Source of the DNA: Methanosarcina sp. MTP4
GTDB taxonomy: Archaea; Halobacteriota; Methanosarcinia; Methanosarcinales; Methanosarcinaceae
Reading direction: 5' to 3'
DNA: 64,000 nucleotides
Assembly (NCBI RefSeq): GCF_000970045.1
Contig: NZ_CP009505.1
Coordinates: forward strand, 3,248,808 to 3,312,807
Shown here: in pieces, positions 1-64,000 of the stretch
How the letters are laid out: each line of letters begins with the position of its first letter
Numbering within the stretch: position 1 is the first letter of the stretch
Program-made: the position numbers and the translations under genes
The notes under the pieces: model-generated
What the model was told of the DNA's origin: nothing
The model's input: the letters and a program-made list of their open reading frames with translations, nothing else
Databases searched by the model: none

Positions 1-1537
1 TTAGATTATTTGTGCCCTCTTTCAAGGAAACGGGAACCTCAATGTGCTGCCAGCCCTCATCCCCGGAGATCCCGTCTTCCCAGAGGACTTCATTGTCCAG
101 AACGATCTGCTTGAACTGGGTATTCCCCACTTCAGTGGGTCCTGAACTGAAGTTGTCTTTCACGAAGACAGAAACCACTGCCATGGTATTTTCCTGACAG
201 TATATACTTTGAGAGAGTGACCCGGAATGCTGCGCAAATTCGGAAAAAGTCCCGCTGTATGAATTAACTATCCGGTATGCGAAGGAAGAATCCACACCCG
301 AACTATTTACATACGAACCGTTAATGAATTCCATGCTTGAAACAAAATTCCAGCCTGTAGAGGATTCCATATCTCCGTTTACAATTACCGGAAGCCGGGC
401 AACGTCCCCGTATTTATCCCCGAGGTGAGTGAGGGAGTTATTGTTCTGCAGGTAGAGATGAACAGACCTGTAAGGGAAGTATCCCACCTCTTCTTTAAAA
501 AGTGCAAATTCAAGTTTGGACCTGTCATTTTTCAATTTTTGACGGGTATAGATCAGGTTTTCCTGCCAGGTACCCCCGTCTTCGACGGGAACGTTTAATT
601 CTTCAATAACCTGCCCATCTACTTTCATCTGGAGGATATAATTGACTTCCTGAAGTTCATGATTGTCTATTCCAACCGTAACTGTGAGAGGGATATCGAT
701 AAAACTCTCAGAAGGGTACCCTTCGGCTTTCCCTTCCGGCCCCAGGAGGTACAGTGACGTAAACGTTTCCTTTTCACGGGTCATCTTGGCATATACAAGC
801 ATTCCGCTTGCAATTATTATTGAACCGATCAGGGCGATTACCAGAGCTTTTTCGATTTCAGGGGGAAGAGGCATTTCTCTGGTTTTAGCATTAGCTTTAA
901 GATTGGAATTAGATTTAGAATTAGATTTAGAATTAGATTTAGAATTGGATTTAGAATTGGAATTAGACTTAGTATCGGTAGATTGAGCTTTCAGACCTTT
1001 TGCTTTGACTTTACTTTTTGACCTGTGAAAACGCCTGCTTTCGGCAGGTACAGGAGTTTCTTCCAGAGACCCGTCATTTTCATTAGCCCCATCATTTCCA
1101 TTAATCTCTTCAGACCGGATCTGTTCTATGAATTCTTTTATCGAAAAGGAAAACTGTTTATCTTCGTCCCGGAGTTTCCTTGTAAAAATTGCAATTATGC
1201 TGAAAAACACCGTCATGCCCAGGATGGAGACGACGATTGGAGCAGGACGATAACCCCAGGGCAGCAAACTTATAAAAAAACCGTCAAAAACCGTGAGTAC
1301 AAGACTGAAGCCGACACTTAATGTAAAGCGTTCAATGCCGCTGATTTCTTCATTTCCGGGAAAAAGTGCAGCTATAAATGCATAACCTGGAATGAAAAAA
1401 AAGAGAGATAAAGCTATCGGGATCCTGAGAAAAGTATCATTGAATGGAGGGATAAGTACGAAAAGGACCCCAAGACATGAAAAAATAGTAACTGCAAGCA
1501 AATCTTCAACAAAAATACATTTTTTGAAGTTTGGCAT
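1..1537 (-). CDS. DUF1616-type membrane protein (C-terminus outside window)
   Basis: Reading frame open from an ATG at 1535-1537 to the window edge, about 512 codons, so the C-terminus is missing. The first ~110 residues hold several hydrophobic segments, including one with FFFIPGYAFIAALFPG, which resembles the N-terminal membrane domain of archaeal DUF1616 proteins. A polar stretch follows in which Ser-Asn and Ser-Lys alternate (encoded around 895-970), then another membrane segment near residue 235 and a long, probably extracytoplasmic part rich in beta-type sequence. Function is not known. DUF1616 proteins are often found near surface polysaccharide genes, which fits the neighbours. Family call is by resemblance only. 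Confidence 0.6.
   Translation of the reverse strand, partial: MPNFKKCIFVEDLLAVTIFSCLGVLFVLIPPFNDTFLRIPIALSLFFFIPGYAFIAALFPGNEEISGIERFTLSVGFSLVLTVFDGFFISLLPWGYRPAPIVVSILGMTVFFSIIAIFTRKLRDEDKQFSFSIKEFIEQIRSEEINGNDGANENDGSLEETPVPAESRRFHRSKSKVKAKGLKAQSTDTKSNSNSKSNSKSNSKSNSKSNSNLKANAKTREMPLPPEIEKALVIALIGSIIIASGMLVYAKMTREKETFTSLYLLGPEGKAEGYPSESFIDIPLTVTVGIDNHELQEVNYILQMKVDGQVIEELNVPVEDGGTWQENLIYTRQKLKNDRSKLEFALFKEEVGYFPYRSVHLYLQNNNSLTHLGDKYGDVARLPVIVNGDMESSTGWNFVSSMEFINGSYVNSSGVDSSFAYRIVNSYSGTFSEFAQHSGSLSQSIYCQENTMAVVSVFVKDNFSSGPTEVGNTQFKQIVLDNEVLWEDGISGDEGWQHIEVPVSLKEGTNNL
895..972. repeat. 12-bp repeat encoding an alternating Ser-Asn/Ser-Lys tract
   Basis: About six near-perfect copies of a GAATTAGATTTA-like unit. 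On the minus strand, in the frame of the DUF1616-type gene, they encode the alternating SNSK tract that links two membrane domains. The unit is a multiple of three, so copy number can change without breaking the frame. Confidence 0.75.
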
Positions 1538-1945
1538 TATGCCATAAAGTAATTCACCAAGAGATATAACTTTTCCTAATTATATTTACCAGATTTTCGC
1601 AGGGGGATCAAGTATAATATGATAGAATACAGCCATAGTATACTACCGGTCTTAAAATAGTTATAGAGATTTGTTTCCAGGCACATTTCATTTTTTGAGG
1701 GGGCACTTTTTGCAAAAATGATTTAGATTAAAATCGAAAGTTTCATAAGAGCCATTAAGTTATCTATATAATGGTTATTAATTTTTAAATGAAATAATTA
1801 TAGTTGATATAAATATATTTATTATGTGAATATGTTTATAATGTAAATATATTCAGCCGGATTGTTTCAAAAAATAAAGTGATTTTGTAAAGTTACAATA
1901 ATCCGGAACTTTAACCGTAAGTCAAAAAACTATATGGGGGTTATT
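1538..1945. other. Divergent promoter region, AT-rich
   Basis: Gene-free stretch between two divergently read genes. Very AT-rich around 1780-1850, with several TATA-like runs such as TATAAATATATT (1808-1819). No RNA gene or repeat was recognised. Confidence 0.5.
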
Positions 1946-3133
1946 ATGAGCAACAGGTTTGGAGCATCTCTGTTTTTTGCAGTTCCTTCGGCTCTCCTGA
2001 TCCTGCTCGCAGGGCTTACAAAAAACGCTATTGTCGTGGTAAGTGTAGCTTTCCTGATGTTTATCCTGAGCAGTTATATCTACCTTTCAGCCGGTTGCTT
2101 GATTCTCAAATTGTATAAAGCCCGGAAAATCCAGAGAAGTGAAAATCCTTTATTGTACTCGATTCTGGAAGAGCTTTCCAGCAGGGCGCAGGTCCGAACC
2201 CCCGAACTATACAGCTTTGAAGCCGAAATTCCCGGAATGTTTACGGTGGGAAACGGAAGCAAAGCCTTCATCGCCATTTCAACGTCAATGTTTGAAACCT
2301 TTGACGACCTGAACCTGGAAGTTTTGCTGGCACATGAAGTAGGACACATAAAAAACAGGGATGTCAGCCTGAACACAGTCACCGCACTTTTTGCCGGGGC
2401 GATAATGCTCTTTCCGGAGCTTGCAATATGGGGCTCAATCCTCTCCGGGTTCGGGCAGCCCCATGACCCGGCACCCAGGTTCTTCAGGTTTGCAGCAACA
2501 GCCCTCGCAGCCCCCCCCGCGGCAACCCTGGTACAGCTTACAAACCCCCAGAGAAGGGAACTCGAAGCCGATGAAGTTGCCATCAAGCTTACCAGGAACC
2601 CCCAGATCCTTGCCAAAAACCTCGAATATCTCGAAAATTACATTCCCTTCCAGCCGGTCACCGGCAAGTTCAATCCGGGACATTTCCACCTCTTCAGCAC
2701 GCACACCCAGCGGATCAGAGGAGACCGTGCCATGTTCATATCTATGTTTGACACACATCCCGATACCGGGGACAGGGTAATGCACATCCTCAACTATTCA
2801 AACTATAAAGAAAACGGCATTTTAACTACAAGGTATTCCAGAGTCCCGGGATTTTTTGATTCGAAAAGCTGGAAACTTGCCATGGGAACGAGTTTTGTCG
2901 CTTACATGATGTTTTTGTTCGTTATCATAGTCGTGGTTACTTTTGCATTGAAGGACTTCAACTTCCTTATTAACGGGGGTATTGCCGGGGCATATGTAGG
3001 GTCAATCCTACTCTTTATGAGAATTACTGCAAAGGTTACTCGAAGAAAACCCCAACAAAAATGTTTCCTGCCAGTATATAAAAGAATTATCCGGAATTCA
3101 AGGCAGGCTTTCAAGCATTTTGTAAAAAGATAA
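1946..3133 (+). CDS. M48-family (HtpX-like) membrane zinc metalloprotease
   Basis: A 395-residue protein with two N-terminal membrane segments (about residues 8-28 and 33-55), a zinc-protease motif HEVGH near residue 129, and a downstream RELEADEVA that supplies the third metal ligand, as in HtpX/Ste24 proteases. Two more membrane segments lie near the C-terminus (about residues 315-365). The family degrades misfolded or damaged membrane proteins, with the active site on the cytoplasmic side. An in-frame ATG lies at 1934, but GGGGGTT (1936-1942) sits just before the ATG at 1946, so the latter is preferred. The ~100 residues after the catalytic core differ from bacterial HtpX, so the name htpX is not assigned. 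Confidence 0.85.
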   Translation: MSNRFGASLFFAVPSALLILLAGLTKNAIVVVSVAFLMFILSSYIYLSAGCLILKLYKARKIQRSENPLLYSILEELSSRAQVRTPELYSFEAEIPGMFTVGNGSKAFIAISTSMFETFDDLNLEVLLAHEVGHIKNRDVSLNTVTALFAGAIMLFPELAIWGSILSGFGQPHDPAPRFFRFAATALAAPPAATLVQLTNPQRRELEADEVAIKLTRNPQILAKNLEYLENYIPFQPVTGKFNPGHFHLFSTHTQRIRGDRAMFISMFDTHPDTGDRVMHILNYSNYKENGILTTRYSRVPGFFDSKSWKLAMGTSFVAYMMFLFVIIVVVTFALKDFNFLINGGIAGAYVGSILLFMRITAKVTRRKPQQKCFLPVYKRIIRNSRQAFKHFVKR

Positions 3134-3169
3134 TTATAGAAAGATAATGAAGAAAATCTGAATTGCCTG

Positions 3170-3262
3170 ATAGCAAAAACGTTTGTATTTGCCGTAAATT
3201 TTGTTTTTGCCGCAAGTTTTGTCTTGCCTCTTTGCCACAAGTTTTGTTTTTGCCACAAACTT
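3170..3262. repeat. Degenerate short tandem repeat, GCCRCAAGTTTTGTTTTT
   Basis: Four imperfect copies of a TTTTTGCCRYAARTTTTG-like unit between convergent genes. The last copy runs up to the stop codon of the archaeosortase. Looks like expansion of a gene-end sequence and not a transposon. Confidence 0.6.
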
Positions 3263-4097
3263 AGCTTTTTAGCTCTATCAAATACATTATAAAAGCTGCA
3301 ACTACTGCAAATATAATCCATCCGAGATGCGTGTGCACAAGCATCATTGCTTCCTGTCCGTACATATAAGCGGTGAAATAGAGAACTACTACCCGAAACA
3401 GGTTTGAGATGTAGGCGACAAGCACACAAAATCCGAGCATCATGAGGGTCTTATTTTTATTCAGGTTTTCAATTCTGCTGTATCCGAAAACAATCCCTAT
3501 TAAAAGGAACATGGAATACAGGCCTGAACAGGGCCCTCCGATAACCAGGGTCATTTCTTCAACTCCGCTTATCCGAACGGTTTCCGTTGCAACCACTTCG
3601 AGAGGAATACCTGCCAGATTTAAAACTCCCACTGTGGGAAGAAGTATGAAGTAGTGGTCGAACTTGTGAAGGAAATCGATGTTAAAGAAAGCAAACATAG
3701 TGTAAAAGATAAGGTAAAGAATAACAAAAACAGATGAAATATACGCACCAAACCTGGAGACCCGGTTTATCTGGGGGTTTTGGAGCTGGGTCCCGACCAG
3801 GGAAGCTCCGAAGAATACCGTCATGACGTCAAGGGTCCCAAGTTCCCCGCCATTTTTGAAATTATAGGCAAGGTCTGCTGCTACTATAAAAGCCCCCACA
3901 ACAAAACAGGTTTTTGATTTTTTCAGGAGACCTGAATCCCCCAGGTTCTTGAAGTCAATCCTTGTCAGCAGAAACACGGAAACAAGGAACAGAACAACTC
4001 CGACAACAGTCGAGCCCTCACTAATTTCAACAGCCATCCCGGTAAAAAGTGCCAGTACCAGCAAAATAAGTATCAGGTTTTTAGTTTCATTCCCCAT
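3261..4097 (-). CDS. Archaeosortase/exosortase family protein
   Basis: A 278-residue polytopic membrane protein with about eight hydrophobic segments. It carries the three signature sites of the exosortase/archaeosortase family: Cys in GGPCSGLYS (about residue 189), Arg in NLFRVVVLY (about 234) and His in VHTHLGW (about 256). Family members act as membrane transpeptidases that cut C-terminal sorting signals of secreted proteins and attach them to a membrane or glycan anchor. The subtype cannot be fixed from the sequence alone. No clear PGF- or PEF-type sorting tail is present on the surface proteins in this window, so its targets are probably encoded elsewhere. It is divergent from a deacetylase/FemAB gene pair. 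Confidence 0.85.
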   Translation of the reverse strand: MGNETKNLILILLVLALFTGMAVEISEGSTVVGVVLFLVSVFLLTRIDFKNLGDSGLLKKSKTCFVVGAFIVAADLAYNFKNGGELGTLDVMTVFFGASLVGTQLQNPQINRVSRFGAYISSVFVILYLIFYTMFAFFNIDFLHKFDHYFILLPTVGVLNLAGIPLEVVATETVRISGVEEMTLVIGGPCSGLYSMFLLIGIVFGYSRIENLNKNKTLMMLGFCVLVAYISNLFRVVVLYFTAYMYGQEAMMLVHTHLGWIIFAVVAAFIMYLIELKS

Positions 4098-4428
4098 TAC
4101 AAGCTCTCATTTCAAACTCTCATTTTTGCACTTATTTATTCTATTTTGTATTAAGCCTTTTAAATATTTCTTATCGATTGCCAGGAAATTAGACCAGGGA
4201 AACCGAAATAACCCTCAAACAAAAAAACAACGGAAAAAATACCCACTTGCAAAATATTCTACAGAAGAAAATCACAAACTAAATAAACAAATTCAATCTA
4301 AGGGGATTATATAAAGCTGAAAATTTGCAAAACAGAGACTATTAATGTTTATTTACTCCGGAATATTCCCAACCCGGAAAGGAAAATAAACTGTGACTCT
4401 CCTGCAAAAATGAATGATTTGGGGGCAG
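4098..4428. other. Divergent promoter region
   Basis: AT-rich gap between the archaeosortase and the deacetylase operon, long enough for promoters in both directions. No repeat or RNA gene was recognised. Confidence 0.4.
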
Positions 4429-5253
4429 ATGGTGAGGGATTTCACCTTAAAAAAATATGAATTCCTGCTGCAGACAATCAGAAACACGGATTACTCCACC
4501 TGCACGGTACGGGATTTCCTGAAATTAGAACCCGAAAAGTGTATAATACTCAGGCACGACGTGGACCGGGCAGTCAGGCGGAACCTGGAAATGGCAAAGC
4601 TTGAGCACAGCTACGGAATAAAGTCAACCTACTATTTCCGGCATGTGGAAGAAACATTCAAACCCGAGATCATCCGCCAGATGGCAGACATGGGGCACGA
4701 GATCGGCTTCCACTACGAAGTAATGGACAAGGCAAACGGGAACCCCAAAAAAGCAATCGAGATATTCAAAGAAGAACTCGAAGACCTCAGGAAAGTAACC
4801 GAAAACATCACCGAAATAAACACGGTATGCATGCACGGAAACCCCCTCAAGCCCTGGTCAAACCGGGATCTGTGGCAGAAATACGATTTCAGGGATTTCG
4901 GAATTCTGGGAGAGCCTTACCTTTCAATCGATTATAACAAAGTCCTCTACCTCACAGACACCGGACGGACCTGGGCAGATTTGAATATCAGAGTAAAAGA
5001 TACGATTGACGGGGCCGGAGTTAATGCAGCATGCACCGACCTTAAGATCATTTCCTCTACTGATGACGTCATCCGGCTGATCCAAAGTGAAAAAATTTCC
5101 CGGATATGCCTGCTTGCACATCCCAACAGATGGTGTGATGATTTTGGGGGTTGGGCCAGGGAACTGGCATTCCAGAACATAAAAAATGTCGGGAAAGCGG
5201 GAATTGTGTGGTACAGGAACAGGGTTCAAAAAAGCAGGAATTACGGGGTTTAA
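4429..5253 (+). CDS. Polysaccharide deacetylase-like (NodB-fold) protein
   Basis: About 274 residues. RHDVDR near residue 40 supplies the Asp-Asp metal/catalytic signature of the carbohydrate esterase 4 fold, and GHEIGFHYE near residue 92 the metal-binding His region. A further HP motif (LLAHPNRW) near the end would complete the site. Likely role: removing acetyl groups from a sugar in a surface glycan or its precursor. GGGGG (4421-4425) lies 3 bases before ATG 4429 and 6 before GTG 4432, so the exact start is uncertain between them. The upstream ATG 4414 precedes the ribosome site and is unlikely. The next gene begins 2 bases after the stop, indicating an operon. Confidence 0.75.
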   Translation: MVRDFTLKKYEFLLQTIRNTDYSTCTVRDFLKLEPEKCIILRHDVDRAVRRNLEMAKLEHSYGIKSTYYFRHVEETFKPEIIRQMADMGHEIGFHYEVMDKANGNPKKAIEIFKEELEDLRKVTENITEINTVCMHGNPLKPWSNRDLWQKYDFRDFGILGEPYLSIDYNKVLYLTDTGRTWADLNIRVKDTIDGAGVNAACTDLKIISSTDDVIRLIQSEKISRICLLAHPNRWCDDFGGWARELAFQNIKNVGKAGIVWYRNRVQKSRNYGV

Positions 5254-5255
5254 CG

Positions 5256-6278
5256 ATGATTGAAATTAAAGATTCAATCGACCGGGAAAAATGGGATGAT
5301 TTTGTATTCAAGCATCCAAAGGGGAATATTTTTCAAACAAGTTATATGGCAGATGTTTACAGCTCAACTAAGAACTATGAGCCAATTTCCCTGGCTGCAG
5401 TTGAATCAGAGAATGATGAAATAGTGGCAGTTCTCCTGGCAGTAATCATCAGGGATGCCTCGGGAATGATCGGAGCTATTTCTTCAAGATCAATAATTAA
5501 TGGCGGCCCTATTTTTATCGAAGATAAAAAAGGATTCGAAGCAGTTACAAAACTGCTCAATTACTATGAGCAGGTTCTTCAAAACAGAGCGATCTACACC
5601 CAGATACGCAATATATGGGACATGGAAAACTCCAGAAGTACTCTGGAACCCCTCGGATACCAGTACGAACCGCACTTAAATTACCTTATTGACCTCGACC
5701 GTCCCAGCGAAGAGATGTGGAAAGACATCCACAAACCCCGCCGAAAAGGGATCAACAGGGCTGAAAAAATAGGCATCAAGCTTCGAAAAATTGAAAATAA
5801 AAATGAAATAAAAGACTGTTACAGGCTAATTGAGGAGACCTACAAAAATGTAAGGCTGCCTCTTGCAGATATTTCTCTTCTTGAAAGTGCATACGAAAAA
5901 TTCTTTGATATAGGATTTATTGATTTCTACCTGGCCACTTTAGATGGAGAAGTTGTCGGGTCCAGAGTGGTTTTGAAGTACAAAGGCCTGGTCCACGACT
6001 GGTATGCAGGTTCAAAACAGGAAATAAATTATGTTAATGAGGCGGCTGTGTGGCACATGCTGTGTGAGTATGCCGAAAAAGAAAAAGTGTTTGATTTCGG
6101 GGGAGCAGGCCATCCGGGCAAGCCCTACGGCGTAAGGGAGTTTAAAAAGAGGTTTGGCGGGAAGGAAGTCAACCATGGGAGATATAAGAAAGTCCATAAT
6201 AAAAGTAGAGAAGAAATTATGAAATCGGGATTGAAAATTTACAAAACTGTTGGGAAATACATGAACATAAAAGCATAA
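5256..6278 (+). CDS. FemAB/GNAT-type acyltransferase
   Basis: A 340-residue protein with the FemAB-like double GNAT layout. KPRRKGINRAEKIGI near residue 165 and the C-terminal FDFGGAGHPGKPYGVREFKKRFGG are typical of the FemAB group found in capsule and exopolysaccharide loci. FemX-type enzymes transfer aminoacyl or acyl groups to cell-wall or lipid-linked sugars. The ATG at 5256 is chosen because it follows the deacetylase stop by 2 bases; the frame extends upstream only inside that gene. Substrate unknown. Position beside a deacetylase and a DegT aminotransferase suggests modification of an amino sugar. Confidence 0.75.
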   Translation: MIEIKDSIDREKWDDFVFKHPKGNIFQTSYMADVYSSTKNYEPISLAAVESENDEIVAVLLAVIIRDASGMIGAISSRSIINGGPIFIEDKKGFEAVTKLLNYYEQVLQNRAIYTQIRNIWDMENSRSTLEPLGYQYEPHLNYLIDLDRPSEEMWKDIHKPRRKGINRAEKIGIKLRKIENKNEIKDCYRLIEETYKNVRLPLADISLLESAYEKFFDIGFIDFYLATLDGEVVGSRVVLKYKGLVHDWYAGSKQEINYVNEAAVWHMLCEYAEKEKVFDFGGAGHPGKPYGVREFKKRFGGKEVNHGRYKKVHNKSREEIMKSGLKIYKTVGKYMNIKA

Positions 6279-6316
6279 TTATTCAAAACCAATAATTCAA
6301 TTCGAGAGCTAAGGGG

Positions 6317-7513
6317 ATGAATTTCATTAAACCAAATCCGATGTTGATTCCGCGGTTCAATATAGACTATGGTACGAAAGATTTCGTGCATTCTCTAATG
6401 AATCTCAATTCTGAAGCGGATATTACAAAAATAAAAGAACTATTTCACAATTCATCCATAGGATTTACCAATAGCGGAAGAACATCCCTTTATGTAATAC
6501 TGAAGGCTTTAGATCTCCCCCAGAATTCAAACATTGGCGTTCCACTTTATTGCTGCCCGAGTGTCTTTGACGCTATAATCCAGGCTGGTCACAAGCCACT
6601 ATTTCTTGATATAGATCCTGACAATTATACAATAAGTCCTGAGCACCTTGAAGAGAAAATTGAAGAAATCGAAGCCGTTATTGCAATACATACTTTCGGA
6701 AGGCCTCCAGACCTGGACAAAATCCAAAAAATTGCAGGCGAGAAGCCGGTTCTTGAAGACTGTGCACATGCCCTTTTAAGTAAATATAAAGGAAAACTGA
6801 CAGGAACGATCGCAACTGCAGGCTTCTTCAGTTTCCGAACTGGTAAGTACATCTCAGCCGGAGAAGGAGGGATGGTAACCACCAGAAATCTGGAGCTTGC
6901 AGAGAACATAAAAAAAGAGATACAGAAACTACCAGAACCTTCCGGCACCGACAAAATCAAACACATAATAAAAACCTGTGCACGTTCCACATTATATCAC
7001 AGACCGTGGTTCGGATTGGTATCGCTGCCAATAGGGAGCAGGATTGAAAATAAAGTTGACCTGATGAACAAGTACTCATTCAAAACTGCAAAAATCCGAA
7101 ATACTGACCTTCAGGTTGCTGCTAAAAAGATACAGAGTTTCCAGGAAAAAGTCGAAAAGCAGAGAAAAAATTCTCAATATTTGATCGAAAATCTGAGAGA
7201 CACTTGTCTAAAATTACCCTTCGAAACTAAAGATACTTACTGCAACTATTACCTTTTCCCGGTACAAGTAGAAAGCCAATTAAAGAGAGATGAAGTTAGT
7301 GAGTTACTCAGAAAAAAAGGAATAGATACAGCCAAACTCTTCAGTAAAACACCTGAGATAGCGAAAAAGAATTATGGGTATAAAGAAGGCTGCCCAAATA
7401 CCGAAAAAGTTGCAGAAAGCATACTTGTTATACCTAATCATTTTACTCTTAAAAAAAGAGAGCTTGACCATATAATAAATGCAATAAAAATGACAGGGTG
7501 GGCTAAGGTTTGA
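6317..7513 (+). CDS. DegT/DnrJ/EryC1/StrS-family PLP aminotransferase
   Basis: 398 residues. The Schiff-base lysine is in SFRTGKYISAGEGG (about residue 177), with the preceding EDCAHAL motif that contacts the cofactor, both typical of sugar aminotransferases of the DegT family. Such enzymes convert keto-sugar nucleotides to amino sugars, in line with a surface glycan pathway. The family usually has ~370-400 residues, so the gene is full length. Its stop overlaps the TTG start of the next gene, so the two are co-translated. AAGGGG (6311-6316) directly precedes the ATG. Confidence 0.85.
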   Translation: MNFIKPNPMLIPRFNIDYGTKDFVHSLMNLNSEADITKIKELFHNSSIGFTNSGRTSLYVILKALDLPQNSNIGVPLYCCPSVFDAIIQAGHKPLFLDIDPDNYTISPEHLEEKIEEIEAVIAIHTFGRPPDLDKIQKIAGEKPVLEDCAHALLSKYKGKLTGTIATAGFFSFRTGKYISAGEGGMVTTRNLELAENIKKEIQKLPEPSGTDKIKHIIKTCARSTLYHRPWFGLVSLPIGSRIENKVDLMNKYSFKTAKIRNTDLQVAAKKIQSFQEKVEKQRKNSQYLIENLRDTCLKLPFETKDTYCNYYLFPVQVESQLKRDEVSELLRKKGIDTAKLFSKTPEIAKKNYGYKEGCPNTEKVAESILVIPNHFTLKKRELDHIINAIKMTGWAKV

Positions 7514-8541
7514 GGGTTTTATTTGATGTAGGACATCCCACGGATGTCAATGTATTCAGGAATGTCATAAAAAAGTTAGAAAAAGAAGGACATTCAACAA
7601 AGGTAACGGCAAGAGATAAAGAAAATACTGTTGAGTTACTTAAGACATATGGTTTAGACTACGAAGTCAGCCCACATTATAAAGGTATGATGAACAAAGC
7701 CTTAGGGCTTCCAAGAGCTGATTATTTCGTATATAAAGTAGCAAAAAAATTCTCGCCGGATGTTTTTGTTAGTGCAGGAACACCTTATGCTGCGCAGGTT
7801 AGCAAAATGTTAGGAAAACCCCATATTGCTTTTCCGAACACCGAGCATGCTAAACTTGCTATATATTTAAGTAAACCCTTCACCGACCTGATATGTACAC
7901 CTACTTTTTTTAAAAGGGATTTTGGTAAGAAGCAGAAACGCTTCAACAGTTTTAATGAGCTAACTTATTTGCACCCCAATCATTTCACTCCTGACGAGAG
8001 TATTGTAGAAGAACTGGGACTTCAGAAAGACCGTTACGTTCTCATCAGATTCTCAGCTCTGGATTCACATCACGACCTATCAGCAAAAGGGTTCGATTTC
8101 AAAAACGAGGGCGAGGTGCTAGAATTCATAGAAAGAATTGAAGATTTTCAGAGAGTAGTTATTACATCAGAACTAAAAATGGGAAGTAAATTCGAGAAGT
8201 ACAAACTGAATGTACCCTCTGACAAATGGCACGATTTTCTCTACTATGCAACAATGTACATTGGAGAGGGAGCAAAAACCGCCTCTGAAGGTGCAATACT
8301 GGGAGTTCCTTCAATATATGTTTCGAACACAAGGAGAGGATATCTCGATGAGCTTGAAGAAAGATACGATATGGCATATACAATTCCTAACAAAGATGAA
8401 GCACTCACTAAAGCGATATCCTTGCTTAAAGAAGAGAATTTAAAAAAGCTGTGGCATTCAAAGAGAGAAAAAATGCTTGATGAGAAAATTGACATTGTGG
8501 AATTTATAATGAGTGTTATCAGAGAACATGGAAAAAAATAA
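7510..8541 (+). CDS. DUF354 family protein, glycosyltransferase-like
   Basis: 343 residues, beginning with RVLFDVGHPTDVNVFRNVI, the N-terminal signature of DUF354 proteins, which have a GT-B-like fold related to UDP-GlcNAc 2-epimerases and MurG-type transferases. Contains GEGAKTASEGAILGVPSIYV near residue 255, which resembles the nucleotide-sugar binding region of GT-B enzymes. Likely a glycan synthesis enzyme, with activity unproven for the family. Start is TTG at 7510, overlapping the previous stop by four bases, the arrangement expected for translational coupling. Last gene of the 4429-8541 operon. Confidence 0.7.
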   Translation: MRVLFDVGHPTDVNVFRNVIKKLEKEGHSTKVTARDKENTVELLKTYGLDYEVSPHYKGMMNKALGLPRADYFVYKVAKKFSPDVFVSAGTPYAAQVSKMLGKPHIAFPNTEHAKLAIYLSKPFTDLICTPTFFKRDFGKKQKRFNSFNELTYLHPNHFTPDESIVEELGLQKDRYVLIRFSALDSHHDLSAKGFDFKNEGEVLEFIERIEDFQRVVITSELKMGSKFEKYKLNVPSDKWHDFLYYATMYIGEGAKTASEGAILGVPSIYVSNTRRGYLDELEERYDMAYTIPNKDEALTKAISLLKEENLKKLWHSKREKMLDEKIDIVEFIMSVIREHGKK

Positions 8542-8559
8542 AATTTTTCATAAGGTAAT

Positions 8560-8845
8560 TTGTGTGAAATCAAATTGTGGGCAACCACCCCGCCTAAAGT
8601 ACGGGGTATGCTTCGAGCCGCCTGCCCGGTTTCTTGGGAAGTTTTTAGTATGGTTTAACAAAGTTTCCTTAATATTAGAGTAACAATTCGAACTCCTGTA
8701 ATCATGATACCAAGAAACCTCAAATTAAAAAGGAGTAAGGGATTATCTATCTAAAGGAGCACAAAAAAAAGTGCGAGGGTTCACTTCATCCCCGACCTGA
8801 AGAGCGGGGTATTCGTGGCCCTCCGTGCTCCCGATGTAATAAAAA
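8560..8845. mobile_element. IS200/IS605-type palindromic remnant without transposase
   Basis: Gene-free stretch (the gap runs 8542-8984) with hairpins like those at IS200/IS605 ends. Left: AATCAAATTG then CAACCACCCCG...CGGGGTATGCTTC (about 8568-8614). Right: TTCACTTCATCCCC...GCGGGGTATTCG (about 8780-8816), enclosed by an imperfect GCGAGGG/CCCTCCGTGC outer stem. GGTTTCTTGG (8628-8637) and CCAAGAAACC (8710-8719) form a further inverted repeat. No tnpA or tnpB frame is present. The left motif recurs at 21255-21310. Read as a non-autonomous or decayed element. Confidence 0.5.
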
Positions 8846-8984
8846 GGTATGATTTATAATTTGTACTAATTAAAAGATGATATATATCTACGAGAAGTTA
8901 TTATTTCAAAAAGTTATATCAATTGTTAGCTTCAGACAAAACTGTGGAAACTCAAACATAATGTAACATAGTGGAATTGGGAGT

Positions 8985-9869
8985 ATGAAAGATTACATAA
9001 TTGTAACACCATGCAAAAACGAAGAAGATAATATACTACAGCTTGGAGAATCTATTATAAACCAGACAATTCAGCCTAAGCTGTGGGTAGTTGTAGATGA
9101 CGGGAGCACGGATTCTACTCCTAGACTTCTAGAAACTCTGACCTCAAGGTATGATTGGATTCGTGTAAATGTTCTTGGAAATGGAAAAAGAGATCTGAGT
9201 TTCCATTATGCTGAAGTTGTAAATGATGGTTTGAATCTTGCATTGGGTATTTCTGAAGAAAATGGTATTTCCTGTAAGTATATCGGCTTAATAGATGCGG
9301 ATATGATATTATATACTGATTTTTTTGAAAAAATAATGGGTAAGTTTGAAAGTAATTCCAAGCTCGGCGTTGCAAGTGGATCCGTCGTGTATCAGAAAGG
9401 AGAAAAAAAAGTCTTCGAAAAAGGAAGAGATAATCTTCCGATTGGTGGGCTAAGAGTTTGGAGGAAAGAATGTTTTTTGGACACAGGAGGTTTCCCTATT
9501 TCTTATTCTGCAGATTCGGTTTCAAATGTTATTGCAACCCTGCGTGGGTGGGATACAGTAAAATATAGAGATATCATTGGGATTCAAACAAGAGAAACAA
9601 GTAGTGCAGAAGGCATGTGGAAGGGATTTAAAACGAAAGGGAAATCAGACTACTACAGAGATTATCACCCAGCATATATTATCTTCAAGTTTTTAAAATA
9701 TACATTTAGATCTCCACACTATCTTGGGGTTCCATATCTATGTGGATACATAGATGGAATTTTCAAAATTAAAAATAAGATAGAAATCCCAGAAGTGAGG
9801 AAGTACTATAGAAACAAACACAAAGAGCTAATTGATTACTATGGAAGAAAGTTCCAGTTTAACCAGTAA
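8985..9869 (+). CDS. Glycosyltransferase family 2
   Basis: 294 residues. N-terminal IIVTPCKNEEDNI and VVVDDGSTDSTPRLL are the nucleotide-sugar binding signature of GT-A family 2 enzymes, and GLIDADMILYTDFFEK near residue 105 gives the metal-binding DxD. The C-terminal part lacks clear membrane helices. Expected to transfer a sugar from a nucleotide donor on the cytoplasmic face. First gene of a run of five glycan genes (8985-14862), with an overlap into the next gene. Confidence 0.85.
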   Translation: MKDYIIVTPCKNEEDNILQLGESIINQTIQPKLWVVVDDGSTDSTPRLLETLTSRYDWIRVNVLGNGKRDLSFHYAEVVNDGLNLALGISEENGISCKYIGLIDADMILYTDFFEKIMGKFESNSKLGVASGSVVYQKGEKKVFEKGRDNLPIGGLRVWRKECFLDTGGFPISYSADSVSNVIATLRGWDTVKYRDIIGIQTRETSSAEGMWKGFKTKGKSDYYRDYHPAYIIFKFLKYTFRSPHYLGVPYLCGYIDGIFKIKNKIEIPEVRKYYRNKHKELIDYYGRKFQFNQ

Positions 9870-11436
9870 TTTAAATTATAATGTATCCCTAAAAATGAAA
9901 TTATTATTGATTAGTTTACTTCTTTTACTAAATATAGTTATCAGAATTCCGAGCGTGCCTCATGAGCAAGGATACGATTCTTTTTTCATCCATGGACTTG
10001 CGAACTCAATTACAAATTTTGGAGAAGCTCAATGGTGGGGCAGCTGGTTGTCTATTTTTGGACTATATCCTTATTCATACGCAAGTTCTGTGCCTTTTTC
10101 TCTTTCTGGAATATCTCAGCTTACGGGAATTCCAATGGAATTTACAATACTTATATTTTGTATTTTTTTAGGTATTTTCACCATTTTTGCATCGTATTTA
10201 TTTGCAGGTGTGTTTCATAAAAGTTTTATTTCCAGATATATATTTTCATATTTATTTTCGCTTTCAGCGTCAACTATGACTCTCACTACGTGGCAAATAA
10301 CAACACGTGCCCAATTTTTAGTATTCTTCCCATTTTTTATGTATCAATTATATAAAGCACTGAAAGGAGAAAAAAAATTCAGTTTGTTGCTAATTATAAC
10401 TTTTTTATTTGTGTTTGCCACTCATCATTATGCTTATTTTTTAATATTTTTTTCAGCTTTAATTGTCATTACTTTCCTTTTCTACAAACTAGGCTCAAAA
10501 ATACAAATACCAGATATAAAATATTTAAATCTAAATAATCTATATTTTGCAATAGCTTTCTTTCTTATTATAACCCCTTTTTTGTTTTCGGGCCAAATTG
10601 GTTTGATTGAATATGGCTCAAGATACTCGTGGATTATCTCAATTGTGATCACCTCCATTCGTAATCTAGGTCCAGTTTTTCCACTATCAATAGGAGGTTT
10701 TGTGTACATCTCATTTAAAAAATTTAAAAGTTACCAAGAATGGTCAATACTTGCATGCATTCTGCCTACAATTGTGTTTTCTTACAATCAAACATATGGA
10801 TATCTGATTACTTATTTACTCTTTATAATCTTAGGTGCTGAGGGTATAATAAATTTAGTTAGAAGTTATAGAAAAGATCGGGAACTTGTACTGTATTTTA
10901 TAGTTTTGATTTTAATTGTAAATATCACTTTTTCAGGTTTCTTTGCCCATTGGAAACTTGGAACCCAAGGAGGTTACACTGACTGGTACATGACAGAAGA
11001 AAGCTACTTAACTGGACAGTGGATGAAAAACAATTTAAACCCCGATATAATCGGTATTTCTAATGGGTTTGAGACTGACAGAATGTACGCATCCTATGGT
11101 GGAATACCTCCATTATATAGTAGAAGTAGTATCTGGAACTACATAAACGGTTTCATTACCTTCAATAAATCGGACTTATGCAAAACCCCAATTTTTTCCA
11201 AAAATTATTATTTTGAAGGTGTTTATTTTTTGGAAGATAATACTGATTCTGCTGGCTTACTTAGTTGGCTTTCCGAGTTTCCAGTTACAGATATGAGAGT
11301 TGAAGGTTTCTTAAATAAACTTAATGTTTCATTTTTTATTGAAGATGGATATGTACCAAGCACTTTTACTAACTCGTTGTCCTATAATAAAAACAAAATA
11401 TATGATGGAGGAAGGATGAGGTTATGGTTAATCTAA
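9841..11436 (+). CDS. Polytopic membrane protein of glycan cluster, GT-C or polymerase-like
   Basis: 531 residues if started at ATG 9841 (29-base overlap with the GT2 gene); ATG 9895 is an alternative that removes 18 polar residues and starts directly at the first membrane segment. About ten to twelve hydrophobic segments fill residues 20-375, followed by a ~155-residue hydrophilic C-terminal domain. An early loop with HEQGYDSFFIHGLANSI is rich in acidic and aromatic residues, as in lipid-linked sugar transferases of the GT-C fold. It is not clearly STT3/AglB: no WWDYG motif was found. Likely a membrane glycosyltransferase or repeat-unit polymerase; this is inference from topology and context. 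Confidence 0.55.
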   Translation: MEESSSLTSNLNYNVSLKMKLLLISLLLLLNIVIRIPSVPHEQGYDSFFIHGLANSITNFGEAQWWGSWLSIFGLYPYSYASSVPFSLSGISQLTGIPMEFTILIFCIFLGIFTIFASYLFAGVFHKSFISRYIFSYLFSLSASTMTLTTWQITTRAQFLVFFPFFMYQLYKALKGEKKFSLLLIITFLFVFATHHYAYFLIFFSALIVITFLFYKLGSKIQIPDIKYLNLNNLYFAIAFFLIITPFLFSGQIGLIEYGSRYSWIISIVITSIRNLGPVFPLSIGGFVYISFKKFKSYQEWSILACILPTIVFSYNQTYGYLITYLLFIILGAEGIINLVRSYRKDRELVLYFIVLILIVNITFSGFFAHWKLGTQGGYTDWYMTEESYLTGQWMKNNLNPDIIGISNGFETDRMYASYGGIPPLYSRSSIWNYINGFITFNKSDLCKTPIFSKNYYFEGVYFLEDNTDSAGLLSWLSEFPVTDMRVEGFLNKLNVSFFIEDGYVPSTFTNSLSYNKNKIYDGGRMRLWLI

Positions 11437-12563
11437 AACTGACTTCAAACAAAGATTTGATTTATTACTATCCAATGGGAAGTGGTGCTCCATCTGACAT
11501 AAGCAGAAAAATTTTTAAATATTTACTAGTCCATAGGGAAGATCTGCCTTTTGAGAACATAAAGATATTTTGCAAAAAAAAAAATGTTACAAAAATAAAA
11601 GAGGAATTAAAAGATGTAAATATAATTACTTATTCTGATCTTGGAAAAATATCTCATAATAGTCTGATTCATATTCCAGTATTACCTTCAATACTTCCTA
11701 ATAGCAAGTTTTTACTTTACATCTATTGCACTCATATTAAAAAAACAAAAGTTGTTTTACAATATCATGGTGACGTAAGGGGAGAACTTAAAATAAGTTA
11801 TAAAGATGTTGTATCACTGGCTCACATTCTTACATACTTATTTGTACCCAATATCTTGAAAAGTGCCGACGCCGTATTAGTACATTCTAATTATATGAAT
11901 GACATTATTCACAATTATGGGGTGAATAAAAGTTTTGTGATATCAAATGCCATCGAAACAGATTGGTTAAAACCTTTGGAAAAAGAGATTTGCATTGAAC
12001 AATCAATTAATAAAAAGAGCTACAACATATTTTACCATGGGAGACTTTCCTGGGAAAAAGGAGTGGATCTATTAATAGACGCAGTATTTTTTTGTTTAAA
12101 GAATAATTATTCAAACATTATACTTTATCTTGCAGGTGATGGCCCAAGTAGGAGATATTTGGAGAAACTTTGCTGCCGATTAGGCATAGAGAATAATGTA
12201 GTGTTTCTAGGAAACTTAGATAAAAAAACTATAAAGTGGTTCCTCAAAGATGTTGATGTGGCAATATATCCCTCTCGTTTTGATGCTTTTTCTCTGGCGA
12301 TATTAGAAGCTTTATCCTGTTCTAATTGCAATGTTTATTTTTCGAAAAAAGCAGGAATATACAATTTTGTCATAAAAGATGGTTTTAAATTACATGCTTT
12401 TGAACCTTCTGTAGAAAACATAATAAAAATAATCGAACAAAAAGAATTTGTTGATAAAAGTGAATTACAAAAAGAATTTGCTAAGAAGTATACCTTTGAT
12501 TCTGTGGTATTTGACTACATAAAATTGTACACTAATGTCATAGATGATATTAATAGTAACTAA
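11424..12563 (+). CDS. Glycosyltransferase family 4 (GT-B)
   Basis: 379 residues. The C-terminal half shows YHGRLSWEKGVDLLIDA (about residue 200) and the donor-binding region YPSRFDAFSLAILEALSC (about 285), the EX7E-type signature of GT4 retaining transferases. Overlaps the upstream membrane protein by 13 bases, so it is co-translated with it. The acidic pair is less canonical than usual (F-D-A-F-S-L-A-I-L-E). Expected role: addition of a sugar to a lipid-linked glycan at the membrane. Confidence 0.8.
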   Translation: MVNLKLTSNKDLIYYYPMGSGAPSDISRKIFKYLLVHREDLPFENIKIFCKKKNVTKIKEELKDVNIITYSDLGKISHNSLIHIPVLPSILPNSKFLLYIYCTHIKKTKVVLQYHGDVRGELKISYKDVVSLAHILTYLFVPNILKSADAVLVHSNYMNDIIHNYGVNKSFVISNAIETDWLKPLEKEICIEQSINKKSYNIFYHGRLSWEKGVDLLIDAVFFCLKNNYSNIILYLAGDGPSRRYLEKLCCRLGIENNVVFLGNLDKKTIKWFLKDVDVAIYPSRFDAFSLAILEALSCSNCNVYFSKKAGIYNFVIKDGFKLHAFEPSVENIIKIIEQKEFVDKSELQKEFAKKYTFDSVVFDYIKLYTNVIDDINSN

Positions 12564-12585
12564 ATCTGTGTTGTGAGTTCTTATT

Positions 12586-13695
12586 ATGAGAATTGCACTT
12601 GTACACCCTGCCCATATGGATTATAGACAAGAGATTTTTGATAAACTAGATGATAGATACGATGTTACTTTCATATTTACAAAACATGGGAGAGGACAGG
12701 ATAATGTAAAAGAAAAACAAGCAAGCATTCCTTTGAAATGGAAGAGCAAAATATTAAGAACAAGACTCACTTTTGGTAATAGAGATATTGGGATGTATTT
12801 ATTGTTGATGAAGGAGTTACTATTTGGAAAATACGACCTTATTTTGACATCAACCAGTTGGCATGTATGTTGGCTAATGTCTAAGCTATGTAGAAACAAA
12901 TTCATACTTATTACGGAATTTTGGTATTGGAAAAACACATCATTTACTAGGAAAGTTTTGAATGAATTTACGAAATATATTGCGAGATCTTCTGACTCTA
13001 TTTTTGCAATGGGAACAAAAACCTATCAATCTTATCTTGAATTTGGAGTGAGTGAAGATAAAATATTCGCACATACTCAATGCTCCGTTGACTATAGTAA
13101 ACAAACCTCTTTTGATGCTAGGAAAAAGTTAGGATTAGAAGATAAAAAAATAATATTATATCTAGGTAGAATTGTACAAAGTAAAGGGCTAGATTACTTA
13201 ATCAAAGCATTTTCTCAATTAGAAAGTAATTATGACAATATTTTTCTAATAGTAATCGGAGAAGGTCCTCATAGGAATGAATGTGAAAAGGTCATTGATC
13301 AATTAAAAGTTAAAAACGTTATGTTTTTAGGCTCAAGTTATGGAAATGAAAAAGCCTCATATTACAAAGCATGTGATATCTTTGTTTTACCTTCTATTTT
13401 TTACAATTATTCGTACGAACCCTGGGGTTTAGTCATAAATGAAGCTATGGCTTTTGGTAAACCCGTTATAGCTACAAATGCTGTTGGAGCAAGTGAAGAC
13501 CTAATTCAAAATGGGCATAATGGATACGTAGCTCAAGAAAAAAATATCATGGAATTGTATGAAGCTATGAAAAAGATACTATCGGACAGTGAAGTGCTAA
13601 AATTGATGGGTGAAAACTCACGAATCATTTTCGAGGAAAAAAACGACTATGAGAAAATGTTTAAGGCCCTCGAAAACGCGATAAACAATTCTTAA
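12586..13695 (+). CDS. Glycosyltransferase family 4 (GT-B)
   Basis: 369 residues. MRIALVHPAHMDYRQEIFDKL opens the acceptor domain. The donor domain has YLGRIVQSKGLDYLIKAF (about residue 188), IGEGPHRNECE and PWGLVINEAMAFGKPVIAT (about 283), the full GT4 signature. Follows the previous gene by 22 bases and precedes another GT4 by 24 bases, consistent with a single operon assembling one oligosaccharide. Confidence 0.85.
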   Translation: MRIALVHPAHMDYRQEIFDKLDDRYDVTFIFTKHGRGQDNVKEKQASIPLKWKSKILRTRLTFGNRDIGMYLLLMKELLFGKYDLILTSTSWHVCWLMSKLCRNKFILITEFWYWKNTSFTRKVLNEFTKYIARSSDSIFAMGTKTYQSYLEFGVSEDKIFAHTQCSVDYSKQTSFDARKKLGLEDKKIILYLGRIVQSKGLDYLIKAFSQLESNYDNIFLIVIGEGPHRNECEKVIDQLKVKNVMFLGSSYGNEKASYYKACDIFVLPSIFYNYSYEPWGLVINEAMAFGKPVIATNAVGASEDLIQNGHNGYVAQEKNIMELYEAMKKILSDSEVLKLMGENSRIIFEEKNDYEKMFKALENAINNS

Positions 13696-13719
13696 ATAAA
13701 ATCAGAGAGTGAAATTGAT

Positions 13720-14862
13720 ATGAAAACCACTATAAAGATCATAGGAATAACTTCAGGAGGATTAAAAGGCTTTTCAGGCGTCAATGGAAAACTTTTCAAT
13801 ACAATCGCAAAAGATTGTGAATTAATAGAAGTCTTTGACACTAAACTTTATGGATTTGGAAAGTACTATGATGCAATATATTCCTTTTTAAGAACACCTG
13901 GATACAAAAAATACATCCACCCTTACAATGAAATTCTAGAAGGTAGTGTAGCTTATTACAGATTCAGAAATAATTATTATGTGAGCGAGAGAACAAAAAT
14001 TGCAAATAAAATGCTAAAAGAAAATAAAAAGAATTACAATTTAATTCTTCAGACGGGATGGTTACCTGCAATATTACAAAAAAATGATGTACCTCGTTGC
14101 ATTTACACAGACTATACCACGAAGCTATCTGAGAAAGAATTGCCCCAATGGAGTAAATTTTTGAGTGAAAATGATAGAAAATATTGGACTGACATGGAGA
14201 CAAAATCCTATGAAAATGCGGATATTGTTTTTACATTTAGTAATCATACCAGACAATCAATGATAAATGACTATGAGATTAGCGAAGACAAAGTTGTTAC
14301 AGTATATTCTGGTACAAACGTAGATTATTTACCTTGCATAAAAAAAGAGTACAATAAAAAAATCATATTATTTGTTGGGATTGATTTTGAGAGAAAAGGA
14401 GGATATGTCCTATTAGATGCATTCAAAAAAGTAAAAAATGAAATAAAAGATGCAAGATTAATTATATTGGGATCTAATCCAAAGTTGAATATTGAAGGTG
14501 TTGAAGTTAAAGGTTTTGTGTCCTATGAAGAAAAGATCCAATATTACAACTTGGCGTCGATTTTTGTAATGCCTTCCTTTGGAGATCCGTTTCCTAATGC
14601 TTTTATCGAAGCTATGAGTTATAGGCTACCATGTATCGGCAGTAGAGTGGGAGGTATTCCAGAAATAATAGAAGATGCTGAAACTGGATTTTTGGTAGAA
14701 CCTTATAAATCCAGTCAGCTTGCAGAAAGGATCATATACTTATTAAACAATGAAAATTTAATGAAAAAAATGGGGGATGCTGGGAGAAAAAGAGTTGAAG
14801 AAAGATTTACTTGGGACAAAGTTGTTAAAAAAATGGGGTCTAAATTTGACAAATTGATGTAA
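13720..14862 (+). CDS. Glycosyltransferase family 4 (GT-B)
   Basis: 380 residues. Donor domain signature: FVGIDFERKGGYVLLDAF (about residue 220), PSFGDPFPNAFIEAMSYRLP (about 287) and GGIPEIIEDAETGFLVEP. The N-terminal half has TSGGLKGFSGVNGKLF. Last gene of the cluster; the following DNA is intergenic and then mobile elements, so the original cluster may have been cut here by insertions. Confidence 0.85.
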   Translation: MKTTIKIIGITSGGLKGFSGVNGKLFNTIAKDCELIEVFDTKLYGFGKYYDAIYSFLRTPGYKKYIHPYNEILEGSVAYYRFRNNYYVSERTKIANKMLKENKKNYNLILQTGWLPAILQKNDVPRCIYTDYTTKLSEKELPQWSKFLSENDRKYWTDMETKSYENADIVFTFSNHTRQSMINDYEISEDKVVTVYSGTNVDYLPCIKKEYNKKIILFVGIDFERKGGYVLLDAFKKVKNEIKDARLIILGSNPKLNIEGVEVKGFVSYEEKIQYYNLASIFVMPSFGDPFPNAFIEAMSYRLPCIGSRVGGIPEIIEDAETGFLVEPYKSSQLAERIIYLLNNENLMKKMGDAGRKRVEERFTWDKVVKKMGSKFDKLM

Positions 14863-15236
14863 CTTCAGTACTTCTCTAAAAATCACCCCTCCTTTCCTCT
14901 TCTTCATTTACCTCAGACACTCCACTACTGTCCTAACCTTCAACTTCCGTCTCATCCACCCACATTTCTACCCCCTGCCAAAAGGGGAACATAATTCATG
15001 TATATTGGCCAATTACTTAATTGAATATCACCAAAGTAACATATTTGTACCATGATTTTGTACAAAAATGCCCTAATTAGAAATGTGGGATCCATTCCTC
15101 AACGAGAATTATAAACTTATTAAATCTGAACTTGTCCTCATCCAGTACTTCACCAACTCGTAAGCAGCGATTTTAATATCGATTTTCCAATATAATACCC
15201 AAATTATACATATCTGGGTTATTTAATTCACAACCT
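14863..15236. other. Gap between glycan cluster and mobile-element region
   Basis: No gene recognised. A short inverted repeat ACCCAAATT..ATCTGGGT lies at 15197-15219, just before the ISH3 fragment. Probably includes the left flank of that element, but its left end could not be fixed. Confidence 0.35.
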
Positions 15237-15608
15237 ATGGCTAAGACAAAACACAAATCAAAAAATATTGGTGTTTGTACTTTGGATGGAGCCAAATGTA
15301 TAACCCCCGTTGTTAAATTGCTTGTTAAGCATGTTCCAATTTCTATTAGATCAAGCCAAACCCCTAATCAATTTTTCAAGGTTCTAACGTCACTGGCTAT
15401 CCAAAAATTATCCCTTCACTCAATTCAACGTCCAGGTTCAAACATACCCAGCGAAAACTCGTTACATCATAATCTGAAAAAAATCGACATAGAGCAGTTA
15501 GAAACAGTAAATCATCTTATGCTTGCTGAACAAGTTAAACCTTTCATAAAACCCGGCAAAAAGTATGCATTTGCTATTGATCTTACAGATGATCCTTACT
15601 ACGGGAAA
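15237..15608 (+). pseudogene. ISH3-type transposase, N-terminal fragment
   Basis: Starts at ATG 15237 and matches the N-terminal part of archaeal ISH3-family transposases, including AFAIDLTDDPYYGK, which holds the first catalytic Asp region. Homology stops exactly at the inferred IS256 left end (15609); the last residues before the stop at 15632 are encoded by that element. The other half of the transposase is not found on the far side of the IS256 copy, so the gene was lost by more than a simple insertion. Confidence 0.75.
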
Positions 15609-15982
15609 GGCAGTGTACCGAAAGTTCTGTAAAATATGATTGACTCTGTATCCTTTTCCTTTCACCACAAAAAAAAGAGGATGCAGAGTTAATGGTTAAT
15701 TTATTCCCACTCATAAAAGATTATCTTGTCGATCAGGAAGATGGAATTCGCCAGCTAATTACCTGGTTTTTAAACCTTGTAATGGAGGAGGAAGCCCTTC
15801 TCCAAGCTGGTGCACAACGTTATGAGAGGACAGATTCACGTAAAGCTAGTAGAAATGGCTACAAACCCCGAACTCTCCTGACCAAGCATGGGAAACTCGA
15901 ATTATTAAAGCCTCAATTCCGTGAGTTTCCCTTTGAAACTCAGGTTTTTGAGAAATATTCAAGAGTTGAAAAGGCCATCTTA

Positions 15983-16851
15983 GAGCTTATCCGAAAAGTC
16001 CCGCAGCTCTGAAAGTAATCCAGGAGCATGCGAAATGAAGCATAGCAAAGTAATTCTCAAGCTTTTTTTCCCATCGAATAAGCAGTCTTCTGAATCTATT
16101 CAGCCAAGAATGCGTTCTTTCTACAACCCACCTTCTTGCCTTATGACCTGGTATCTTTTTTTCTATTTTTTCTTCTCCACGTCTTGGGATATGGGCAGTA
16201 TATCCATATTCTTCAACCAATTTTCTGATATCAGGAAAATCATATCCCTTATCCATGCATATATTCTGAATTACTTCATGTGAAGGTCTTTCAATAATTA
16301 TGTCATCAAGAGTCTCTTTTACAAGCATTTTATCGTGCCGATTGGCTCCATCCACGGCAACAGAAGGTGGTATGCCTTTACCCTCAGTTAACATACTCCT
16401 TTTTGTTCCTTTTTTGCCACGGTCAGTGGGGTTAGCTCCGGTTCCATCTCCACCCAATGGTGCTTTTGTCATAGCTCCATCCATTGCTTGCCACTCCCAC
16501 TCTAATCCTTTTTTGTTATCATACTCCATCAGACCAGCTTGCCACATTGTCTCAAATAATCCTGCCCTTTGCCATTCCTGAAATCTGTCATGTACAGTGC
16601 TTGAAGCTCCATAACATCTTGGCAAGGCTTTCCATTGACAGCCAGTGCGAAGGAGATAATAAATACCGTTCATTATTTTCCTATCATCCTCTCGCGGCCT
16701 TCCAAGCTTCTTCTTCGGTTTTGGAATTGGTAGTAAACACTTGATTACATTCCAGAATTCGTCTGAGATCTCGTAGTCGTGTCCTGTTTTTCGTTTTGTC
16801 ACTAATAATCATTACCATTCATAGCAGTATTTTTACTTTTCGGATAGGCTC
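15983..16851 (-). mobile_element. Intact IS5-family insertion sequence
   Basis: 869 bp with 17-bp terminal repeats: left GAGCTTATCCGAAAAGT (15983-15999) and right complement GAGCCTATCCGAAAAGT (16835-16851), differing at one base. Flanked by a 3-bp target duplication TTA (15980-15982 and 16852-16854). Removing the element and one TTA restores the IS256 transposase frame, which proves the boundaries. Confidence 0.95.
15987..16802 (-). CDS. IS5-family (IS427-like) transposase
   Basis: 271 residues, intact. Starts at GTG 16802 and its TAA stop lies inside the left terminal repeat. Catalytic DDE residues can be placed in WQAMDGAMTKAPLGG (about residue 107), CMDKGYDFPDI (about 182) and WVVERTHSWLNRFRR (about 227). 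The N-terminal DUF4096-like region reads ISDEFWNVIKCLLPIPKPKK. Likely active or recently active, since the ends and target repeat are preserved. Confidence 0.92.
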   Translation of the reverse strand: MTKRKTGHDYEISDEFWNVIKCLLPIPKPKKKLGRPREDDRKIMNGIYYLLRTGCQWKALPRCYGASSTVHDRFQEWQRAGLFETMWQAGLMEYDNKKGLEWEWQAMDGAMTKAPLGGDGTGANPTDRGKKGTKRSMLTEGKGIPPSVAVDGANRHDKMLVKETLDDIIIERPSHEVIQNICMDKGYDFPDIRKLVEEYGYTAHIPRRGEEKIEKKIPGHKARRWVVERTHSWLNRFRRLLIRWEKKLENYFAMLHFACSWITFRAAGLFG

Positions 16852-17749
16852 TTAACCGCTGTAGCTGAATCTTACCTGCAAGGAGTTTCCACCCGAAGGG
16901 TGAAAAAGGTCATGACTGCATTAGGAGTAGGAGAAATTTCAGCCTCTTCTGTTTCCAGGATTACAAAAGAACTGGATGAGAAGGTTGAAGAATTTCTCTC
17001 AAAGCCAATAGAACATGAAATCCCTTACTTGCTTATCGATGCGACTTATTTCAAGGTAAGAGATGGGCTTCATTACGAAAACAAAGCTCTCTTTGTAGTT
17101 GCTGGGATCAGGGATGACGGTTACCGTGAGATTCTTGGAACAAGATTAGCAGACAGTGAAGCCTCTATGTTCTGGGAAGATCTATTCGATGATCTGAAAA
17201 AAAGAGGGTTAAGAGGTGTCAAGTTAATTATTTCTGATGGCCATAAAGGAATACAGAAAGCAGTAAGAGAATCCTTTATTGGATCAAGTTGGCAGATGTG
17301 CCATGTACATCTGACAAGACAAGTTCTCAAGAAAGTGCCAAAAAAGAAGCAGAAAGAAGTGGCTGAGAAGATAAAAGAAGCATTAGTAGACCGTCAGAAG
17401 TTGAATGACCTGATTATGGAACTGGATAGTTTGGGGTATAAAAGCGCAGCTGATACCCTTGAAAGTTTTCAGTATGATGTAATGAATTATATGCAGTTTC
17501 CACAAAAACACTGGAAAAAAATAAGGACAACAAATATGATGGAGAGGACCAACAAGGAACTCAAAAGAAGAAGTAAGGTAGTTGGAGCATTTCCTAACCA
17601 GGACTCAGTATTGAGACTGGTAGTCTCGATACTAATTGATATAAATGAAGACTGGATCACAGGAAACAAGTATATAGTAATGGAACAGTAATCAAAAAAG
17701 AAGAGTAAGGGGTAGAGAGTAGATTTTACAGAAAATTAAGCACACTGCC

Positions 17750-18011
17750 CTTATGGAATATGCTATGGACGTGGGCTAAAAGGCGACATCCAAACAAATC
17801 TCACCAATGGATAGTAAATAGATATTGGCACAGGATAGGGTCAAGGAATTGGGTATTCTCTGCAGATGGGTGTAAACTCAAGTCTTTTGTAGATACAAAG
17901 ATTATAAGACATCCATGTATAAAAATGGATAAGAATCCCTATGTAGACAGAGAATATTTCAAATGGAGAACAAATTATCTGAGAAAGCAGAGACAAATGG
18001 TGCCAAGATAA
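17750..18011 (+). pseudogene. Group II intron reverse transcriptase/maturase, C-terminal fragment
   Basis: The frame through LWTWAKRRHPNKSHQWIVNR matches the maturase (X/thumb) region found at the C-terminus of group II intron proteins, followed by NWVFSADG and [15 protein letters not shown]. The reverse-transcriptase fingers and palm are absent; they were removed together with the 5' part of the intron where the IS256 copy now begins. Not functional. Confidence 0.8.
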
Positions 18012-18134
18012 ATATAACGGAAAGTCTAACAGCTGCCCGATGCAGAAAGGGTTATAGAACGCTTGAGCCGTATGAAGGGAAACTTTCACGTACGGTTCTT
18101 AGAAGAGGGAGAGCGAGCAATCGCTCTTTCTTAT
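17750..18134 (+). mobile_element. Group II intron, 3' fragment
   Basis: Right after the IS256 right end comes the C-terminal coding part of a group II intron protein (to 18011), then a 34-base domain V at 18065-18098 (GAGCCGT...ACGGTTC arms around GGGAAAC), then a domain VI hairpin (AGAGCGA/TCGCTCT, about 18111-18127) and a plausible 3' AT boundary near 18133-18134. All upstream intron domains and most of the reverse transcriptase are missing. The downstream exon is an IS21 istA gene. Confidence 0.8.
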
Positions 18135-18595
18135 TCGACGAATGGCTATTGATACGAGATTTGTATTCACGAGGCTTTGGCATCAATGAAATCGCCAGAC
18201 AAACAGGTTTTGACAAGAAAACTGTGAGGAAATATCTTCGGCTGAAAACCTTGCCTGAACCCCAGAAACGTCCTGGAAGAAAGAGCAAGCTTGATCCTTT
18301 CAAACCTTACATTCTTGAAAAACTCAAAGAAGGTCCCTATACTGCTGCTCGCCTCTATCGGGAAATCAAAGAAATGGGTTTTGAGGGAGGAAAAACCATA
18401 GTCAAGGACTTCGTCCAAAAAGTCCGACCTGAGCGGGGAATCCCTGCCGTACTCCGCTATGAAACAAAACCAGGTGTCCAGGCTCAGGTTGACTGGGGAG
18501 AGTTAGGAACAGTTGAGGTTGATGGAAAGGTAAAGAAACTCTTTTGCTTCAACATGATTCTTGGATATTCCAGGATGAGATTTGTTGAATTGTAA
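18135..18595 (+). pseudogene. istA: IS21-family IstA transposase fragment
   Basis: The frame from [20 protein letters not shown] (helix-turn-helix, with KKTVRKYL) to [16 protein letters not shown] (first catalytic Asp) matches the N-terminal half of IstA. The 5' end is replaced by the group II intron end and the 3' end by the IS66 left terminus: the TAA stop at 18593-18595 belongs to the IS66 end GTAAC. An upstream in-frame extension into the intron is not part of the gene. Confidence 0.8.
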
Positions 18596-18711
18596 CAATT
18601 CACGTTTTAGAAGATTTCCATATTAATTTTTAAACTTTGTTCAAAGGTCCGCAACTAAAAAATAATATTTTCAAAACATTTTTTTACGTTGAAAAATATA
18701 TTAACCATTCA

Positions 18712-20547
18712 ATGACGAACGTTTCTCAAGATGAAACAAAAGACATGAAGGAACAATTCAGTGATTTGGAACAAAAAATCACACAATTAAAGGAAGAACT
18801 CGAAAAAGAGCGTAACGAAAAGCAAAGCAGTTTGCAACACGTAGAAAAACTCACCGAAGAGAATGACAACCTCAAAAAGCAAACTGAACGCTTCAAAGAG
18901 CGGGCAAAAAACCTCCGAAATGAAAATAAGTATCTCAAAAAACAACTTGCTCAATTTTAGGGTTCTGCACCTTTTCTCGCATCATCTGACAAGACTTCTG
19001 AAGCAGGTGGTGTCCCCTCATCTAAAACTTATTACCGGCGAAATCGGCACGAAGGGCCGAAAAAAGCCAGAGGTGGTCAGCCTGGACATGTTGGTCACGG
19101 GCGAAAAACACCAATTCCCAACTCTCCTCCTTTGTATGTCGAAACGGAAGAATGTCCATGCTGTGGCACTCCTCTGGGCAAACCTGTCAAGGGTGCCGAA
19201 GAAACCCGTACCATCACTGAAATCCCAGTTCCAAAACCTACTATCTTTGAAATTATTTATGCAAGATATTGGTGCAAAAAGTGCAAAAAGATGGTTCGTG
19301 GAGATGTTTCATGGATACCACCAAACCAGGAGTTTGGACCTTCCATAGCTTCCTGGGTTGCTTATCAGCGAATGTTAGGGTTGAGTATAGAAAAGATTCA
19401 ATCCAGCTTGTACGAGACATATAATATCAAGATTAGTGAAGCCACTATTCTTAAACTGGAAAAATGGGTGGCAGATACACTTAAGGAAGACTATGAGAAG
19501 CTTCATGAAGAAATAGTAAGATCAAAGGCTATCAATGGCGATGAAACGGGATTTAGAATAAACGGTAAGAATAGCTGGTTATGGGGGTTTACTTCTTTAT
19601 TAGGTACTTACTATAAAGTTTCTCCAACTCGTGGTCACATAGTACCGGAAAAAATACTTGAAGGATTTAAAGGTGTTCTGGGAAGAGATGCCTGGAAACC
19701 ATATGATGTAGTAAAATGTGCAGGACATCAGCTTGACCTTCTTCATGTGAATAGGTGGTTGGAAAGAGCTGAAATTAAACACAAAATAGAACCTCGAAGT
19801 CTTTTAACATCCAAGCCTGCAAAAAAGGCAAAACCGGGAAGACCACCTAAAAAGTTCATAGAATTCGTTGATGGTGTTCGATCAATTCTGAAAAGAGCAG
19901 TTGAGTTTACGCAGAAAGATCCACCTCCATCAATGGAAATACGTAAAAATGCTTGCAAAGAGTTCCAAAAAGAGATGAAGGCTCTACTCAATAGAGAATG
20001 GATTGATGTGGATGTCATCAGGATATCAAAGGAGCTTAGAGCGTGTCTTAAAATTCAATTTGATTATACAATTGGGATATGACTCACGTATTTGAACCGA
20101 AAAACGGTAGCATTAAACCGTTAAATGCCTAAAGTATAAATTTTAACCATGATGTCTAATGCATTTGATTTTATTCATAGGGTGAATAAGTCCGATGTAA
20201 TTAATTTACAGTATGAACTTAAGATCAACAATGCCCAATATCCAAATGTAGAAATGGTTTGAATTTTAAGACAGCCTCTTAGAAAGAGACAGTCGATGCT
20301 ATTTACGTTCATGGAGTTTGAGGGAGTACCCTGGCACAATAATGACGCAGAGCGTGCGATGCGTAAAGGAGTATTGCATAGGAAAATTAGTGGCGGGAGA
20401 AGGACATGGTCCGGTGCGGGAGTATTTGAAGTGCTTCTGAGCATTTATGAGACGTCAAAGATAAGGGGAGAAAGATTTATGGAAATGTTGAAGGAAAAAT
20501 TTGAGATACCTCCGAATGAAAGGAGTAGAAATACCTCAGCTTCTTAA
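18712..20547 (+). pseudogene. IS66-family transposase with in-frame TAG and MITE insertion
   Basis: Starting at ATG 18712, an N-terminal coiled coil (residues ~10-80) runs to a TAG at 18958-18960 (codon 83). The same frame continues without interruption into GSAPFLASSDKTSEAGG, a KKARGGQPGHVGHG motif, a CPCCG...CKKC zinc ribbon, INGDETGFRINGKNSW (catalytic Asp) and on to residue R at 20038-20040. A MITE follows (20041-20277), and after the repeated CTTAGA the frame resumes with KRQSMLFTFMEFEGVPWHNN and DAERAMRKGV (catalytic Glu), ending at 20547. Without the MITE and one target copy it is 530 codons, the normal family length. TAG could be read as pyrrolysine in Methanosarcina, but the MITE certainly breaks the gene. 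Confidence 0.85.
20041..20277. mobile_element. MITE copy A, inside the IS66 transposase
   Basis: About 237 bp with inverted ends GCGTGTCTTAAAATTCAA and (complement) GGCTGTCTTAAAATTCAA, plus an inner TACAATTGGG/CCAAATGTAGAAATGG pair. Flanked by direct repeats CTTAGA (20035-20040, 20278-20283). It has no coding capacity. Related to copy B at 21981-22138 at both ends and in a GCCTAAAGTRT inner motif. Confidence 0.85.
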
Positions 20548-20561
20548 ACGTGAATTGTTAC

Positions 20562-21003
20562 TATTAATCTACAATTCGTGGAACTATTTTTTTGACTATA
20601 AGCCACAGTTCGTCCATTTATATTTTTGGTACATCAAGGTTCTTCATCAAATTATCATTTACCTTATCGCATTATTCAGATTCAAGAGCTAACCAACGAG
20701 TGACAGTAGCCGCTTGTATCTCCAAAATTTCGGCAATGGCTTCGATACTTATTCATTTCATAGCCATTTTTAGAGCTAGAAGAATTGTTTTTCATCCTTG
20801 CGAAGATTGGAAAAATAAGAACCTGTATGGCCATTAAAAACTCTGCCGCAATGCTTAAATTTGTATTTCCGAGTTTTTTCGCCTCTGCTTTCATATGTTC
20901 CATTACCAATAACATTATCTTGACCTTTAAGCCCATAGAGATCACACTGTTCATTTGGACAAACAATGTTAGTGAACTGTGGTTTTGGACCTCGTTTTCC
21001 CAT
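20562..21003 (-). pseudogene. IS1-like transposase remnant
   Basis: From ATG 21001-21003 the frame reads GKRGPKPQFTNIVCPNEQC with a zinc-finger region (C..C...KFKHCG) and LRKDEKQFF. After a frameshift near 20785 it continues as SIEAIAEILEIQAATVTRWL (helix-turn-helix), then with further stops as VNDNLMKNLDVPK and MDELWLIVKK, which looks like the first catalytic Asp region. The rest is cut at the right end of the IS66 element. At least one frameshift and several stops mark it as dead. Assigned to the IS1-like group by the zinc finger plus HTH plus DEL(W) order. Confidence 0.6.
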
Positions 21004-21254
21004 GGTAATAATATATATTCTTCTATTATATAGTATCAACCAAATACAAATGGACCGCCATTATATATCCTCTTCAATAAAATATACGATTTTTCGATAA
21101 GGAAATTCAAAGTAACAAACTTGTATTCCCAAGGAAAAAGCGTAATTTCAAAAAGCTTTTCAATATGTTACAATATTCTTTGAACCTGTATGACTCAAAA
21201 AACAAAAAGGAAATCAGAATCTATCAGCAAATTGTTGCAAAATTCGAGATACTC

Positions 21255-21310
21255 AAATCAAATTGCGTGCAACCACCCCTCATAAAGAAGGGAATGCTTC
21301 AGGTCGCACG
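21255..21310. repeat. IS200/IS605-type left-end remnant, second copy
   Basis: AATCAAATTGCGTGCAACCACCCC...GGGAATGCTTCAGGTCGCACG, matching the left hairpin motif at 8568-8614 at most positions. No right end or transposase follows. Confidence 0.5.
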
Positions 21311-21980
21311 CTTGAGATCTCAGAAACTTAGAAATCGATTCTTCTTTGCCTCGATTTCCTTAATGTACGGGATTGAAACTCTACTTTCGTTTTCCCTTAG
21401 ATTCCTTGATATAGGCTTGATTGTGTCAGCAATCACATTTCCAATGGATCGATAAATCCACACTTAACCATAGACTTCCACTCCAAGATAATTTGTACAA
21501 TTAAATTTGAAGCTTGAACAATATACAGGAATACCCTCTTTAAAGTATTGAACCTTGGATAGTGGATTAAATGAAGTACAAAGAAGACGTCCAGAAATAT
21601 TAGTTTTAGCCACACTTTTATAAAAATATCCATAAATATTGGGATTTAGGAAAATAGGAACATAATCCTTTTCGGAATAACCTAAAGAAGAGTGACCTAT
21701 TATTGAATACAAAATAAGATTTCTCAAAGATCTGAAATTTTAATATGAGAATAAACAAGCATATTAAACCGGAGTTTATATTTTGTAGTATAAAACCGCA
21801 TCAAGCGGCGCATAAAATGTAGTGTATAACAAGAAATTAATTATGTTTGGCACCAATTCAAAACATTTTAGTATAAAATAGAGAAATATGGAACTATTAA
21901 TATAATTAGGTGTATAACAAATCTCTGAATTCCCATTATGTAGGGTATAACCCTTAATCCCTATAAAAAGACGTCCTATC

Positions 21981-22138
21981 AGCCTGTCTCAAAAGTAAAC
22001 TTGGTTCTACAATTGGGGCAAAATATTCGACTATAAGGTTAATTTGTGCCTAAAGTGTGGAAAAATATCTTCTTTAAATTTAAAATAAACATTGTCCATT
22101 ATCCAATTGTAGAAATGGCTTGAGTTTTGAGACAGCCT
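21981..22138. mobile_element. MITE copy B
   Basis: 158 bp. Left end AGCCTGTCTCAAAAGTAAAC and right end (complement) AGGCTGTCTCAAAACTCAAG, followed inward by TTCTACAATTGG on both sides. Same family as copy A but shorter inside. No clear target duplication was found. Confidence 0.8.
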
Positions 22139-22303
22139 GCTATATTGTCTTCTTCCTTACAAGGAGGGGGAATACTTATAGTGCCAATCTTTGGGCGAAT
22201 TCAAGACGTGATGGCGTCAAAACTGAATTTAGGAACGGTGAAAACATATCTTCAAGTTTTCATTTGAGATTGCTCTGTGTATATCAATCATACAACCTCA
22301 ATA

Positions 22304-22391
22304 AACCACGGATAAACACAGATGCACACAGATGCACACAGATGCACACAGATGGCTTTAATCCGTGTTTATCCGTGTCCATCTGTGGTTC
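22304..22391. repeat. Palindromic repeat of CCACGGATAAACACAGATG type
   Basis: Left arm AACCACGGATAAACACAGATG followed by two more 10-bp GCACACAGAT units; right arm ATCCGTGTTTATCCGTGTCCATCTGTGGTT. The arms are complementary over most of their length around a GGCTTTA loop. This kind of ACACGGAT-based palindrome is scattered in many prokaryotic genomes. Function unknown. Confidence 0.75.
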
Positions 22392-22739
22392 TTGGCAGTA
22401 AAAATCCTTGATGTTATATTTGAATCGTTCCTTAATGGGTTTGGAACTTAATTAATTTTTTGTTATACCTACACAATTTCAATAGCTATAGCAGGATTTT
22501 CATGGCATCTTATAAACTCCGGTTAAAGCAGTGAAATAACATTAGAACAATGCTGTAAGATTAAACAAATGTAACAAAAATAGATGATAAAAATAACATT
22601 AAGTAACACTTATAGTGTATAAAGTAGAAAGTTAATAAATAGGATAACATCATAGTACAATTTACAGCCTTACCCCAGGCCCAGGCCAATAATAATCAAA
22701 TCTGCACAAAAAAATGGAAAGAAGGGAGGGGGAATATAA

Positions 22740-25700
22740 GTGTGTAAAATAAAATACAAATTCATTTCTTCTGCTTTACTGATAGGATTGATTATAAACA
22801 CAGTAAGCATAAGTTCCGCAGCAATTTATTACGATAGCGGGTACAAACAGCTTTACATCGAGAATGAGCCTTCAATAAGTCTTACAGACATCCATAACAC
22901 GCTACTTGTAAAATACGGAAATTCATTGATCTCAAATAAAGAAAGTAGCCTATGGCATATAAATACCAGTCTTAGAATAATCAACTCCACATTGTATATT
23001 ACAGCTCCAGAAGTCACAGATATTAGGTGGTCTGCTCCTGGGAACTCATGGCTGATGATGAGCACAACTGGCTCAATTGTAATAGACGGGGTGAATGTAA
23101 TTGGGTGGAGTGGAGATGGTCCTGTTACATCCGACCCATCAAAACAGAGTTTTGTGGTGTACAACTGTACAATAAAAAACTCCAAATTTGAAAATATTTC
23201 AAGTCTGGATATATCGGGTCTTAGAAATGCTGAAATCTTTAATTTGGAAGTCACTAATTGCAGTAATACTTTCTACATAAGGAATAGTGAGAATATAACT
23301 GTTAGTGACATCTATATGCATGATACATTTGGATCTCTTGTAACGGAATGTATAGAAAATTCATCTTTTTCCAATTTGAGATTTGAGAATGTTCCTGGAG
23401 ATCAAGCTTTTGGTATGACAAATCATTCAACCTTCAACAATATAACCGCAATTAACATTGGGGAGGGCATTTGGTGGTCAGACTCTTATTACATAAGTGG
23501 TGCAGATTTTTATATTTATAACACAACTTGGAGTAGCTTTGCACCCCAACAAAGTTCATACTGTAACTTCTCAAATATTACAATTTATAGATCAGGTCAC
23601 AACAGTATTGATATGCACAATACAAAACATGCAATTATAAGTAATGTAAGTCTGTATGATCCAGATAGCAATAACGTTATGATCACTGGCGGAACTGTGG
23701 ATGCCCCTATAGCCGAAAACATTACCATGAAAAACGTATATACCCTAAATGGTGGAATAGTCTCTGATGTCGGTTCATACGACATACACATTGAGAATGT
23801 GCTTCAGGAAGGAATCAAAGATGGATTTGGTATAAATTCAGAAAACTATACATTAATCAACGCAACAAGCACATCTAATGATGGGAATGCTGCGTTGGGG
23901 TTGTATTCTTTGCCACCTTATTACGCAAAGAATAATTTCATAATTGATACTAATGTCTACCATTTGGATGCAGATGGTGAGTGGGATACAAAACTAATTA
24001 ACTTTATGTATAAAAGTATTTACCACTCCAAGTTCACGAAATATTATTATATAGACATGATAGTAGTAGACAGTGATAGAAGTCCTGTAGATAGTGCAAC
24101 AATAACATTCAATAACGAAGTAGATGATTCAGGATTCCCCAGCGTAGATGGGTATGGAACAAATAAAACTACTTTTAACACTGATATTTCAGGCAGAACC
24201 CCTTTACCGGATGAAGACCGTGAAAATTCTCCTGCACTTATAGCTACTCAAGGACTGAATAACGGAAGTTATAACTTATTCACTCATACTGCTACCGTAG
24301 AACTTCCAACAGGGTCCAAAATTCACCTAAACGGAATTGCTACTAGTGCGTCTGCTCATGATTCCTCATGGTACCGCCCCGACCCCAACATCCCAACCTA
24401 TACCATCACCGCAATAATCCCTGATGACTCTCCCGGCCCACACATAACTGGCTTCGCACCCAGTGAAGAAAACCCCTTCAACCCGGGTGATGAAAAGATC
24501 TTCAGGGTCTGGACAGATGAAAATCTGACCAGTATGGAATGGTATGTTGATGGATCACTTGTATCAGAAGGATCCCTAAGTTACACATGGAAGGTCACAG
24601 AAGGTGGACATGCAATTGAATTCATTGGCTCCAATGAAAACGGCACTGTCAGCCAGAGCTGGAACATCGGAGAATATACCGGTGCCCTGCCTGCACCAAT
24701 CATAGAATTCCTTCCGACAGATACTATACTTACCCGGAACACTGGAGAAAATGTCATTTTCAGTGTTAGCTCGGATCAACCTCTGACAGCGAACTGGTCT
24801 ATCAACGGGGAGCTGATCCAGAACAATACAACGTCCATAACCCAGAGCTGGGATATACCTGGCACATACAACGTTACTGTGAACGGGTACAGCGGCGAAG
24901 AACCAATCGTACATACCTGGACAGTGGATGTAATCGATTCGTTAAAATCCCAAGATGAATCAACCGTCACGGTAACTCCGGACGATCAAATCGTCACTCC
25001 AAACCAGCCATTTACCATCGATGTAAGGATCGATCCTTCAACACCCATAGTCGCAGCCCAGTTTGACCTGCAATTCGACAGTTTAATGGTAAGAGCGAAT
25101 AGTGTAAGCGAAGGAAACCTGCTCAAACAGGATGGAGCTGGAACCTTATTCAACAGCACCATAAACAACAGCGAAGGAACGGTCACAGATGTCTATGGCG
25201 TGATAGTTGGAAAAACAAATGTCTCTTCAGAAGGGGTATTTGCAACCATCAGCATGACTGCAGGAAACAAAACAGGCATATCAGAACTCGACCTTTCCAA
25301 TGTGAGGGTTCTTGACACCAGTATAACAGACTTGCCAGTTAGTATTAGAAATGCAAGTGTGCTGGTAGATACCGCACCTGTCCTTAATCCGATCGATGAT
25401 AAATCGGTTTCCGAGTCGAACACCCTGAGCTTCACGGTGGATGCCAGCGATGCTGACGGCGACAGCCTGACTTATTCAGCCGCAGGCCTTCCGGAAGGAG
25501 CGAACTTTGATCCTGCAACCGGGGAGTTTAGCTGGACACCGGCAACTGGACAGGCGGGAACTTATACAGTCACCTTTGAGGTAAGTGATGGATACCTCAC
25601 GAACCCGGAAGATGCCACAATAACCGTGAAATCGCCAAATCGTGCTCCTGTTATTGATTCATTTGAACCGGAAGACGGATCAAGTTTCAATGAGAGTGAA

Positions 25701-26090
25701 GAAATCGACATTTCAGTTAGCGCATTTGATCTGGACGGGCAGTTCCTGAATTACATCATCAAGATCAATGGGATAAAATGCAGCACTGATCCGAGTTATA
25801 TCTGGAAGACCAACTACTCGAGCAGTGGGGAGCATACGGTGGAAGTAACGGTAAGCGATGGAATCGACCAGGTAACAGAACAGCACACAATCTACATCAA
25901 TGACTACTATCCTCCGTGGGATGTGGTTATGAATGGAGAGGTAGATATTGTGGACCTTGCCACAGTCGGCCAGAATTTTGAAACCCCTGTAAGCAAACCT
26001 TATCCAAGGTATGACGTAAACCAGGATGGAAGAGTAAATATCCATGACCTTACCCTCGTAGGATACCACTTTGGAGAAAAATACAAATAG
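22740..26090 (+). CDS. Secreted beta-helix protein with cohesin and dockerin domains
   Basis: 1116 residues. Signal peptide (about 1-28), a right-handed beta-helix rich in N-glycosylation sequons (about 90-430), a domain with DSDRSPVDSATITFNNEVDD (about 440-560), PKD/Ig-like units (about 565-735), a cohesin domain starting at VTVTPDDQIVTPNQPFTIDV (about 742-878), a He_PIG/cadherin-like unit with DADGDSLTYSAAGLPEGANF (about 880-967), another Ig-like unit, and a C-terminal type I dockerin (about 1056-1116) with calcium-loop repeats MNGEVDIVDL and DVNQDGRVNIHDL. No membrane anchor. Start GTG at 22740 with GGAGGGGG (22725-22732) seven bases upstream. Stop is TAG. Probably an extracellular carbohydrate-binding or -cleaving protein held by cohesin-dockerin contacts. 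Confidence 0.85.
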   Translation: MCKIKYKFISSALLIGLIINTVSISSAAIYYDSGYKQLYIENEPSISLTDIHNTLLVKYGNSLISNKESSLWHINTSLRIINSTLYITAPEVTDIRWSAPGNSWLMMSTTGSIVIDGVNVIGWSGDGPVTSDPSKQSFVVYNCTIKNSKFENISSLDISGLRNAEIFNLEVTNCSNTFYIRNSENITVSDIYMHDTFGSLVTECIENSSFSNLRFENVPGDQAFGMTNHSTFNNITAINIGEGIWWSDSYYISGADFYIYNTTWSSFAPQQSSYCNFSNITIYRSGHNSIDMHNTKHAIISNVSLYDPDSNNVMITGGTVDAPIAENITMKNVYTLNGGIVSDVGSYDIHIENVLQEGIKDGFGINSENYTLINATSTSNDGNAALGLYSLPPYYAKNNFIIDTNVYHLDADGEWDTKLINFMYKSIYHSKFTKYYYIDMIVVDSDRSPVDSATITFNNEVDDSGFPSVDGYGTNKTTFNTDISGRTPLPDEDRENSPALIATQGLNNGSYNLFTHTATVELPTGSKIHLNGIATSASAHDSSWYRPDPNIPTYTITAIIPDDSPGPHITGFAPSEENPFNPGDEKIFRVWTDENLTSMEWYVDGSLVSEGSLSYTWKVTEGGHAIEFIGSNENGTVSQSWNIGEYTGALPAPIIEFLPTDTILTRNTGENVIFSVSSDQPLTANWSINGELIQNNTTSITQSWDIPGTYNVTVNGYSGEEPIVHTWTVDVIDSLKSQDESTVTVTPDDQIVTPNQPFTIDVRIDPSTPIVAAQFDLQFDSLMVRANSVSEGNLLKQDGAGTLFNSTINNSEGTVTDVYGVIVGKTNVSSEGVFATISMTAGNKTGISELDLSNVRVLDTSITDLPVSIRNASVLVDTAPVLNPIDDKSVSESNTLSFTVDASDADGDSLTYSAAGLPEGANFDPATGEFSWTPATGQAGTYTVTFEVSDGYLTNPEDATITVKSPNRAPVIDSFEPEDGSSFNESEEIDISVSAFDLDGQFLNYIIKINGIKCSTDPSYIWKTNYSSSGEHTVEVTVSDGIDQVTEQHTIYINDYYPPWDVVMNGEVDIVDLATVGQNFETPVSKPYPRYDVNQDGRVNIHDLTLVGYHFGEKYK

Positions 26091-26101
26091 ATTGAAAAGA
26101 C

Positions 26102-26143
26102 CTGACGCAGGTTAAGGGGGACCTGCGTCAGAACTACTTTTTT
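26102..26143 (+). terminator. Strong hairpin terminator after the dockerin gene
   Basis: Perfect 11-bp stem CTGACGCAGGT (26102-26112) / ACCTGCGTCAG (26121-26131) with loop TAAGGGGG, followed by a T-rich run ending near 26143. It begins 12 bases after the TAG stop. This is the intrinsic-terminator layout. Confidence 0.8.
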
Positions 26144-26689
26144 AAAATGCATATAACTTATTGAGATATTGTTACTCTTTTTGAAATTCGTCCTATTTTG
26201 AAACATATTACTTTTTAGACATTCTTCTTCTTTTTGACATATTATTACATTTTTAACACATTGATATTTTATTTATAATTATATGCCAGGACTGTATAAA
26301 AAAAGTTACTTATACTTTGCAAGGCTAATAAAAGGGAGGGAATGGTAATAGCAAAGGGGTTACCGGATTAATTTGAGCAATACTAGCTCTATCCATGAAT
26401 AAATTCGGTTCATGAGAAATTCTGTCCAAAAGTACTGGAAGTTTTCGCAAAAAGGCTTCAAAATACATCCTGCCGCCCTGGAAATTTCAAATAATAAATA
26501 TCTCTGATTGGCAGATCCGGATATTTTCATGAATGCAGACTTATTCAACCCTTTCTTTCAGCATAAAAATGCCAGCTTCAGACAAAATAAATTTATAATA
26601 AAATGTGTAAAATAAAGATCAATGTATATTAAGAGATATATAACAGATGTAAAACGAATTGGCTTGAATAGCGAGTGGGGGTAACTCGA
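26144..26689. other. Gap between the two cohesin genes
   Basis: No gene recognised. An isolated ribosome-site-like AAGGGAGGG is at 26331-26339 but no good frame follows. AATGTGTAAAATAAAG near 26601 resembles the first bases of the upstream gene. The stretch is long enough to give the downstream gene its own promoter. Confidence 0.4.
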
Positions 26690-27970
26690 ATGCACAGGAA
26701 GAGCCTGCAGAACAATACATTACGCCTGAGTCTGATTTTACTATTATTTGCCTCTTTGAGCACCATATTCACGGGTACTGCTCTGGCAGAGACAATCGTA
26801 AGCATATCACCGGAAACGCAATCCGTTGGAGAGGACCAGGATTTCATCCTGAGTATATATATCGAACCTGACGCACCTATATCCGGAGCTCAGTTTAACC
26901 TCATTTTCGATGAATCCCTGGTCAATGTCAGGGAAATCCGGGAAGGAGACCTGTTTAAGCAGAAAGGAACCACTATGTTTAGCCAGGGTACCATTGACAA
27001 CTCACAGGGCACTGTTAAAGGCATTTACGGCCTCGTCCTGCGCAAAAATATGGTGACGACACCCGGGACCTTTGCAACAGTCTATCTCAGTTCGACAGAC
27101 AGTTCAGGGATATGCAAATTACAGCTTTCAAATGTAGAGGTAAGCAACTCAAGCGGTTGCTCAATGCCGGTAACAGCCATACCCGGTACTGTAAGGGTAG
27201 GAGATGTTTCGATATCCCCTGCTGAAACAATATCAAGCGCAGGGAGTTACGGAGGCGGAGGAGGTGGGGGAGGAGCAGGTTCTCCCGAGCCCTCAGAGAA
27301 TGTCAAGCTAAAAGAGCTTTCCCAGTGCTTCATAACCAACGGGGTCCGGGCCAGATATATGTTTAGAGGGGACATCAATGACATAAGGTATGTGGAATTT
27401 GACCCCAAAAAAAGCTTTGGGAAGACCACCGCAATCATCGAGATGCTCAAAGAAAAATCCGCACTGACCTCTGGGGAACCGGAAGGCCAGGTATACCAGC
27501 ACATGAACATCTGGATAGGGACGGACGGGATTTCAAACCCCGAAAATATTGAAAATGGAGCTGTGGGCTTTAGAGTTGAAAGAGCCTGGATAGATGAAAA
27601 TGAAATTGACCTTACCTCCATCACCCTGAACCATTTCAGCAATGGAAAGTGGGACGTGCTTGAGACCTGCCAGACCGGCGAAGATAAACTCTACCTGTAT
27701 TTTGAAGCCAGAACACCGGGTTTTTCCCCGTTTGCGATAACCGGGCAAAGCTCAGGGATCTTAAAGAGCACTGAAAGTACAACCCAGGGTTCAAATGATA
27801 TGCAGGGTTCAAACGATGCCCTGAGGTCAGAAGCTACTTCAAAAGCAACTCAAAGTCCTGAAGGGGAAAAAGAGGCAGAGGCAGGTAAAAAAGACTATAC
27901 CGCAATAATCTATGTTGCAGTAGGAATAATCCTTTTCTTGCCCGTACTCCTGATATTCAAAAGAAGCTGA
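26690..27970 (+). CDS. Membrane-anchored cohesin and PGF-pre-PGF domain surface protein
   Basis: 426 residues. Signal peptide (about 1-35, ending ALAET), a cohesin domain (about 38-165) that aligns by eye with the cohesin of the upstream protein (QFNLIFDESLVNVREIREGD versus QFDLQFDSLMVRANSVSEGN), a Gly-rich linker (about 184-194), a PGF-pre-PGF type domain (about 205-360) with GFRVERAWIDENEIDLTSIT and ARTPGFSPFAITG, a Ser/Thr/Glu-rich stalk and a C-terminal membrane helix (about 403-422) ending FKRS. It lacks a PGF-type sorting tail. GGGGGT at 26677-26682 decides the ATG at 26690 over an upstream in-frame GTG at 26675. Likely displays cohesin on the cell surface. Confidence 0.85.
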   Translation: MHRKSLQNNTLRLSLILLLFASLSTIFTGTALAETIVSISPETQSVGEDQDFILSIYIEPDAPISGAQFNLIFDESLVNVREIREGDLFKQKGTTMFSQGTIDNSQGTVKGIYGLVLRKNMVTTPGTFATVYLSSTDSSGICKLQLSNVEVSNSSGCSMPVTAIPGTVRVGDVSISPAETISSAGSYGGGGGGGGAGSPEPSENVKLKELSQCFITNGVRARYMFRGDINDIRYVEFDPKKSFGKTTAIIEMLKEKSALTSGEPEGQVYQHMNIWIGTDGISNPENIENGAVGFRVERAWIDENEIDLTSITLNHFSNGKWDVLETCQTGEDKLYLYFEARTPGFSPFAITGQSSGILKSTESTTQGSNDMQGSNDALRSEATSKATQSPEGEKEAEAGKKDYTAIIYVAVGIILFLPVLLIFKRS

Positions 27971-27971
27971 T

Positions 27972-28003
27972 GGTGATTGCGCTTTTTTCGTCAAATCACC
28001 TTT
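27972..28003. terminator. Hairpin between convergent genes
   Basis: GGTGATT (27972-27978) and AATCACC (27994-28000) enclose a loop with a T6 run, and a T-rich stretch follows. It lies just after the anchored cohesin gene and before the end of the convergent transferase gene, so it may stop transcription from one or both sides. Confidence 0.4.
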
Positions 28004-28056
28004 CATTTATTTTTAATCCGGGTTACAATATTTATTTCTTTACAATCCTCATTCCG

Positions 28057-29046
28057 TTACAACCTTCCAGGAATGAAAATGCCTATAGCGCAAAAAACCG
28101 AAGTTAGCAAGAACATTGCATAAGTTGCCTGTTTTTCAGTTACATTATAGTAGTAAGGCAGGACCCATTTCAATGTAAGAGGGTTGGGGACTTCCAGAAT
28201 ACCATCACCCCGGTCCTTTCCAAACTTGGCGGGAGGGAATTTTTTAACTTTCCAGTACACATACATCAGGAAGTTTACCGTGTGTGGAATAAGCATTATG
28301 AACCCGCTTATCAAAAATCCCTGTATGACTATGATAGCGCCTATGGCAGCCCCTATTACCAGGGAACCCACATTTCCCCAGAATATTTTTGATGGGTAAT
28401 GGTCATAGATATAATAACCGATCAGAGCCCCGGTTAAAGCGACTACTGTTACTATATTTTCGACATCGTTTAGTAGTAGGGATTTAATGATCAGGGAACA
28501 CAATAAAATTACGGATAAGCCGGATGCAAGGCCGTTATATCCGGAGTGCATGTTCACGAGGTTTGACGCAACAAGCACGTATGTGGGAACTATAAACTGA
28601 AGTGAGAGGACCCCGAGAGAAATAGCCCAATCCCCGGAATATAAAACCAGAGGATGAGGTACGTACTGGATAAGCGGATAGGTGCAGTAATACATAATTA
28701 TGAGTTTGGACAGGCGCCCTATGTTTATCATATCATCCAGGATCCCGAAAAGCCCGAAAAGTACGATAATCACCAGGATAACATAGTTTTGGGTTGTGAA
28801 CTTAAAAAAGAGAGAATTTAAGGATATCGAAAGTAACGCTATGAGTAAGATTATGAGCCCGCCTGAGGTCGGCACCATTGTAGGCTTTTTCTTGTAGTAG
28901 TCTTTAACTACGAAATTATTTTCCTTCAGCCTATTAATGAAATAAGGCATAGTCACTGCTGTAACTAAGAAGGGAAACAAAAAATTACTAAAGAGTTCAA
29001 TTACTCCGATCCTATAATTAAGAAGGAAATCAATTAAAATGACCAC
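28057..29046 (-). CDS. GlcNAc-1-phosphate transferase family (AglH/Alg7-like)
   Basis: 329 residues with about ten membrane segments. Family motifs: KKPTMVPTSGGLIILL (about 55), LFGILDDMINIGRLSK with the Asp-Asp metal site (about 100), ASNLVNMHSGYNGLASG (about 163) and FWGNVGSLVIGA (about 224), then a cytoplasmic KKFPPAKFGKDRGDG loop. Enzymes of this family transfer a sugar-1-phosphate from UDP to a polyprenyl phosphate (dolichyl phosphate in archaea), starting N-glycan or polysaccharide assembly. The motif pattern is closer to eukaryal/archaeal Alg7 than to MraY. Sugar specificity unknown. Confidence 0.8.
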   Translation of the reverse strand: MVILIDFLLNYRIGVIELFSNFLFPFLVTAVTMPYFINRLKENNFVVKDYYKKKPTMVPTSGGLIILLIALLSISLNSLFFKFTTQNYVILVIIVLFGLFGILDDMINIGRLSKLIIMYYCTYPLIQYVPHPLVLYSGDWAISLGVLSLQFIVPTYVLVASNLVNMHSGYNGLASGLSVILLCSLIIKSLLLNDVENIVTVVALTGALIGYYIYDHYPSKIFWGNVGSLVIGAAIGAIIVIQGFLISGFIMLIPHTVNFLMYVYWKVKKFPPAKFGKDRGDGILEVPNPLTLKWVLPYYYNVTEKQATYAMFLLTSVFCAIGIFIPGRL

Positions 29047-29439
29047 ATCCGGTTCCCATTTTTTACATTAGTTCCAATTTTTACGTTTGATTCGTATTGT
29101 TTTTTATTTAGAATGGCGTAAAATTACCAGGTGAAAACTCGTTACTATTTTTACCATGCATAATTCAGGAATTTTACGCCATAGTCATTGAAATCAATCG
29201 ATGTCAAGGCTACACATGATAATAATATCCAGTAAGCTATCGTAAAAACATATATAAAAATCTTATTAAATATAACGAGCTTGCCTTTTTATTGACGAGG
29301 CTGCCAAAAATTAGAATATCCGAGGTGAATTAATATCTAAAATATGTCCATAAATAATCAAACAGTTAATAAATAATCAAAGAACTTAAACATTTCAAAT
29401 AGATTTAAATAAGCACCTTTCATAAATATCCCAGGTAAA
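29047..29439. promoter_or_regulatory. Divergent promoter region
   Basis: Gene-free gap between the divergent transferase and VanZ-like genes. TTTAAATA at 29404-29411 lies 29 bases before the VanZ-like start, a good TATA position for a short-leader archaeal transcript. No RNA gene seen. Confidence 0.5.
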
Positions 29440-29943
29440 ATGTCAAAAATAAAAAAAACCAGTATTTTTACTTTAGTCGCAGTTTCATACGCAGTCCTGA
29501 TTTTCTACTTATCAGTCACTTCAGACCTGGGAGACCTGAAACACTTCCTGGTGATGACCCTGGGTTACAAAACAAGAGACGCCCTGGTCGAAAACAACCT
29601 TTCTTTTATCAAGGATTTTTTGCTTGAAACCTTAAGGTTTGTCATGGGTCTGTCCATAGACCCGGCCCATCTCGCCGTGTACTTCGTATTCGGGGTTTTA
29701 CTGTATCTTGCATTCTCGAATTCCAAAAACCCATCATTGGTAAAATACCCGGCAGTTTACGCCATAGGCACGGGCACAGTTTACGGCATTCTCAATGAGA
29801 TATTTCAGATGTATCTTCCCTTCCGTGTAGCAAGCATGGCAGATGTGATATCGAACTTTATCGGGCTTGCGATTGCTCAGGTTCTTGCAATAGTTTTTGT
29901 CCTGGGATTAAAAGGAATTTCCAAAGGTAGAGATACCAAATAA
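29440..29943 (+). CDS. VanZ-like membrane protein
   Basis: 167 residues with four membrane segments. IDPAHLAVYFVFGVLLYLAF and YGILNEIFQMYLPFRVASMADVISNFIG fit the VanZ/teicoplanin-resistance-like family (E..Q...P.R..S..D...N..G). The biochemical function of the family is unclear; members often lie in surface polysaccharide loci. Single gene with its own promoter. Confidence 0.75.
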   Translation: MSKIKKTSIFTLVAVSYAVLIFYLSVTSDLGDLKHFLVMTLGYKTRDALVENNLSFIKDFLLETLRFVMGLSIDPAHLAVYFVFGVLLYLAFSNSKNPSLVKYPAVYAIGTGTVYGILNEIFQMYLPFRVASMADVISNFIGLAIAQVLAIVFVLGLKGISKGRDTK

Positions 29944-29992
29944 GCTTCACAATAATAGAAAATTTGTATGTTGCATCCACTGTATCCATGTA

Positions 29993-31090
29993 TTACTTAA
30001 CAAAATCGCGGTTTTTCATAATTTGACGCATCAAACCAATAAAGTGACGAATGTGAATAATATTAAACTTTTTTTTATATTTATTACATAGTTTATCGAG
30101 ATATATCATGATGAAATATCCAGAAAATAAGGTAAAAGGGATTCCAAGAAATAGCGTCAAATAATCAAATAAGTGTCGATTGAGAATCTCCAGAGAAAAT
30201 GACATAAGGATAAAAGATTGAAACAATGTCAAAAGCGGTATATGAAATAAGTATATAGAGTAAGAACTGTCAGCTAATTTTTGTACAGACATAGGTATCT
30301 TGAACTTGTTTTGGCAGGAAAATTTGATATTATATAGTGTAAAAATAAGCACAAATATCAGAAAAACGAGGTCTCGTTTGCTAATATCCGAAAGATAGTT
30401 TGTGTTGATCCCTAGATATGACATTAACAAAAAAGATAGCAATAAAACAGAGTAAGACAATGTGATCTTCTTAAAAGATTCCAGGTTTTCTGCAGCGGCA
30501 CTCAGGATTCCGGCAATAAAGATGAAGTAATAACTGAAAACATTAACATTTACCAGGTTGAATTCATTCCTCAAGAATAAAAGAGGGAGCACCATAAAAA
30601 AAGAATATGCAAGTAAGCCACCAAAACTTTTTGAATAATGTAAAATTATTGAAAACAAAAAGTAGTATAACAAGATTACACCGACAAACCACCAGACGGA
30701 CAGAGCATAATCTTCATGAATAAGCCCTTGAAAGCCAAATATGTATGAAAGTAATAAAAACTTATCCGCAGCAATGTCATTTGAGTATACAACATCAAAC
30801 CCAATTTTGTCCATAGCATAAATAGCAACTATGGAAAGCCAGTACAAAGGATAGATTTTTAGCACTCTTTTCTTAAAAAAGAAAGAGACGTCTTTATCAG
30901 TAGCAAAGTTATTATTTTTTTGCATTAAAAATCCGGAAATGAAGAAAAAAATGCTAATCCCGAAGAAAGCGAAAATTTCATCAAGTTCATCAAAAATGGG
31001 TAAGCTGGTAAAGCTATCAATGTGTGCAAAAATGATAAAAATAATAGCTACTGACCGGAGAACGTCAATTTCCTGAATACGGGTTACCAT
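29993..31090 (-). CDS. Acyltransferase family 3 membrane protein
   Basis: About 365 residues with ~10 membrane segments. IQEIDVLRSVAIIFIIFAHID at the N-terminus and GISIFFFISGFLMQ with KKRVLKIYPLYWLS are the standard motifs of the acyltransferase-3 (OafA/NodX) family, which adds O-acetyl or similar groups to surface sugars. Here Ala-His-Ile stands where many members have HxxH. ATG 31090 is used; an in-frame GTG at 31099 is possible. Convergent with the VanZ-like gene. Confidence 0.85.
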   Translation of the reverse strand: MVTRIQEIDVLRSVAIIFIIFAHIDSFTSLPIFDELDEIFAFFGISIFFFISGFLMQKNNNFATDKDVSFFFKKRVLKIYPLYWLSIVAIYAMDKIGFDVVYSNDIAADKFLLLSYIFGFQGLIHEDYALSVWWFVGVILLYYFLFSIILHYSKSFGGLLAYSFFMVLPLLFLRNEFNLVNVNVFSYYFIFIAGILSAAAENLESFKKITLSYSVLLLSFLLMSYLGINTNYLSDISKRDLVFLIFVLIFTLYNIKFSCQNKFKIPMSVQKLADSSYSIYLFHIPLLTLFQSFILMSFSLEILNRHLFDYLTLFLGIPFTLFSGYFIMIYLDKLCNKYKKKFNIIHIRHFIGLMRQIMKNRDFVK

Positions 31091-31345
31091 AGATATCACT
31101 TATGAATAAAAAGAAAATAGAAGAATCACAATCTTAGCGTAGTCATAATTAATACGTATTTTAGTAGGTAAAACTCTATATAAACTGTTTGAAAATAAAA
31201 AATTCAAAAAAAAGATATAATAGAAGATACGACGAATTCTTCAAACAGTTATGAAAAAATAATCAAAAAGAAAAAAATAAAAAACGGCTTAGAAAGCCAA
31301 AAAGGAAGAGATTAAATTAAAAGATTTAAGAAGTGTGAATTCTAC

Positions 31346-31987
31346 TCAGCTTTCCCGAACCTTCTCCCTTCCCAGTTCAAACGCGTTCACGTTCACTTCA
31401 ACCGTCTTCGGAGGCACAAGTGCCTTCACACTTTCCAGCAGGACCTCTTTTGAAATAGGCAGGTAACTTGAAACCGCGCCCACCATCACCACATTCATGG
31501 CAAGCCTGTTCCCGGCTTCTGCGGCAAGGTCATCCGCGTTGAAGGCTTTCACGGTATATTTTTCGGAGAGGGTTTCCAGAATCTTCGAGACTTCAGGGTA
31601 TGAAGCCTGGCCCGAAGTTACGGTTACCGGAATTACAGCTTCGGTGTTTACGATCACGACTCCGCCGTCTTTCAAAAAGTCCAGGTACCTGATCGCTTCC
31701 ATGGGCTCCAGGGCAAGCATCATGTCCGCGCCTTTCTCAGGGATCATGGACCCGAGGTCAGCTCCTATCCGGATATGGTTTACGACCGAGCCCCCGCGCT
31801 GGGCCATGCCGTGAGTCTCGGCGGCACGGATGGGAAGGCCTGCTAAAACTGCGGCTTTTCCAATGATGTCCGAGGCAAGGATTGCGCCCTGACCGCCTAC
31901 TCCGGTAATCAGGAGGTCGAAACTCTGTTTCGGGCTTCCGGCCTCACCAGCATTTGCTTCACTTCCACTAATTCCACTTTCGCTCAT
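31346..31987 (-). CDS. iorB: Indolepyruvate:ferredoxin oxidoreductase, beta subunit
   Basis: 213 residues with the gamma-type 2-oxoacid oxidoreductase domain: LLITGVGGQGAILASDIIGKA near residue 25 and AETHGMAQRGGSVVNHIRIG near 55. It works with IorA to oxidise aryl pyruvates (from Trp, Phe, Tyr) to aryl-acyl-CoA while reducing ferredoxin, or the reverse for amino-acid synthesis. The ATG at 31987 follows GGAGGTG and overlaps the iorA stop as ATGA, so it is preferred over an in-frame start at 32050. Confidence 0.9.
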   Translation of the reverse strand: MSESGISGSEANAGEAGSPKQSFDLLITGVGGQGAILASDIIGKAAVLAGLPIRAAETHGMAQRGGSVVNHIRIGADLGSMIPEKGADMMLALEPMEAIRYLDFLKDGGVVIVNTEAVIPVTVTSGQASYPEVSKILETLSEKYTVKAFNADDLAAEAGNRLAMNVVMVGAVSSYLPISKEVLLESVKALVPPKTVEVNVNAFELGREKVRES

Positions 31988-33816
31988 TTCTTCACCTCCC
32001 CGATTGCATCGAACTTGCATATCTGGGCACAGACCCCGCACCCACTGCAAAGAGCAGTAATTACCGCGACCTTCTTTTCCTCGTCAAACTCGATTGCAGG
32101 ACAGCCGAACTTCACGCACTGCTTGCAGCCTTCACACTTCTCAGGGTCAACCGCATAGGGGACGCGCCTGACTCCTGCCCTCTTTGCCACAATCACGCAG
32201 GGCTGCTTTGCAATTACCACAGCTGTGCCCTTGAATTCCTTTGCGGCTTTAAAGGCTTCCTGGGTTTCTTCAAGGTCATAGGGGTCGGCAACGGTCACAA
32301 GCCCGGCTCCCATGGCTTTGCAGAGTTCGGCAAGGGAGACTTCCACGGTCGGCTCCCCGGTTGCGGTAAAGCCCATGCCCGGGTTTGGCTGGTGCCCTGT
32401 CATGCCTGTGATGCGGTTGTCCAGGATGGTGACCGTGATGTCAGCCTTGTTGTAGATGGCATTCAGGAGCGAGTTCATGCCGGTATGGAAAAAAGTCGAG
32501 TCCCCGATGGAGCAGCAGATCGGCCGCTTCTCGCCTGCATGGTAAAGCCCGGACCCTACGCTGATGCTTGAACCCATACAGAGGGTGGTCTCGACCGTCC
32601 CGCTCTGGATGCCCAGGGTGTAGCAGCCGATGTCACTTGGGTAAACCGCGTCCTTCCCAAAGACTTTCTTCATGGAGTAGAAAGTTGCCCTGTGGGAACA
32701 GCCGGCACAGAGGGCAGGCGGGCGGGGAGCAAGCTCGAGAGCTTCAGGCTCAGTCCCAGCGGCAGCACCAGAAGCAGCTTCGGAATCAGGTTCTTCGGGA
32801 AGGTCAAAGACTTTCCCGAGAGCTTTCAGGAAACTGCTTATATTCAATTCTCCTTCCCGCGAGACAAAGCCGTTCATTTTCCCGAGGATAGAAACCGGAA
32901 GCCCGGCGTCCTGTGCGATCATCTTGACCTGCTCTTCCACAATCGGTTCCAGTTCCTCAAATACGAGCACGGCGTCAACGGTTTCAAGAAGCTCCCTGAT
33001 CAGCTTCTTCGGGATTGGGTATGCACCGATCTTCAGGAAGGAAGCTTCAACCCCGAGTTCTTCAAGGGTTTCTTTTGCATAGACCGAAGCGATCCCTGCC
33101 CCGATTACCCCAAACTTCGCACCCGGGTTCAGCTCAAGGGAATTCCAGGGGGATTCAGCCAGGGCATCTTCCATGGCCTGCTGGATCGAGAGTATGTGGG
33201 TATGGCGAGGCCGGGCGTTCTTCGGGAGCATGACCCAGCGGTCAAGCAGCTTTTCGAAATTAGCGGGCGGTTTGTCGGTCGGGATATCCCCGAGTTCGAT
33301 GTCGGACTTCCCGTGGGAGATCCGGGTCGTCGGCCGGAAGATCACGGGCATCTCGAACTTTTCCGAAAACTCAAAGGCATAGGGGATCATGTCCTTGGCT
33401 TCCTGGGGAGTGGACGGGTCAAAACAGGGCACAAGGGCAAACTGGGCGTAGCGCCGGGTGTCCTGTTCGTTCTGGGAGGAGTGGCAGGAAGGGTCGTCAG
33501 CCACAATAGCGATCAGCCCGCCCTTTGTCCCGGCGTAGGCAAGGGTCATGAAGGGGTCGGCTGCCACGTTCAGCCCCACATGTTTCATGGTAACCACCGA
33601 GCGCACCCCGGCCCAGGCGGCTCCCACAGCCACTTCCATTGCCACCTTTTCGTTCACGGACCATTCGATATAATAGTCCCGGTCCTTCCGGGCTGCAAGG
33701 GTATCGATGATCTCCGAAGAAGGAGTCCCCGGATAGCCTGAAGCCACCTGTACGCCTCCTTCAAGAAGTCCCCGGGCAATTGCCACGTTTCCAAGCATGT
33801 ACTCGCGTGTCGTCAT
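31984..33816 (-). CDS. iorA: Indolepyruvate:ferredoxin oxidoreductase, alpha subunit
   Basis: 610 residues. N-terminal pyrimidine/transketolase-like domain (ASGYPGTPSSEIIDTL, about 26), a thiamine-diphosphate domain with PPALCAGCSHRATFYSM (about 370) and GDSTFFHTGMNSLLNAIYNKAD (about 440), and a C-terminal ferredoxin-like segment with two 4Fe-4S cysteine sets, CEGCKQCVKFGCP and CSGCGVCAQICKF. Overlaps iorB by four bases. GGAGAC lies before the ATG. Full length for the family. Confidence 0.93.
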   Translation of the reverse strand: MTTREYMLGNVAIARGLLEGGVQVASGYPGTPSSEIIDTLAARKDRDYYIEWSVNEKVAMEVAVGAAWAGVRSVVTMKHVGLNVAADPFMTLAYAGTKGGLIAIVADDPSCHSSQNEQDTRRYAQFALVPCFDPSTPQEAKDMIPYAFEFSEKFEMPVIFRPTTRISHGKSDIELGDIPTDKPPANFEKLLDRWVMLPKNARPRHTHILSIQQAMEDALAESPWNSLELNPGAKFGVIGAGIASVYAKETLEELGVEASFLKIGAYPIPKKLIRELLETVDAVLVFEELEPIVEEQVKMIAQDAGLPVSILGKMNGFVSREGELNISSFLKALGKVFDLPEEPDSEAASGAAAGTEPEALELAPRPPALCAGCSHRATFYSMKKVFGKDAVYPSDIGCYTLGIQSGTVETTLCMGSSISVGSGLYHAGEKRPICCSIGDSTFFHTGMNSLLNAIYNKADITVTILDNRITGMTGHQPNPGMGFTATGEPTVEVSLAELCKAMGAGLVTVADPYDLEETQEAFKAAKEFKGTAVVIAKQPCVIVAKRAGVRRVPYAVDPEKCEGCKQCVKFGCPAIEFDEEKKVAVITALCSGCGVCAQICKFDAIGEVKK

Positions 33817-34438
33817 AATAAGTCTCCAGTGAATGATGAGAAGAATTTAGTCTAGTAGCGTATTCACAAAGTTAATTATAGAGTTTTTGAAAACATCCGT
33901 AACCGGACAGGCATAAACTTTGCACTATTCAAAATAACACGATCAATAATATACTTTCGGATAATAGAGAAGGGAATTTCTCATTAGGAGATCAGATTCA
34001 GGACAAGGGTTTCTCAAATGAGATTGTTTCAAAAAGCCAGAGCAGCGTGAATACCGCATCCCGATGGAGATTTTCCGCTCGGAGAGCGGCCCTTGCACAA
34101 AGAATGAACAAAAAAGTATTAAAAATAAACCGCCAGAGCAAACAGAGAAAATGCCTTTGACCGAATGAAAAGACACCTCCCGTAATTCAAAAGATTTTAA
34201 TATTCATTTACATTCACGGAACACTTACGGGTGGTCCTTCAGGATATTCCATCTCATAATTTTACACATGCTCAGGCCGGGCTTGCACCCGGGACTGCAG
34301 CCCAGGCAAAGCGAAAGCGTCACAAAAAAGTGAGCTCCGGCTAAGTGAAAGCATCAAAAAAGAAATATGCTGCCCGGAAAAATTAAAATGCACTGATTCA
34401 CAGACCTTGCCCATGAATCAGTTATTCTCCAGAAACTC
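33817..34438. other. Gene-free stretch between iorA and the CooC-like gene
   Basis: No convincing gene. A 77-codon minus-strand frame (33943-34176) lacks a ribosome site and a recognisable product. The segment around 34270-34350 is more GC-rich and has AAAGCGAAAGCGTCA and AAGTGAAAGCATCA as imperfect repeats. A duplicated AGTTATTCTCCAGAAA lies at the end of the CooC-like gene (about 34419 and 34441). Confidence 0.4.
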
Positions 34439-35257
34439 TTAGTTATTCTCCAGAAATTCCTCAAGCTTTACAATTTCTTCCAGCTCAATTTCGAATTCTT
34501 CCCCTTTCAGGGACGCCTTGAAAAGCCCCCTGTCTGCAGGAATTACCGCGGCAACTTTGGAAGAATCAACGGCTTCCAGAAGCTCGGCCATAATATCTTC
34601 CTCGACCTTGTTCAGCACAAAGAAAACCCTGTTTCCTGCCTGGTCCCCGAGTTCCTCGAATTTCCGGGACAATTTCAGGGATTCGTAGGAAGGATCAACG
34701 ACAACCAGAATCGTGTCAAAGTCTTTGGCAACGCCCCGCCCGAAATGTTCGACCCCGGCTTCCGTGTCCACGATCACGATATCGTCTGCTGAGAGGTCAA
34801 GGTTTTCCAGGAACTCCCGGGTAAGGACACCCATGGGACAGGCACAGCCTTCCCCGAACTCGTGGATCTTGCCAATTGCCATGAGCCTGATTTTTCCGGA
34901 TACTTCCACGAACTCCGAAGGGATATCGGAAAGTTTCCACCTTTCTTCGAAAAAACGGGACTGCTGTTGCTGAGGAGCACTCCCCGAGCCACCCGAGCCA
35001 CCCGAGCTGCCCGGACCGCCCAGCCCGCCGATTGCAGAGGTCTTCGGGGCTCTTTGCTTCTGCTTGAAACCCTGTTTTCCCCCGAAGTATTCCATCAAAT
35101 CTTTTGGGGCTGCCAGTCCGAGCTGGGTGTGCAGGCCGTAATTCGACTCGTCCGTATCGAGCACCAGGACGTTTTTCTTTTTTGCCATCTGCTTTGCAAG
35201 GAGAGCCGAAACAGTGCTCTTACCACTTCCGCCTTTTCCGCATACTGCTATTTTCAT
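34439..35257 (-). CDS. CooC-type nickel-insertion ATPase (CODH accessory-like)
   Basis: 272 residues. KIAVCGKGGSGKSTVSALLAK is the deviant Walker A of the MinD/ParA/CooC group; VLDTDESNYGLH and IVDTEAGVEHFGRG follow; GEGCACPMG (about residue 138) carries the CxC metal site of CooC-type proteins. These ATP-driven proteins load nickel into carbon monoxide dehydrogenase/acetyl-CoA synthase, central to methanogens of this type. A low-complexity insert of Gly-Ser-Pro followed by four Gln (about residues 77-99) separates the Walker region from the CxC part and is unusual. No CODH gene is in the window. Confidence 0.8.
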   Translation of the reverse strand: MKIAVCGKGGSGKSTVSALLAKQMAKKKNVLVLDTDESNYGLHTQLGLAAPKDLMEYFGGKQGFKQKQRAPKTSAIGGLGGPGSSGGSGGSGSAPQQQQSRFFEERWKLSDIPSEFVEVSGKIRLMAIGKIHEFGEGCACPMGVLTREFLENLDLSADDIVIVDTEAGVEHFGRGVAKDFDTILVVVDPSYESLKLSRKFEELGDQAGNRVFFVLNKVEEDIMAELLEAVDSSKVAAVIPADRGLFKASLKGEEFEIELEEIVKLEEFLENN

Positions 35258-35407
35258 CCAGGATCATCCATTAGAATTGTTTTCAGTACGTTACTCCGTA
35301 ATAAGTTAAAAAACCTGTTTTTTAGGATGCCGAAAAGGAATAGAAAAAAGGTATTCCGGATAATAGCTATATGAATAAGAAGAGATAAATTTCATTGAGA
35401 GGAGAGA

Positions 35408-36622
35408 GTGGGAATAGGAGAGGGGAATCTGGTTCTGGAAGAGTACCTGGCAAGCTTTATTGCACTGGGAGTTACAATTATTCTCCTTTTTGGGATCGAA
35501 TACCTGTTTCGCAGGGCAAAAATGGTCACAGGAGATGTGAAACTTGTCCGGCAGCTTATTCAGCTTGCAGTCCTTGGCATTGGCCTTGTTTTCATAATCT
35601 TCAGCCTCCCGATCCCTTACGCCGACAAAGAATCAATTCTCCAGCTCCTGGGAATCATTGCCGGGGCTGCGATCGCCCTTTCTTCCACCACCTTCATTGC
35701 AAACGCCATGTCCGGAATTATGCTCCGGATTATAAAGCCCTTCAGAGTAGGGGACTACATTGAAAGTGAAACCGTATTCGGGAGAGTTACGGACATCCAC
35801 ATCCTGCATACGGAAGTCCAGTCTATTGACCGGGACCTGGTGACCCTTCCCAACCTCAAACTGGTTTCAAACCCCCTGAAAACTATCCGGACTTCGGGCA
35901 CGATCATAAGTACCAGCGTTTCGCTTGGCTATGATGTTTCCTGGAAAAAAATTGAAAAAAACCTCCTCCTTGCCGCAGAAAAAACCGGGCTTGAAACCCC
36001 TTTTGTCCAGGTCCTGGAACTGGGAGACTTTTCGGTCACCTACAAGGTAGGCGGACTCCTGAAAGAAGTGGAAAACCTCATATCGGTCCGTTCGGAACTT
36101 AAAAAAGGGATACTCGACGCCCTCCATGGGAATGATATCGAGATCGTTTCCCCCAATTTCATGAATCAGCGGGTGTTAAAGGACGGGATTGTCTGCATCC
36201 CCCAAAAAGAACCGGAAAAACCCGAAGCAGCTGAAAAGACTCCGGAAAAAAAGCCTGAAGAAATAATCTTCGACAAAGCCATAGAAGCCGAAATTCTGGA
36301 CCGGATCGAAAAATTCCTGGAAAGCCTCGAAAATAAAGAAAAAGAACTCGAACAGCAGGTCAACAGCGTCCTTGATGAAAGTCGGGAAGAAGCCCTAAAA
36401 GAGAAGCTGAAACTCCTCAAAAACCGGAAAGAAGAAGTAAAAGCCGATTTTGAAACGGTGAAAAAACAAAAAGAAGGAGAGGAAGAAAAAACCGATCCCG
36501 AATTATTTTCAAGGCAGGTCCAGAGCCTCAACCTGAAAGCCGATCACCTGGACATCAGAAGGAGAAAGCTCGAAAGAGAGTTGAAAAAGATATTCGAGGA
36601 AAAAGAGCTGCTTGAAGGATGA
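35408..36622 (+). CDS. MscS-family mechanosensitive channel with coiled-coil tail
   Basis: 404 residues. Three membrane segments (about 10-30, 45-65, 72-105); the last, AGAAIALSSTTFIANAMSGI, is the pore helix, followed by the MscS beta domain FRVGDYIESETVFGRVTDIH and VTLPNLKLVSNPLKT. The alpha/beta vestibule extends to about residue 260. The final ~140 residues are highly charged and coiled-coil-like, which is not part of standard MscS. Releases solutes on membrane tension. Start is GTG at 35408 after AGGAGAG; the exact start is moderately certain. Confidence 0.85.
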   Translation: MGIGEGNLVLEEYLASFIALGVTIILLFGIEYLFRRAKMVTGDVKLVRQLIQLAVLGIGLVFIIFSLPIPYADKESILQLLGIIAGAAIALSSTTFIANAMSGIMLRIIKPFRVGDYIESETVFGRVTDIHILHTEVQSIDRDLVTLPNLKLVSNPLKTIRTSGTIISTSVSLGYDVSWKKIEKNLLLAAEKTGLETPFVQVLELGDFSVTYKVGGLLKEVENLISVRSELKKGILDALHGNDIEIVSPNFMNQRVLKDGIVCIPQKEPEKPEAAEKTPEKKPEEIIFDKAIEAEILDRIEKFLESLENKEKELEQQVNSVLDESREEALKEKLKLLKNRKEEVKADFETVKKQKEGEEEKTDPELFSRQVQSLNLKADHLDIRRRKLERELKKIFEEKELLEG

Positions 36623-36969
36623 AGAAAGAAGGATGATTGCCTGAGTGGTTTTTTCGAATACCTCCGAACTCATAAGAAATTAAAAATTCCATCCGAAACC
36701 TCAATCCTCAATCCCGCCATGAATGAAGTATAAGTGTGGAGAAAAATCGGGAATAGGTACATATACCTGCACAAAATTTGAGAGCTTGAAAGAACTTGAT
36801 GAGGATACTCTTTTTCCATTTTCGGCCTGCGCCGACTATAAACTTAACATAAGGCGATTTAAATTTACCTTATTTTCATAAAAATAAAGAATATAAAAAA
36901 GTCAATAAATTTTATATAATATAGAATTTATTAGGGAAGCAGGGAAGTTAAGATAAACGGAAAAACGAA

Positions 36970-37265
36970 TTTTTCCTATCACATCTAACCCCGTACGATT
37001 GAGATAAAAACCCTAAAAACGGAAAAACGAAATCTTCCGATCACGCCTAACCCCATAGGATTGTGAGAAAACCCTAAAAACGGAAAAACAGAAAAACGGA
37101 AAAACGGAAAAACGGAAAAACGGAAAAACGAAATCTTCCGATCACGCCTAACCCCATAGGATTGTGAGAAAAACCTAAAAACGGAAAAACCTAAAAACGG
37201 AAAAACGGAAAAACGGAAAAACAGAAAAACGGAAAAACAGAAAAACGGAAAAACAGAAAAACGAA
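36970..37265. repeat. Composite minisatellite: GGAAAAAC runs within a ~70-110 bp unit
   Basis: Three successive copies of a unit beginning TTCCGATCACGCCTAACCCCATAGGATTGTGAGAAAA (first copy diverged, TTCCTATCACATCTAACCCCGTACGATTGAGATAAAA), each followed by CCTAAAAACGG and a variable number of 8-bp GAAAAACG/GAAAAACA steps; the number rises from about two to ten. Two levels of repeat expansion are nested. Confidence 0.85.
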
Positions 37266-37440
37266 AATTGAGTGTCTTAAACATTCAATATAAATTATAC
37301 AGATATAATTTTACTTTAGGCAAGATAATACTCAAAAAGCCAGATAATGTCTACATTTTTCGTTTATACATTTCACTTTTCATAATATGACTCTTCGCTA
37401 TTTTTTATGGGTTGAAAATAATTGCTTCGTCAGAAAGTAG

Positions 37441-37528
37441 CTAGTGTCGCGTCAACAACCAAGTGTTGTATAATTATGAGTGGTTATGATTGGATGTATA
37501 CGACATTTTATTCTTGACGCAACACTAG
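37441..37528. mobile_element. 88-bp MITE with CTAGTGT(C/T)GCGTCAA ends
   Basis: Left CTAGTGTCGCGTCAACAA, right (complement) CTAGTGTTGCGTCAAGAA: 16 of 18 positions agree. The interior is AT-rich and non-coding. CTAG at both outermost ends may be part of the element or a target duplication. No transposase with these ends is in the window. Confidence 0.75.
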
Positions 37529-37781
37529 GCCAAAGAGAGAAACATCAAGCTTGAACGTGATGTTCAACAGCAAGTGTATCTAAATCTTGTAAATGTTACT
37601 TAAATATTTAGGAAATGAACGTAAGTTACCCACTCGAAATAGCGAAGAACCAAAATAATATATATGTCGATACAATACATTTTTTGAAAGGAGAATACTT
37701 TATCAATTAGTGAGTTCTGTCAAATTAGTGACTTATTGGAAATCAGAACCATCATTTAATTGATAAAATAAATATTGGTAA

Positions 37782-39029
37782 TTACACCCCTGTGCTATAT
37801 CTAAGGATTGCAGCAATTCCGCCAAAAGCTATCATAAGTTGAGAGCCTTCGTCGAAATCTGTTGATATAAAAGCAATCCTTACATTGCCTTTATCAGCGA
37901 GTTCTGAGAATTCACCAACGATATCAATAACATCCGTGACTTCAAGTGCAGAACCGCATTCAGGACAATTTCCAGCCGCAGGAACGGCTTCACTGTTTTT
38001 CCATTTTCTTGTCCGTTTATACTCATATCCGCAAACACTGCATTTGAGAGTTACTCTTTCAGCCCGAAGGTCTTCAGAAAGTAAAAGCACATCAACTGCC
38101 TTTATTTCAAGATTCGCCCGCAAATTGTCTTCTCCATAGGATACTTTGCCGGACTCAGTAGCGATTTCTTTAAAAAATATTTCCATATCTTTCTTTTGCT
38201 TAATTAAGTCAATACCCTGGAGAATTTCCTCTGCGGCATTTATTAACTCAGAAAAACCGGATTCATCCGTATACCCCGTATCGAACAATCCAAGAACCTT
38301 TTTCTGAAGCTCATAATGTAGAAATTCGCCTTCACTGAACTCTTCTTTAGCTGGAGAATGCCCTCCTATAAGAATGCCTTTAAGTTCAGCTGGCTCTAGT
38401 TCAAGGAATGCCTCACTTGCAGCATCCCCTATTCTTTTGTAGAAATCATGAATAGCAATGCGTCTGAGCTGTTCAAACCGATGGGCACTCTGCCCTCCTT
38501 TTCTTTGTTTGCCAGGGACAGTAGAGTGGAGATGTTTAATAACTTCAATTTGCTTACCTACAAGCATTCCGATTGTAGCTTCTCTGAAATCAAGAAGTAT
38601 AAGCCCATAAGTACTGCACTCTTTGACCATTTCCTCAAGAGGCTCAAGATAAAAAACGGAATCACAGTGATATATGTAATGTGAAACAGGTTCCGGAGGA
38701 ATAAGAACTTCGTTTTCCAGGCCTGTCCTGTTAGCTCCGGTATCGACAGTTCCTGTAAAGTAAACTATCCCGTTTTCCGGTATTTTGTTAAGATGTCTTA
38801 ACTTTGCCATCAAAGAATCCAGTGCTCCCCGTACGTTATTGCTGGTAAGTTTAGACTTAATGTTCAAAGCCTGCTCATGTTCTTCTCTCAAATGATTTGC
38901 AACATCTGAAATCTGTTTATCAGAAGGAACATAAAGGGAAATTAATTCTGTGCCCCTTCCACTTTTACTTCTTAGAGTTTCAAGCTTCTTTTTAAATACA
39001 TATTTTTCATATGTACAGTATTCAGCCAT
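37782..39029 (-). CDS. Peptide chain release factor aRF1 (paralogue-like)
   Basis: 415 residues, the usual aRF1 length. Stop-codon recognition sites are present: NIKS (about residue 57) and YHCDSVF (YxCxxxF, about 118). The catalytic KQRKGGQSAHRFEQLR with GGQ is near residue 180, and a C-terminal zinc-binding region has CSVCGYEYKRT and CPECG. The residue before NIKS is Leu (QALNIKS) where most archaeal factors have Ser (ASNIKS). Methanosarcina genomes are known to hold two aRF1 genes; the altered motif suggests this is the divergent one. No translation gene sits beside it. Confidence 0.85.
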   Translation of the reverse strand: MAEYCTYEKYVFKKKLETLRSKSGRGTELISLYVPSDKQISDVANHLREEHEQALNIKSKLTSNNVRGALDSLMAKLRHLNKIPENGIVYFTGTVDTGANRTGLENEVLIPPEPVSHYIYHCDSVFYLEPLEEMVKECSTYGLILLDFREATIGMLVGKQIEVIKHLHSTVPGKQRKGGQSAHRFEQLRRIAIHDFYKRIGDAASEAFLELEPAELKGILIGGHSPAKEEFSEGEFLHYELQKKVLGLFDTGYTDESGFSELINAAEEILQGIDLIKQKKDMEIFFKEIATESGKVSYGEDNLRANLEIKAVDVLLLSEDLRAERVTLKCSVCGYEYKRTRKWKNSEAVPAAGNCPECGSALEVTDVIDIVGEFSELADKGNVRIAFISTDFDEGSQLMIAFGGIAAILRYSTGV

Positions 39030-39292
39030 CCAAGCTTCCTCCTTCTCTCATATAAAAACAGTTGAAGGACCTAAAAAATGACATAAAACTACTATATTCA
39101 TTTATGCTTTATCTTTTAAAAAACGTTTTTTAATTTCCATTCAAAAACTTCCCTCCACGCCGCATACTTACAAAGTGAACAGATATATGGCAGTCACTGG
39201 CAAAAAAAGAGGAAAAGTAGAATTGGCACTAATATAAAAAACGCTACAGATGGAACACTGTTAGAAACACCTATAAGAGACAGTCTTAACTA
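39030..39292. other. Upstream region of the aRF1 gene
   Basis: Contains the probable promoter of the minus-strand aRF1 gene: a CATTTATGCTTTATCTTTTAA stretch around 39098-39118. Ends at the terminal repeat of the element starting at 39293. The bases AAGAGACAGTCTTAAC just outside the element resemble MITE A/B ends. Confidence 0.35.
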
Positions 39293-39425
39293 GAGCCTAT
39301 CCGATAATATTGCTATATACAGCAACTTTAATATTCCTTTGATCATTGCTGGTGTTGATTATTTCAGATCCAAAAATCCTATACAATCATTTTTAAATAT
39401 TAAATATTTTACAAACCATAAAAAA

Positions 39426-40274
39426 TTAAAGGTAATATAGTTCTGTACCAACCGGATACATATATGAAAGCGTTGAACTTTCTGGATCAGTTGAAACTAA
39501 ATATTTTGCATTTGGCTTGTGATACGATGATTTGTTAGGGTATTTTACTTCAAAAAAGATATCATAATAAACTCGTATGTTATTGTTAAACACTTCTTGA
39601 CAATCCCAAGAATCCCATGGAGATTTGAGATAGTCTATTACAGATTTAACAATTGAATAATCATAAGTTGAGTCCTTAAACGCCACAGCATACTTATGTC
39701 TTGGATTTGGGCACAATAAAACGTGATCTTCTTCAACATCATCATAATATCTAAAGCATAACCTACCATTATAAATTTCTCCAACCTCATGTCCACAGTA
39801 GTTTAGCGGAGTAATTTTCTGGTTGCAAATAGAGCAGAAAATCTTTTTTGCTCTAAAAGAAGGACTCAGGAAAAGCACATATGGAAATATTTTTTGAAAC
39901 TCTTTTACCTGCAAGCGAATGTGTTCAATTCCAAAATCTTTGTTTTTGTCTAAAAAATGTCTATCAAGATATCCAATTGAAGTCTCACATTCGATTAGTC
40001 GACACCATCCTTTATAGAAGTAGTCTTCATGCATATAATTGAAAGCAGTCATAAAGCAATCTTGAATATGTCCTATTGCTTCTAAACACCATGCCGCTTT
40101 TGAAATTTCATGATTATTAGAAACATTGGCTTGCTCTATTATTTTGAATATATTTTTGTAAAAGGTTATTGGCAGAATATCTTTATTTCTACTGCGGTAT
40201 TTTTTTAACAGTTTTCTACTTTCATCAAACAAATCATCCTTTAAAATTAGGTAGGAGATTTCTTGATCTGTCAA
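39426..40274 (-). CDS. Unknown protein with Cys/His zinc-binding motif
   Basis: 282 residues, not recognised. The first ~130 residues look helical and hydrophilic (KLLKKYRSRNKDILPITFYK). In the middle (about residues 147-175) is CSICNQKITPLNYCGHEVGE followed by IYNGRLC, a C-x2-C-x8-C-G-H-x9-C arrangement fit for one zinc ion, then a mixed region with LLCPNPRHKYAV. No membrane segment or signal peptide. Its ATG overlaps the stop of the upstream gene by four bases (ATGA), so the two are co-translated. It lies within the TIR-bounded element. Function not inferable; a cargo or defence-type role is only a guess. Confidence 0.75.
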   Translation of the reverse strand: MTDQEISYLILKDDLFDESRKLLKKYRSRNKDILPITFYKNIFKIIEQANVSNNHEISKAAWCLEAIGHIQDCFMTAFNYMHEDYFYKGWCRLIECETSIGYLDRHFLDKNKDFGIEHIRLQVKEFQKIFPYVLFLSPSFRAKKIFCSICNQKITPLNYCGHEVGEIYNGRLCFRYYDDVEEDHVLLCPNPRHKYAVAFKDSTYDYSIVKSVIDYLKSPWDSWDCQEVFNNNIRVYYDIFFEVKYPNKSSYHKPNAKYLVSTDPESSTLSYMYPVGTELYYL

Positions 40275-40795
40275 TTTTCTTCACTTCCATTAGTGAGTTC
40301 GACAGCACCATATTCTAAAAGATTTAACATTACTTTTTCATATGTTTCTGCAGGACCGCAGTATTTGTAATTAATTGTATGATCTTTTTTATTTATCAAA
40401 ATTTCACTTACAACTTCATTATTTTTTGAGATACACTTATCATAGATATAATTCGAAATTAAATTTATGATGACTGGAAAATAAATTGATTGTACAATAA
40501 TGGTCGCAAGTACTATTGTATCACTATATTGAGTGAGTTCTTGATATTCGTCATCAATGACAGCAATTCCTACCTTAAAGTCAGCAGAAGAGTTACGTTG
40601 TAAATATTGATAAAAATCAATCGTTCCCTGTGGAAAACAAGTATCTTTACTGTAAAATTCACTAGATGATATTACCAAAGCGTTATATGAAGATATTTTA
40701 TTTTGAATGTCGGGATGTTCAGAATAAGCGCATATAATAGAGTCAAATGTTGTACTAACTGCTCTCTTATCTACAATTTTATTTTTGCTACTCAT
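40271..40795 (-). CDS. Unknown protein with one hydrophobic segment
   Basis: 174 residues, not recognised. N-terminal ~100 residues are hydrophilic (SSSEFYSKDTCFPQGTIDFY). A hydrophobic stretch TIVLATIIVQSIYFPVIINL (about residues 93-112) could be a membrane helix, followed by a short charged domain with INKKDHTINYKYCGPAETYE. First gene of a two-gene unit with the zinc-motif protein; four-base overlap. The region upstream (40796-41170) is AT-rich and would hold the promoter. Presence in a possible mobile unit makes the pair a candidate passenger module. Confidence 0.7.
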   Translation of the reverse strand: MSSKNKIVDKRAVSTTFDSIICAYSEHPDIQNKISSYNALVISSSEFYSKDTCFPQGTIDFYQYLQRNSSADFKVGIAVIDDEYQELTQYSDTIVLATIIVQSIYFPVIINLISNYIYDKCISKNNEVVSEILINKKDHTINYKYCGPAETYEKVMLNLLEYGAVELTNGSEEN

Positions 40796-41338
40796 TAGAA
40801 TCTGCCCATAAATAATTTTTAATTCAGTATTATGTTTAAACTTCTATATTTATTTTCATTTCATTTTGTCTAAGATATGCGAATGTTTAGTGTAAATTTA
40901 CCTAAAATTTTCAATAAAGATCGATTTACGAAATATGTAATGAACGTCTGTCTATCGTCTATCTCCCTAAGTTTAGTAATCTCTACATATTAGCTTTGTC
41001 TTCACTGAAAAAAAGAAGAAAGATAGGCTCTAAACCATCGGGAAAATCGATAACGACATTATTAGAACTTTGTTTTAACATCAAGTGTTTACACCATTTG
41101 TAGAGATTGTCTATCTATGCACATTGTATATTATTAGATATAGAGGGAACAATACTATTAGGATAGGCTCTATTTGAGACATGACACAAAAGATAAGAAA
41201 TTACAACCAGGATAGGAAATGAGAAATAATTTTGGGAGAAATAAGTTTTTATCAGTATGTTAAGCCCTCATAAAATAGGGCAATTGATAGCTATTATATA
41301 CTGAATATCTCTTTTTTTCGTTCAATTGGGTGAGTGCT
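40796..41338. other. Upstream region of the element genes and YkgJ-like gene
   Basis: AT-rich, no gene. Contains the inner TIR-like sequence (41021-41030), the right terminal repeat of the element (41150-41170) and, beyond it, the promoter region of the plus-strand gene at 41339, with TATATACT at 41295-41302. Confidence 0.45.
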
Positions 41339-41893
41339 ATGGATAGAAGACAACGTTTCAAAAAATATGACTGGTTAATCTCAAAAACTCAAAGCATACT
41401 TAAACATTATAGCTGTCCTGAATCATGCAATGCGAGTTGCTGCAAAAATCATATTATTGATTTTCATAGAAAAGAATATGAGAAAATATTAAAAAATGTA
41501 GATAAAGAAAGTGTGAATATTTTAAAATCGAATGCGGTAAAATCAGAGTTGAAAGGATGTTATAAAGCAATAAATGCCGTCGAACAATGCCCATTATTGA
41601 TAAACTCAAAATGCAGAATATACGATAATAGGCCGGAAGCCTGTAGAACTTTTCCTTTTGTAATTTATCCGGATGCGGAAATCGGATTTGGTTTAACGTT
41701 GTTATTGTGTCCGATGTCTGTTAACATAGTTCGAGATTATGCACAGTGGTATAAGGCGGTAAACTCAATAATGCATAGTCAATTAACTGACTTGTACGAA
41801 CAGTATAGAAACATAGATAAAAATAATGATTTTTGTATTGAAATGAAAGAGCAGAATTTAGATTCGTTCATAGAATTTCTTGAAAGGAAGTAA
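41339..41893 (+). CDS. YkgJ-family cysteine cluster protein
   Basis: 184 residues. Cysteine cluster of the CxCC type: CPESCNASCCKN (about residues 25-36), and CPLLINSKCRIYDNRPEACRTFPF (about 80-103), ending with a further Cys in LLLCPMS. This is the pattern of the zinc/iron-chelating domain of YkgJ (UPF0153) proteins, whose role is not settled but may be metal binding. GGGTGAG just before the ATG at 41339 makes it the start; an in-frame GTG at 41330 is inside the ribosome site. Located directly outside the TIR-bounded element. Confidence 0.75.
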   Translation: MDRRQRFKKYDWLISKTQSILKHYSCPESCNASCCKNHIIDFHRKEYEKILKNVDKESVNILKSNAVKSELKGCYKAINAVEQCPLLINSKCRIYDNRPEACRTFPFVIYPDAEIGFGLTLLLCPMSVNIVRDYAQWYKAVNSIMHSQLTDLYEQYRNIDKNNDFCIEMKEQNLDSFIEFLERK

Positions 41894-42366
41894 TCACTAT
41901 TCATTTCCTTTTTCTTGCCGGTTTGTGTCAATGTCTCGAATATGCCCGCAGCGACCGCCTTTGACCAGATGTTGTTACCCACCCTGGGGGGATAAAGACT
42001 GTCGACCAGCCGTCAGGGCTCCCGACCAAGCAGGTCGAGATGTCACCCAGCCTGGAGACATAATCGAAGCAGACTTCGCGCCGGGCTGCTCGTACTTATG
42101 GGTCCCTTTCACTTCTTCATGAGGAACTGAGAAAAAAGAAGGATTTGAAACGATAACAGAGAAAGTGTCAGACTTATTTTTAAAAAAACAATTTTAGAGT
42201 GCCTCAGAACTCATAGGGTTCATCACGAATCAGAATAATTTTTCATCATAGGCACTCGCTCTTGATATTATCAAGATAATTGATATTTCAGATATTCCGG
42301 ATTATATATTCGGGCAGGTAATTAAACTCTCAGTCCCAAACCGGAACTTCCCTGCCCGGTAAACTC
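41894..42366. other. GC-rich island in a gene-free stretch
   Basis: No gene recognised. About 41935-42110 is clearly more GC-rich than its surroundings and has two related segments, CACCCACCCTGGGGGGATAA and TCACCCAGCCTGGAGACATAA, about 60 bases apart, plus complementary GTCGACC (about 42000) / GGTCGAG (about 42033). The minus strand gives a broken reading frame. It could be a structured RNA or the remnant of a mobile gene. Confidence 0.35.
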
Positions 42367-43032
42367 TCAGTTTCCGCCGTGAAGTTCAGCTTCGATTTCG
42401 GCAGCAATCTCTTTTGCGGCTTCGCCGGGGTTTTCGGCTTTGTAGATACTTCTTCCGACGATCACCCAGTCAGCACCTGCTGCGATGACGTCCGAGGCTT
42501 TTCCACCCTGGGCTCCTACTCCAGGGGAGATGATTGTGAGTTTGTAGCCGATGACTTTGCGGATATCCCTGACCCTTTCAGGCCGGGTTGCAGGGGCAAC
42601 GAGCCCGAAGGCTCCGGCTTCGAGAGCCATCTTTGCTATGGGTTCTGCTGCGGCCTGGAGGAACTGGGCACCTCCGGGGTGGCTCATTTCACTTACCACG
42701 AAAACATCTTTTTTATATTCGGAAGCGACTTCAATGCAGGCTTCAAGACTGTCTTTTCCGGTAAAGCCCTGGACGATTACGGCCTCGGCACCGGCTTCAA
42801 AGACCTGGTCACAGATAAGGCGGTCTGTGTTCGGGATGTCAGCAACCTTGAAATCGGCAATAATGGGCGCGAATTCGGCAAGTTCCCGGATAATTCCAAG
42901 CCCTGTGGCGAGCACGAGGGGGTATCCGACTTTGATTGCGTCCACGAATTCCCAGACTTCTTCGGCAATTCGGAGGGCATCTTCCCTGTTAGTCACATCA
43001 AGGGCAAGAATAAGGCGGGTCTTTTTTTCCAT
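42367..43032 (-). CDS. pyrF: Orotidine 5'-phosphate decarboxylase
   Basis: 221 residues, usual for the archaeal enzyme. [17 protein letters not shown] at the N-terminus, [17 protein letters not shown] (catalytic Asp-Lys-Asp, about 60), [15 protein letters not shown] (phosphate loop, about 169) and [13 protein letters not shown] (about 191). Converts OMP to UMP in the last step of pyrimidine synthesis. GAGGTGATT precedes the ATG. Begins 29 bases after the deoxyhypusine synthase stop on the same strand, so the two are probably co-transcribed. Confidence 0.93.
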
Positions 43033-43061
43033 TCAATCACCTCAAAATCATTTTATGCTCG

Positions 43062-44015
43062 TTATTCAGAAAGCCGCGTCCGGACTGCCGCGACCATAAG
43101 AGGGAGAGTAATAGTTGCATCTGCGTAGACAGTTACCGAACGGGCCTTTTCCCCGACTTTTCCCCAGGACTGGGCTTCGTCCAGGGTAGCCCCGCTAAGG
43201 CCGCCGGTTTCGGGCCGGTCCATTGTAAGCTGGATGGCGTAGTCAAAAGACCTGGGGGTCACAAGCATGGACTGGAGGATGTAGTTCTTGGGCACACCTC
43301 CCCCGATCAGGAGAGCCCCGGCACTTTCGGCTTCATAGCAGATATCCATGAACTCGTGCATGTCCGCAAAAGCGTCCACGGTAAAGGAGGAGTTTCCTTC
43401 TTTGTGCAACCAGGCCTGCAGCCCGATCACCGAGTCCTGGAGCGCAGGGCAGTAGACGGGTACACCCATCTCTGCGGCGGTTTTCAGGATTGAGGAGTTA
43501 TCGTCCAGGTTCTTTCCGATTTCCGTGAGGACCTGCCGGATCGAGAGCTTTTCCTGCGGGAGCCCGGCGTAGACATCCTGCAAAAATTCCTCAAGATCAG
43601 TGAAGTGCCCGTCAGGAAGGTAGACGTCGTAGATCCGGTCAATGCACTCATTCCGGAGCTGGATGTCGTTCACGTGCTCATTACCCTTGTAGTGGTGCAA
43701 GCCCAGAGCCTCAACCGTGTCATGCACCATGTTGGCACCGGTGGTGACCAGGACGTCAATATGCCCGTCCCTGATCAGGTCAGCAACGACCTGCCTCATG
43801 CCCGCGGGAGTCATGGCTCCTGCAAGCCCGAAAAACTTTGTAGTTTTTTCCGAAGCCAGCATCTCAGAATAGATATCGACAGCCTCGGCAAGCCTGCCAG
43901 CCCCGAAAGCACAGCCGGCATATTCACTCACAAGCTCGTCCACGCTCATACCAGGGACTATTTTTGCGCCTTTGATAGGAGTTGAAAGTTTATTACAGGA
44001 AGTCTCAGAGTCCAT
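43062..44015 (-). CDS. dys: Deoxyhypusine synthase
   Basis: 317 residues. GLAGAMTPAGMRQVVADLI (about 63), VTTGANMVHDTVEALGLHHY (NAD site, about 90), LIGGGVPKNYILQS (about 236) and EAQSWGKVGEKARSVTVYAD, which contains the catalytic Lys (about 284). Transfers the aminobutyl group of spermidine to a lysine of aIF5A. No aIF5A gene is in the window. The downstream partner is pyrF. Confidence 0.93.
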   Translation of the reverse strand: MDSETSCNKLSTPIKGAKIVPGMSVDELVSEYAGCAFGAGRLAEAVDIYSEMLASEKTTKFFGLAGAMTPAGMRQVVADLIRDGHIDVLVTTGANMVHDTVEALGLHHYKGNEHVNDIQLRNECIDRIYDVYLPDGHFTDLEEFLQDVYAGLPQEKLSIRQVLTEIGKNLDDNSSILKTAAEMGVPVYCPALQDSVIGLQAWLHKEGNSSFTVDAFADMHEFMDICYEAESAGALLIGGGVPKNYILQSMLVTPRSFDYAIQLTMDRPETGGLSGATLDEAQSWGKVGEKARSVTVYADATITLPLMVAAVRTRLSE

Positions 44016-44350
44016 TCATTTCCCTCAGAAAGTTGAAAAGTGTCAGGATAATCACCATAGTAAACAAAGTATCTATAGATTGTACATACAGGAAATTTAT
44101 ATTCTGGATGAGTTACATAGTAGATGAGTTATACTGTATTTTATATTCAATATTCCTTTATCTTCCTGATTCTAGGTTGAATACGTAAGTGCTTGATAAA
44201 CCTTACCTTTTGAAAAAATTAGGAAAGGTAGGAGAAGAGAGAACAGAGGGAAAAATATCCATAAGGCATAGTTTGTATTCAAAAAAATAGGGTATTGGAT
44301 TATGCAGGAAGACAGAGATGGCAGATGATGCAGGAAAATAGGGAAATTAG
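44016..44350. promoter_or_regulatory. Divergent promoter region
   Basis: Gene-free gap between the dys-pyrF unit (minus) and the FetAB-like unit (plus). AT-rich at 44085-44165 with several TATA-like stretches that fit the minus-strand promoter. ATGATGCAGGA-like sequence repeats three times before the start (44325-44360). Confidence 0.4.
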
Positions 44351-45022
44351 ATGATGCAGGATGAAATAATCAGGTATGAAGGCGTCGGCATGACGTACAA
44401 CAGTAAAAAAGTGCTTTCCGGTTTTAATCTGAATATTAAACGGGGCCAGAAAATCCTGCTGAAAGGCAAGTCAGGGGCAGGAAAATCGACCTTATTCAAA
44501 ATGCTGCTGGGTTTTGAAAAACCGACAGATGGTGCTCTCTATTACAGGAACCAGCCCGTGGACCCCAGCCGTGTATGGGAAATTCGAAAAGAGGTCGCCT
44601 ATGTGTCCCAGGAAACTGACCTGGGAGAAGGCCCCGTAAAAGTCCTGCTTGAAGAGATCTTCTCGTACCACCCAAACCGGGATAAAATGGACCCCAAAAA
44701 GCTGCAGGTACTCATGCAGGATTTCGAACTGGAAGAAGACACCCTTGATAAAAATTATGAAGATTTGTCAGGAGGGGAAAAACAAAGGATCGGGATCCTG
44801 ATCGCCCTCATGCTGGGAAGAGAAATATTTCTCCTGGACGAAGCTACTTCAGCCCTTGATTCCGAACTCAAGGAAAAGGTCGCGGAGTATTTTCTGAAGC
44901 ATGGGAAATGGACACTTTTTATTATCTCCCACGACCGGGAATGGGAAAGGGAGGAAGTAAAAGTAGTAGAACTCAAAAAACAGGCAGTTGAGGGAAAACA
45001 GATAACTGAAGGAGGAATTTAA
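44351..45022 (+). CDS. FetA-like ABC transporter ATP-binding protein
   Basis: 223 residues. Walker A GKSGAGKST (about 39), Q-loop VSQE, signature LSGGEKQR (about 140), Walker B IFLLDEAT (about 158), and the switch His in IISHD. Length and sequence fit the YbbL/FetA group that pairs with a UPF0014 permease. The permease gene starts one base after its stop, giving a two-gene exporter. In bacteria FetAB exports iron or manganese and relieves oxidative stress; here this is inference. Confidence 0.85.
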   Translation: MMQDEIIRYEGVGMTYNSKKVLSGFNLNIKRGQKILLKGKSGAGKSTLFKMLLGFEKPTDGALYYRNQPVDPSRVWEIRKEVAYVSQETDLGEGPVKVLLEEIFSYHPNRDKMDPKKLQVLMQDFELEEDTLDKNYEDLSGGEKQRIGILIALMLGREIFLLDEATSALDSELKEKVAEYFLKHGKWTLFIISHDREWEREEVKVVELKKQAVEGKQITEGGI

Positions 45023-45023
45023 G

Positions 45024-45866
45024 ATGGCGGGCCCGGAAATACCAACCCCTGAAATAACGGTCCTTTCCCTGATCATGTGTTTCCTTCTGCTTGCCATTCC
45101 CCTAGCCATCAGCTACAGGATAAAACTCCATGTCATCAAAGCCACTTCAACTGCTGTTGCCCGAATGACTTCCCAGCTCTTTTTGGCCGGAGTGCTGTTA
45201 ACGGTCGTCTTTGACCTTAACAACTGGATTTTGAGCCTGGGCTGGGTGCTCGGGATGGTAACTGTTGCGACTTACACTACCATTAAAAATGTAGAACTTA
45301 AAATGGAAAAGCTCTTTCTGCCCGTTATACTTTCCTTTGCTATTACTAACCTCAGTGTGCTCCTGTATTTCAACGAATTCGTGCTGGACCTAGAAAACAT
45401 CCTGGAAGCCCGCTTCCTCATCCCCATAGGAGGAATGATCCTCGGAAACTCTCTCAGAGGAAACGTGGTAGGGATAGGGGAATTTTACGAGGATATCCGA
45501 AGAAACGAAAACAGGTACCTCTACAACCTATCCCTGGGGGCAAAAAAGTACGAGGCACTCATGCCCTATATCCGGAAATGCCTTCGTTCGGCACTCCGCC
45601 CAACCCTTGCAAACATCGCAACAACCGGAATCGTTTTCCTCCCAGGCATGATGACCGGACAGATCCTGGGGGGAGTAACTCCCATCCTCGCAATAAAATA
45701 CCAGATCACAATCATGATCGTGATCTTTGTCTCCACAGTAATGAGCACGACCTTTTGTATCCTGAGTACTATCCGGACTGCCTTCGATGAATACGGGCTC
45801 GTAAGAAAGGAAATATACAAAGAAAAAAAGTTAAAACAAAAAGTGAAACATAAAAGTGAAACATAA
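45024..45866 (+). CDS. FetB-like (UPF0014) ABC transporter permease
   Basis: 280 residues with six to seven membrane segments. PIGGMILGNSLRGNVVGI (about 131) and FLPGMMTGQILGGVTPILAIKYQ (about 205) are the conserved signatures of the UPF0014/FetB family. GGAGGAATTTAAG gives the ribosome site within the end of the ATPase gene. Ends in a charged tail that runs into a short repeat (KQKVKHKSET). Partner of the ATPase upstream. Confidence 0.9.
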   Translation: MAGPEIPTPEITVLSLIMCFLLLAIPLAISYRIKLHVIKATSTAVARMTSQLFLAGVLLTVVFDLNNWILSLGWVLGMVTVATYTTIKNVELKMEKLFLPVILSFAITNLSVLLYFNEFVLDLENILEARFLIPIGGMILGNSLRGNVVGIGEFYEDIRRNENRYLYNLSLGAKKYEALMPYIRKCLRSALRPTLANIATTGIVFLPGMMTGQILGGVTPILAIKYQITIMIVIFVSTVMSTTFCILSTIRTAFDEYGLVRKEIYKEKKLKQKVKHKSET

Positions 45867-45892
45867 AAGTGAAACATAAAAAAGTGAAACAA
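45843..45892. repeat. Short tandem repeat, AAAAGTGAAACAT
   Basis: Four copies of a 13-15 base unit starting inside the last codons of the FetB-like gene and running past its stop, so the repeat has extended the C-terminus. Confidence 0.8.
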
Positions 45893-45916
45893 ATCACGCG
45901 AAAGGCACGTAAAAAA

Positions 45917-46309
45917 TCACACGTAACCGGTGATATCCTGCCCTATGGACGTAGTTTTCCTTACACAGTCATCTCCATATTCTATCATGTTCTCAACCGC
46001 GCCTTTCAGGATAGAAGGATAGATCTGTCCGACCTGTTCCCACAAAGGCTTCCCGTGGCAGAAGATTTTGAATGTTGGAGTCCCCTGTACCCCATACCTC
46101 TCCGCAGTCCAGGGATTCGTTGCAACGTTTATCCGGACAAAGACCGCTGAGTTCCTGAATTCCTTAGCGTAGTCTGCAAAGTAGGGCTCCATCACTTTAC
46201 AGAAGGGACAGCCGGGGCTGTAGAACATTACAATAGCAGGTTTTCCAGAGCTTTCCACAAGTTTTCCCCAGGTCGAATCCTCGGCTTCAATTACATGATT
46301 TTCATCCAA
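45917..46309 (-). CDS. Thioredoxin-family protein
   Basis: 130 residues. Thioredoxin fold with active site YSPGCPFCKVMEPYF (about 33; CPFC instead of CGPC), INVATNPWTAERYGVQGTPT with the cis-Pro (about 72) and FCHGKPLWEQVGQI. No signal peptide, so probably cytoplasmic. CPFC active sites are known in some archaeal redox proteins. Convergent with the FetAB-like pair; a redox or iron-stress link is only suggested by position. Confidence 0.85.
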   Translation of the reverse strand: MDENHVIEAEDSTWGKLVESSGKPAIVMFYSPGCPFCKVMEPYFADYAKEFRNSAVFVRINVATNPWTAERYGVQGTPTFKIFCHGKPLWEQVGQIYPSILKGAVENMIEYGDDCVRKTTSIGQDITGYV

Positions 46310-46694
46310 TTATAGCACCCCAGTATTAATCCAAAAAGAATTAAAAAATACTATGTTTATTACCCCTATTAAAATGTGACTTAAAAGAAGAGCAGTAAAA
46401 CCAGAAGAAAAAAATCATACGAAAAAAACAGGGTAAAAAAAAGGAAAAATGGGAAGCCAGGATAAGTAAGACAGGAAAGCAGTAAAACAAAAACAAGAAA
46501 AACTAGACCAGAAAAACGAAATGAAGTAATATTAAAAGGTAAAAAGTAGAAAAACTATTTGAACAGAACTGCTAGAATAACAGTTCTGTCCTTTTCGGGC
46601 TCAAGACCCGGTAAGGAACTGAAATTTCGGTTATTATACCCTGAAATATGTTGGTTTCAAATCCTGGAGAGAAAAAGAAGCTCCACAAAAAAAC
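46310..46694. other. Gene-free gap with a hairpin
   Basis: Purine-rich AAAACCAGAAGAAAA-like DNA without a gene, and one perfect hairpin listed separately. Probably the 3' region of the zinc-ribbon gene and the promoter region of the thioredoxin gene. Confidence 0.45.
46563..46589. terminator. Perfect 9-bp hairpin, possible terminator
   Basis: ACAGAACTG (46563-46571) and CAGTTCTGT (46581-46589) with a 9-base loop. It sits ~105 bases after the stop of the minus-strand zinc-ribbon gene. There is no long T-run next to it, so a role in ending transcription is uncertain. Confidence 0.4.
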
Positions 46695-47039
46695 TCAAAC
46701 TTCGTCTTTTTCATACTCGGGATTCATAATCTCGTCGTAGCACTCGCTACAGATGTAATTCTCGTCGGTATGTACGCAAAGATCCACTTTGGGGCCGCTT
46801 GGCTTTGATATGGCTTCCCTGAACACGTAGAATTTCTCATTGAATTCTATTGGCTGTGCGCACCTTCCGCATACAAATGGCGGATTCTCAACAACATCAA
46901 TTGCGCACTCGATACATATCAAATCAGACTTATCTCCGTGGACCTCCTTGAATGTGATTGGCTTCATATCGAGGCTTGTGTCTACTACAACTACATCCTC
47001 CAGAAGCTCCTGACCACATATATTACAATACTCCTTCAT
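46695..47039 (-). CDS. Small zinc-ribbon protein
   Basis: 114 residues with three paired-cysteine sites: YCNICGQ (about 4-9), CIECA and CGRCAQP (about 43-63), and CVHTDENYICSECYDE near the end. The spacing fits two or more zinc knuckles. Not assigned to a named family; could be a regulator or an adaptor. A strong AGGAGG (complement of 47047-47052) lies 7 bases before the ATG at 47039, which excludes the longer in-frame start at 47126. A TATA-like ATTTAAATAAAAATA lies ~310 bases upstream, suggesting a long leader. Confidence 0.75.
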   Translation of the reverse strand: MKEYCNICGQELLEDVVVVDTSLDMKPITFKEVHGDKSDLICIECAIDVVENPPFVCGRCAQPIEFNEKFYVFREAISKPSGPKVDLCVHTDENYICSECYDEIMNPEYEKDEV

Positions 47040-48045
47040 TGTGTTGCCTCCTTTCTGAAGAGGGTTCTTTGACAAACCTTTTTCAGAGCCTGCAAGAGGC
47101 TTTGTGCCCGCCGCACTTGTGCTCATTTGATCACCAGCTTTCCTTTATTATATTATAGATTCCACACTTGGATTCCACACTTCCGAATTTCGCCACTTTG
47201 CCATTTTTCAATTTTTTTTAGTCACCTGTAAATGCCCTGGATCCGGCACTATATATTAGCCGGATTCAAACACTTACCAGTGTTTCAGCAAGGGAAATGT
47301 CAACCGGACCGAATTGGACAAACCCGACACGGCAAAAACATATTTATTTTTATTTAAATGTGTATAAAGAAACACTTTAAGCTCAGGGGTCAAAGCATCT
47401 CAAGAAATCTGCCGGAAATCCGGGCTTTCGGTCACTATTATCAACTTCCCTATGTAAATATACGTTTTGAAACTATATACAGTTATTCATTTTAGTCAAA
47501 ATTTGACGAATAATAACATAAATAATAATTACAAATCAAACCCGGTAGGACACTCTGGAGAAAATACAGCCCACAAAATAAACAAAAAAATAGCCCATAA
47601 AATAAACAAAAAATAGCCCATAAATAAACAAAAAAATAGCCCATAAATAAACAAAAAAATAGCCCATAAAATAAACAAAAAATAGCCCATAAATAAACAA
47701 AAAAATAGCCCATAAATAAACAAAAAAATAGCCCATAAAATAAACAAAAAAATAGCCCATAAAATAAACAAAAAAATAGCCCATAAAATAAACAAAAAAA
47801 TAGCCCATAAAATAAACAAAAAAATAGCCCATAAAATAAACAAAAAACGGTTCACAGAATAAAACAAAAATGAGAAACGAGATAAATGAGACAAAGAATT
47901 TTATCATTCCTTGTTCAATAGATAAGGGGGGAAGAAAAGCACGGTTCCTTGCTTCAAAAAATTCAGGCGAGACTTCTCCTGGAGAAACTTCTCTTAATTG
48001 TTTTCAGAATTTAGAAAATAAGTATCAATCAACAGGACTGAAAAA
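47040..48045. other. Long gene-free stretch with tandem array
   Basis: About 1 kb without a recognisable gene, between divergent genes. It contains the A/T-rich array at 47563-47850. Apparent reading frames across the array are products of the repeat and not genes. Confidence 0.6.
47563..47850. repeat. Tandem array, ATAGCCCATAAAATAAACAAAAAA unit
   Basis: About twelve copies of a 22-24 base unit. Copies differ mainly in the length of the A-run and in CATAAAATAA versus CATAAATAA. The right end merges into GGTTCACAGAATAAAACAAAAAT, a diverged copy. Slippage-type minisatellite; no spacers, so not CRISPR. Confidence 0.9.
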
Positions 48046-48768
48046 ATGCTCAAGCAAAGATTTGTGCTGGACACCACCGCACTGACTGACCTGCAGACCC
48101 GGGAGGTTATGGGTTATGCTGCCCTTTGCGAAGGGATGAAAGCAATCCTTGACCTGATAGCCGAAGCCCGTCTGCAGTTCGGGATAAGCTGTTATGTGCC
48201 CTACCCTTCGGTCTACAAGGAGATGCACGAATTTGCCAGTCGAAACGGCTGCGACCGGGAAGTTATGGCAAAAATCGACACCTGGCTTGTGAAAAAATCC
48301 CCTGACAGGTACCAGGTGGACGTAACATCCCAGATCTTCCACGAATATGTGGCTTACATGCGGGAAAGGATCAACCGGGGGATGGGGGTAGCAGAAGATG
48401 CGATATGGGAAGCCGCAACTGAATGTCTCTTTATGGAAAACCCACAGACCAAGAAGAAGGAATACAAGGAAGAGGTGGAAAGGGAGGTCATAGGCGGGAT
48501 TATCGGGAAATTCCGAAACAAGTACCGTGCAGCACTACGCTACGGAATCCTGGACAGCGCCCCTGATATCGATGTCCTGATCCTGGCAAAGGAACTGGAC
48601 GCTGCGGTGGTCGCAAGTGATTACGGGATAGAAAAGTGGGCGGAACAGCTCGGAGTCCGTTTCGTGCCCGCGAACACATTTCCGATGATGATAAGGGAAT
48701 ACCTCAGGCACGGCCCGGAAAGTGGAAAGGGAGCAGGGCTGGAAAACGAAACCAGCAAACAAGAGTGA
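48046..48768 (+). CDS. HARP-type protein-only RNase P / RNA ligase partner protein
   Basis: 240 residues. PIN-like nuclease with [16 protein letters not shown] at the N-terminus (first acidic metal ligand), a central helical insert [20 protein letters not shown] (about 98), and C-terminal [21 protein letters not shown] with the second acidic cluster. This matches the HARP (Homolog of Aquifex RNase P) family, earlier annotated as RNA ligase partner protein, which can cut the 5' leader of tRNA precursors. Archaea that carry it usually also have RNA-based RNase P, so its role in the cell is unclear. No RNA ligase gene is adjacent here. Confidence 0.85.
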
Positions 48769-48871
48769 AAGGGTTGAAAAGAAAGAATTTACGTTAATCA
48801 TTTCGTTTTGAGTACTATATTTGACATTTGCAGCACATAACCGGGAAGATAAGTGCCAACGGTTCATTGGA

Positions 48872-48965
48872 AATAATTCGGTTTACTGAAAATCATTCGG
48901 TTTACTGATAATTATTAGGTTTACTGACAATTATTCGGTTCACTGACAATTATTCGGTTCACTGG
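48872..48965. repeat. 18-19 base tandem repeat before the MAT gene
   Basis: Five copies of an AATTATTCGGTTYACTGAC-like unit ending 37 bases before the start of the SAM synthetase gene, so it lies in that gene's promoter/leader region. Confidence 0.85.
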
Positions 48966-49001
48966 ATATTTTGTATATAGGAAATAGCCGGGGGAAAAAA
49001 T

Positions 49002-50234
49002 TTGAGAAACATCGTCATTGAAGAGTTGAAAGCTTCTGAAGTCTATCGGCAAAGGGTAGAAGTCGTCGAGAGAAAAGGACTTGGACATCCGGATTATATC
49101 TGTGACTCGATCATGGAACAGGTCTCGGTCCGCCTGTCGGCGGAGTACCTGAAAAACTTCGGGGCCATCCTCCACCACAACATTGACAAGGGCCTGCTCG
49201 TTGCAGGAGAAGTCGAGGGAAAATTCGGGGGAGGTAAAGTCATAAGCCCGATGCGGCTCATCTTTGGAGATCGGGCGACCTTTGAAGCAGGGGGGGTGGA
49301 AATCGATGTGCCGGGCATTGCTGTGGATACGGCAAAGCAATGGCTTTCCGGAAACCTCCGCTTCGTGGACCCTGAAAGCCTCTTTTACCAGGTGGAACTG
49401 AAAAAAGGCTCTGCCGAGCTCACGGACATTTTCAGCCGGGGAGGGGAAATCCTGGGGGCAAATGACACTTCTGCTGCTGTGGGTTACGCTCCCCTCAGCC
49501 CCACGGAAAGGCTGGTGCTCGAATGCGAACGCCACCTTAACTCCGGGAAGTTCAAGAAAGAACACCCGGAATCCGGGGAAGATATCAAGGTAATGGGGCT
49601 CAGGCATGATAGAGAGATCCACCTGACCGTTGCCATGCCCCTCATGGACCGCTTTGTGGAATCGGAAACCGATTATTTCAAAAAGAAAGAGGACCTGCAC
49701 GGCAGGATTGAGGAATTTACCGCGGGTTTTGCGGAAAAAGAAGAGGCGGAATCCGAAACTTCCATTGACCTGAAGCCCTCGGTTTCCCTGAACACCCTTG
49801 ACGCCCCAGGAAGAAGCCTGGAAGGAGTTTATACCACAGTTACGGGCACTTCTGCAGAAGATGCGGACTGCGGGCAGGTAGGGCGTGGAAACAGGGTAAA
49901 CGGAATCATACCCCTGAACCGGCCGGTAAGCAGCGAAGCCGCCGCCGGGAAAAACCCGGTAAGCCATATAGGAAAGATCTACAACCTGCTCTCCCACAGG
50001 ATAGCGGACAGGATCTACCGACAGGTCCCCGACATAGCGGAAGTTTATGTCTGGCTCCTTAGCGAAATCGGGACCCCGATCGATAAGCCGCAGATTGCAA
50101 CCGCCCAGCTTATCATGAAAAAAGGCTTTGCCGGGGATGTGGAAGAAGAAGCCGCAGAGGTCATAGAAAAAGAGCTCGAAAACATCCAGGCCTTCTGCAC
50201 GGAACTTGCGGCAGGAAAGATTCCAATTTGCTAA
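49002..50234 (+). CDS. mat: S-adenosylmethionine synthetase, archaeal type
   Basis: 410 residues, the archaeal-type enzyme, unrelated by simple alignment to bacterial MetK. Motifs: ERKGLGHPDYICDSIMEQVS (about 24), GGGKVISPMRLIFGDRAT (about 76), GANDTSAAVGYAPLSPTE (about 153) and GRGNRVNGIIPLNRPVSSEA (about 293). Makes S-adenosylmethionine from Met and ATP. Start TTG at 49002, with GGGGGAAAAAA just upstream. The stop is 24 bases before the convergent UbiA gene end. Confidence 0.93.
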   Translation: MRNIVIEELKASEVYRQRVEVVERKGLGHPDYICDSIMEQVSVRLSAEYLKNFGAILHHNIDKGLLVAGEVEGKFGGGKVISPMRLIFGDRATFEAGGVEIDVPGIAVDTAKQWLSGNLRFVDPESLFYQVELKKGSAELTDIFSRGGEILGANDTSAAVGYAPLSPTERLVLECERHLNSGKFKKEHPESGEDIKVMGLRHDREIHLTVAMPLMDRFVESETDYFKKKEDLHGRIEEFTAGFAEKEEAESETSIDLKPSVSLNTLDAPGRSLEGVYTTVTGTSAEDADCGQVGRGNRVNGIIPLNRPVSSEAAAGKNPVSHIGKIYNLLSHRIADRIYRQVPDIAEVYVWLLSEIGTPIDKPQIATAQLIMKKGFAGDVEEEAAEVIEKELENIQAFCTELAAGKIPIC

Positions 50235-50257
50235 AACTCCCAAAAATAGATAAAAGC

Positions 50258-51127
50258 TTATGCCCCGGCAACAAAAGCGATCAGGGCAAAGAGCATGGCA
50301 ATCTTGAACATTTTAGAGGATTTGGTGGGGGAGTCCTTTACCAGGAGCTGGTAGATGGCCAACAGGAAGCCTAGGTCAGCCAGGAAAACAAGGTAGAGGT
50401 AGCGCATACCCAGGATGGACATAAAGTAGGGGAGAGGGCTTAATAATACAGCCAGAAACCCGATAAGTACCGCAAGGTATCCCGCCTTTTTTGCCCCGAT
50501 CCTGAGCGGCAGGGTGTCGGCGCCTTCCTGCCTGTCCCCTTCCATATCTTCGATGTCCTTTACGATTTCCCGGGCCGTAATGGCAAGGGCAGCGAGCAGG
50601 AAAAGGACAAAGAGAACTTCAAGCCCCCTAATCCCGAAAACAGAAGCTCCGAACAGGAAAGTCGAACCGGTAAGGCAACCTATGCTCAGGTTCCCGAATA
50701 AGGGAGTGCTTTTCAGGGTTTTCGCGTAAAAGATCAGGAGCAGGGAATTGAAAAGGGCGATGGAACCGCAGGCAGGGTTGATCGAGAAAGCAAGGACTGT
50801 ACCCAGGGCAAAGAGGAAATAAGAAAAATAAAGGGCTTCCTTTGCACCCACCCTTCCGGAGGGGATCGGACGTTCAGGGCGATTGATGGAATCGATTTTG
50901 ATGTCAAAAAAATCATTGATGGCATTTCCTGCCCCTGAAACGAAAAACACAACAAGGAATACGAGAACAACATCAAGGAAAGGAAAAGCCCCGGGCTGAT
51001 ACGAACTCAGGGGGTCCGAAGTAAGGATATTGAAAGCAATCAGCGTCCCTATAACAGCAGCAAACCCTGCCATAAGACAGTTTCCGTACCTCATCAGTTC
51101 CAGATATGTGCGTATTCCGCCAGACAT
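50258..51127 (-). CDS. UbiA prenyltransferase, probable DGGGP synthase
   Basis: About 289 residues with eight to nine membrane segments. Two Asp-rich prenyl-diphosphate sites: [20 protein letters not shown] (about 65-84) and [20 protein letters not shown] (about 187). The pattern fits (S)-2,3-di-O-geranylgeranylglyceryl phosphate synthase, which adds the second geranylgeranyl chain in archaeal ether-lipid synthesis; other UbiA members differ in the first motif. An in-frame GTG at 51130 directly precedes ATG 51127. Confidence 0.85.
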
Positions 51128-51229
51128 CACAAGAAAGCAGCATTATAAAGTATTAAAAGTATCGGAAATGTCCGCCTGGAATCCCGTATGCCCAAAGGAG
51201 ATAAAAATTCTAAAAAAAGGACAAAAGAT

Positions 51230-51308
51230 AACTGAAAATTTCAAAAAAGGAAAAAATAACTGAAATTACAAAAAAAGGAAAAAATAACTGAAATTACAAA
51301 AAAGGAAG
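51230..51308. repeat. ~28-base tandem repeat, AACTGAAATTACAAAAAAGGAAAAAAT
   Basis: Nearly three copies between the UbiA gene start and the nadA end, each with ACTGAAA, CAAAAAAGG and AAAAAATA parts. Confidence 0.8.
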
Positions 51309-51322
51309 AAAGAGGAGTAAAA

Positions 51323-52240
51323 TTACAGGTTGATTTTTACCGCAAGCATCCTGTCAAGAGCTTCTTTTGCCCTTTCCCTTACATCATCGGGAACGGTTAC
51401 CACACTCTGCATGTTTTCAAGGGAAACAAGGAGATTTTCGAGGTTAACCATCTTCATGCTGGGGCAGCATGCGTATTCGGAGATGCAGTAAAATTTCTTT
51501 TCAGGAGCCTCCTTTAAAAGCGCATGTATCAGCCCGCATTCGGTCCCAACGATGAATTCCCTGGCTTTTGATTCTTTTGCATACACGATCATGCCCCTGG
51601 TGCTTGCCACTTTTTCGGCAAGTTTGAGAACCTCGGGGCGGCACTCGGGGTGAGCAATGAACTCAGCTTCGGGATGTACCTCTTTCATCCGCAGGACATC
51701 CTCCCTGAGGACCTGGTGATGTGTCGGGCAGTGCCCTTCCCAGGGAATGATTTTCTTATCCGTGTGAGTTGCCACATAAGCTGCAAGGTTTTTATCCGGC
51801 ACAAAGATAACTTCATCGGCGTCAAGAGAATTTACCACTTCCACGGCATTTGCCGAGGTGCAGCAGATGTAGGACTCCGCTTTGATCGCTGCCGAACTGT
51901 TCACATAGCAGACAACAAGGGCATCAGGATGCATTTCTTTAAGCTTCCGGAGGCCAGGCACATCCGCCATGTCAGCCATGGCGCAACCTGCATCTATTTC
52001 CGGCAACAGCACGGTTTTGTCCGGGCAGAGGATCGCGGCACTTTCCCCCATGAAATGGACGCCGCAAAACACGATTACATCCGCACCCTGGCGGACAGCT
52101 TCCTGGCTCAAGCCCAGGGAATCCCCCACAAAATCCGCAACATCCTGGACTTCAGGGCGGGAATAGTAATGAGCAAGAATAACTGCATTTCGTTTTTTCT
52201 TCAACTCTTTGATCCGTTCTATAAGCTCTGCTTGCTGCAT
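51323..52240 (-). CDS. nadA: Quinolinate synthase
   Basis: 305 residues, standard for the shorter archaeal Nad[21 protein letters not shown] (about 20), [17 protein letters not shown] (about 57), [11 protein letters not shown] (about 168), [14 protein letters not shown] and the conserved Cys sites (Cys in AILCP, GTECGL and ACCPSM) that hold the 4Fe-4S cluster. Condenses iminoaspartate with dihydroxyacetone phosphate. Same strand as the aspartate dehydrogenase gene but 426 bases away. Confidence 0.95.
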
Positions 52241-52666
52241 GGGACCACCGAAAATTTTTGAAAGGAATATGATTTGAAAATATAATTTACAATTTCGTTA
52301 CAATTCATGAGGTCAATTTATGGGTTTGAGATTTCATCAAGTCATTTTAGCGCAAAATGAAATTCAAATAATCAGGTGCTAAAAGCACACATAATACCTG
52401 TTCAGTTGAGCGTACCTGCTTAACTCTCCCGAACTATATAATCATTTGTGAGCACATTTCAGGTAGCAGAATGAAATTATAAAAAAAATATTATATAAAT
52501 ATATAATATGGGTAATAAAATGAGGGTGAAGAATAGGGGAAAGAAGGTTAAAAGGAAGATAAGGAAGGAAGTAAAATAAGTATTTTTGAGAAGAAAGTTT
52601 CAATCGTTTAAAACAACCCTTTTAAAGTAACCTATTTTAAAGTAACCTATTTTAAAGCAACATTAT
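52241..52666. promoter_or_regulatory. Gap between nadX and nadA with short tandem repeat
   Basis: Holds TATATAAATATATAATA (52492-52508), which can serve as the nadA promoter on the minus strand with a ~250-base leader, and three copies of a 16-base TTTTAAAGTAACCTAT unit (52619-52663) just downstream of the nadX stop. No gene recognised. Confidence 0.5.
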
Positions 52667-53482
52667 TCAGGTCCCAATCTGGAGAGGATTCACAATCTTT
52701 TTTAAAGTGGAAATCGCAGAAAGAGCAGCGAGATAGCTGGTACGGGGGTTCTCCGGCGAGGGGAGATTTTCGACTCTGGTAGAAAAACTGCCAAAATCAC
52801 CTTCCACCCTGACCTCGTGAATATTCCGTGAAAGGACAGGGTCAGCAATGACCTTAACCTTCGTTCGATCAAAACCAATTCCAGCGAGGCTGATAGTTGC
52901 TGAGACATTAACATTTGCAGGGAAAGCTTTCACGGCTTCGGAAGCCGGACCTTCAAATATCACGGTTTCACGGTCTATTTTTTTAAGGTCTATGCCCTTC
53001 TCCACAACAAAAGGAGCCCCTTCAAGCCCTGAAGGAGGTTTCCTGGTGGTCAGGGTTACAGAGGAGATATCTGCGGCAGATGCGGAGATCAGCCCGTCTA
53101 TTCCGACCACTGCGCCCGAAGGGAAGTAGAGTTTACGGTTGAACTTCCTGGCAAGCCCGAAGACCTTCTCCCTGAGTTCCCGGTCCGCAAAAGCGCCGAC
53201 GCTCAGGACAATCACGTCACATCCTGCTTCAAGGGCTTGCGGGACGATTTCCCTAACTGCCCCATGGGAAGCGCATTCAACTAGCAGGTCCACATTTTTT
53301 ACAAGTTTTTCAAGCTCCATATGCTGAGGCTTACATGTATTTAAGGAAGCCGCAAGATCCAGAACTTTACTTTTTGTAGAGTCGCAGAGCCCGTACATTT
53401 CAACATCTATCGCTCCTTCATCAACAGCCCTGCAAATCTGTCCGCCAATAAATCCACAGCCAACGATTCCGACTTTCAGCAT
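52667..53482 (-). CDS. nadX: L-aspartate dehydrogenase
   Basis: 271 residues. N-terminal Rossmann motif LKVGIVGCGFIGGQICRAV, then VECASHGAVREIVPQALEAG (about 74), FPSGAVVGIDGLISASAAD (catalytic region, about 128) and FPANVNVSATISLAGIGFD with the conserved Asn/His region. Oxidises aspartate to iminoaspartate for NadA and replaces the NadB oxidase in anaerobes. AGGAG (complement, upstream of 53482) selects this ATG over an upstream in-frame start at 53506. Divergent from nadC. Confidence 0.92.
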   Translation of the reverse strand: MLKVGIVGCGFIGGQICRAVDEGAIDVEMYGLCDSTKSKVLDLAASLNTCKPQHMELEKLVKNVDLLVECASHGAVREIVPQALEAGCDVIVLSVGAFADRELREKVFGLARKFNRKLYFPSGAVVGIDGLISASAADISSVTLTTRKPPSGLEGAPFVVEKGIDLKKIDRETVIFEGPASEAVKAFPANVNVSATISLAGIGFDRTKVKVIADPVLSRNIHEVRVEGDFGSFSTRVENLPSPENPRTSYLAALSAISTLKKIVNPLQIGT

Positions 53483-53780
53483 ACAAACTCCTGAAAAAAT
53501 AATCAATAAATTCGAGATAATCCTTATAAAAAGCTCTCTGAAGCCCTAAGAAGAGGGAGAACTGAGGGGTACTGTATATACTCACCCTCCTTAAACCTTC
53601 TGTTGTCGGGTTTACCTCATGTGTCTCCCTTTTATTATCGCGATATACAAAACAAAAACGTCAACTAACCGGAAAATCAAATAACAGGAAAATCAAATAA
53701 CAGGAACATAAGGAATTTGATGAAAACTCCCACACCCCTTATAAATCACGGGCAACATAAAGTAGCATGGGTAAAACATC
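53483..53780. promoter_or_regulatory. Shared nadX/nadC upstream region
   Basis: Divergent promoter region. CTTATAAAT at 53738-53746 is about 35 bases before the nadC start and fits a TATA box for a short leader; a second TTATAAAAAG near 53523 fits nadX on the minus strand. A 16-base unit (ATAACAGGAAAATCAA) repeats about three times at 53665-53712. Confidence 0.5.
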
Positions 53781-54629
53781 ATGCTTATAAAAGATATCGA
53801 ACGCTTTATAGAGGAAGATCTGGGATATGACGATGTTTCATGCACCATCGTGCCTGATGAACCTTCAGAAGCGGTTATATTCACAAAAGAAGATTGTACT
53901 GTTGCCGGAATAAGGGAAGCTTCGGCAATCTTTTCTTACCTTGGAGTCCGGGCCAAAACCGATCTGAAAGACGGGAACAGGCTCCGAGCGGGAGACGTTA
54001 TTTTCCGATTGAGTGGGGGAGCGGTTTCCATTCTACAAGGAGAACGACTGGCCCTTAACTTTCTCGGGCACCTGAGCGGGATTGCAACGCTTACCCGGAC
54101 CTGCGTGGACATTACCAGGAAGCATTCGGAGCACACCAGGGTGGCATGCACGAGAAAGACCACGCCTGGGATCCGAAAATTTGAGAAGAGGGCTGTTGTT
54201 GCCGGAGGAGGGGACCCGCACAGGTTCAACCTCTCGGACTCAGTCATGATAAAAGACAACCATATCAAACTCATGGGAATCGAAGCCGCAATAAAAGCAG
54301 CCAGAAAGACGAGCTTTACCCGGAAAATAGAGGTAGAGGTAGAATCCGCAGAAGACGCAGTTCTGGCTGCAAGGATGGGCGCGGACATAGTCATGCTAGA
54401 CAATATGCAGCCGAAAGAAATCCGAAACACCCTGAAAGTACTGGAAGAAAAAGGGCTGAGAGGTAACGTTCTGGTCGAAGCCTCGGGAGGGATTTCCGGA
54501 GAGAACCTTGAAGAGTACACAAAAACCAGGGTAGATGTCATATCAATGGGTTCCCTAATCCACCGGGCCAGATGGATAGACATCAGCCTTGAAATGGTTA
54601 ATTCGGGGGATACGGAGAATCCGGAATAA
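53781..54629 (+). CDS. nadC: Nicotinate-nucleotide pyrophosphorylase (carboxylating)
   Basis: 282 residues. GERLALNFLGHLSGIATLT (about 86), ACTRKTTPGIRKFEKRAVVAGGG (about 114), MIKDNHIKLMG (about 155), VEVESAEDAVLAARMGADIV (about 178) and VEASGGISGENL (about 228): all conserved quinolinate phosphoribosyltransferase sites. Converts quinolinate to nicotinate mononucleotide. With nadA and nadX it completes de novo NAD synthesis in one locus. Confidence 0.95.
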   Translation: MLIKDIERFIEEDLGYDDVSCTIVPDEPSEAVIFTKEDCTVAGIREASAIFSYLGVRAKTDLKDGNRLRAGDVIFRLSGGAVSILQGERLALNFLGHLSGIATLTRTCVDITRKHSEHTRVACTRKTTPGIRKFEKRAVVAGGGDPHRFNLSDSVMIKDNHIKLMGIEAAIKAARKTSFTRKIEVEVESAEDAVLAARMGADIVMLDNMQPKEIRNTLKVLEEKGLRGNVLVEASGGISGENLEEYTKTRVDVISMGSLIHRARWIDISLEMVNSGDTENPE

Positions 54630-54834
54630 GCCACCTTAATTGACATTTTAAAAGAACAAAATAAAATAACCAGATAAAATTTTAAATGAAAATAATATAA
54701 CGATGAAAAGAGGAAAAGATCATAAGCTTTATATCTGGTTTTGCTGAAGATAAATAAGCGTAAATCAAAAAAATTGAGAAGGAAAATGACCCCATAAAAA
54801 AAATCTTTTTTTATAAAAACCTGAGGTAGCAGAA

Positions 54835-56094
54835 TTGAAACTAAAAAGGATCCATATACCTGTTCTATGTGCATTTTTCATCCTGCTGATGCTCGGCGGC
54901 GCGGCATCGGCCAGAGCGGACGTATATGAAGGGGATATCGAAGAAGGAGACGGGTACCAGCTGAACAACTACGTGATTGAAATCACGGATGTCTTTGTGG
55001 AAGCAAATACCGCCTCTTATTATGTGTACGAAAGGGAAAAGAAAGTTGAAGACGGGCTGCTGGACATAAATGAGAGTTTCGAATTTGATTTCGACGACGA
55101 CGGAGAAGTCCAGATGCGCCTGAAGTCCGTACACGCAGGAGTAGTACCCAGAGCCACGGTCGAGATTACGATATCCAACTACAACATAGGAGACCTCTAC
55201 ATAAATGATCTCGTCGACGGAGGACATTCTGCGGCAGACTTTGCAGGGGACCCCGAAATTGAAATAACAAAAAAGGTTGACCAATCCGAAATCGAGATAG
55301 GGGAAACCATAACCGTGACGGTTAACGCAAAGAATACCGGAAATGATGCCGCAAATAATGTGTTATTTACGGACCCAAAGCAGGAACACTTCGTCCTGGA
55401 AAAGACAACGTACGAAGTCACGGGTGCGATCCCGGAAATCGACGTAGGGGAATCAATACCGGTATACATATATGAGTTAAAGGCAACAGAAGCAGGGACC
55501 TATGACCTCAAACCGGTCACTGCAAGTTACACCAACAGTGCATCTCAGGCTTACCAGTCAAGTTCGAATACTCCTACGATAACCATAAGCGAGGGGAATA
55601 AAAAGAGCGCCCAGATAGAAACTTCAATGGACTTGGACCTGACGTCCGTAGAAAGAAACGGAAAAATTATCTCAACCATCATCCTCAGGAATACCGGTGA
55701 TGCTGCCGCAAAGGCTGTCCGGCTGGACATCTCGCTCCCTCAGGGTCTCGAATATGAAGGAGGAGATGAGGACATAGAGCTCATAGGCGGGAACCCCAGG
55801 ATATATATCGACACTCTCCAGGCAAACAACGATAAAGAGTACAGCTATGCATTAAAGGCAAACGAAGTGGGTACCTACACCATTGCAGGAGAGCTTTCGT
55901 ACGAGTATAACAACGAAGTGGACACCGAAAATATAAAAGAAAGTGCAGAAGTGAAAACCTCCAGCATTTACGTGACAAAAGGTAAGTTCGATTACCTCTT
56001 TGAACAGCCTGTGTACGTATACATAATCCCCCTCCTGATCCTTGGAGCAGTCGGTGTGCACATCTACAGAAAGCACAAAGAATACAAATACTAA
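54835..56094 (+). CDS. Membrane-anchored surface protein with CARDB/DUF11-like domains
   Basis: 419 residues. Signal peptide (about 1-28, ending ASARAD), an N-terminal beta domain (about 30-135), two Ig-like repeats of the CARDB/DUF11 type (EIGETITVTVNAKNTGNDAA, about 155, and ERNGKIISTIILRNTGDAAA, about 280), and a single C-terminal membrane helix (about 392-410) ending YRKHKEYKY. It is anchored outward, as for S-layer-associated proteins. Start TTG at 54835, with GAGGTAGC upstream. No enzymatic domain seen. Role in the cell envelope is inferred from topology. Confidence 0.75.
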   Translation: MKLKRIHIPVLCAFFILLMLGGAASARADVYEGDIEEGDGYQLNNYVIEITDVFVEANTASYYVYEREKKVEDGLLDINESFEFDFDDDGEVQMRLKSVHAGVVPRATVEITISNYNIGDLYINDLVDGGHSAADFAGDPEIEITKKVDQSEIEIGETITVTVNAKNTGNDAANNVLFTDPKQEHFVLEKTTYEVTGAIPEIDVGESIPVYIYELKATEAGTYDLKPVTASYTNSASQAYQSSSNTPTITISEGNKKSAQIETSMDLDLTSVERNGKIISTIILRNTGDAAAKAVRLDISLPQGLEYEGGDEDIELIGGNPRIYIDTLQANNDKEYSYALKANEVGTYTIAGELSYEYNNEVDTENIKESAEVKTSSIYVTKGKFDYLFEQPVYVYIIPLLILGAVGVHIYRKHKEYKY

Positions 56095-56246
56095 GAGATT
56101 CTTTATTGAGGATAATTATCAACTCCATAATATTTAATGAGAGTATTCGAGGATTATCTCAGGCAACGCAGGCTTTTCGTGGTAAAAAAGCGTGAATAAC
56201 CCCGGGACAGGAAAAATGCTAACATATCCTAAAATGGAGGAGTTTC

Positions 56247-57359
56247 TTGCTCAACATACTGGTGATAGGAAACGGGCAGTGTGGAAACAGAATCCTTGAT
56301 TCTGTCAACAAACATGCATTCGGCGGGGGTAAAAGCGGCAAGCTTGTCAAATTTTACTCCAAGCAAAAGTTTAAGAGTAACGTGCAAACCATCGCCTTCA
56401 ACACTGCTGTCAATGACTTAAAAGAAATGAAATTCACAAAAGCAAAGGACAGAGTTCATATCCCCCACCTGCATGGCGTCGGTGCAAACCGGAACATAGG
56501 AAAGAAGGTGTTTGAAGAGAAAAAAGAGATGATCATGCGCCAGATCGAAGAGAAGGGCAATTTCGATATCGCCTTTGTGGTAACCTCGGCTTCCGGCGGC
56601 ACAGGTTCTTCTTTTACCCCCCTCCTCGTAAAGGAGATGAAAGAGCGCTATGATTATCCGGTTTACTGCATCGTGGTCCTGCCTTTCAGGGAAGAAGGCA
56701 CACTCTACCTCCAGAACGCGGCATTCTCTCTCCGGGAACTCCGCCAGAGCGGAGCGGACGGGGTCATCCTTGCGGACAACCAGTACCTGAAAAACATCGG
56801 CGGCAGCATCCAGGAAGCCTACAACGGGATCAACGACATGATCGCCGAGCGCCTGCTCTTCCTCCTCGACGCCCTGGACAGTGAAATGATGATGGTAACA
56901 GACCTCGGGGACTTTAAAACGGTCATGAGCGGAGGTGCAGGCCTGGCGACAATCGGCTTTTTCAGGGCTGAAAAGGAAATGCCGATCAAAACAGCTATCC
57001 AGAACGCCCTTTCCCCCTCAGGCCTCCTCTTTTCCACAGACGTCTATGATGAAGCCAGCAGGGCAATGGTCATCATCAAGGGTGACCGGAAATTCCTGAG
57101 CATAGACGATATCTCAAGCGAAATAGAGAAACTTTCCGGAGCTGTAGGACATGTTTTCAAGGGCATAGTCGTGCGGAACGGCGAATTCCCCCAGGTTCTT
57201 TCGGTCCTCACCCTGGAATCCGCCCACGAACTTGAAGAACTCTACAGTGTAGCCGTCCAGGCCATTCATCATGAAAAAGCGAAAAAGCAGAGGGTAGAGG
57301 AAGGAGCCGAACTGGACAAAACCTTTTCCCAGCTCGAAGGCCTTGAACCCGAATACTAA
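56247..57359 (+). CDS. Tubulin/FtsZ-superfamily GTPase, CetZ-like
   Basis: 370 residues. ILVIGNGQCGNRILDSVNK opens with a GQCGN loop that is closer to tubulin (GQCGNQ) than to FtsZ (GGGGxN). The T4 signature reads TSASGGTGSSFTP instead of GGGTGSG, and a DNQYL/NGINDMI region lies near residues 180-200. Archaeal CetZ and related proteins share this mixture and affect cell shape. It lacks a long C-terminal tail binding motif. Start TTG 56247 with GGAGGAG upstream. The downstream gene is convergent. Substitutions in the T4 loop make GTPase activity uncertain. Confidence 0.75.
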   Translation: MLNILVIGNGQCGNRILDSVNKHAFGGGKSGKLVKFYSKQKFKSNVQTIAFNTAVNDLKEMKFTKAKDRVHIPHLHGVGANRNIGKKVFEEKKEMIMRQIEEKGNFDIAFVVTSASGGTGSSFTPLLVKEMKERYDYPVYCIVVLPFREEGTLYLQNAAFSLRELRQSGADGVILADNQYLKNIGGSIQEAYNGINDMIAERLLFLLDALDSEMMMVTDLGDFKTVMSGGAGLATIGFFRAEKEMPIKTAIQNALSPSGLLFSTDVYDEASRAMVIIKGDRKFLSIDDISSEIEKLSGAVGHVFKGIVVRNGEFPQVLSVLTLESAHELEELYSVAVQAIHHEKAKKQRVEEGAELDKTFSQLEGLEPEY

Positions 57360-57697
57360 AAGAAAAAAACTGCGGAAAGCCTTTTCAAGCTTTCCTATCC
57401 CCATTTTCGTTTTTTGAAACTCCAGTCCTGCTTTTACAACCTTTTTAGAAAATTTTTTAAAAAACGGCTTTTTAAAAACAGTCCGTTTATATTTTTTGAA
57501 AAGTTCACTCTGTTTAGCTTCTGCTAGATTCTGCTAGATTCTGCTAGATTCTGCTAGATTATGCTAGATTATGCTAGATTATGCTAGATTATGCTAGATT
57601 ATGCTAGATTATGCTAGATTATGCTAGATTCTGTTAGCTTCTGTGTAGCTTACTCTGGGATATTAGCGGGCTTACGGGGGGTTATGCGCCTGATTTT
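57360..57697. other. Gap between convergent genes
   Basis: Contains the 10-base array at 57521-57630 and T/A-rich runs such as AAAACGGCTTTTTAAAAACAGTCC (57461-57484). No gene recognised. Confidence 0.5.
57511..57640. repeat. 10-base tandem array, (C/A)TGCTAGATT x11
   Basis: Exact copies: four CTGCTAGATT (57521-57560) followed by seven ATGCTAGATT (57561-57630), with a diverged unit at each side (57511-57520 and 57631-57640). Period is about one helical turn and every unit carries CTAG. Lies between convergent genes. Confidence 0.95.
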
Positions 57698-58450
57698 TTA
57701 ACTTATCGGGATTACAAGCCTGAAACCGTTAAAAGACTCCACCATAACCGGTAGGCCGTATACTGTTTCGATAACTTCGGGGGTGATAATTTCAGGGCCT
57801 CCCCTGGCATAGATTTTCCCGTTCCTGATGATAAGAAAACTGTCAGCGTAGCGGAGGGCCATGTTGATGTCGTGCATGGTCAGGACCACGGAGATGCCCT
57901 GGGCTTTTGCGATCCCCCGGATGGTATCCAGGATATCTACCTGGTTTTTGAGGTCCAAGTTGCTGGTGGGTTCGTCAAGGAGAATGAGTTCGGGCTCCTG
58001 GACAAGGGCTCTTGCAATTGCCACCTTTTGAAGTTCACCCCCGCTCAACTGGTCGATGTAGCGAAGAGCCAGGTCTTCGAGGCCCAGTGCGTTTACCGTT
58101 TCCTCAACGATTTCCCGGTCCCGGGCTTTCACGCTCCAGCCAATCCGGGGCTTGCGGCCCAGAAGAATCGCATCAAAGGCGGTAAGCCTTCCCGTTTCCG
58201 AGCGCTGGGCGACATAGCCGAGCCGCTTTGCGACCTCATCCCTGGCAAGGGTATGCAGGTTTTCCCCCTGCACCATAACAAGCCCCCTCTTCGGCTTCAG
58301 GATCGAATTTATGCAGCGGAGAAGCGTGGACTTCCCGACCCCGTTAGGGCCAAGCACGACCATTACTTCTCCGGGCAGGACTCCGAAATCAATACCTCTC
58401 AAAATTTCCCTTGTACCGTAATCAAACCCAAGATTTTGAACTTCAAGCAT
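57698..58450 (-). CDS. Iron-chelate type ABC transporter ATP-binding protein
   Basis: 250 residues. Walker A GPNGVGKST (about 35), Q-loop VAQRS, signature LSGGELQKVAIARAL (about 135), Walker B LILLDEPTSNLDL (about 154), and the H-switch TMHDI. Belongs to the FecE/BtuD group for iron-siderophore, heme or cobalamin import. Its ATG at 58450 overlaps the permease stop as TGATG; a TTG one codon earlier is possible. Last gene of a three-gene operon (binding protein, permease, ATPase). Confidence 0.9.
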   Translation of the reverse strand: MLEVQNLGFDYGTREILRGIDFGVLPGEVMVVLGPNGVGKSTLLRCINSILKPKRGLVMVQGENLHTLARDEVAKRLGYVAQRSETGRLTAFDAILLGRKPRIGWSVKARDREIVEETVNALGLEDLALRYIDQLSGGELQKVAIARALVQEPELILLDEPTSNLDLKNQVDILDTIRGIAKAQGISVVLTMHDINMALRYADSFLIIRNGKIYARGGPEIITPEVIETVYGLPVMVESFNGFRLVIPIS

Positions 58451-59565
58451 CAATGTCTATACCCCCTGACAAGCAGGTAGAGAAAAAGGGGCGCTCCCAT
58501 GAATGCAGTCAGGATGGCGACGGGAAGCACATGAGGCGCCATCATCATCCGGGCTGCGGTGTCCGACGCAAGCAGCAAAAGCCCGCCCACAAGGCAGGAA
58601 GCCGGGAGCAGGAAACGCTGGTCATCCCCCACGAAACGACGGGAGATGTGCGGGCAGACAAGCCCCACAAAACCAATAACACCAAGAAAAGCAACAATAA
58701 ATGCAGTCACCAGGGAAGCTGCGAGCATACCCCAGAGCCGGATCTTTTCCACATCCACTCCGAGCCCTTTGGCAGTCTCGTCCCCGGCGTCAATAGCATT
58801 GTAATTCCAGCAGTTCAGGTAGAAATACAACAGTGAAGGAAGTACAACTGCCGAGATGATCGCAAGGTCCCCCCAGTCAGCCCGGCCTACATCCCCGAAA
58901 GTCCAGAAAACAACCGCCGCAAGCTGGACATCATCCGCAAAATACTGAAGGAACATCGTCCCTGCCGTAAAAAGGGAAGAAAGAGCAACCCCGGTTAGAA
59001 TCATCACTTCGGGAGAAGCCCCCTTATACTTTGCAATCGCCAGCAGTATGAAGGTAGTAAGCATTGAGAAAAGGAAGGCAACGGCGGTGGTGATATACGG
59101 GTTGTTCAGCATTACCGCATCCGCCCCGGTGCTCCGCATGGTGCCCGAACCGAGTACGATTACGGAAAAAGCCGCTCCAAAAGCAGCAGCATGCGAGATT
59201 CCCAGGGTGTAAGGCGAGCCCAGTGGGTTCCTGAGAATGGACTGCAGGGAAACCCCGGCAACCGAAAGCCCTATCCCTGCCACAATCGCGGTGAGAGCCC
59301 TGGGCAGCCGGATCTGCCAGATAATCGTGTTCGAATTGCCCAGGTCTTCCCCTAGAAGCACTCTTGCGACATCCATAACGGAGACATTTGCAGCCCCCAC
59401 AGCTATTGAATGAAGAAAGAGCAGGATCAGCAGAAGAATTGAGAGGAAAATAAATGTGAATTTCCTCCCTATATACCTGGAGTAGGCAGAAGAAACCGAA
59501 TCTCCCCCTAATTTTACCCCGGATTCGTTTACCTTATTCATCCCAGCAGTCTTGGTCAAGTCCAT
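58450..59565 (-). CDS. FecCD-family ABC transporter permease
   Basis: About 371 residues with around ten membrane segments. TIIWQIRLPRALTAIVAGIGLSVAG near residue 80, LQSILRNPLGSPYTLGISHAA, and LGVIGFVGLVCPHISRRFVGDD near the C-terminus are the standard FecCD/BtuC motifs. The frame is open to 59655, overlapping the binding-protein gene; ATG 59565 is the preferred start but no clear ribosome site settles it. Transports iron-chelate or cobalamin-like compounds across the membrane. Confidence 0.88.
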   Translation of the reverse strand: MDLTKTAGMNKVNESGVKLGGDSVSSAYSRYIGRKFTFIFLSILLLILLFLHSIAVGAANVSVMDVARVLLGEDLGNSNTIIWQIRLPRALTAIVAGIGLSVAGVSLQSILRNPLGSPYTLGISHAAAFGAAFSVIVLGSGTMRSTGADAVMLNNPYITTAVAFLFSMLTTFILLAIAKYKGASPEVMILTGVALSSLFTAGTMFLQYFADDVQLAAVVFWTFGDVGRADWGDLAIISAVVLPSLLYFYLNCWNYNAIDAGDETAKGLGVDVEKIRLWGMLAASLVTAFIVAFLGVIGFVGLVCPHISRRFVGDDQRFLLPASCLVGGLLLLASDTAARMMMAPHVLPVAILTAFMGAPLFLYLLVRGYRH

Positions 59566-59651
59566 TGTAGCAGCCTTTATTGAATCATTAAAGATTAAAG
59601 GAGAGTTGTTAAGGAGAAGAGTTACCGGGGGCTTTTCAGCCCTTATCCGGA

Positions 59652-60854
59652 TCAATCAAGCGAAAGTTTTCCGAAACCTCCGTCGAAACCGATTTCCATC
59701 ATATCATATACAGGCTGACCCAGCAGGAAGGTATAGATCTCATCGGCTTTGGCCACAGAGTCAATATCCTCAAACTCCTCGGGGTAAATCACGGTACCCA
59801 CATAGTAAGACGCGGCAAGCACCGAGCCGTGGTTCGAGGAGTACCAGTTGTAAGGCAAAACCCCGTAGACCTCTCCCTTCTTCACCGCAGTCAGGCTCAG
59901 GTAAGCAGGGTCCTCCTTAAGCTCGTCAAGAGCCGAAGGTGTTGTCTGGTAGGTAGACAGGTCAACGAAAAGAATGTCAGGATTCCATTCCATAATGGCT
60001 TCCTTTGAGGCGTCGGCGTGATCCGTACCCATCTCACCCGCAACATTCTTTGCATTTATGAACATGAAAGGCGGATAGGTAGGTTCCGTGGACTGGAAAC
60101 CGTGCGGGCCCGCGTAAGCAATTCCACCCACGTAAACACTCATTTTTTCCTCGTCAGGGATATCCGCAGTCCGGGACTCCAGGTCGGCGATAGCAGCATC
60201 AAAGAATTCAACAACTTCCTCTGCTCTTTCCCCCCTGTCCATGACTTCTCCCATGATCCGAAGAGAACTGTACATGTCTTCACGGTAGACTCCGAGGTTC
60301 CCGCAATTAAGCGCAACCACGGGGATGCCGGTCTTGGCCGAAAACTCATCCGCATCAGCGGGAGAAGGCACATAGGTCCAGAAAATCACATCAGGATCAG
60401 CTGCAACGACCTTTTCGGGGTCGGTGTTCCCGCGGAATTCCCCGATAAGGGGCATTTCCTGGAGCCAGGGGTTTGCGATTGCATAGGGCCGGCGGTTTTC
60501 GTCCTTACGGAGTTCGATATCTTCTACCCCCACCACAGCGTCCTGGGCCCCCAGGTAGCAAAGATAGCGGAGGGCTCCTGCCCCCTGGCAAACGACTTTT
60601 TCAGGGTTTTTCGGGACGGTTACCGTCCGCCCAAGCCCATCCGTTATAGTTATCATTTCCGTGTCCGAACTGGCGTCGGAACTTTTGGCAGCTTTGTGCC
60701 CGCTTTCATCCCCGGCATCCGACTCGGAAGAGGAGCCAACACACCCGGCTGACACACATGCCGCCACCAGCACAAGTACGAGGAGAACACACAGATATTT
60801 TTTATGAATCACACAAACCAACTCCATATTCCATGAACACAACATGCGTTTCAT
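59652..60854 (-). CDS. Iron-chelate type ABC transporter substrate-binding lipoprotein
   Basis: 400 residues from ATG 60854; ATG 60827 is a second possible start just before the signal peptide (HKKYLCVLLVLVLVAACV), which ends in the lipobox VSAGC. A Ser/Asp-rich linker follows, then the class III periplasmic-binding fold: TITDGLGRTVTVPKNPEKVV, VVAADPDVIFWTYVPS and WNPDILFVDLSTY. Fits the FecB/BtuF group for siderophores, heme or cobalamin; the ligand cannot be named. Its stop overlaps the open frame of the permease. Confidence 0.88.
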   Translation of the reverse strand: MKRMLCSWNMELVCVIHKKYLCVLLVLVLVAACVSAGCVGSSSESDAGDESGHKAAKSSDASSDTEMITITDGLGRTVTVPKNPEKVVCQGAGALRYLCYLGAQDAVVGVEDIELRKDENRRPYAIANPWLQEMPLIGEFRGNTDPEKVVAADPDVIFWTYVPSPADADEFSAKTGIPVVALNCGNLGVYREDMYSSLRIMGEVMDRGERAEEVVEFFDAAIADLESRTADIPDEEKMSVYVGGIAYAGPHGFQSTEPTYPPFMFINAKNVAGEMGTDHADASKEAIMEWNPDILFVDLSTYQTTPSALDELKEDPAYLSLTAVKKGEVYGVLPYNWYSSNHGSVLAASYYVGTVIYPEEFEDIDSVAKADEIYTFLLGQPVYDMMEIGFDGGFGKLSLD

Positions 60855-61481
60855 TACCGGAAGAACTTTCAGATCAGATTTAGTTCAAAACCTGCAACAA
60901 TCATATGTAGATAAAAATTCTTATGTTTCTGCAAGATAATAATCAAAATTTTAGTAATACCAAGTTATATGGATATTAGTTTTAATGTATAAAACTTACG
61001 ATTTAGTCAGCGATTAATGAAAACAAATAATCAATAAATGAGGGACAGTAATAAACACCGTTAAGGGAAAAAACGGGAGTATTAAAAACAGAATATATAA
61101 AGAGAGGCAAAAAAGTAACAGCTTTAGGCCCGTATTTCCAAGCATATAAGTGTCGCTTGATATCGAACAATTTGCTTAAATTAAACTACGCGTTATACAG
61201 TGCCAAATTTCAACATCGCAATCAATTAACCTTGTAGACTTGAATAAAAACATATCTGCACTAAAAAGAAGGAAGTTCGGTGACAGGGACAAAAGTTGCC
61301 GAAGCAAAAAGTGCAGTGGCAAAAACACAAAAACAAAAAAACTCAAAAAACTCAAAAACACAAAAACAAAAAAACAAAAAAACTCAAAAAAACATCAACA
61401 ATTTTTCCTGAAAAAATGATCAAAAGGGCCGCCTGCCAGAAAGACGAGACGACCCTTAAAAATCCTAATTATGTTTCGGAA
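60855..61481. other. Upstream region of the iron-type operon; A-rich repeat
   Basis: No gene recognised. AT-rich with several TATA-like stretches before the operon on the minus strand, for example around 60955-60990. 61316-61395 is an A-rich repeat built from ACACAAAAAC and AAAAAACTC units. The S15 gene ends at the right edge. Confidence 0.5.
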
Positions 61482-61940
61482 TTACCTGGTAATCATCATT
61501 TCAGCGGTCTCAGGCTTGTAGAGCCATTCCTTGGGGAGTACCTTTTCCTGATGGTAGTACTTAACAAGTCTGCGGATCTTGGATTCGGTCAGCTGGAGAG
61601 AACGCTTGTTGTGGACGTCCTTCTTGTTAATTGCAAGGTGCTTCCTGAGTCCGAGGGCCTTGACGATCAGGTTGTAGAGGTCTTCAGGGACATTTGGAGC
61701 AACATTGTTTTCCTTGAGGATAGCTGTGATCTTCTTGCCTGTGAGAAGTTTCACGTCAGGAACTCCGTAGCGGTCCCTCAGGATCATTCCGATTTCTGAG
61801 GTTGCTACACCCTGTTTCCAGAGGTCAAGCACTACTCCGGTAGCCTCTTCCGCACTAACCTTGCACCACTCTGGCACTTCGGTCCTGTTGGGTCTGGTAG
61901 ATGAAGACTTACCTTTACTTCTTGTATGCATTTTAGCCAT
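61482..61940 (-). CDS. rps15: 30S ribosomal protein S15
   Basis: 152 residues, the archaeal/eukaryal-type S15 with an N-terminal extension: [20 protein letters not shown], then [40 protein letters not shown] and the S15 core with [16 protein letters not shown]. Binds 16S rRNA central domain in the small subunit. AGGAGAATGACAC precedes the ATG at 61940. The final [14 protein letters not shown] is intact. Confidence 0.95.
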
Positions 61941-62322
61941 GTGTCATTCTCCTGATATCGATTGATCAGCACCCGGAGGTCCATGTTCCGGGCTGAAGTT
62001 ATATCTTTACCGATTATAACGGACCAATTACACCGATCGGGAGATTTTTTTCCGTCACAGCAACTACTGCCGTATGACTTTTTACAGGATAAGTATTCCT
62101 GAATAAAGCGGGAGTTTTTCGGTAAAAGCGACTCTAGTAAGCTCAGCATGTAATATATACTTTGTGTTGAAGGAAAAGGCAGAGGAAGCGGCGAAAGAAC
62201 CTCTTTTCAGGGCTGAAAAATTTATTCTTGCAGCACTCTTCAAGATTACCGCCCTTAACAGGGGAAGGAGAGATACTGAAGTAAGAGAAATACTGAGGAA
62301 GGAGAGAAGCCTTCCCCGGAAC
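61941..62322. promoter_or_regulatory. S15 upstream region with long possible leader
   Basis: No gene recognised. On the minus strand TATATATTACATG (complement of about 62147-62159) is the best TATA candidate, which would give an mRNA leader near 190 bases. No confident secondary structure was worked out. Confidence 0.4.
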
Positions 62323-63567
62323 TCAGGAAGGTCCCCAGAGGCTCAGGACTATTCGAGCCCCTCCCGGATTTACCTGCCTGTAAACCGATTCCACCTGGGC
62401 ATCCCTGAGGACCTGTGCCTCTGAGAAATCATCAGCCTCAACCATGCCCGAAACGGTCCGGTTGATTTCCCCCGAAAACTCAGCTTCAAGCCCTGTCCTT
62501 ATTTCCTCCTCAAGAACGGCGAGCAGGAGGTCCTGAAGTACCGGGAGGTCGGAAGCTGAGACATTCTCGGGGCTGATTCCGGATTCAAATTTAAAATCGG
62601 CTTCAAGCAGTTCCGCGAAAAAAACCAGGAACGCTTCTTCCGGACTTAAGGAGCTCTCGGACCCGGGACTTTCCGGAACCCCGTAGAGCAGCGTCTGCAT
62701 GGACTCATCTGCGTCCTCTCCAAAAACCGAACCGAAATATTCCGATGGGAAAAGAAGTTCCGATACCGCCCTTGCCCCTTCAAGAGCAGCGGCATCAAGG
62801 ACGGAATCAAAAGCTACAGAAAGGTTTTCCGCGGCTTCCCCCTCGGAAACATTGAGGGAGCTTACAAGGACGGTATCACTCACAGGACTCAAGATAGCTT
62901 CTTTTGAAGGGGCATAGGTACCAGGAGGCATGGAAAGCTTTGCACTCTGCCGGATCGCATTGGCAGGCGCTTCATCCCCGATGATAAGTTCGCTCCCGAG
63001 AGAGAAGGCTTTCACAGGATACCAATATGCTTCAAAGCGATAGGAGAACCTCCCTGCAAGTTCCCGGTCCAGGTAAGCCGTAACAACATCCGAAACCCTT
63101 GCGTTATAATCGGCAACCAGGGGATTGAGAGGAACGGAAGAGCCATTATCCGAAAGCATAAGGGAAAGGGCAAGGTATTCTGCAGTCAGGTCGGCAAAAG
63201 TACGGTGCTTCTGCTCTTTCCCAAAAAGGGTGCGCACAGGACTTTCAACCACGGAATTTTCGGGCAGGTCAAGCCCTAAAACCGAAAAAGGGGAGATTTC
63301 ATAATCAAAATCTTCAAACTTGCAGGAGAGAAGCGTCTCCAGCAGGTGGGAATCCATTTCTGAGCCTGCTGTGTAATAAGCCGCTTCATACTGCCCCCCT
63401 GCCTGCAGGGAAGGCATAAGCAGAACTCCCGCAAGTGAGATCAGAACAAGCAAAAAGAGGGCATCAAAGACCGTGGAATAAGCGGACAAATCCAACGCCC
63501 GGTGTTTTCTGCCTTCCAAAATTTTCCCAATCTTCCGGCCCAGAACCGTCCATTTCCTGTCTGTCAA
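62323..63567 (-). CDS. Hypothetical membrane-anchored protein
   Basis: 414 residues, not recognised. A basic N-terminus (RKHRALDLSAYSTVFDALFL) is followed by one hydrophobic helix (about 31-54), then a large, acidic, Ser/Leu-rich outward domain with no further membrane segment. The short basic leader plus one helix resembles pilin- or TadE-like secreted proteins, but no processing site is certain. The upstream partial gene on the same strand is also hypothetical. Ends VLSLWGPS. Confidence 0.65.
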   Translation of the reverse strand: MTDRKWTVLGRKIGKILEGRKHRALDLSAYSTVFDALFLLVLISLAGVLLMPSLQAGGQYEAAYYTAGSEMDSHLLETLLSCKFEDFDYEISPFSVLGLDLPENSVVESPVRTLFGKEQKHRTFADLTAEYLALSLMLSDNGSSVPLNPLVADYNARVSDVVTAYLDRELAGRFSYRFEAYWYPVKAFSLGSELIIGDEAPANAIRQSAKLSMPPGTYAPSKEAILSPVSDTVLVSSLNVSEGEAAENLSVAFDSVLDAAALEGARAVSELLFPSEYFGSVFGEDADESMQTLLYGVPESPGSESSLSPEEAFLVFFAELLEADFKFESGISPENVSASDLPVLQDLLLAVLEEEIRTGLEAEFSGEINRTVSGMVEADDFSEAQVLRDAQVESVYRQVNPGGARIVLSLWGPS

Positions 63568-63631
63568 TTATTCCGACCCTCCAATAATTATATCCAATGC
63601 TCTTCGGCTTCTCGCAACTCATTTATTTTAA

Positions 63632-63787
63632 TCATATCCAGAAATTGAATCCGGAAATTAAATCCAGAAATTGAATCCGGAAATTAAATCCGGAAATTAA
63701 ATCCGGAAATTAAATCCGGAAATTAAATCCGGAAATTAAATCCGGAAATTAAATCCGGAAATTAAATCCGGGAATTGAATCCAGAGA
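63632..63787. repeat. 13-base tandem array, AATCCGGAAATTA
   Basis: About eleven and a half copies; units at both ends carry CCAGAAATTG or CCGGGAATTG variants while the middle copies are identical. Lies between two minus-strand genes. Confidence 0.9.
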
Positions 63788-63812
63788 GTTTCATTTACTC
63801 CCGATCCCCTTT

Positions 63813-64000
63813 TCAAACCCACCCCGGTTGATAGAGTACAACTGTTAGAGTCCCAGGGACCGATTCTGCGGGGTTCAATTCGATAACTACCGGTACGGAG
63901 GCAGCAATACGGTCCATTTCTTCAAGGAAAAAAACAGGGTCTATGTCATCTGGAATAATCTCCCACTTACATTTTCCATCCAGAGTCCTGACCTCAATAA
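63813..64000 (-). CDS. Hypothetical protein, C-terminal part (start outside window)
   Basis: An open minus-strand frame enters from the window edge and ends at a TGA at 63813-63815. Visible sequence includes VRTLDGKCKWEIIPDDIDPV and VVIELNPAESVPGTLTVVLY, beta-rich and without a membrane segment. Not recognised. Codon use resembles a real gene, and the downstream neighbour on the same strand is the hypothetical membrane protein at 62323-63567. Confidence 0.5.
   Translation of the reverse strand, partial: IEVRTLDGKCKWEIIPDDIDPVFFLEEMDRIAASVPVVIELNPAESVPGTLTVVLYQPGWV

Follow-up and report, generated by a model that had tools for sequence, protein, structure and literature searches.

Cohesin-dockerin pairs are not confined to the bacterial cellulosome. 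A non-cellulosomal pair has been described in A. fulgidus (2xdh; Voronov-Goldman 2011, as presented in PMC9705933 and PMC11452385), for which cohesin-dockerin binding is established (PMC9705933, PMC9012536) and whose dockerin pair has found use as a pair of high affinity (PMC9705933). In ANME archaea the dockerin-domain hits number as many as 149 (PMC5244752), one protein can contain as many as five cohesins, and dockerins also occur on transporter binding proteins (PMC9012536, PMC5244752). What the non-cellulosomal cohesins and dockerins of archaea do is a standing question (PMC9012536, PMC5244752). Here we describe a dockerin protein, P0001, and a membrane-anchored cohesin protein, P0002, encoded by neighbouring genes of Methanosarcina sp. 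MTP4 in a stretch of 64,000 nucleotides that was analysed as a whole (the window). The original prediction for this DNA took archaeal examples to be isolated; in fact they are common: of 112 genomes from the family Methanosarcinaceae, 62 have dockerins and 68 have cohesins, and ANME have many hits besides. It also passed over the polysaccharide-synthesis genes surrounding the pair and the apparently enzyme-like character of the beta-helix that P0001 carries.

P0001 is a protein of 1116 residues with a GTG start (22740..26090, plus strand; ORF list, Pfam, hydropathy and model), and the purine-rich sequence gggaggggga lies directly upstream of the GTG. It begins with a hydrophobic signal-like segment, which is followed by a pectin-lyase-like beta-helix, middle domains, a cohesin, two Ig domains and a dockerin in this order. 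The middle region (aa 431-738, 24030..24953, plus strand), composed of PKD/BiPBP_C-like beta domains according to Pfam, is kept throughout the family. Next come the cohesin, called the cis cohesin hereafter (aa 739-878, 24954..25373, plus strand; Pfam and fold match), two Ig-like domains that separate it from the dockerin (He_PIG, aa 879-963, and Big_7, aa 970-1053; 25374..25898, plus strand; Pfam and model), and the C-terminal dockerin itself (about aa 1059-1112, 25914..26075, plus strand; Pfam and homologue alignment). The original prediction had claimed a secreted protein with both a cohesin and a C-terminal dockerin, and both domains indeed score above the Pfam cut-offs: Cohesin (PF00963) at aa 745-849 (E 2.5e-10, 41.1 bits, cut-off 24.1) and Dockerin_1 (PF00404) at aa 1061-1107 (E 2.9e-7, 31.0 bits, cut-off 22.9). 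In comparison with the homologue at L071, dN/dS of the cohesin, Ig and dockerin parts is ~0.25-0.37, which indicates purifying selection; the beta-helix is saturated in this comparison.

The DNA preceding P0001 has several features of its own. A short head-to-tail repeat, cacagatgcacacagatg, is present at 22300-22400 of the window and sits within an apparent inverted-repeat element (ccacggataaacacagatg ... catctgtggtt). Farther upstream, between the polysaccharide genes and the P0001/P0002 pair, are three transposase genes, one each of the IS4/5, Mutator and IS66 families (15987-20082), and the 2.6 kb that follow them, up to 22740, contain no ORF of 110 aa.

The next gene encodes P0002 (431 aa, 26675..27970, plus strand; ORF list, Pfam, TIGR04213 and hydropathy), the start of which may instead be the ATG at 26690, 15 bases later, as in the orthologue at L073. 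Behind an N-terminal signal-like segment, P0002 has a cohesin, here the anchor cohesin (aa 39-177, 26789..27205, plus strand; Pfam and cohesin alignment), a PGF-pre-PGF domain (aa 205-357, 27287..27745, plus strand; TIGR04213, E 3.3e-58) and a C-terminal transmembrane helix followed by KRS (27890..27967, plus strand; hydropathy 2.96 at aa 406-431), which is the cohesin on a C-terminal membrane anchor that had been foreseen. The Pfam Cohesin match (aa 49-139, E 2.6e-5, 24.9 bits) is barely above the cut-off of 24.1. Judged by its sequence the domain is a cohesin, and the two cohesins align, as had been claimed, with 39% identity over 129 residues. In genome G083 the anchor gene is apparently broken, with the cohesin and PGF parts in separate short frames (L085:6833-7743).

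The modelled P0001 cohesin matches 4uyp (Z 17.5, 134 residues, 1.9 A) as well as A. fulgidus 2xdh (Z 17.0); as modelled, it has the cohesin beta-sandwich fold. In a tree based on few columns and with modest support, cohesins of the family group by role, namely cis, anchor and adaptor, requiring 7 changes versus 33 in shuffles. Since cis and anchor cohesins form separate classes, one dockerin need not fit both. The idea that one of the two cohesins is a recent duplicate of the other was considered and rejected, because the tree classes reach across genera.

Both loop-helix repeats of the P0001 dockerin, each of ~22 residues, align with about 40 homologues, among which the dockerin motif is strongly conserved. 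The first Ca loop is degenerate (DVVMNGEVDIVD, D-V-V-M-N-G-E-V-D-I-V-D), position 3 being without the usual ligand, and the second is canonical (DVNQDGRVNIHD, D-V-N-Q-D-G-R-V-N-I-H-D). A first model, of the C-terminal half of P0001, was confident for the cohesin and Ig domains and left the dockerin unmodelled (pLDDT about 30). The model of full-length P0001, the alignment for which had a few more dockerin rows including two unrelated dockerin-like proteins from viral contigs, has helices at 1070-1077 and 1101-1112, where they are expected after each Ca loop (pLDDT about 43-58). It weakly suggests a dockerin fold, modelled with low confidence. Owing to this low confidence, the models are silent on a contact between the dockerin and the cis cohesin. 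Such a contact could occur within one chain, the dockerin folding back onto its own cohesin, 180 residues away in cis, and closing the Ig linker; however, the dockerin persists in proteins that have no cohesin, and we regard a clamp of this kind as very improbable.

Five cohesin matches and three dockerin matches were found in the genome of Methanosarcina sp. MTP4, a single contig of 4.21 Mb. A search of the genome for further dockerin proteins, suggested in the original prediction, yielded two in addition to P0001: L010, a short Coh-Ig-Ig-Doc paralogue, and L011, a NosD-repeat protein. The five cohesins belong to five different proteins, the remaining ones being L009, a Coh-PKD protein, and L012, a small cohesin that has a hydrophobic segment at its C-terminus. 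At L011:2833-8565, NosD-repeat proteins with nearly identical N-termini (MDAAKDGDTIIVYSGTYEENVDVN...) are arranged in tandem, and the last of them has a cohesin-like domain and then the terminal dockerin. None of the three dockerin proteins has a match to a glycoside-hydrolase family (L010 and L011 by NCBIfam only), and with one cohesin match per protein there is no multi-cohesin scaffoldin in the genome. A cellulosome was rejected on these two features, the lack of a hydrolase family match in the three dockerin proteins and of such a scaffoldin; the former fits the earlier idea of a scaffold without cellulases. In the family, 25 genomes have a complete Coh-Ig-Ig-Doc end, and the N-terminal load of proteins of this class varies: beta-helices, CBM96, CBM9 or disaggregatase-related domains. 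The last are found on a dockerin protein of genus g6 (L076:3215-6250; Disaggr_repeat, E 3e-75), and they link the dockerin class directly to proteins of the matrix-dispersal type. In viral contigs, neither the Coh-Doc half nor the N-terminal half found relatives, and the dockerin found only the two unrelated dockerin-like proteins; a plasmid search gave only distant Ig/cohesin matches, and a search of genome contigs one relative, apparently the same genome as G006.

Which cohesin, then, would receive the dockerin of P0001? With the dockerin subtype defined as a match to profile A5 with E at most 1e-15, and the anchor type as a match to profile A4 spanning the cohesin and PGF domains, 36 of the 112 genomes have both, 6 the dockerin only, 7 the anchor only and 63 neither. 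The anchor is thus present in 36 of 42 genomes with the dockerin subtype versus 7 of the 70 others (Fisher 3e-16; within-genus permutation 1e-4), and the corresponding counts in genomes at least 90% complete are 36, 5, 5 and 40. Fifteen of the 43 anchors, in 15 genomes, are encoded at most 4 kb from a dockerin, where 0.24 would be expected. In several genera the gene order is long protein, Coh protein or Coh-Doc adaptor, and Coh-PGF anchor; in genus g6 and in G003 it is a small Coh-Doc adaptor that lies ahead of the anchor. Putative holding of the dockerin protein by the anchored cohesin, as originally suggested, fits both the phylogenetic co-occurrence and the gene adjacency. The cohesins might instead do no more than mediate adhesion or act as spacers, or their partners might be other dockerins, those of L010 and L011, so that P0001 and P0002 would not be binding partners. 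Three genomes (G047, G055 and G064) have an anchor and no detectable Pfam dockerin, which leaves room for other partners of the anchor cohesin; the anchor and dockerin genes of genus g10 are unlinked, and the bit score of the P0002 cohesin hardly exceeds its cut-off. Against these points, the dockerin subtype and the anchor co-occur strongly within genera, 15 cases are adjacent and the dockerin motif is strongly conserved, and we consider it unlikely that the two proteins are not partners.

The same genomes bear on the chains envisaged in the original prediction, in which the dockerin of one P0001 would bind the cohesin of the next to form head-to-tail assemblies capped by P0002. Chains are possible, with support from the domain layout only, cohesin and dockerin being joined in one polypeptide in the 25 genomes with the complete end and likewise in the short paralogue L010. 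However, in 8 of 10 loci examined in genus g6 (L075-L079, L081, L095 and L110) the long protein has kept its dockerin and has no cohesin, and all eight genomes retain the anchor, which makes it more likely that the conserved partner of the dockerin is provided in trans. As far as sequences can tell, this pattern favours putative trans binding to the anchor over chains; with cis and anchor cohesins falling into separate classes of the tree as well, self-assembly appears improbable.

The load that would be held in this way is the domain at aa 29-430 of P0001 (22824..24029, plus strand; AF2 model and family profile), a right-handed parallel beta-helix according to the match of the model to AlgG and to profile matches in the PDB. 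The part of the AF2 model at aa 25-379 resembles the alginate epimerase AlgG (4nk8; Z 27.6, 2.6 A over 317 residues), and there are further matches to phage tailspikes. The strands are spaced by ~22 residues; the confidence of the model is mixed past residue 240 and low in the region that bears the motif described below. A Foldseek search with the full P0001 model was dominated by Ig folds, the helix match coming from a second structure comparison. A phmmer search of the PDB with the P0001 helix alone gave nothing meaningful, and a ten-sequence profile of homologous helices found pectin-lyase-like proteins and polygalacturonase in the PDB (E 1.6e-5 to 7.6e-4).

Residues W264, H287, N288, D291, H293 and N311 (P0001 numbering) are invariant in 10 divergent beta-helices with 20-40% identity to P0001, four of them within the invariant motif GHNSIDMH (aa 286-293, 23595..23618, plus strand; ten-helix alignment). 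The invariant HN..D.H together with W264 and N311 looks like a putative active or ligand site. The catalytic motif of the alginate C5-epimerase AlgG is DPHD; in a comparison made without residue-level superposition, P0001 has D-M-H-N and the invariant HN..D.H. As modelled, the N-terminus of P0001 is a pectin-lyase/AlgG-type beta-helix, apparently enzyme-like.

Genes for surface polysaccharides flank the pair on both sides. Upstream of P0001, at 3261..14862, domain matches identify archaeosortase C, FemAB, DegT aminotransferase, DUF354, GT2 and three GT1 glycosyltransferases, and archaeosortase C (TIGR03762, E 5e-124; 3261-4097) lies at the edge of the cluster. Downstream of P0002 are a convergent polyprenyl-phosphate sugar transferase gene of the MraY/WecA type (28057..29046, minus strand; Glycos_transf_4, domain match and conserved neighbour), a VanZ-like gene (29440..29943, plus strand), conserved as a neighbour by gene comparison, and an acyltransferase gene. 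An orthologue of the sugar transferase lies near the dockerin gene at 20 of 40 listed loci, these cases falling in three genera; the list includes one genome twice (L071/L072) and leaves out the present window. Scored with thirteen polysaccharide-gene markers, some of them drawn from the tested loci, 24 of 32 long-dockerin loci were positive, as against none (0) of the 40 stretches used as controls (p 1e-12), loci within one genus not being independent. In a search of largely non-subscription literature, we found no paper tying archaeal cohesin-dockerin genes to polysaccharide loci.

We propose that P0001 and P0002 probably constitute a non-cellulosomal surface display, in which a beta-helix protein active on a polysaccharide is tethered within the matrix of the cell itself. 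P0001 would be secreted and its C-terminal dockerin would plug into the cohesin of P0002, which would sit in the membrane through its C-terminal helix, so that P0001 is held at the cell surface. We infer the choice of partner, the substrate and any catalysis as follows: the displayed pectin-lyase-fold beta-helix would bind or process a polysaccharide, the likeliest being the cell's own exopolysaccharide or surface glycan, the synthesis of which the neighbouring genes would encode. The Ig domains would serve as spacers, and the cis cohesin as a second socket for another dockerin protein, two more of which are encoded in the genome, or, less likely, for a further copy of P0001. A broader and more tentative reading, possible though we would not count on it, is that long dockerin protein, Coh-Doc adaptor and Coh-PGF anchor form the tiers of a cellulosome-like assembly on the surface of Methanosarcinaceae. 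It would display polysaccharide-processing beta-helix proteins within a matrix made by the adjacent genes, and would remodel the cell's own exopolysaccharide rather than digest plant fibre. Since the dockerin subtype, its likely anchor and the polysaccharide context recur together in a family that can be cultured and for which genetic tools exist (Methanosarcina), the question of role is directly testable; the proposed display also hints at a route by which methanogens could build or loosen aggregates.

How does this locus compare with known systems? In A. fulgidus binding has been measured, whereas the pairing of P0001 and P0002 rests on sequence and gene context; sequence identity is ~13%, and the partner proteins and genome context are different. 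Both are archaea without a cellulosome, sharing the cohesin fold and having dockerin and cohesins in a single small set. The disaggregatase of Methanosarcina and its relatives (PMC12369344) are likewise beta-helix proteins, and they come from the same family of organisms; related domains occur on the g6 dockerin protein L076, and a Pfam search found neither Disaggr_repeat nor Disaggr_assoc in P0001. With the bacterial cellulosome the locus and its relatives share a dockerin protein, a Coh + Doc adaptor (in genus g6) and an anchored cohesin, whereas here the cargo is a helix, the membrane anchor is of the PGF-pre-PGF type, and neither cellulases nor a multi-cohesin scaffoldin were found. The ANME systems (PMC9012536, PMC5244752) resemble it in belonging to methanogen-related organisms, in being extracellular and partly anchored, and in having proteins with both dockerin and cohesins; their sets are far larger, whereas here the proteins are few, have a single cohesin each and are linked to polysaccharide genes.

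Follow-up and report, generated by a model that had tools for sequence, protein, structure and literature searches.

A mobile gene pair with a defence-like context occupies a variable slot in Methanosarcina sp. MTP4

Between two conserved genes of Methanosarcina sp. MTP4 lie two small overlapping genes, A and B, that raise two questions: how did they get there, and what do they do? A sequence-only reading of 64,000 nucleotides of this genome (the window; all coordinates without another source refer to it) proposed that the genes form a passenger module (for defence, a toxin, or another accessory function), framed by inverted ends and mobilised in trans by an IS5-family transposase. We compared the locus (Table 1) with related genomes, plasmids, and viruses. 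It appears that the transposon was illusory, while the guess of an accessory function has fared better.

Table 1. Features of the A/B locus, in window coordinates
Feature	Coordinates	Strand	Basis
Left flanking gene, release-factor-like, eRF1 domains 1-3	37782..39029	-	Pfam eRF1_1/2/3; synteny in relatives
Dispersed repeat core	39148..39207	+	nhmmer E 4.9e-14; tail on to about 39292 (tail alignment)
Segment missing from same-genus genome G006	39208..41008	.	BLAST of window region vs G006-G008
Left arm of inverted repeat (left "end" plus 10 bp outside)	39283..39312	+	part of repeat tail
Gene A, second of pair, 282 aa	39426..40274	-	ORF; AlphaFold pLDDT 77.7, pTM 0.76; alignments
Zinc hairpin of A, residues 137-200 (S137, C147xxC150, C160xH162, YNG, C173, P191)	39675..39866	-	invariant residues; hhalign; PHROG
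Gene B, first of pair, 174 aa	40271..40795	-	ORF; AlphaFold pLDDT 86.6, pTM 0.82
Predicted membrane helix of B, residues 95-113, VLATIIVQSIYFPVIINLI	40457..40513	-	hydropathy
Right arm of inverted repeat	41161..41180	-	found also in three gene-less relatives
Right flanking gene, CxxCxxCC (putative zinc/iron-chelating) family	41330..41893	+	Pfam PF03692; synteny in relatives

The pattern that suggested a transposon is real. The inverted ends, GAGCCTATCCGATAATATTG at 39293 and GAGCCTATCCTAATAGTATTG (reverse complement) ending at 41170, do lie beside TA and form the best inverted repeat in the region, and A and B, which overlap by 4 nt, are the only genes between them. The idea that the 1878-bp unit was moved by the genome's IS5-family transposase, via these terminal inverted repeats (TIRs), is favoured by the AT-richness of the insert and by a match to the intact IS5-like copy at 15983-16851, whose ends agree with the first 12 bases of one repeat and the first 10 of the other. 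However, the inverted symmetry goes on outside the TA: the arms GTCTTAACTAGAGCCTATCC / GTCTCAAATAGAGCCTATCC (written without a break, GTCTTAACTA / GTCTCAAATA) extend outward past it by another 10 bp, with 90% agreement over 20 nt. If these were the ends of a transposon that had landed in unrelated DNA, the symmetry should stop at the TA.

The relatives of MTP4 argue against a transposon as well. Both flanking genes are conserved among them, and three other genomes of the same genus (G006, G007, and G008) retain both flanks and lack A and B. The homology breaks at 39207|41009 in G006, at 39218|41002 in G008 (which lacks 39219-41001), and at 39203|41138 in G007, where the matches are limited to the repeat and the right side, and not at 39293|41170. 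So this is a presence/absence polymorphism with a real extent of about 39208-41008. None of the three gene-less genomes has a clean empty site with a single TA, and all three retain the right "end": GAGCCTATCC is exact in G006, while G007 and G008 read GAGTCTATCC. (Within the window, GAGCCTATCC with at most one mismatch occurs 6 times, 3 of them exact, against 3.1 expected, which is not clearly above chance.) The left "end" turns up in a different setting. The stretch 39281-39334, which holds it, matches a sequence in another genome, G074, with 80% identity over 54 bp (E 5e-6). That sequence continues a dispersed repeat, which in G074 runs on through the left "end" and about 20 bp more, and no A/B genes are present there. 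Parts of 41037-41166 also recur beside other repeat copies. Because the matches to both "ends" recur at repeat copies, we take the "ends" to be locally shared pieces of repeat and flank.

Also, the 1878-bp unit has one match only in its own genome, and A/B homologues elsewhere lack the terminal repeats: none of the homologous loci that we scanned for the 10-bp end motif contains it. The sequence-only reading had itself named this outcome as one that would refute it. Given the empty sites, the symmetry past the TA, and the repeat tail in G074, we rejected a TIR-bounded, TA-flanked passenger element. With the break points, the retained right "end", and the left "end" in a repeat tail, mobilisation by an IS5-family transposase is unsupported, and we consider it very improbable. 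The lesson is that matching inverted ends and a flanking TA do not suffice for calling a transposon; here, the empty sites in relatives overturned the call.

Instead, the pair occupies a variable slot between two conserved genes, and the left edge of the slot is the dispersed repeat: the left break in the gene-less relatives coincides with the end of its core. The core is 64 bp with two nested inverted stems, and many copies, including the one in the window, carry a tail of about 85 bp, so that core and tail together often come to about 150 bp. The repeat is present in 31 of 112 Methanosarcinaceae genomes, confined to 2 of 14 genera (copies in L080-L143). A genome usually has several copies, frequently in the same orientation and 1-6 kb apart among variable genes, and the genes between copies include toxin-antitoxin modules, transporters, and the genes that flank A/B. 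In G008, the slot is filled by another insert, of 1.5 kb, which is itself flanked by two repeat copies (L142, G008:C44, 1498-2959). This insert encodes a 151-aa probable membrane protein.

The repeat may serve as a site of recombination or mark the boundaries of cassettes. A hairpin of two stems that we defined by hand is mostly paired across copies, with few compensatory changes; RNAalifold returned no structure for 82 copies, and Rfam gave nothing relevant for the A/B locus or for the repeat copies. As to reading the arrays as integrons, the repeat presumably lacks the attC core GTTRRRY. Our simplest guess is that A and B entered or left by recombination at repeat copies rather than by transposition of the IS5 type, and the pair may have been lost in the relatives instead of gained in MTP4. 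Further to the left in the window, a Phe/Ser/Val-rich open frame of low complexity (FRFSVFPF..., 36985-37284) is unlikely to be a gene and is better seen as simple sequence.

If the pair did not travel as an IS5 passenger, where else is it found? A search of four related genomes with A from the window gave three real pairs and one spurious match (L006 in G059, which we discarded as a homologue of A). Further homologues are on plasmids of Haloterrigena, Rhizobium, and Pseudoalteromonas and in the Halorubrum provirus Humcor2. Homologues are also present in 214 plasmid records, mostly conjugative enterobacterial plasmids, and at 23 genuine loci in genomes of Pseudomonadota, Bacillota, Bacteroidota, Ignavibacteriota, and an uncultured archaeon. 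Scans of viral contigs, with A from Humcor2 and with a four-row alignment, gave no matches. Wherever there was upstream sequence, B lies directly upstream of A, overlapping it or within about 20 bp, and a profile search confirmed this order in 14 further loci, including archaeal and viral ones. In the window, the TTG start codon of A overlaps the TGA stop codon of B. So the order and spacing of the pair are conserved across Bacteria, Archaea, and their viruses. The archaeal matches to B are weak (E from 1e-9 to 1e-3), so the unity of B across the two domains rests on position together with these scores.

In a phylogenetic tree, A from the window falls among bacterial sequences, where its partner is the uncultured archaeon (98/90), while the other A genes of the family lie elsewhere. 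Given this placement, it is likely that A was acquired horizontally.

What kinds of proteins are these? B was predicted to have a membrane helix, and the prediction held up: there is a single strongly hydrophobic helix, and all 20 of the aligned B proteins reach a hydropathy of 1.5-2.4 over 19 residues at this position. In the AlphaFold model, which is confident over the core, a mixed alpha/beta N-terminal part is followed by the hydrophobic helix and then by a C-terminal beta-hairpin and helix. EACC1 (Pfam PF19953), a small component of bacterial conflict systems, seems to share with B its small size, a hydrophobic helix in the middle, and a hairpin followed by a helix at the C-terminus. We rejected EACC1 as the family of B, as none of 20 B proteins had a Pfam match at E<=5. 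A search for EACC1 in the same genome was uninformative, as control genomes gave no match either.

A, whose AlphaFold model is likewise confident over its core, has a helical N-terminal domain (residues 3-129), a two-strand zinc hairpin, and a variable C-terminus. The Cys/His zinc site that was noticed at the outset (C147, C150, C160, H162, and C173) is invariant in 20 relatives, as are S137, Y168, G170, and P191. Most relatives of A also have a C-terminal SEC-C zinc motif, which A in the window lacks. With A having no SEC-C tail, the copy of the pair in the window may be a divergent or decaying variant.

The hairpin segment of A, S137-K200, aligns with phage proteins of the head maturation protease type over 63 columns (hhalign probability 97.5%, E 8.4e-12), with a shared pattern of a serine followed by CxxC...CxH...YNGxxC...P. 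The aligned phage proteins are encoded right after portal genes and belong to PHROG 16951, and one of them also matches PHROG 18299 (head maturation protease). Relatives of A match both of these PHROGs. In a search of viral folds with the model of A, the best matches were phage proteins, one of them named as a prohead protease (E 0.33; nothing reached E<=0.001). The serine that is aligned to the phage proteases and is invariant in A would be a putative protease nucleophile. We did not accept L044-L046, L147, or L148 as homologues of A: these are phage head genes and have the zinc segment alone in common with it. In L044 and L148, members of PHROG 16951, which is listed as having an unknown function, are encoded directly after portal genes. 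PHROG 16951 is probably a zinc-containing head maturation protease.

Otherwise, the sequence-only reading was right that neither protein can be assigned to a family: no match in Pfam, NCBIfam, PADLOC, the PDB, or fold searches covers A or B. Searches of Pfam, NCBIfam, PADLOC, and PHROGs picked up the zinc segment of A, a weak match of one B protein to a MazF-like PHROG (E 0.019), and nothing else. PADLOC 2.0.0 had no match for A or B from the window or from five other pairs, and fold searches of both models in the PDB gave nothing at E<=0.001. So the pair is uncatalogued in the profile libraries that we searched. We also did not find it described in the literature that we could cover, which excluded preprints and most subscription papers.

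The carriers of the pair are diverse. In Humcor2, which is a haloarchaeal pleolipovirus provirus that has been induced (PMC7911831), the pair lies on the opposite strand between the structural genes and rep. In a prophage, its immediate neighbours are the genes for the integrase and for CI/CII control. It is also on small plasmids and on conjugative plasmids. In enterobacteria, the pair travels as cargo in a 5.32-kb unit that also holds TPR and FRG genes and bears an ISLad2-type transposase, which belongs to the IS1202 family (PMC10132070). This unit has the same ends in five independent places, with imperfect TIRs (TGTTAGAACC.../TGTCAAAGC...) and, in at least two places, 5-bp repeats (TATAA and TAAGT). 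The IS1202-type transposon with the pair (L016, L018, L020, and L041-L043) is on about 200 sequenced enterobacterial plasmids, and the B-A part of it is in 24 of 5,426 complete E. coli genomes. The earlier guess of an accessory or defence passenger is thus well supported by comparison: plasmids, a provirus, prophages, and one genuine transposon all carry the pair, and known defence genes adjoin it.

Could the pair serve the mobile elements themselves, for example by superinfection exclusion or anti-defence? Its presence in Humcor2 and in prophages is what one would expect, but the pair is often found in ordinary chromosomal defence neighbourhoods too, with no phage present, and superinfection exclusion, by its mechanism, counts as defence anyway. 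We are strongly doubtful of this explanation. Another idea is that the pair responds to stress or metals, with A sensing a metal or redox state and acting on its membrane partner, and that the defence neighbours merely reflect residence in islands. A has Cys-rich zinc sites, many relatives have SEC-C tails, and the enterobacterial copies adjoin copper, arsenic, and mercury genes. On the other hand, the enterobacterial pair sits in its own transposon, which is found without the metal genes too, most other copies have no obvious metal genes nearby, and carriage by a provirus and prophages suits defence better. So a metal response seems improbable.

Known defence genes recur beside the pair. Two loci (L026 and L039) have a GajA-like OLD nuclease and a UvrD helicase (Gabija), and others have GmrSD (L037), DarT with a macro-domain-like gene (DarTG; L033), a KAP NTPase (L035), or a reverse transcriptase (L019). 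AbiEii and ABC-3C are near other copies. At four loci (L021, L028, L029, and L032), the neighbours are mainly housekeeping genes. In an Ignavibacteria bin (L022, 10848-13116), a class III nucleotide cyclase and a probable DNA methyltransferase come after B-A, all in one direction; it is possible that these four genes are an extended operon. The PADLOC models for AAA proteins and helicases are broad, and we judged the rate of defence neighbours without a matched control set. If Gabija is found in about one of ten genomes, its occurrence near 2 of about 20 independent loci would be very unlikely to be chance. The pair thus looks like a defence module by its context, being a conserved operon with mobile carriage and defence-gene neighbours (whose rate has no matched control).

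On balance, we lean slightly towards the view that A and B are one mobile two-gene host-defence-like module, with A as a soluble sensor and B as a membrane effector. We infer defence, with sensing by A and effector action by B, and the two roles are read from the anatomy of the proteins only. B and then A would be transcribed together, with coupled translation. A would sense an invading virus and, once triggered, would cause the membrane-bound B to stop growth or to disturb the membrane, following the logic of abortive infection.

Alternatively, the pair could be a toxin-antitoxin or addiction module, in which B is a membrane toxin and A is a zinc antitoxin, that stabilises plasmids and islands. 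Two small co-translated genes with the membrane protein first, carriage by plasmids and prophages, and the presence of other toxin-antitoxin modules nearby are all in keeping with this. Nevertheless, A is larger than B and is built like a sensor domain, not like a DNA-binding antitoxin, and the pair has no match to toxin-antitoxin families aside from the weak MazF-like match of one B. We think that this is unlikely, although many abortive systems are toxin-antitoxin-like and the two readings could overlap.

If the pair is a defence module, what might it sense? The hairpin that A shares with phage proteases leads to the idea that A is a decoy: a sensor with a helical scaffold that displays the Ser/zinc hairpin of the phage head maturation protease. 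When a tailed virus assembles its capsid, the intermediates would bind A as they would bind the viral protease, and the binding would release or activate B and arrest the cell before virions form. One two-gene logic would then be at work in both Bacteria and Archaea. We see the decoy as a long shot. Still, the zinc hairpin provides a concrete and testable idea of what the pair senses. And if the defence reading is true, then the pair is an uncatalogued family, neither of whose proteins has a solved or catalogued relative over its length, with members in methanogens, a haloarchaeal provirus, and prophages as well as on about 200 sequenced enterobacterial plasmids.

Finally, we compare the pair to systems that are already known. 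The enterobacterial copies, and only these, are surrounded by the transposase, TIRs, and 5-bp repeats of an IS1202-family transporter IS (tIS; ISLad2 and ISKpn21), while the copy in the window has neither a transposase nor such ends. The phage head maturation protease has the serine and the zinc segment in common with A, but the protease domain that precedes them is missing from A, which has its helical N-terminal domain instead, and A always follows B, outside of any cluster of head genes. Abortive-infection systems that consist of a sensor and a membrane effector, encoded by two genes, are a known functional class. The pair resembles no catalogued system in sequence or fold, but it has what this class has: a compact operon, a soluble protein and a membrane protein with a single helix, and a home in mobile elements and defence islands.
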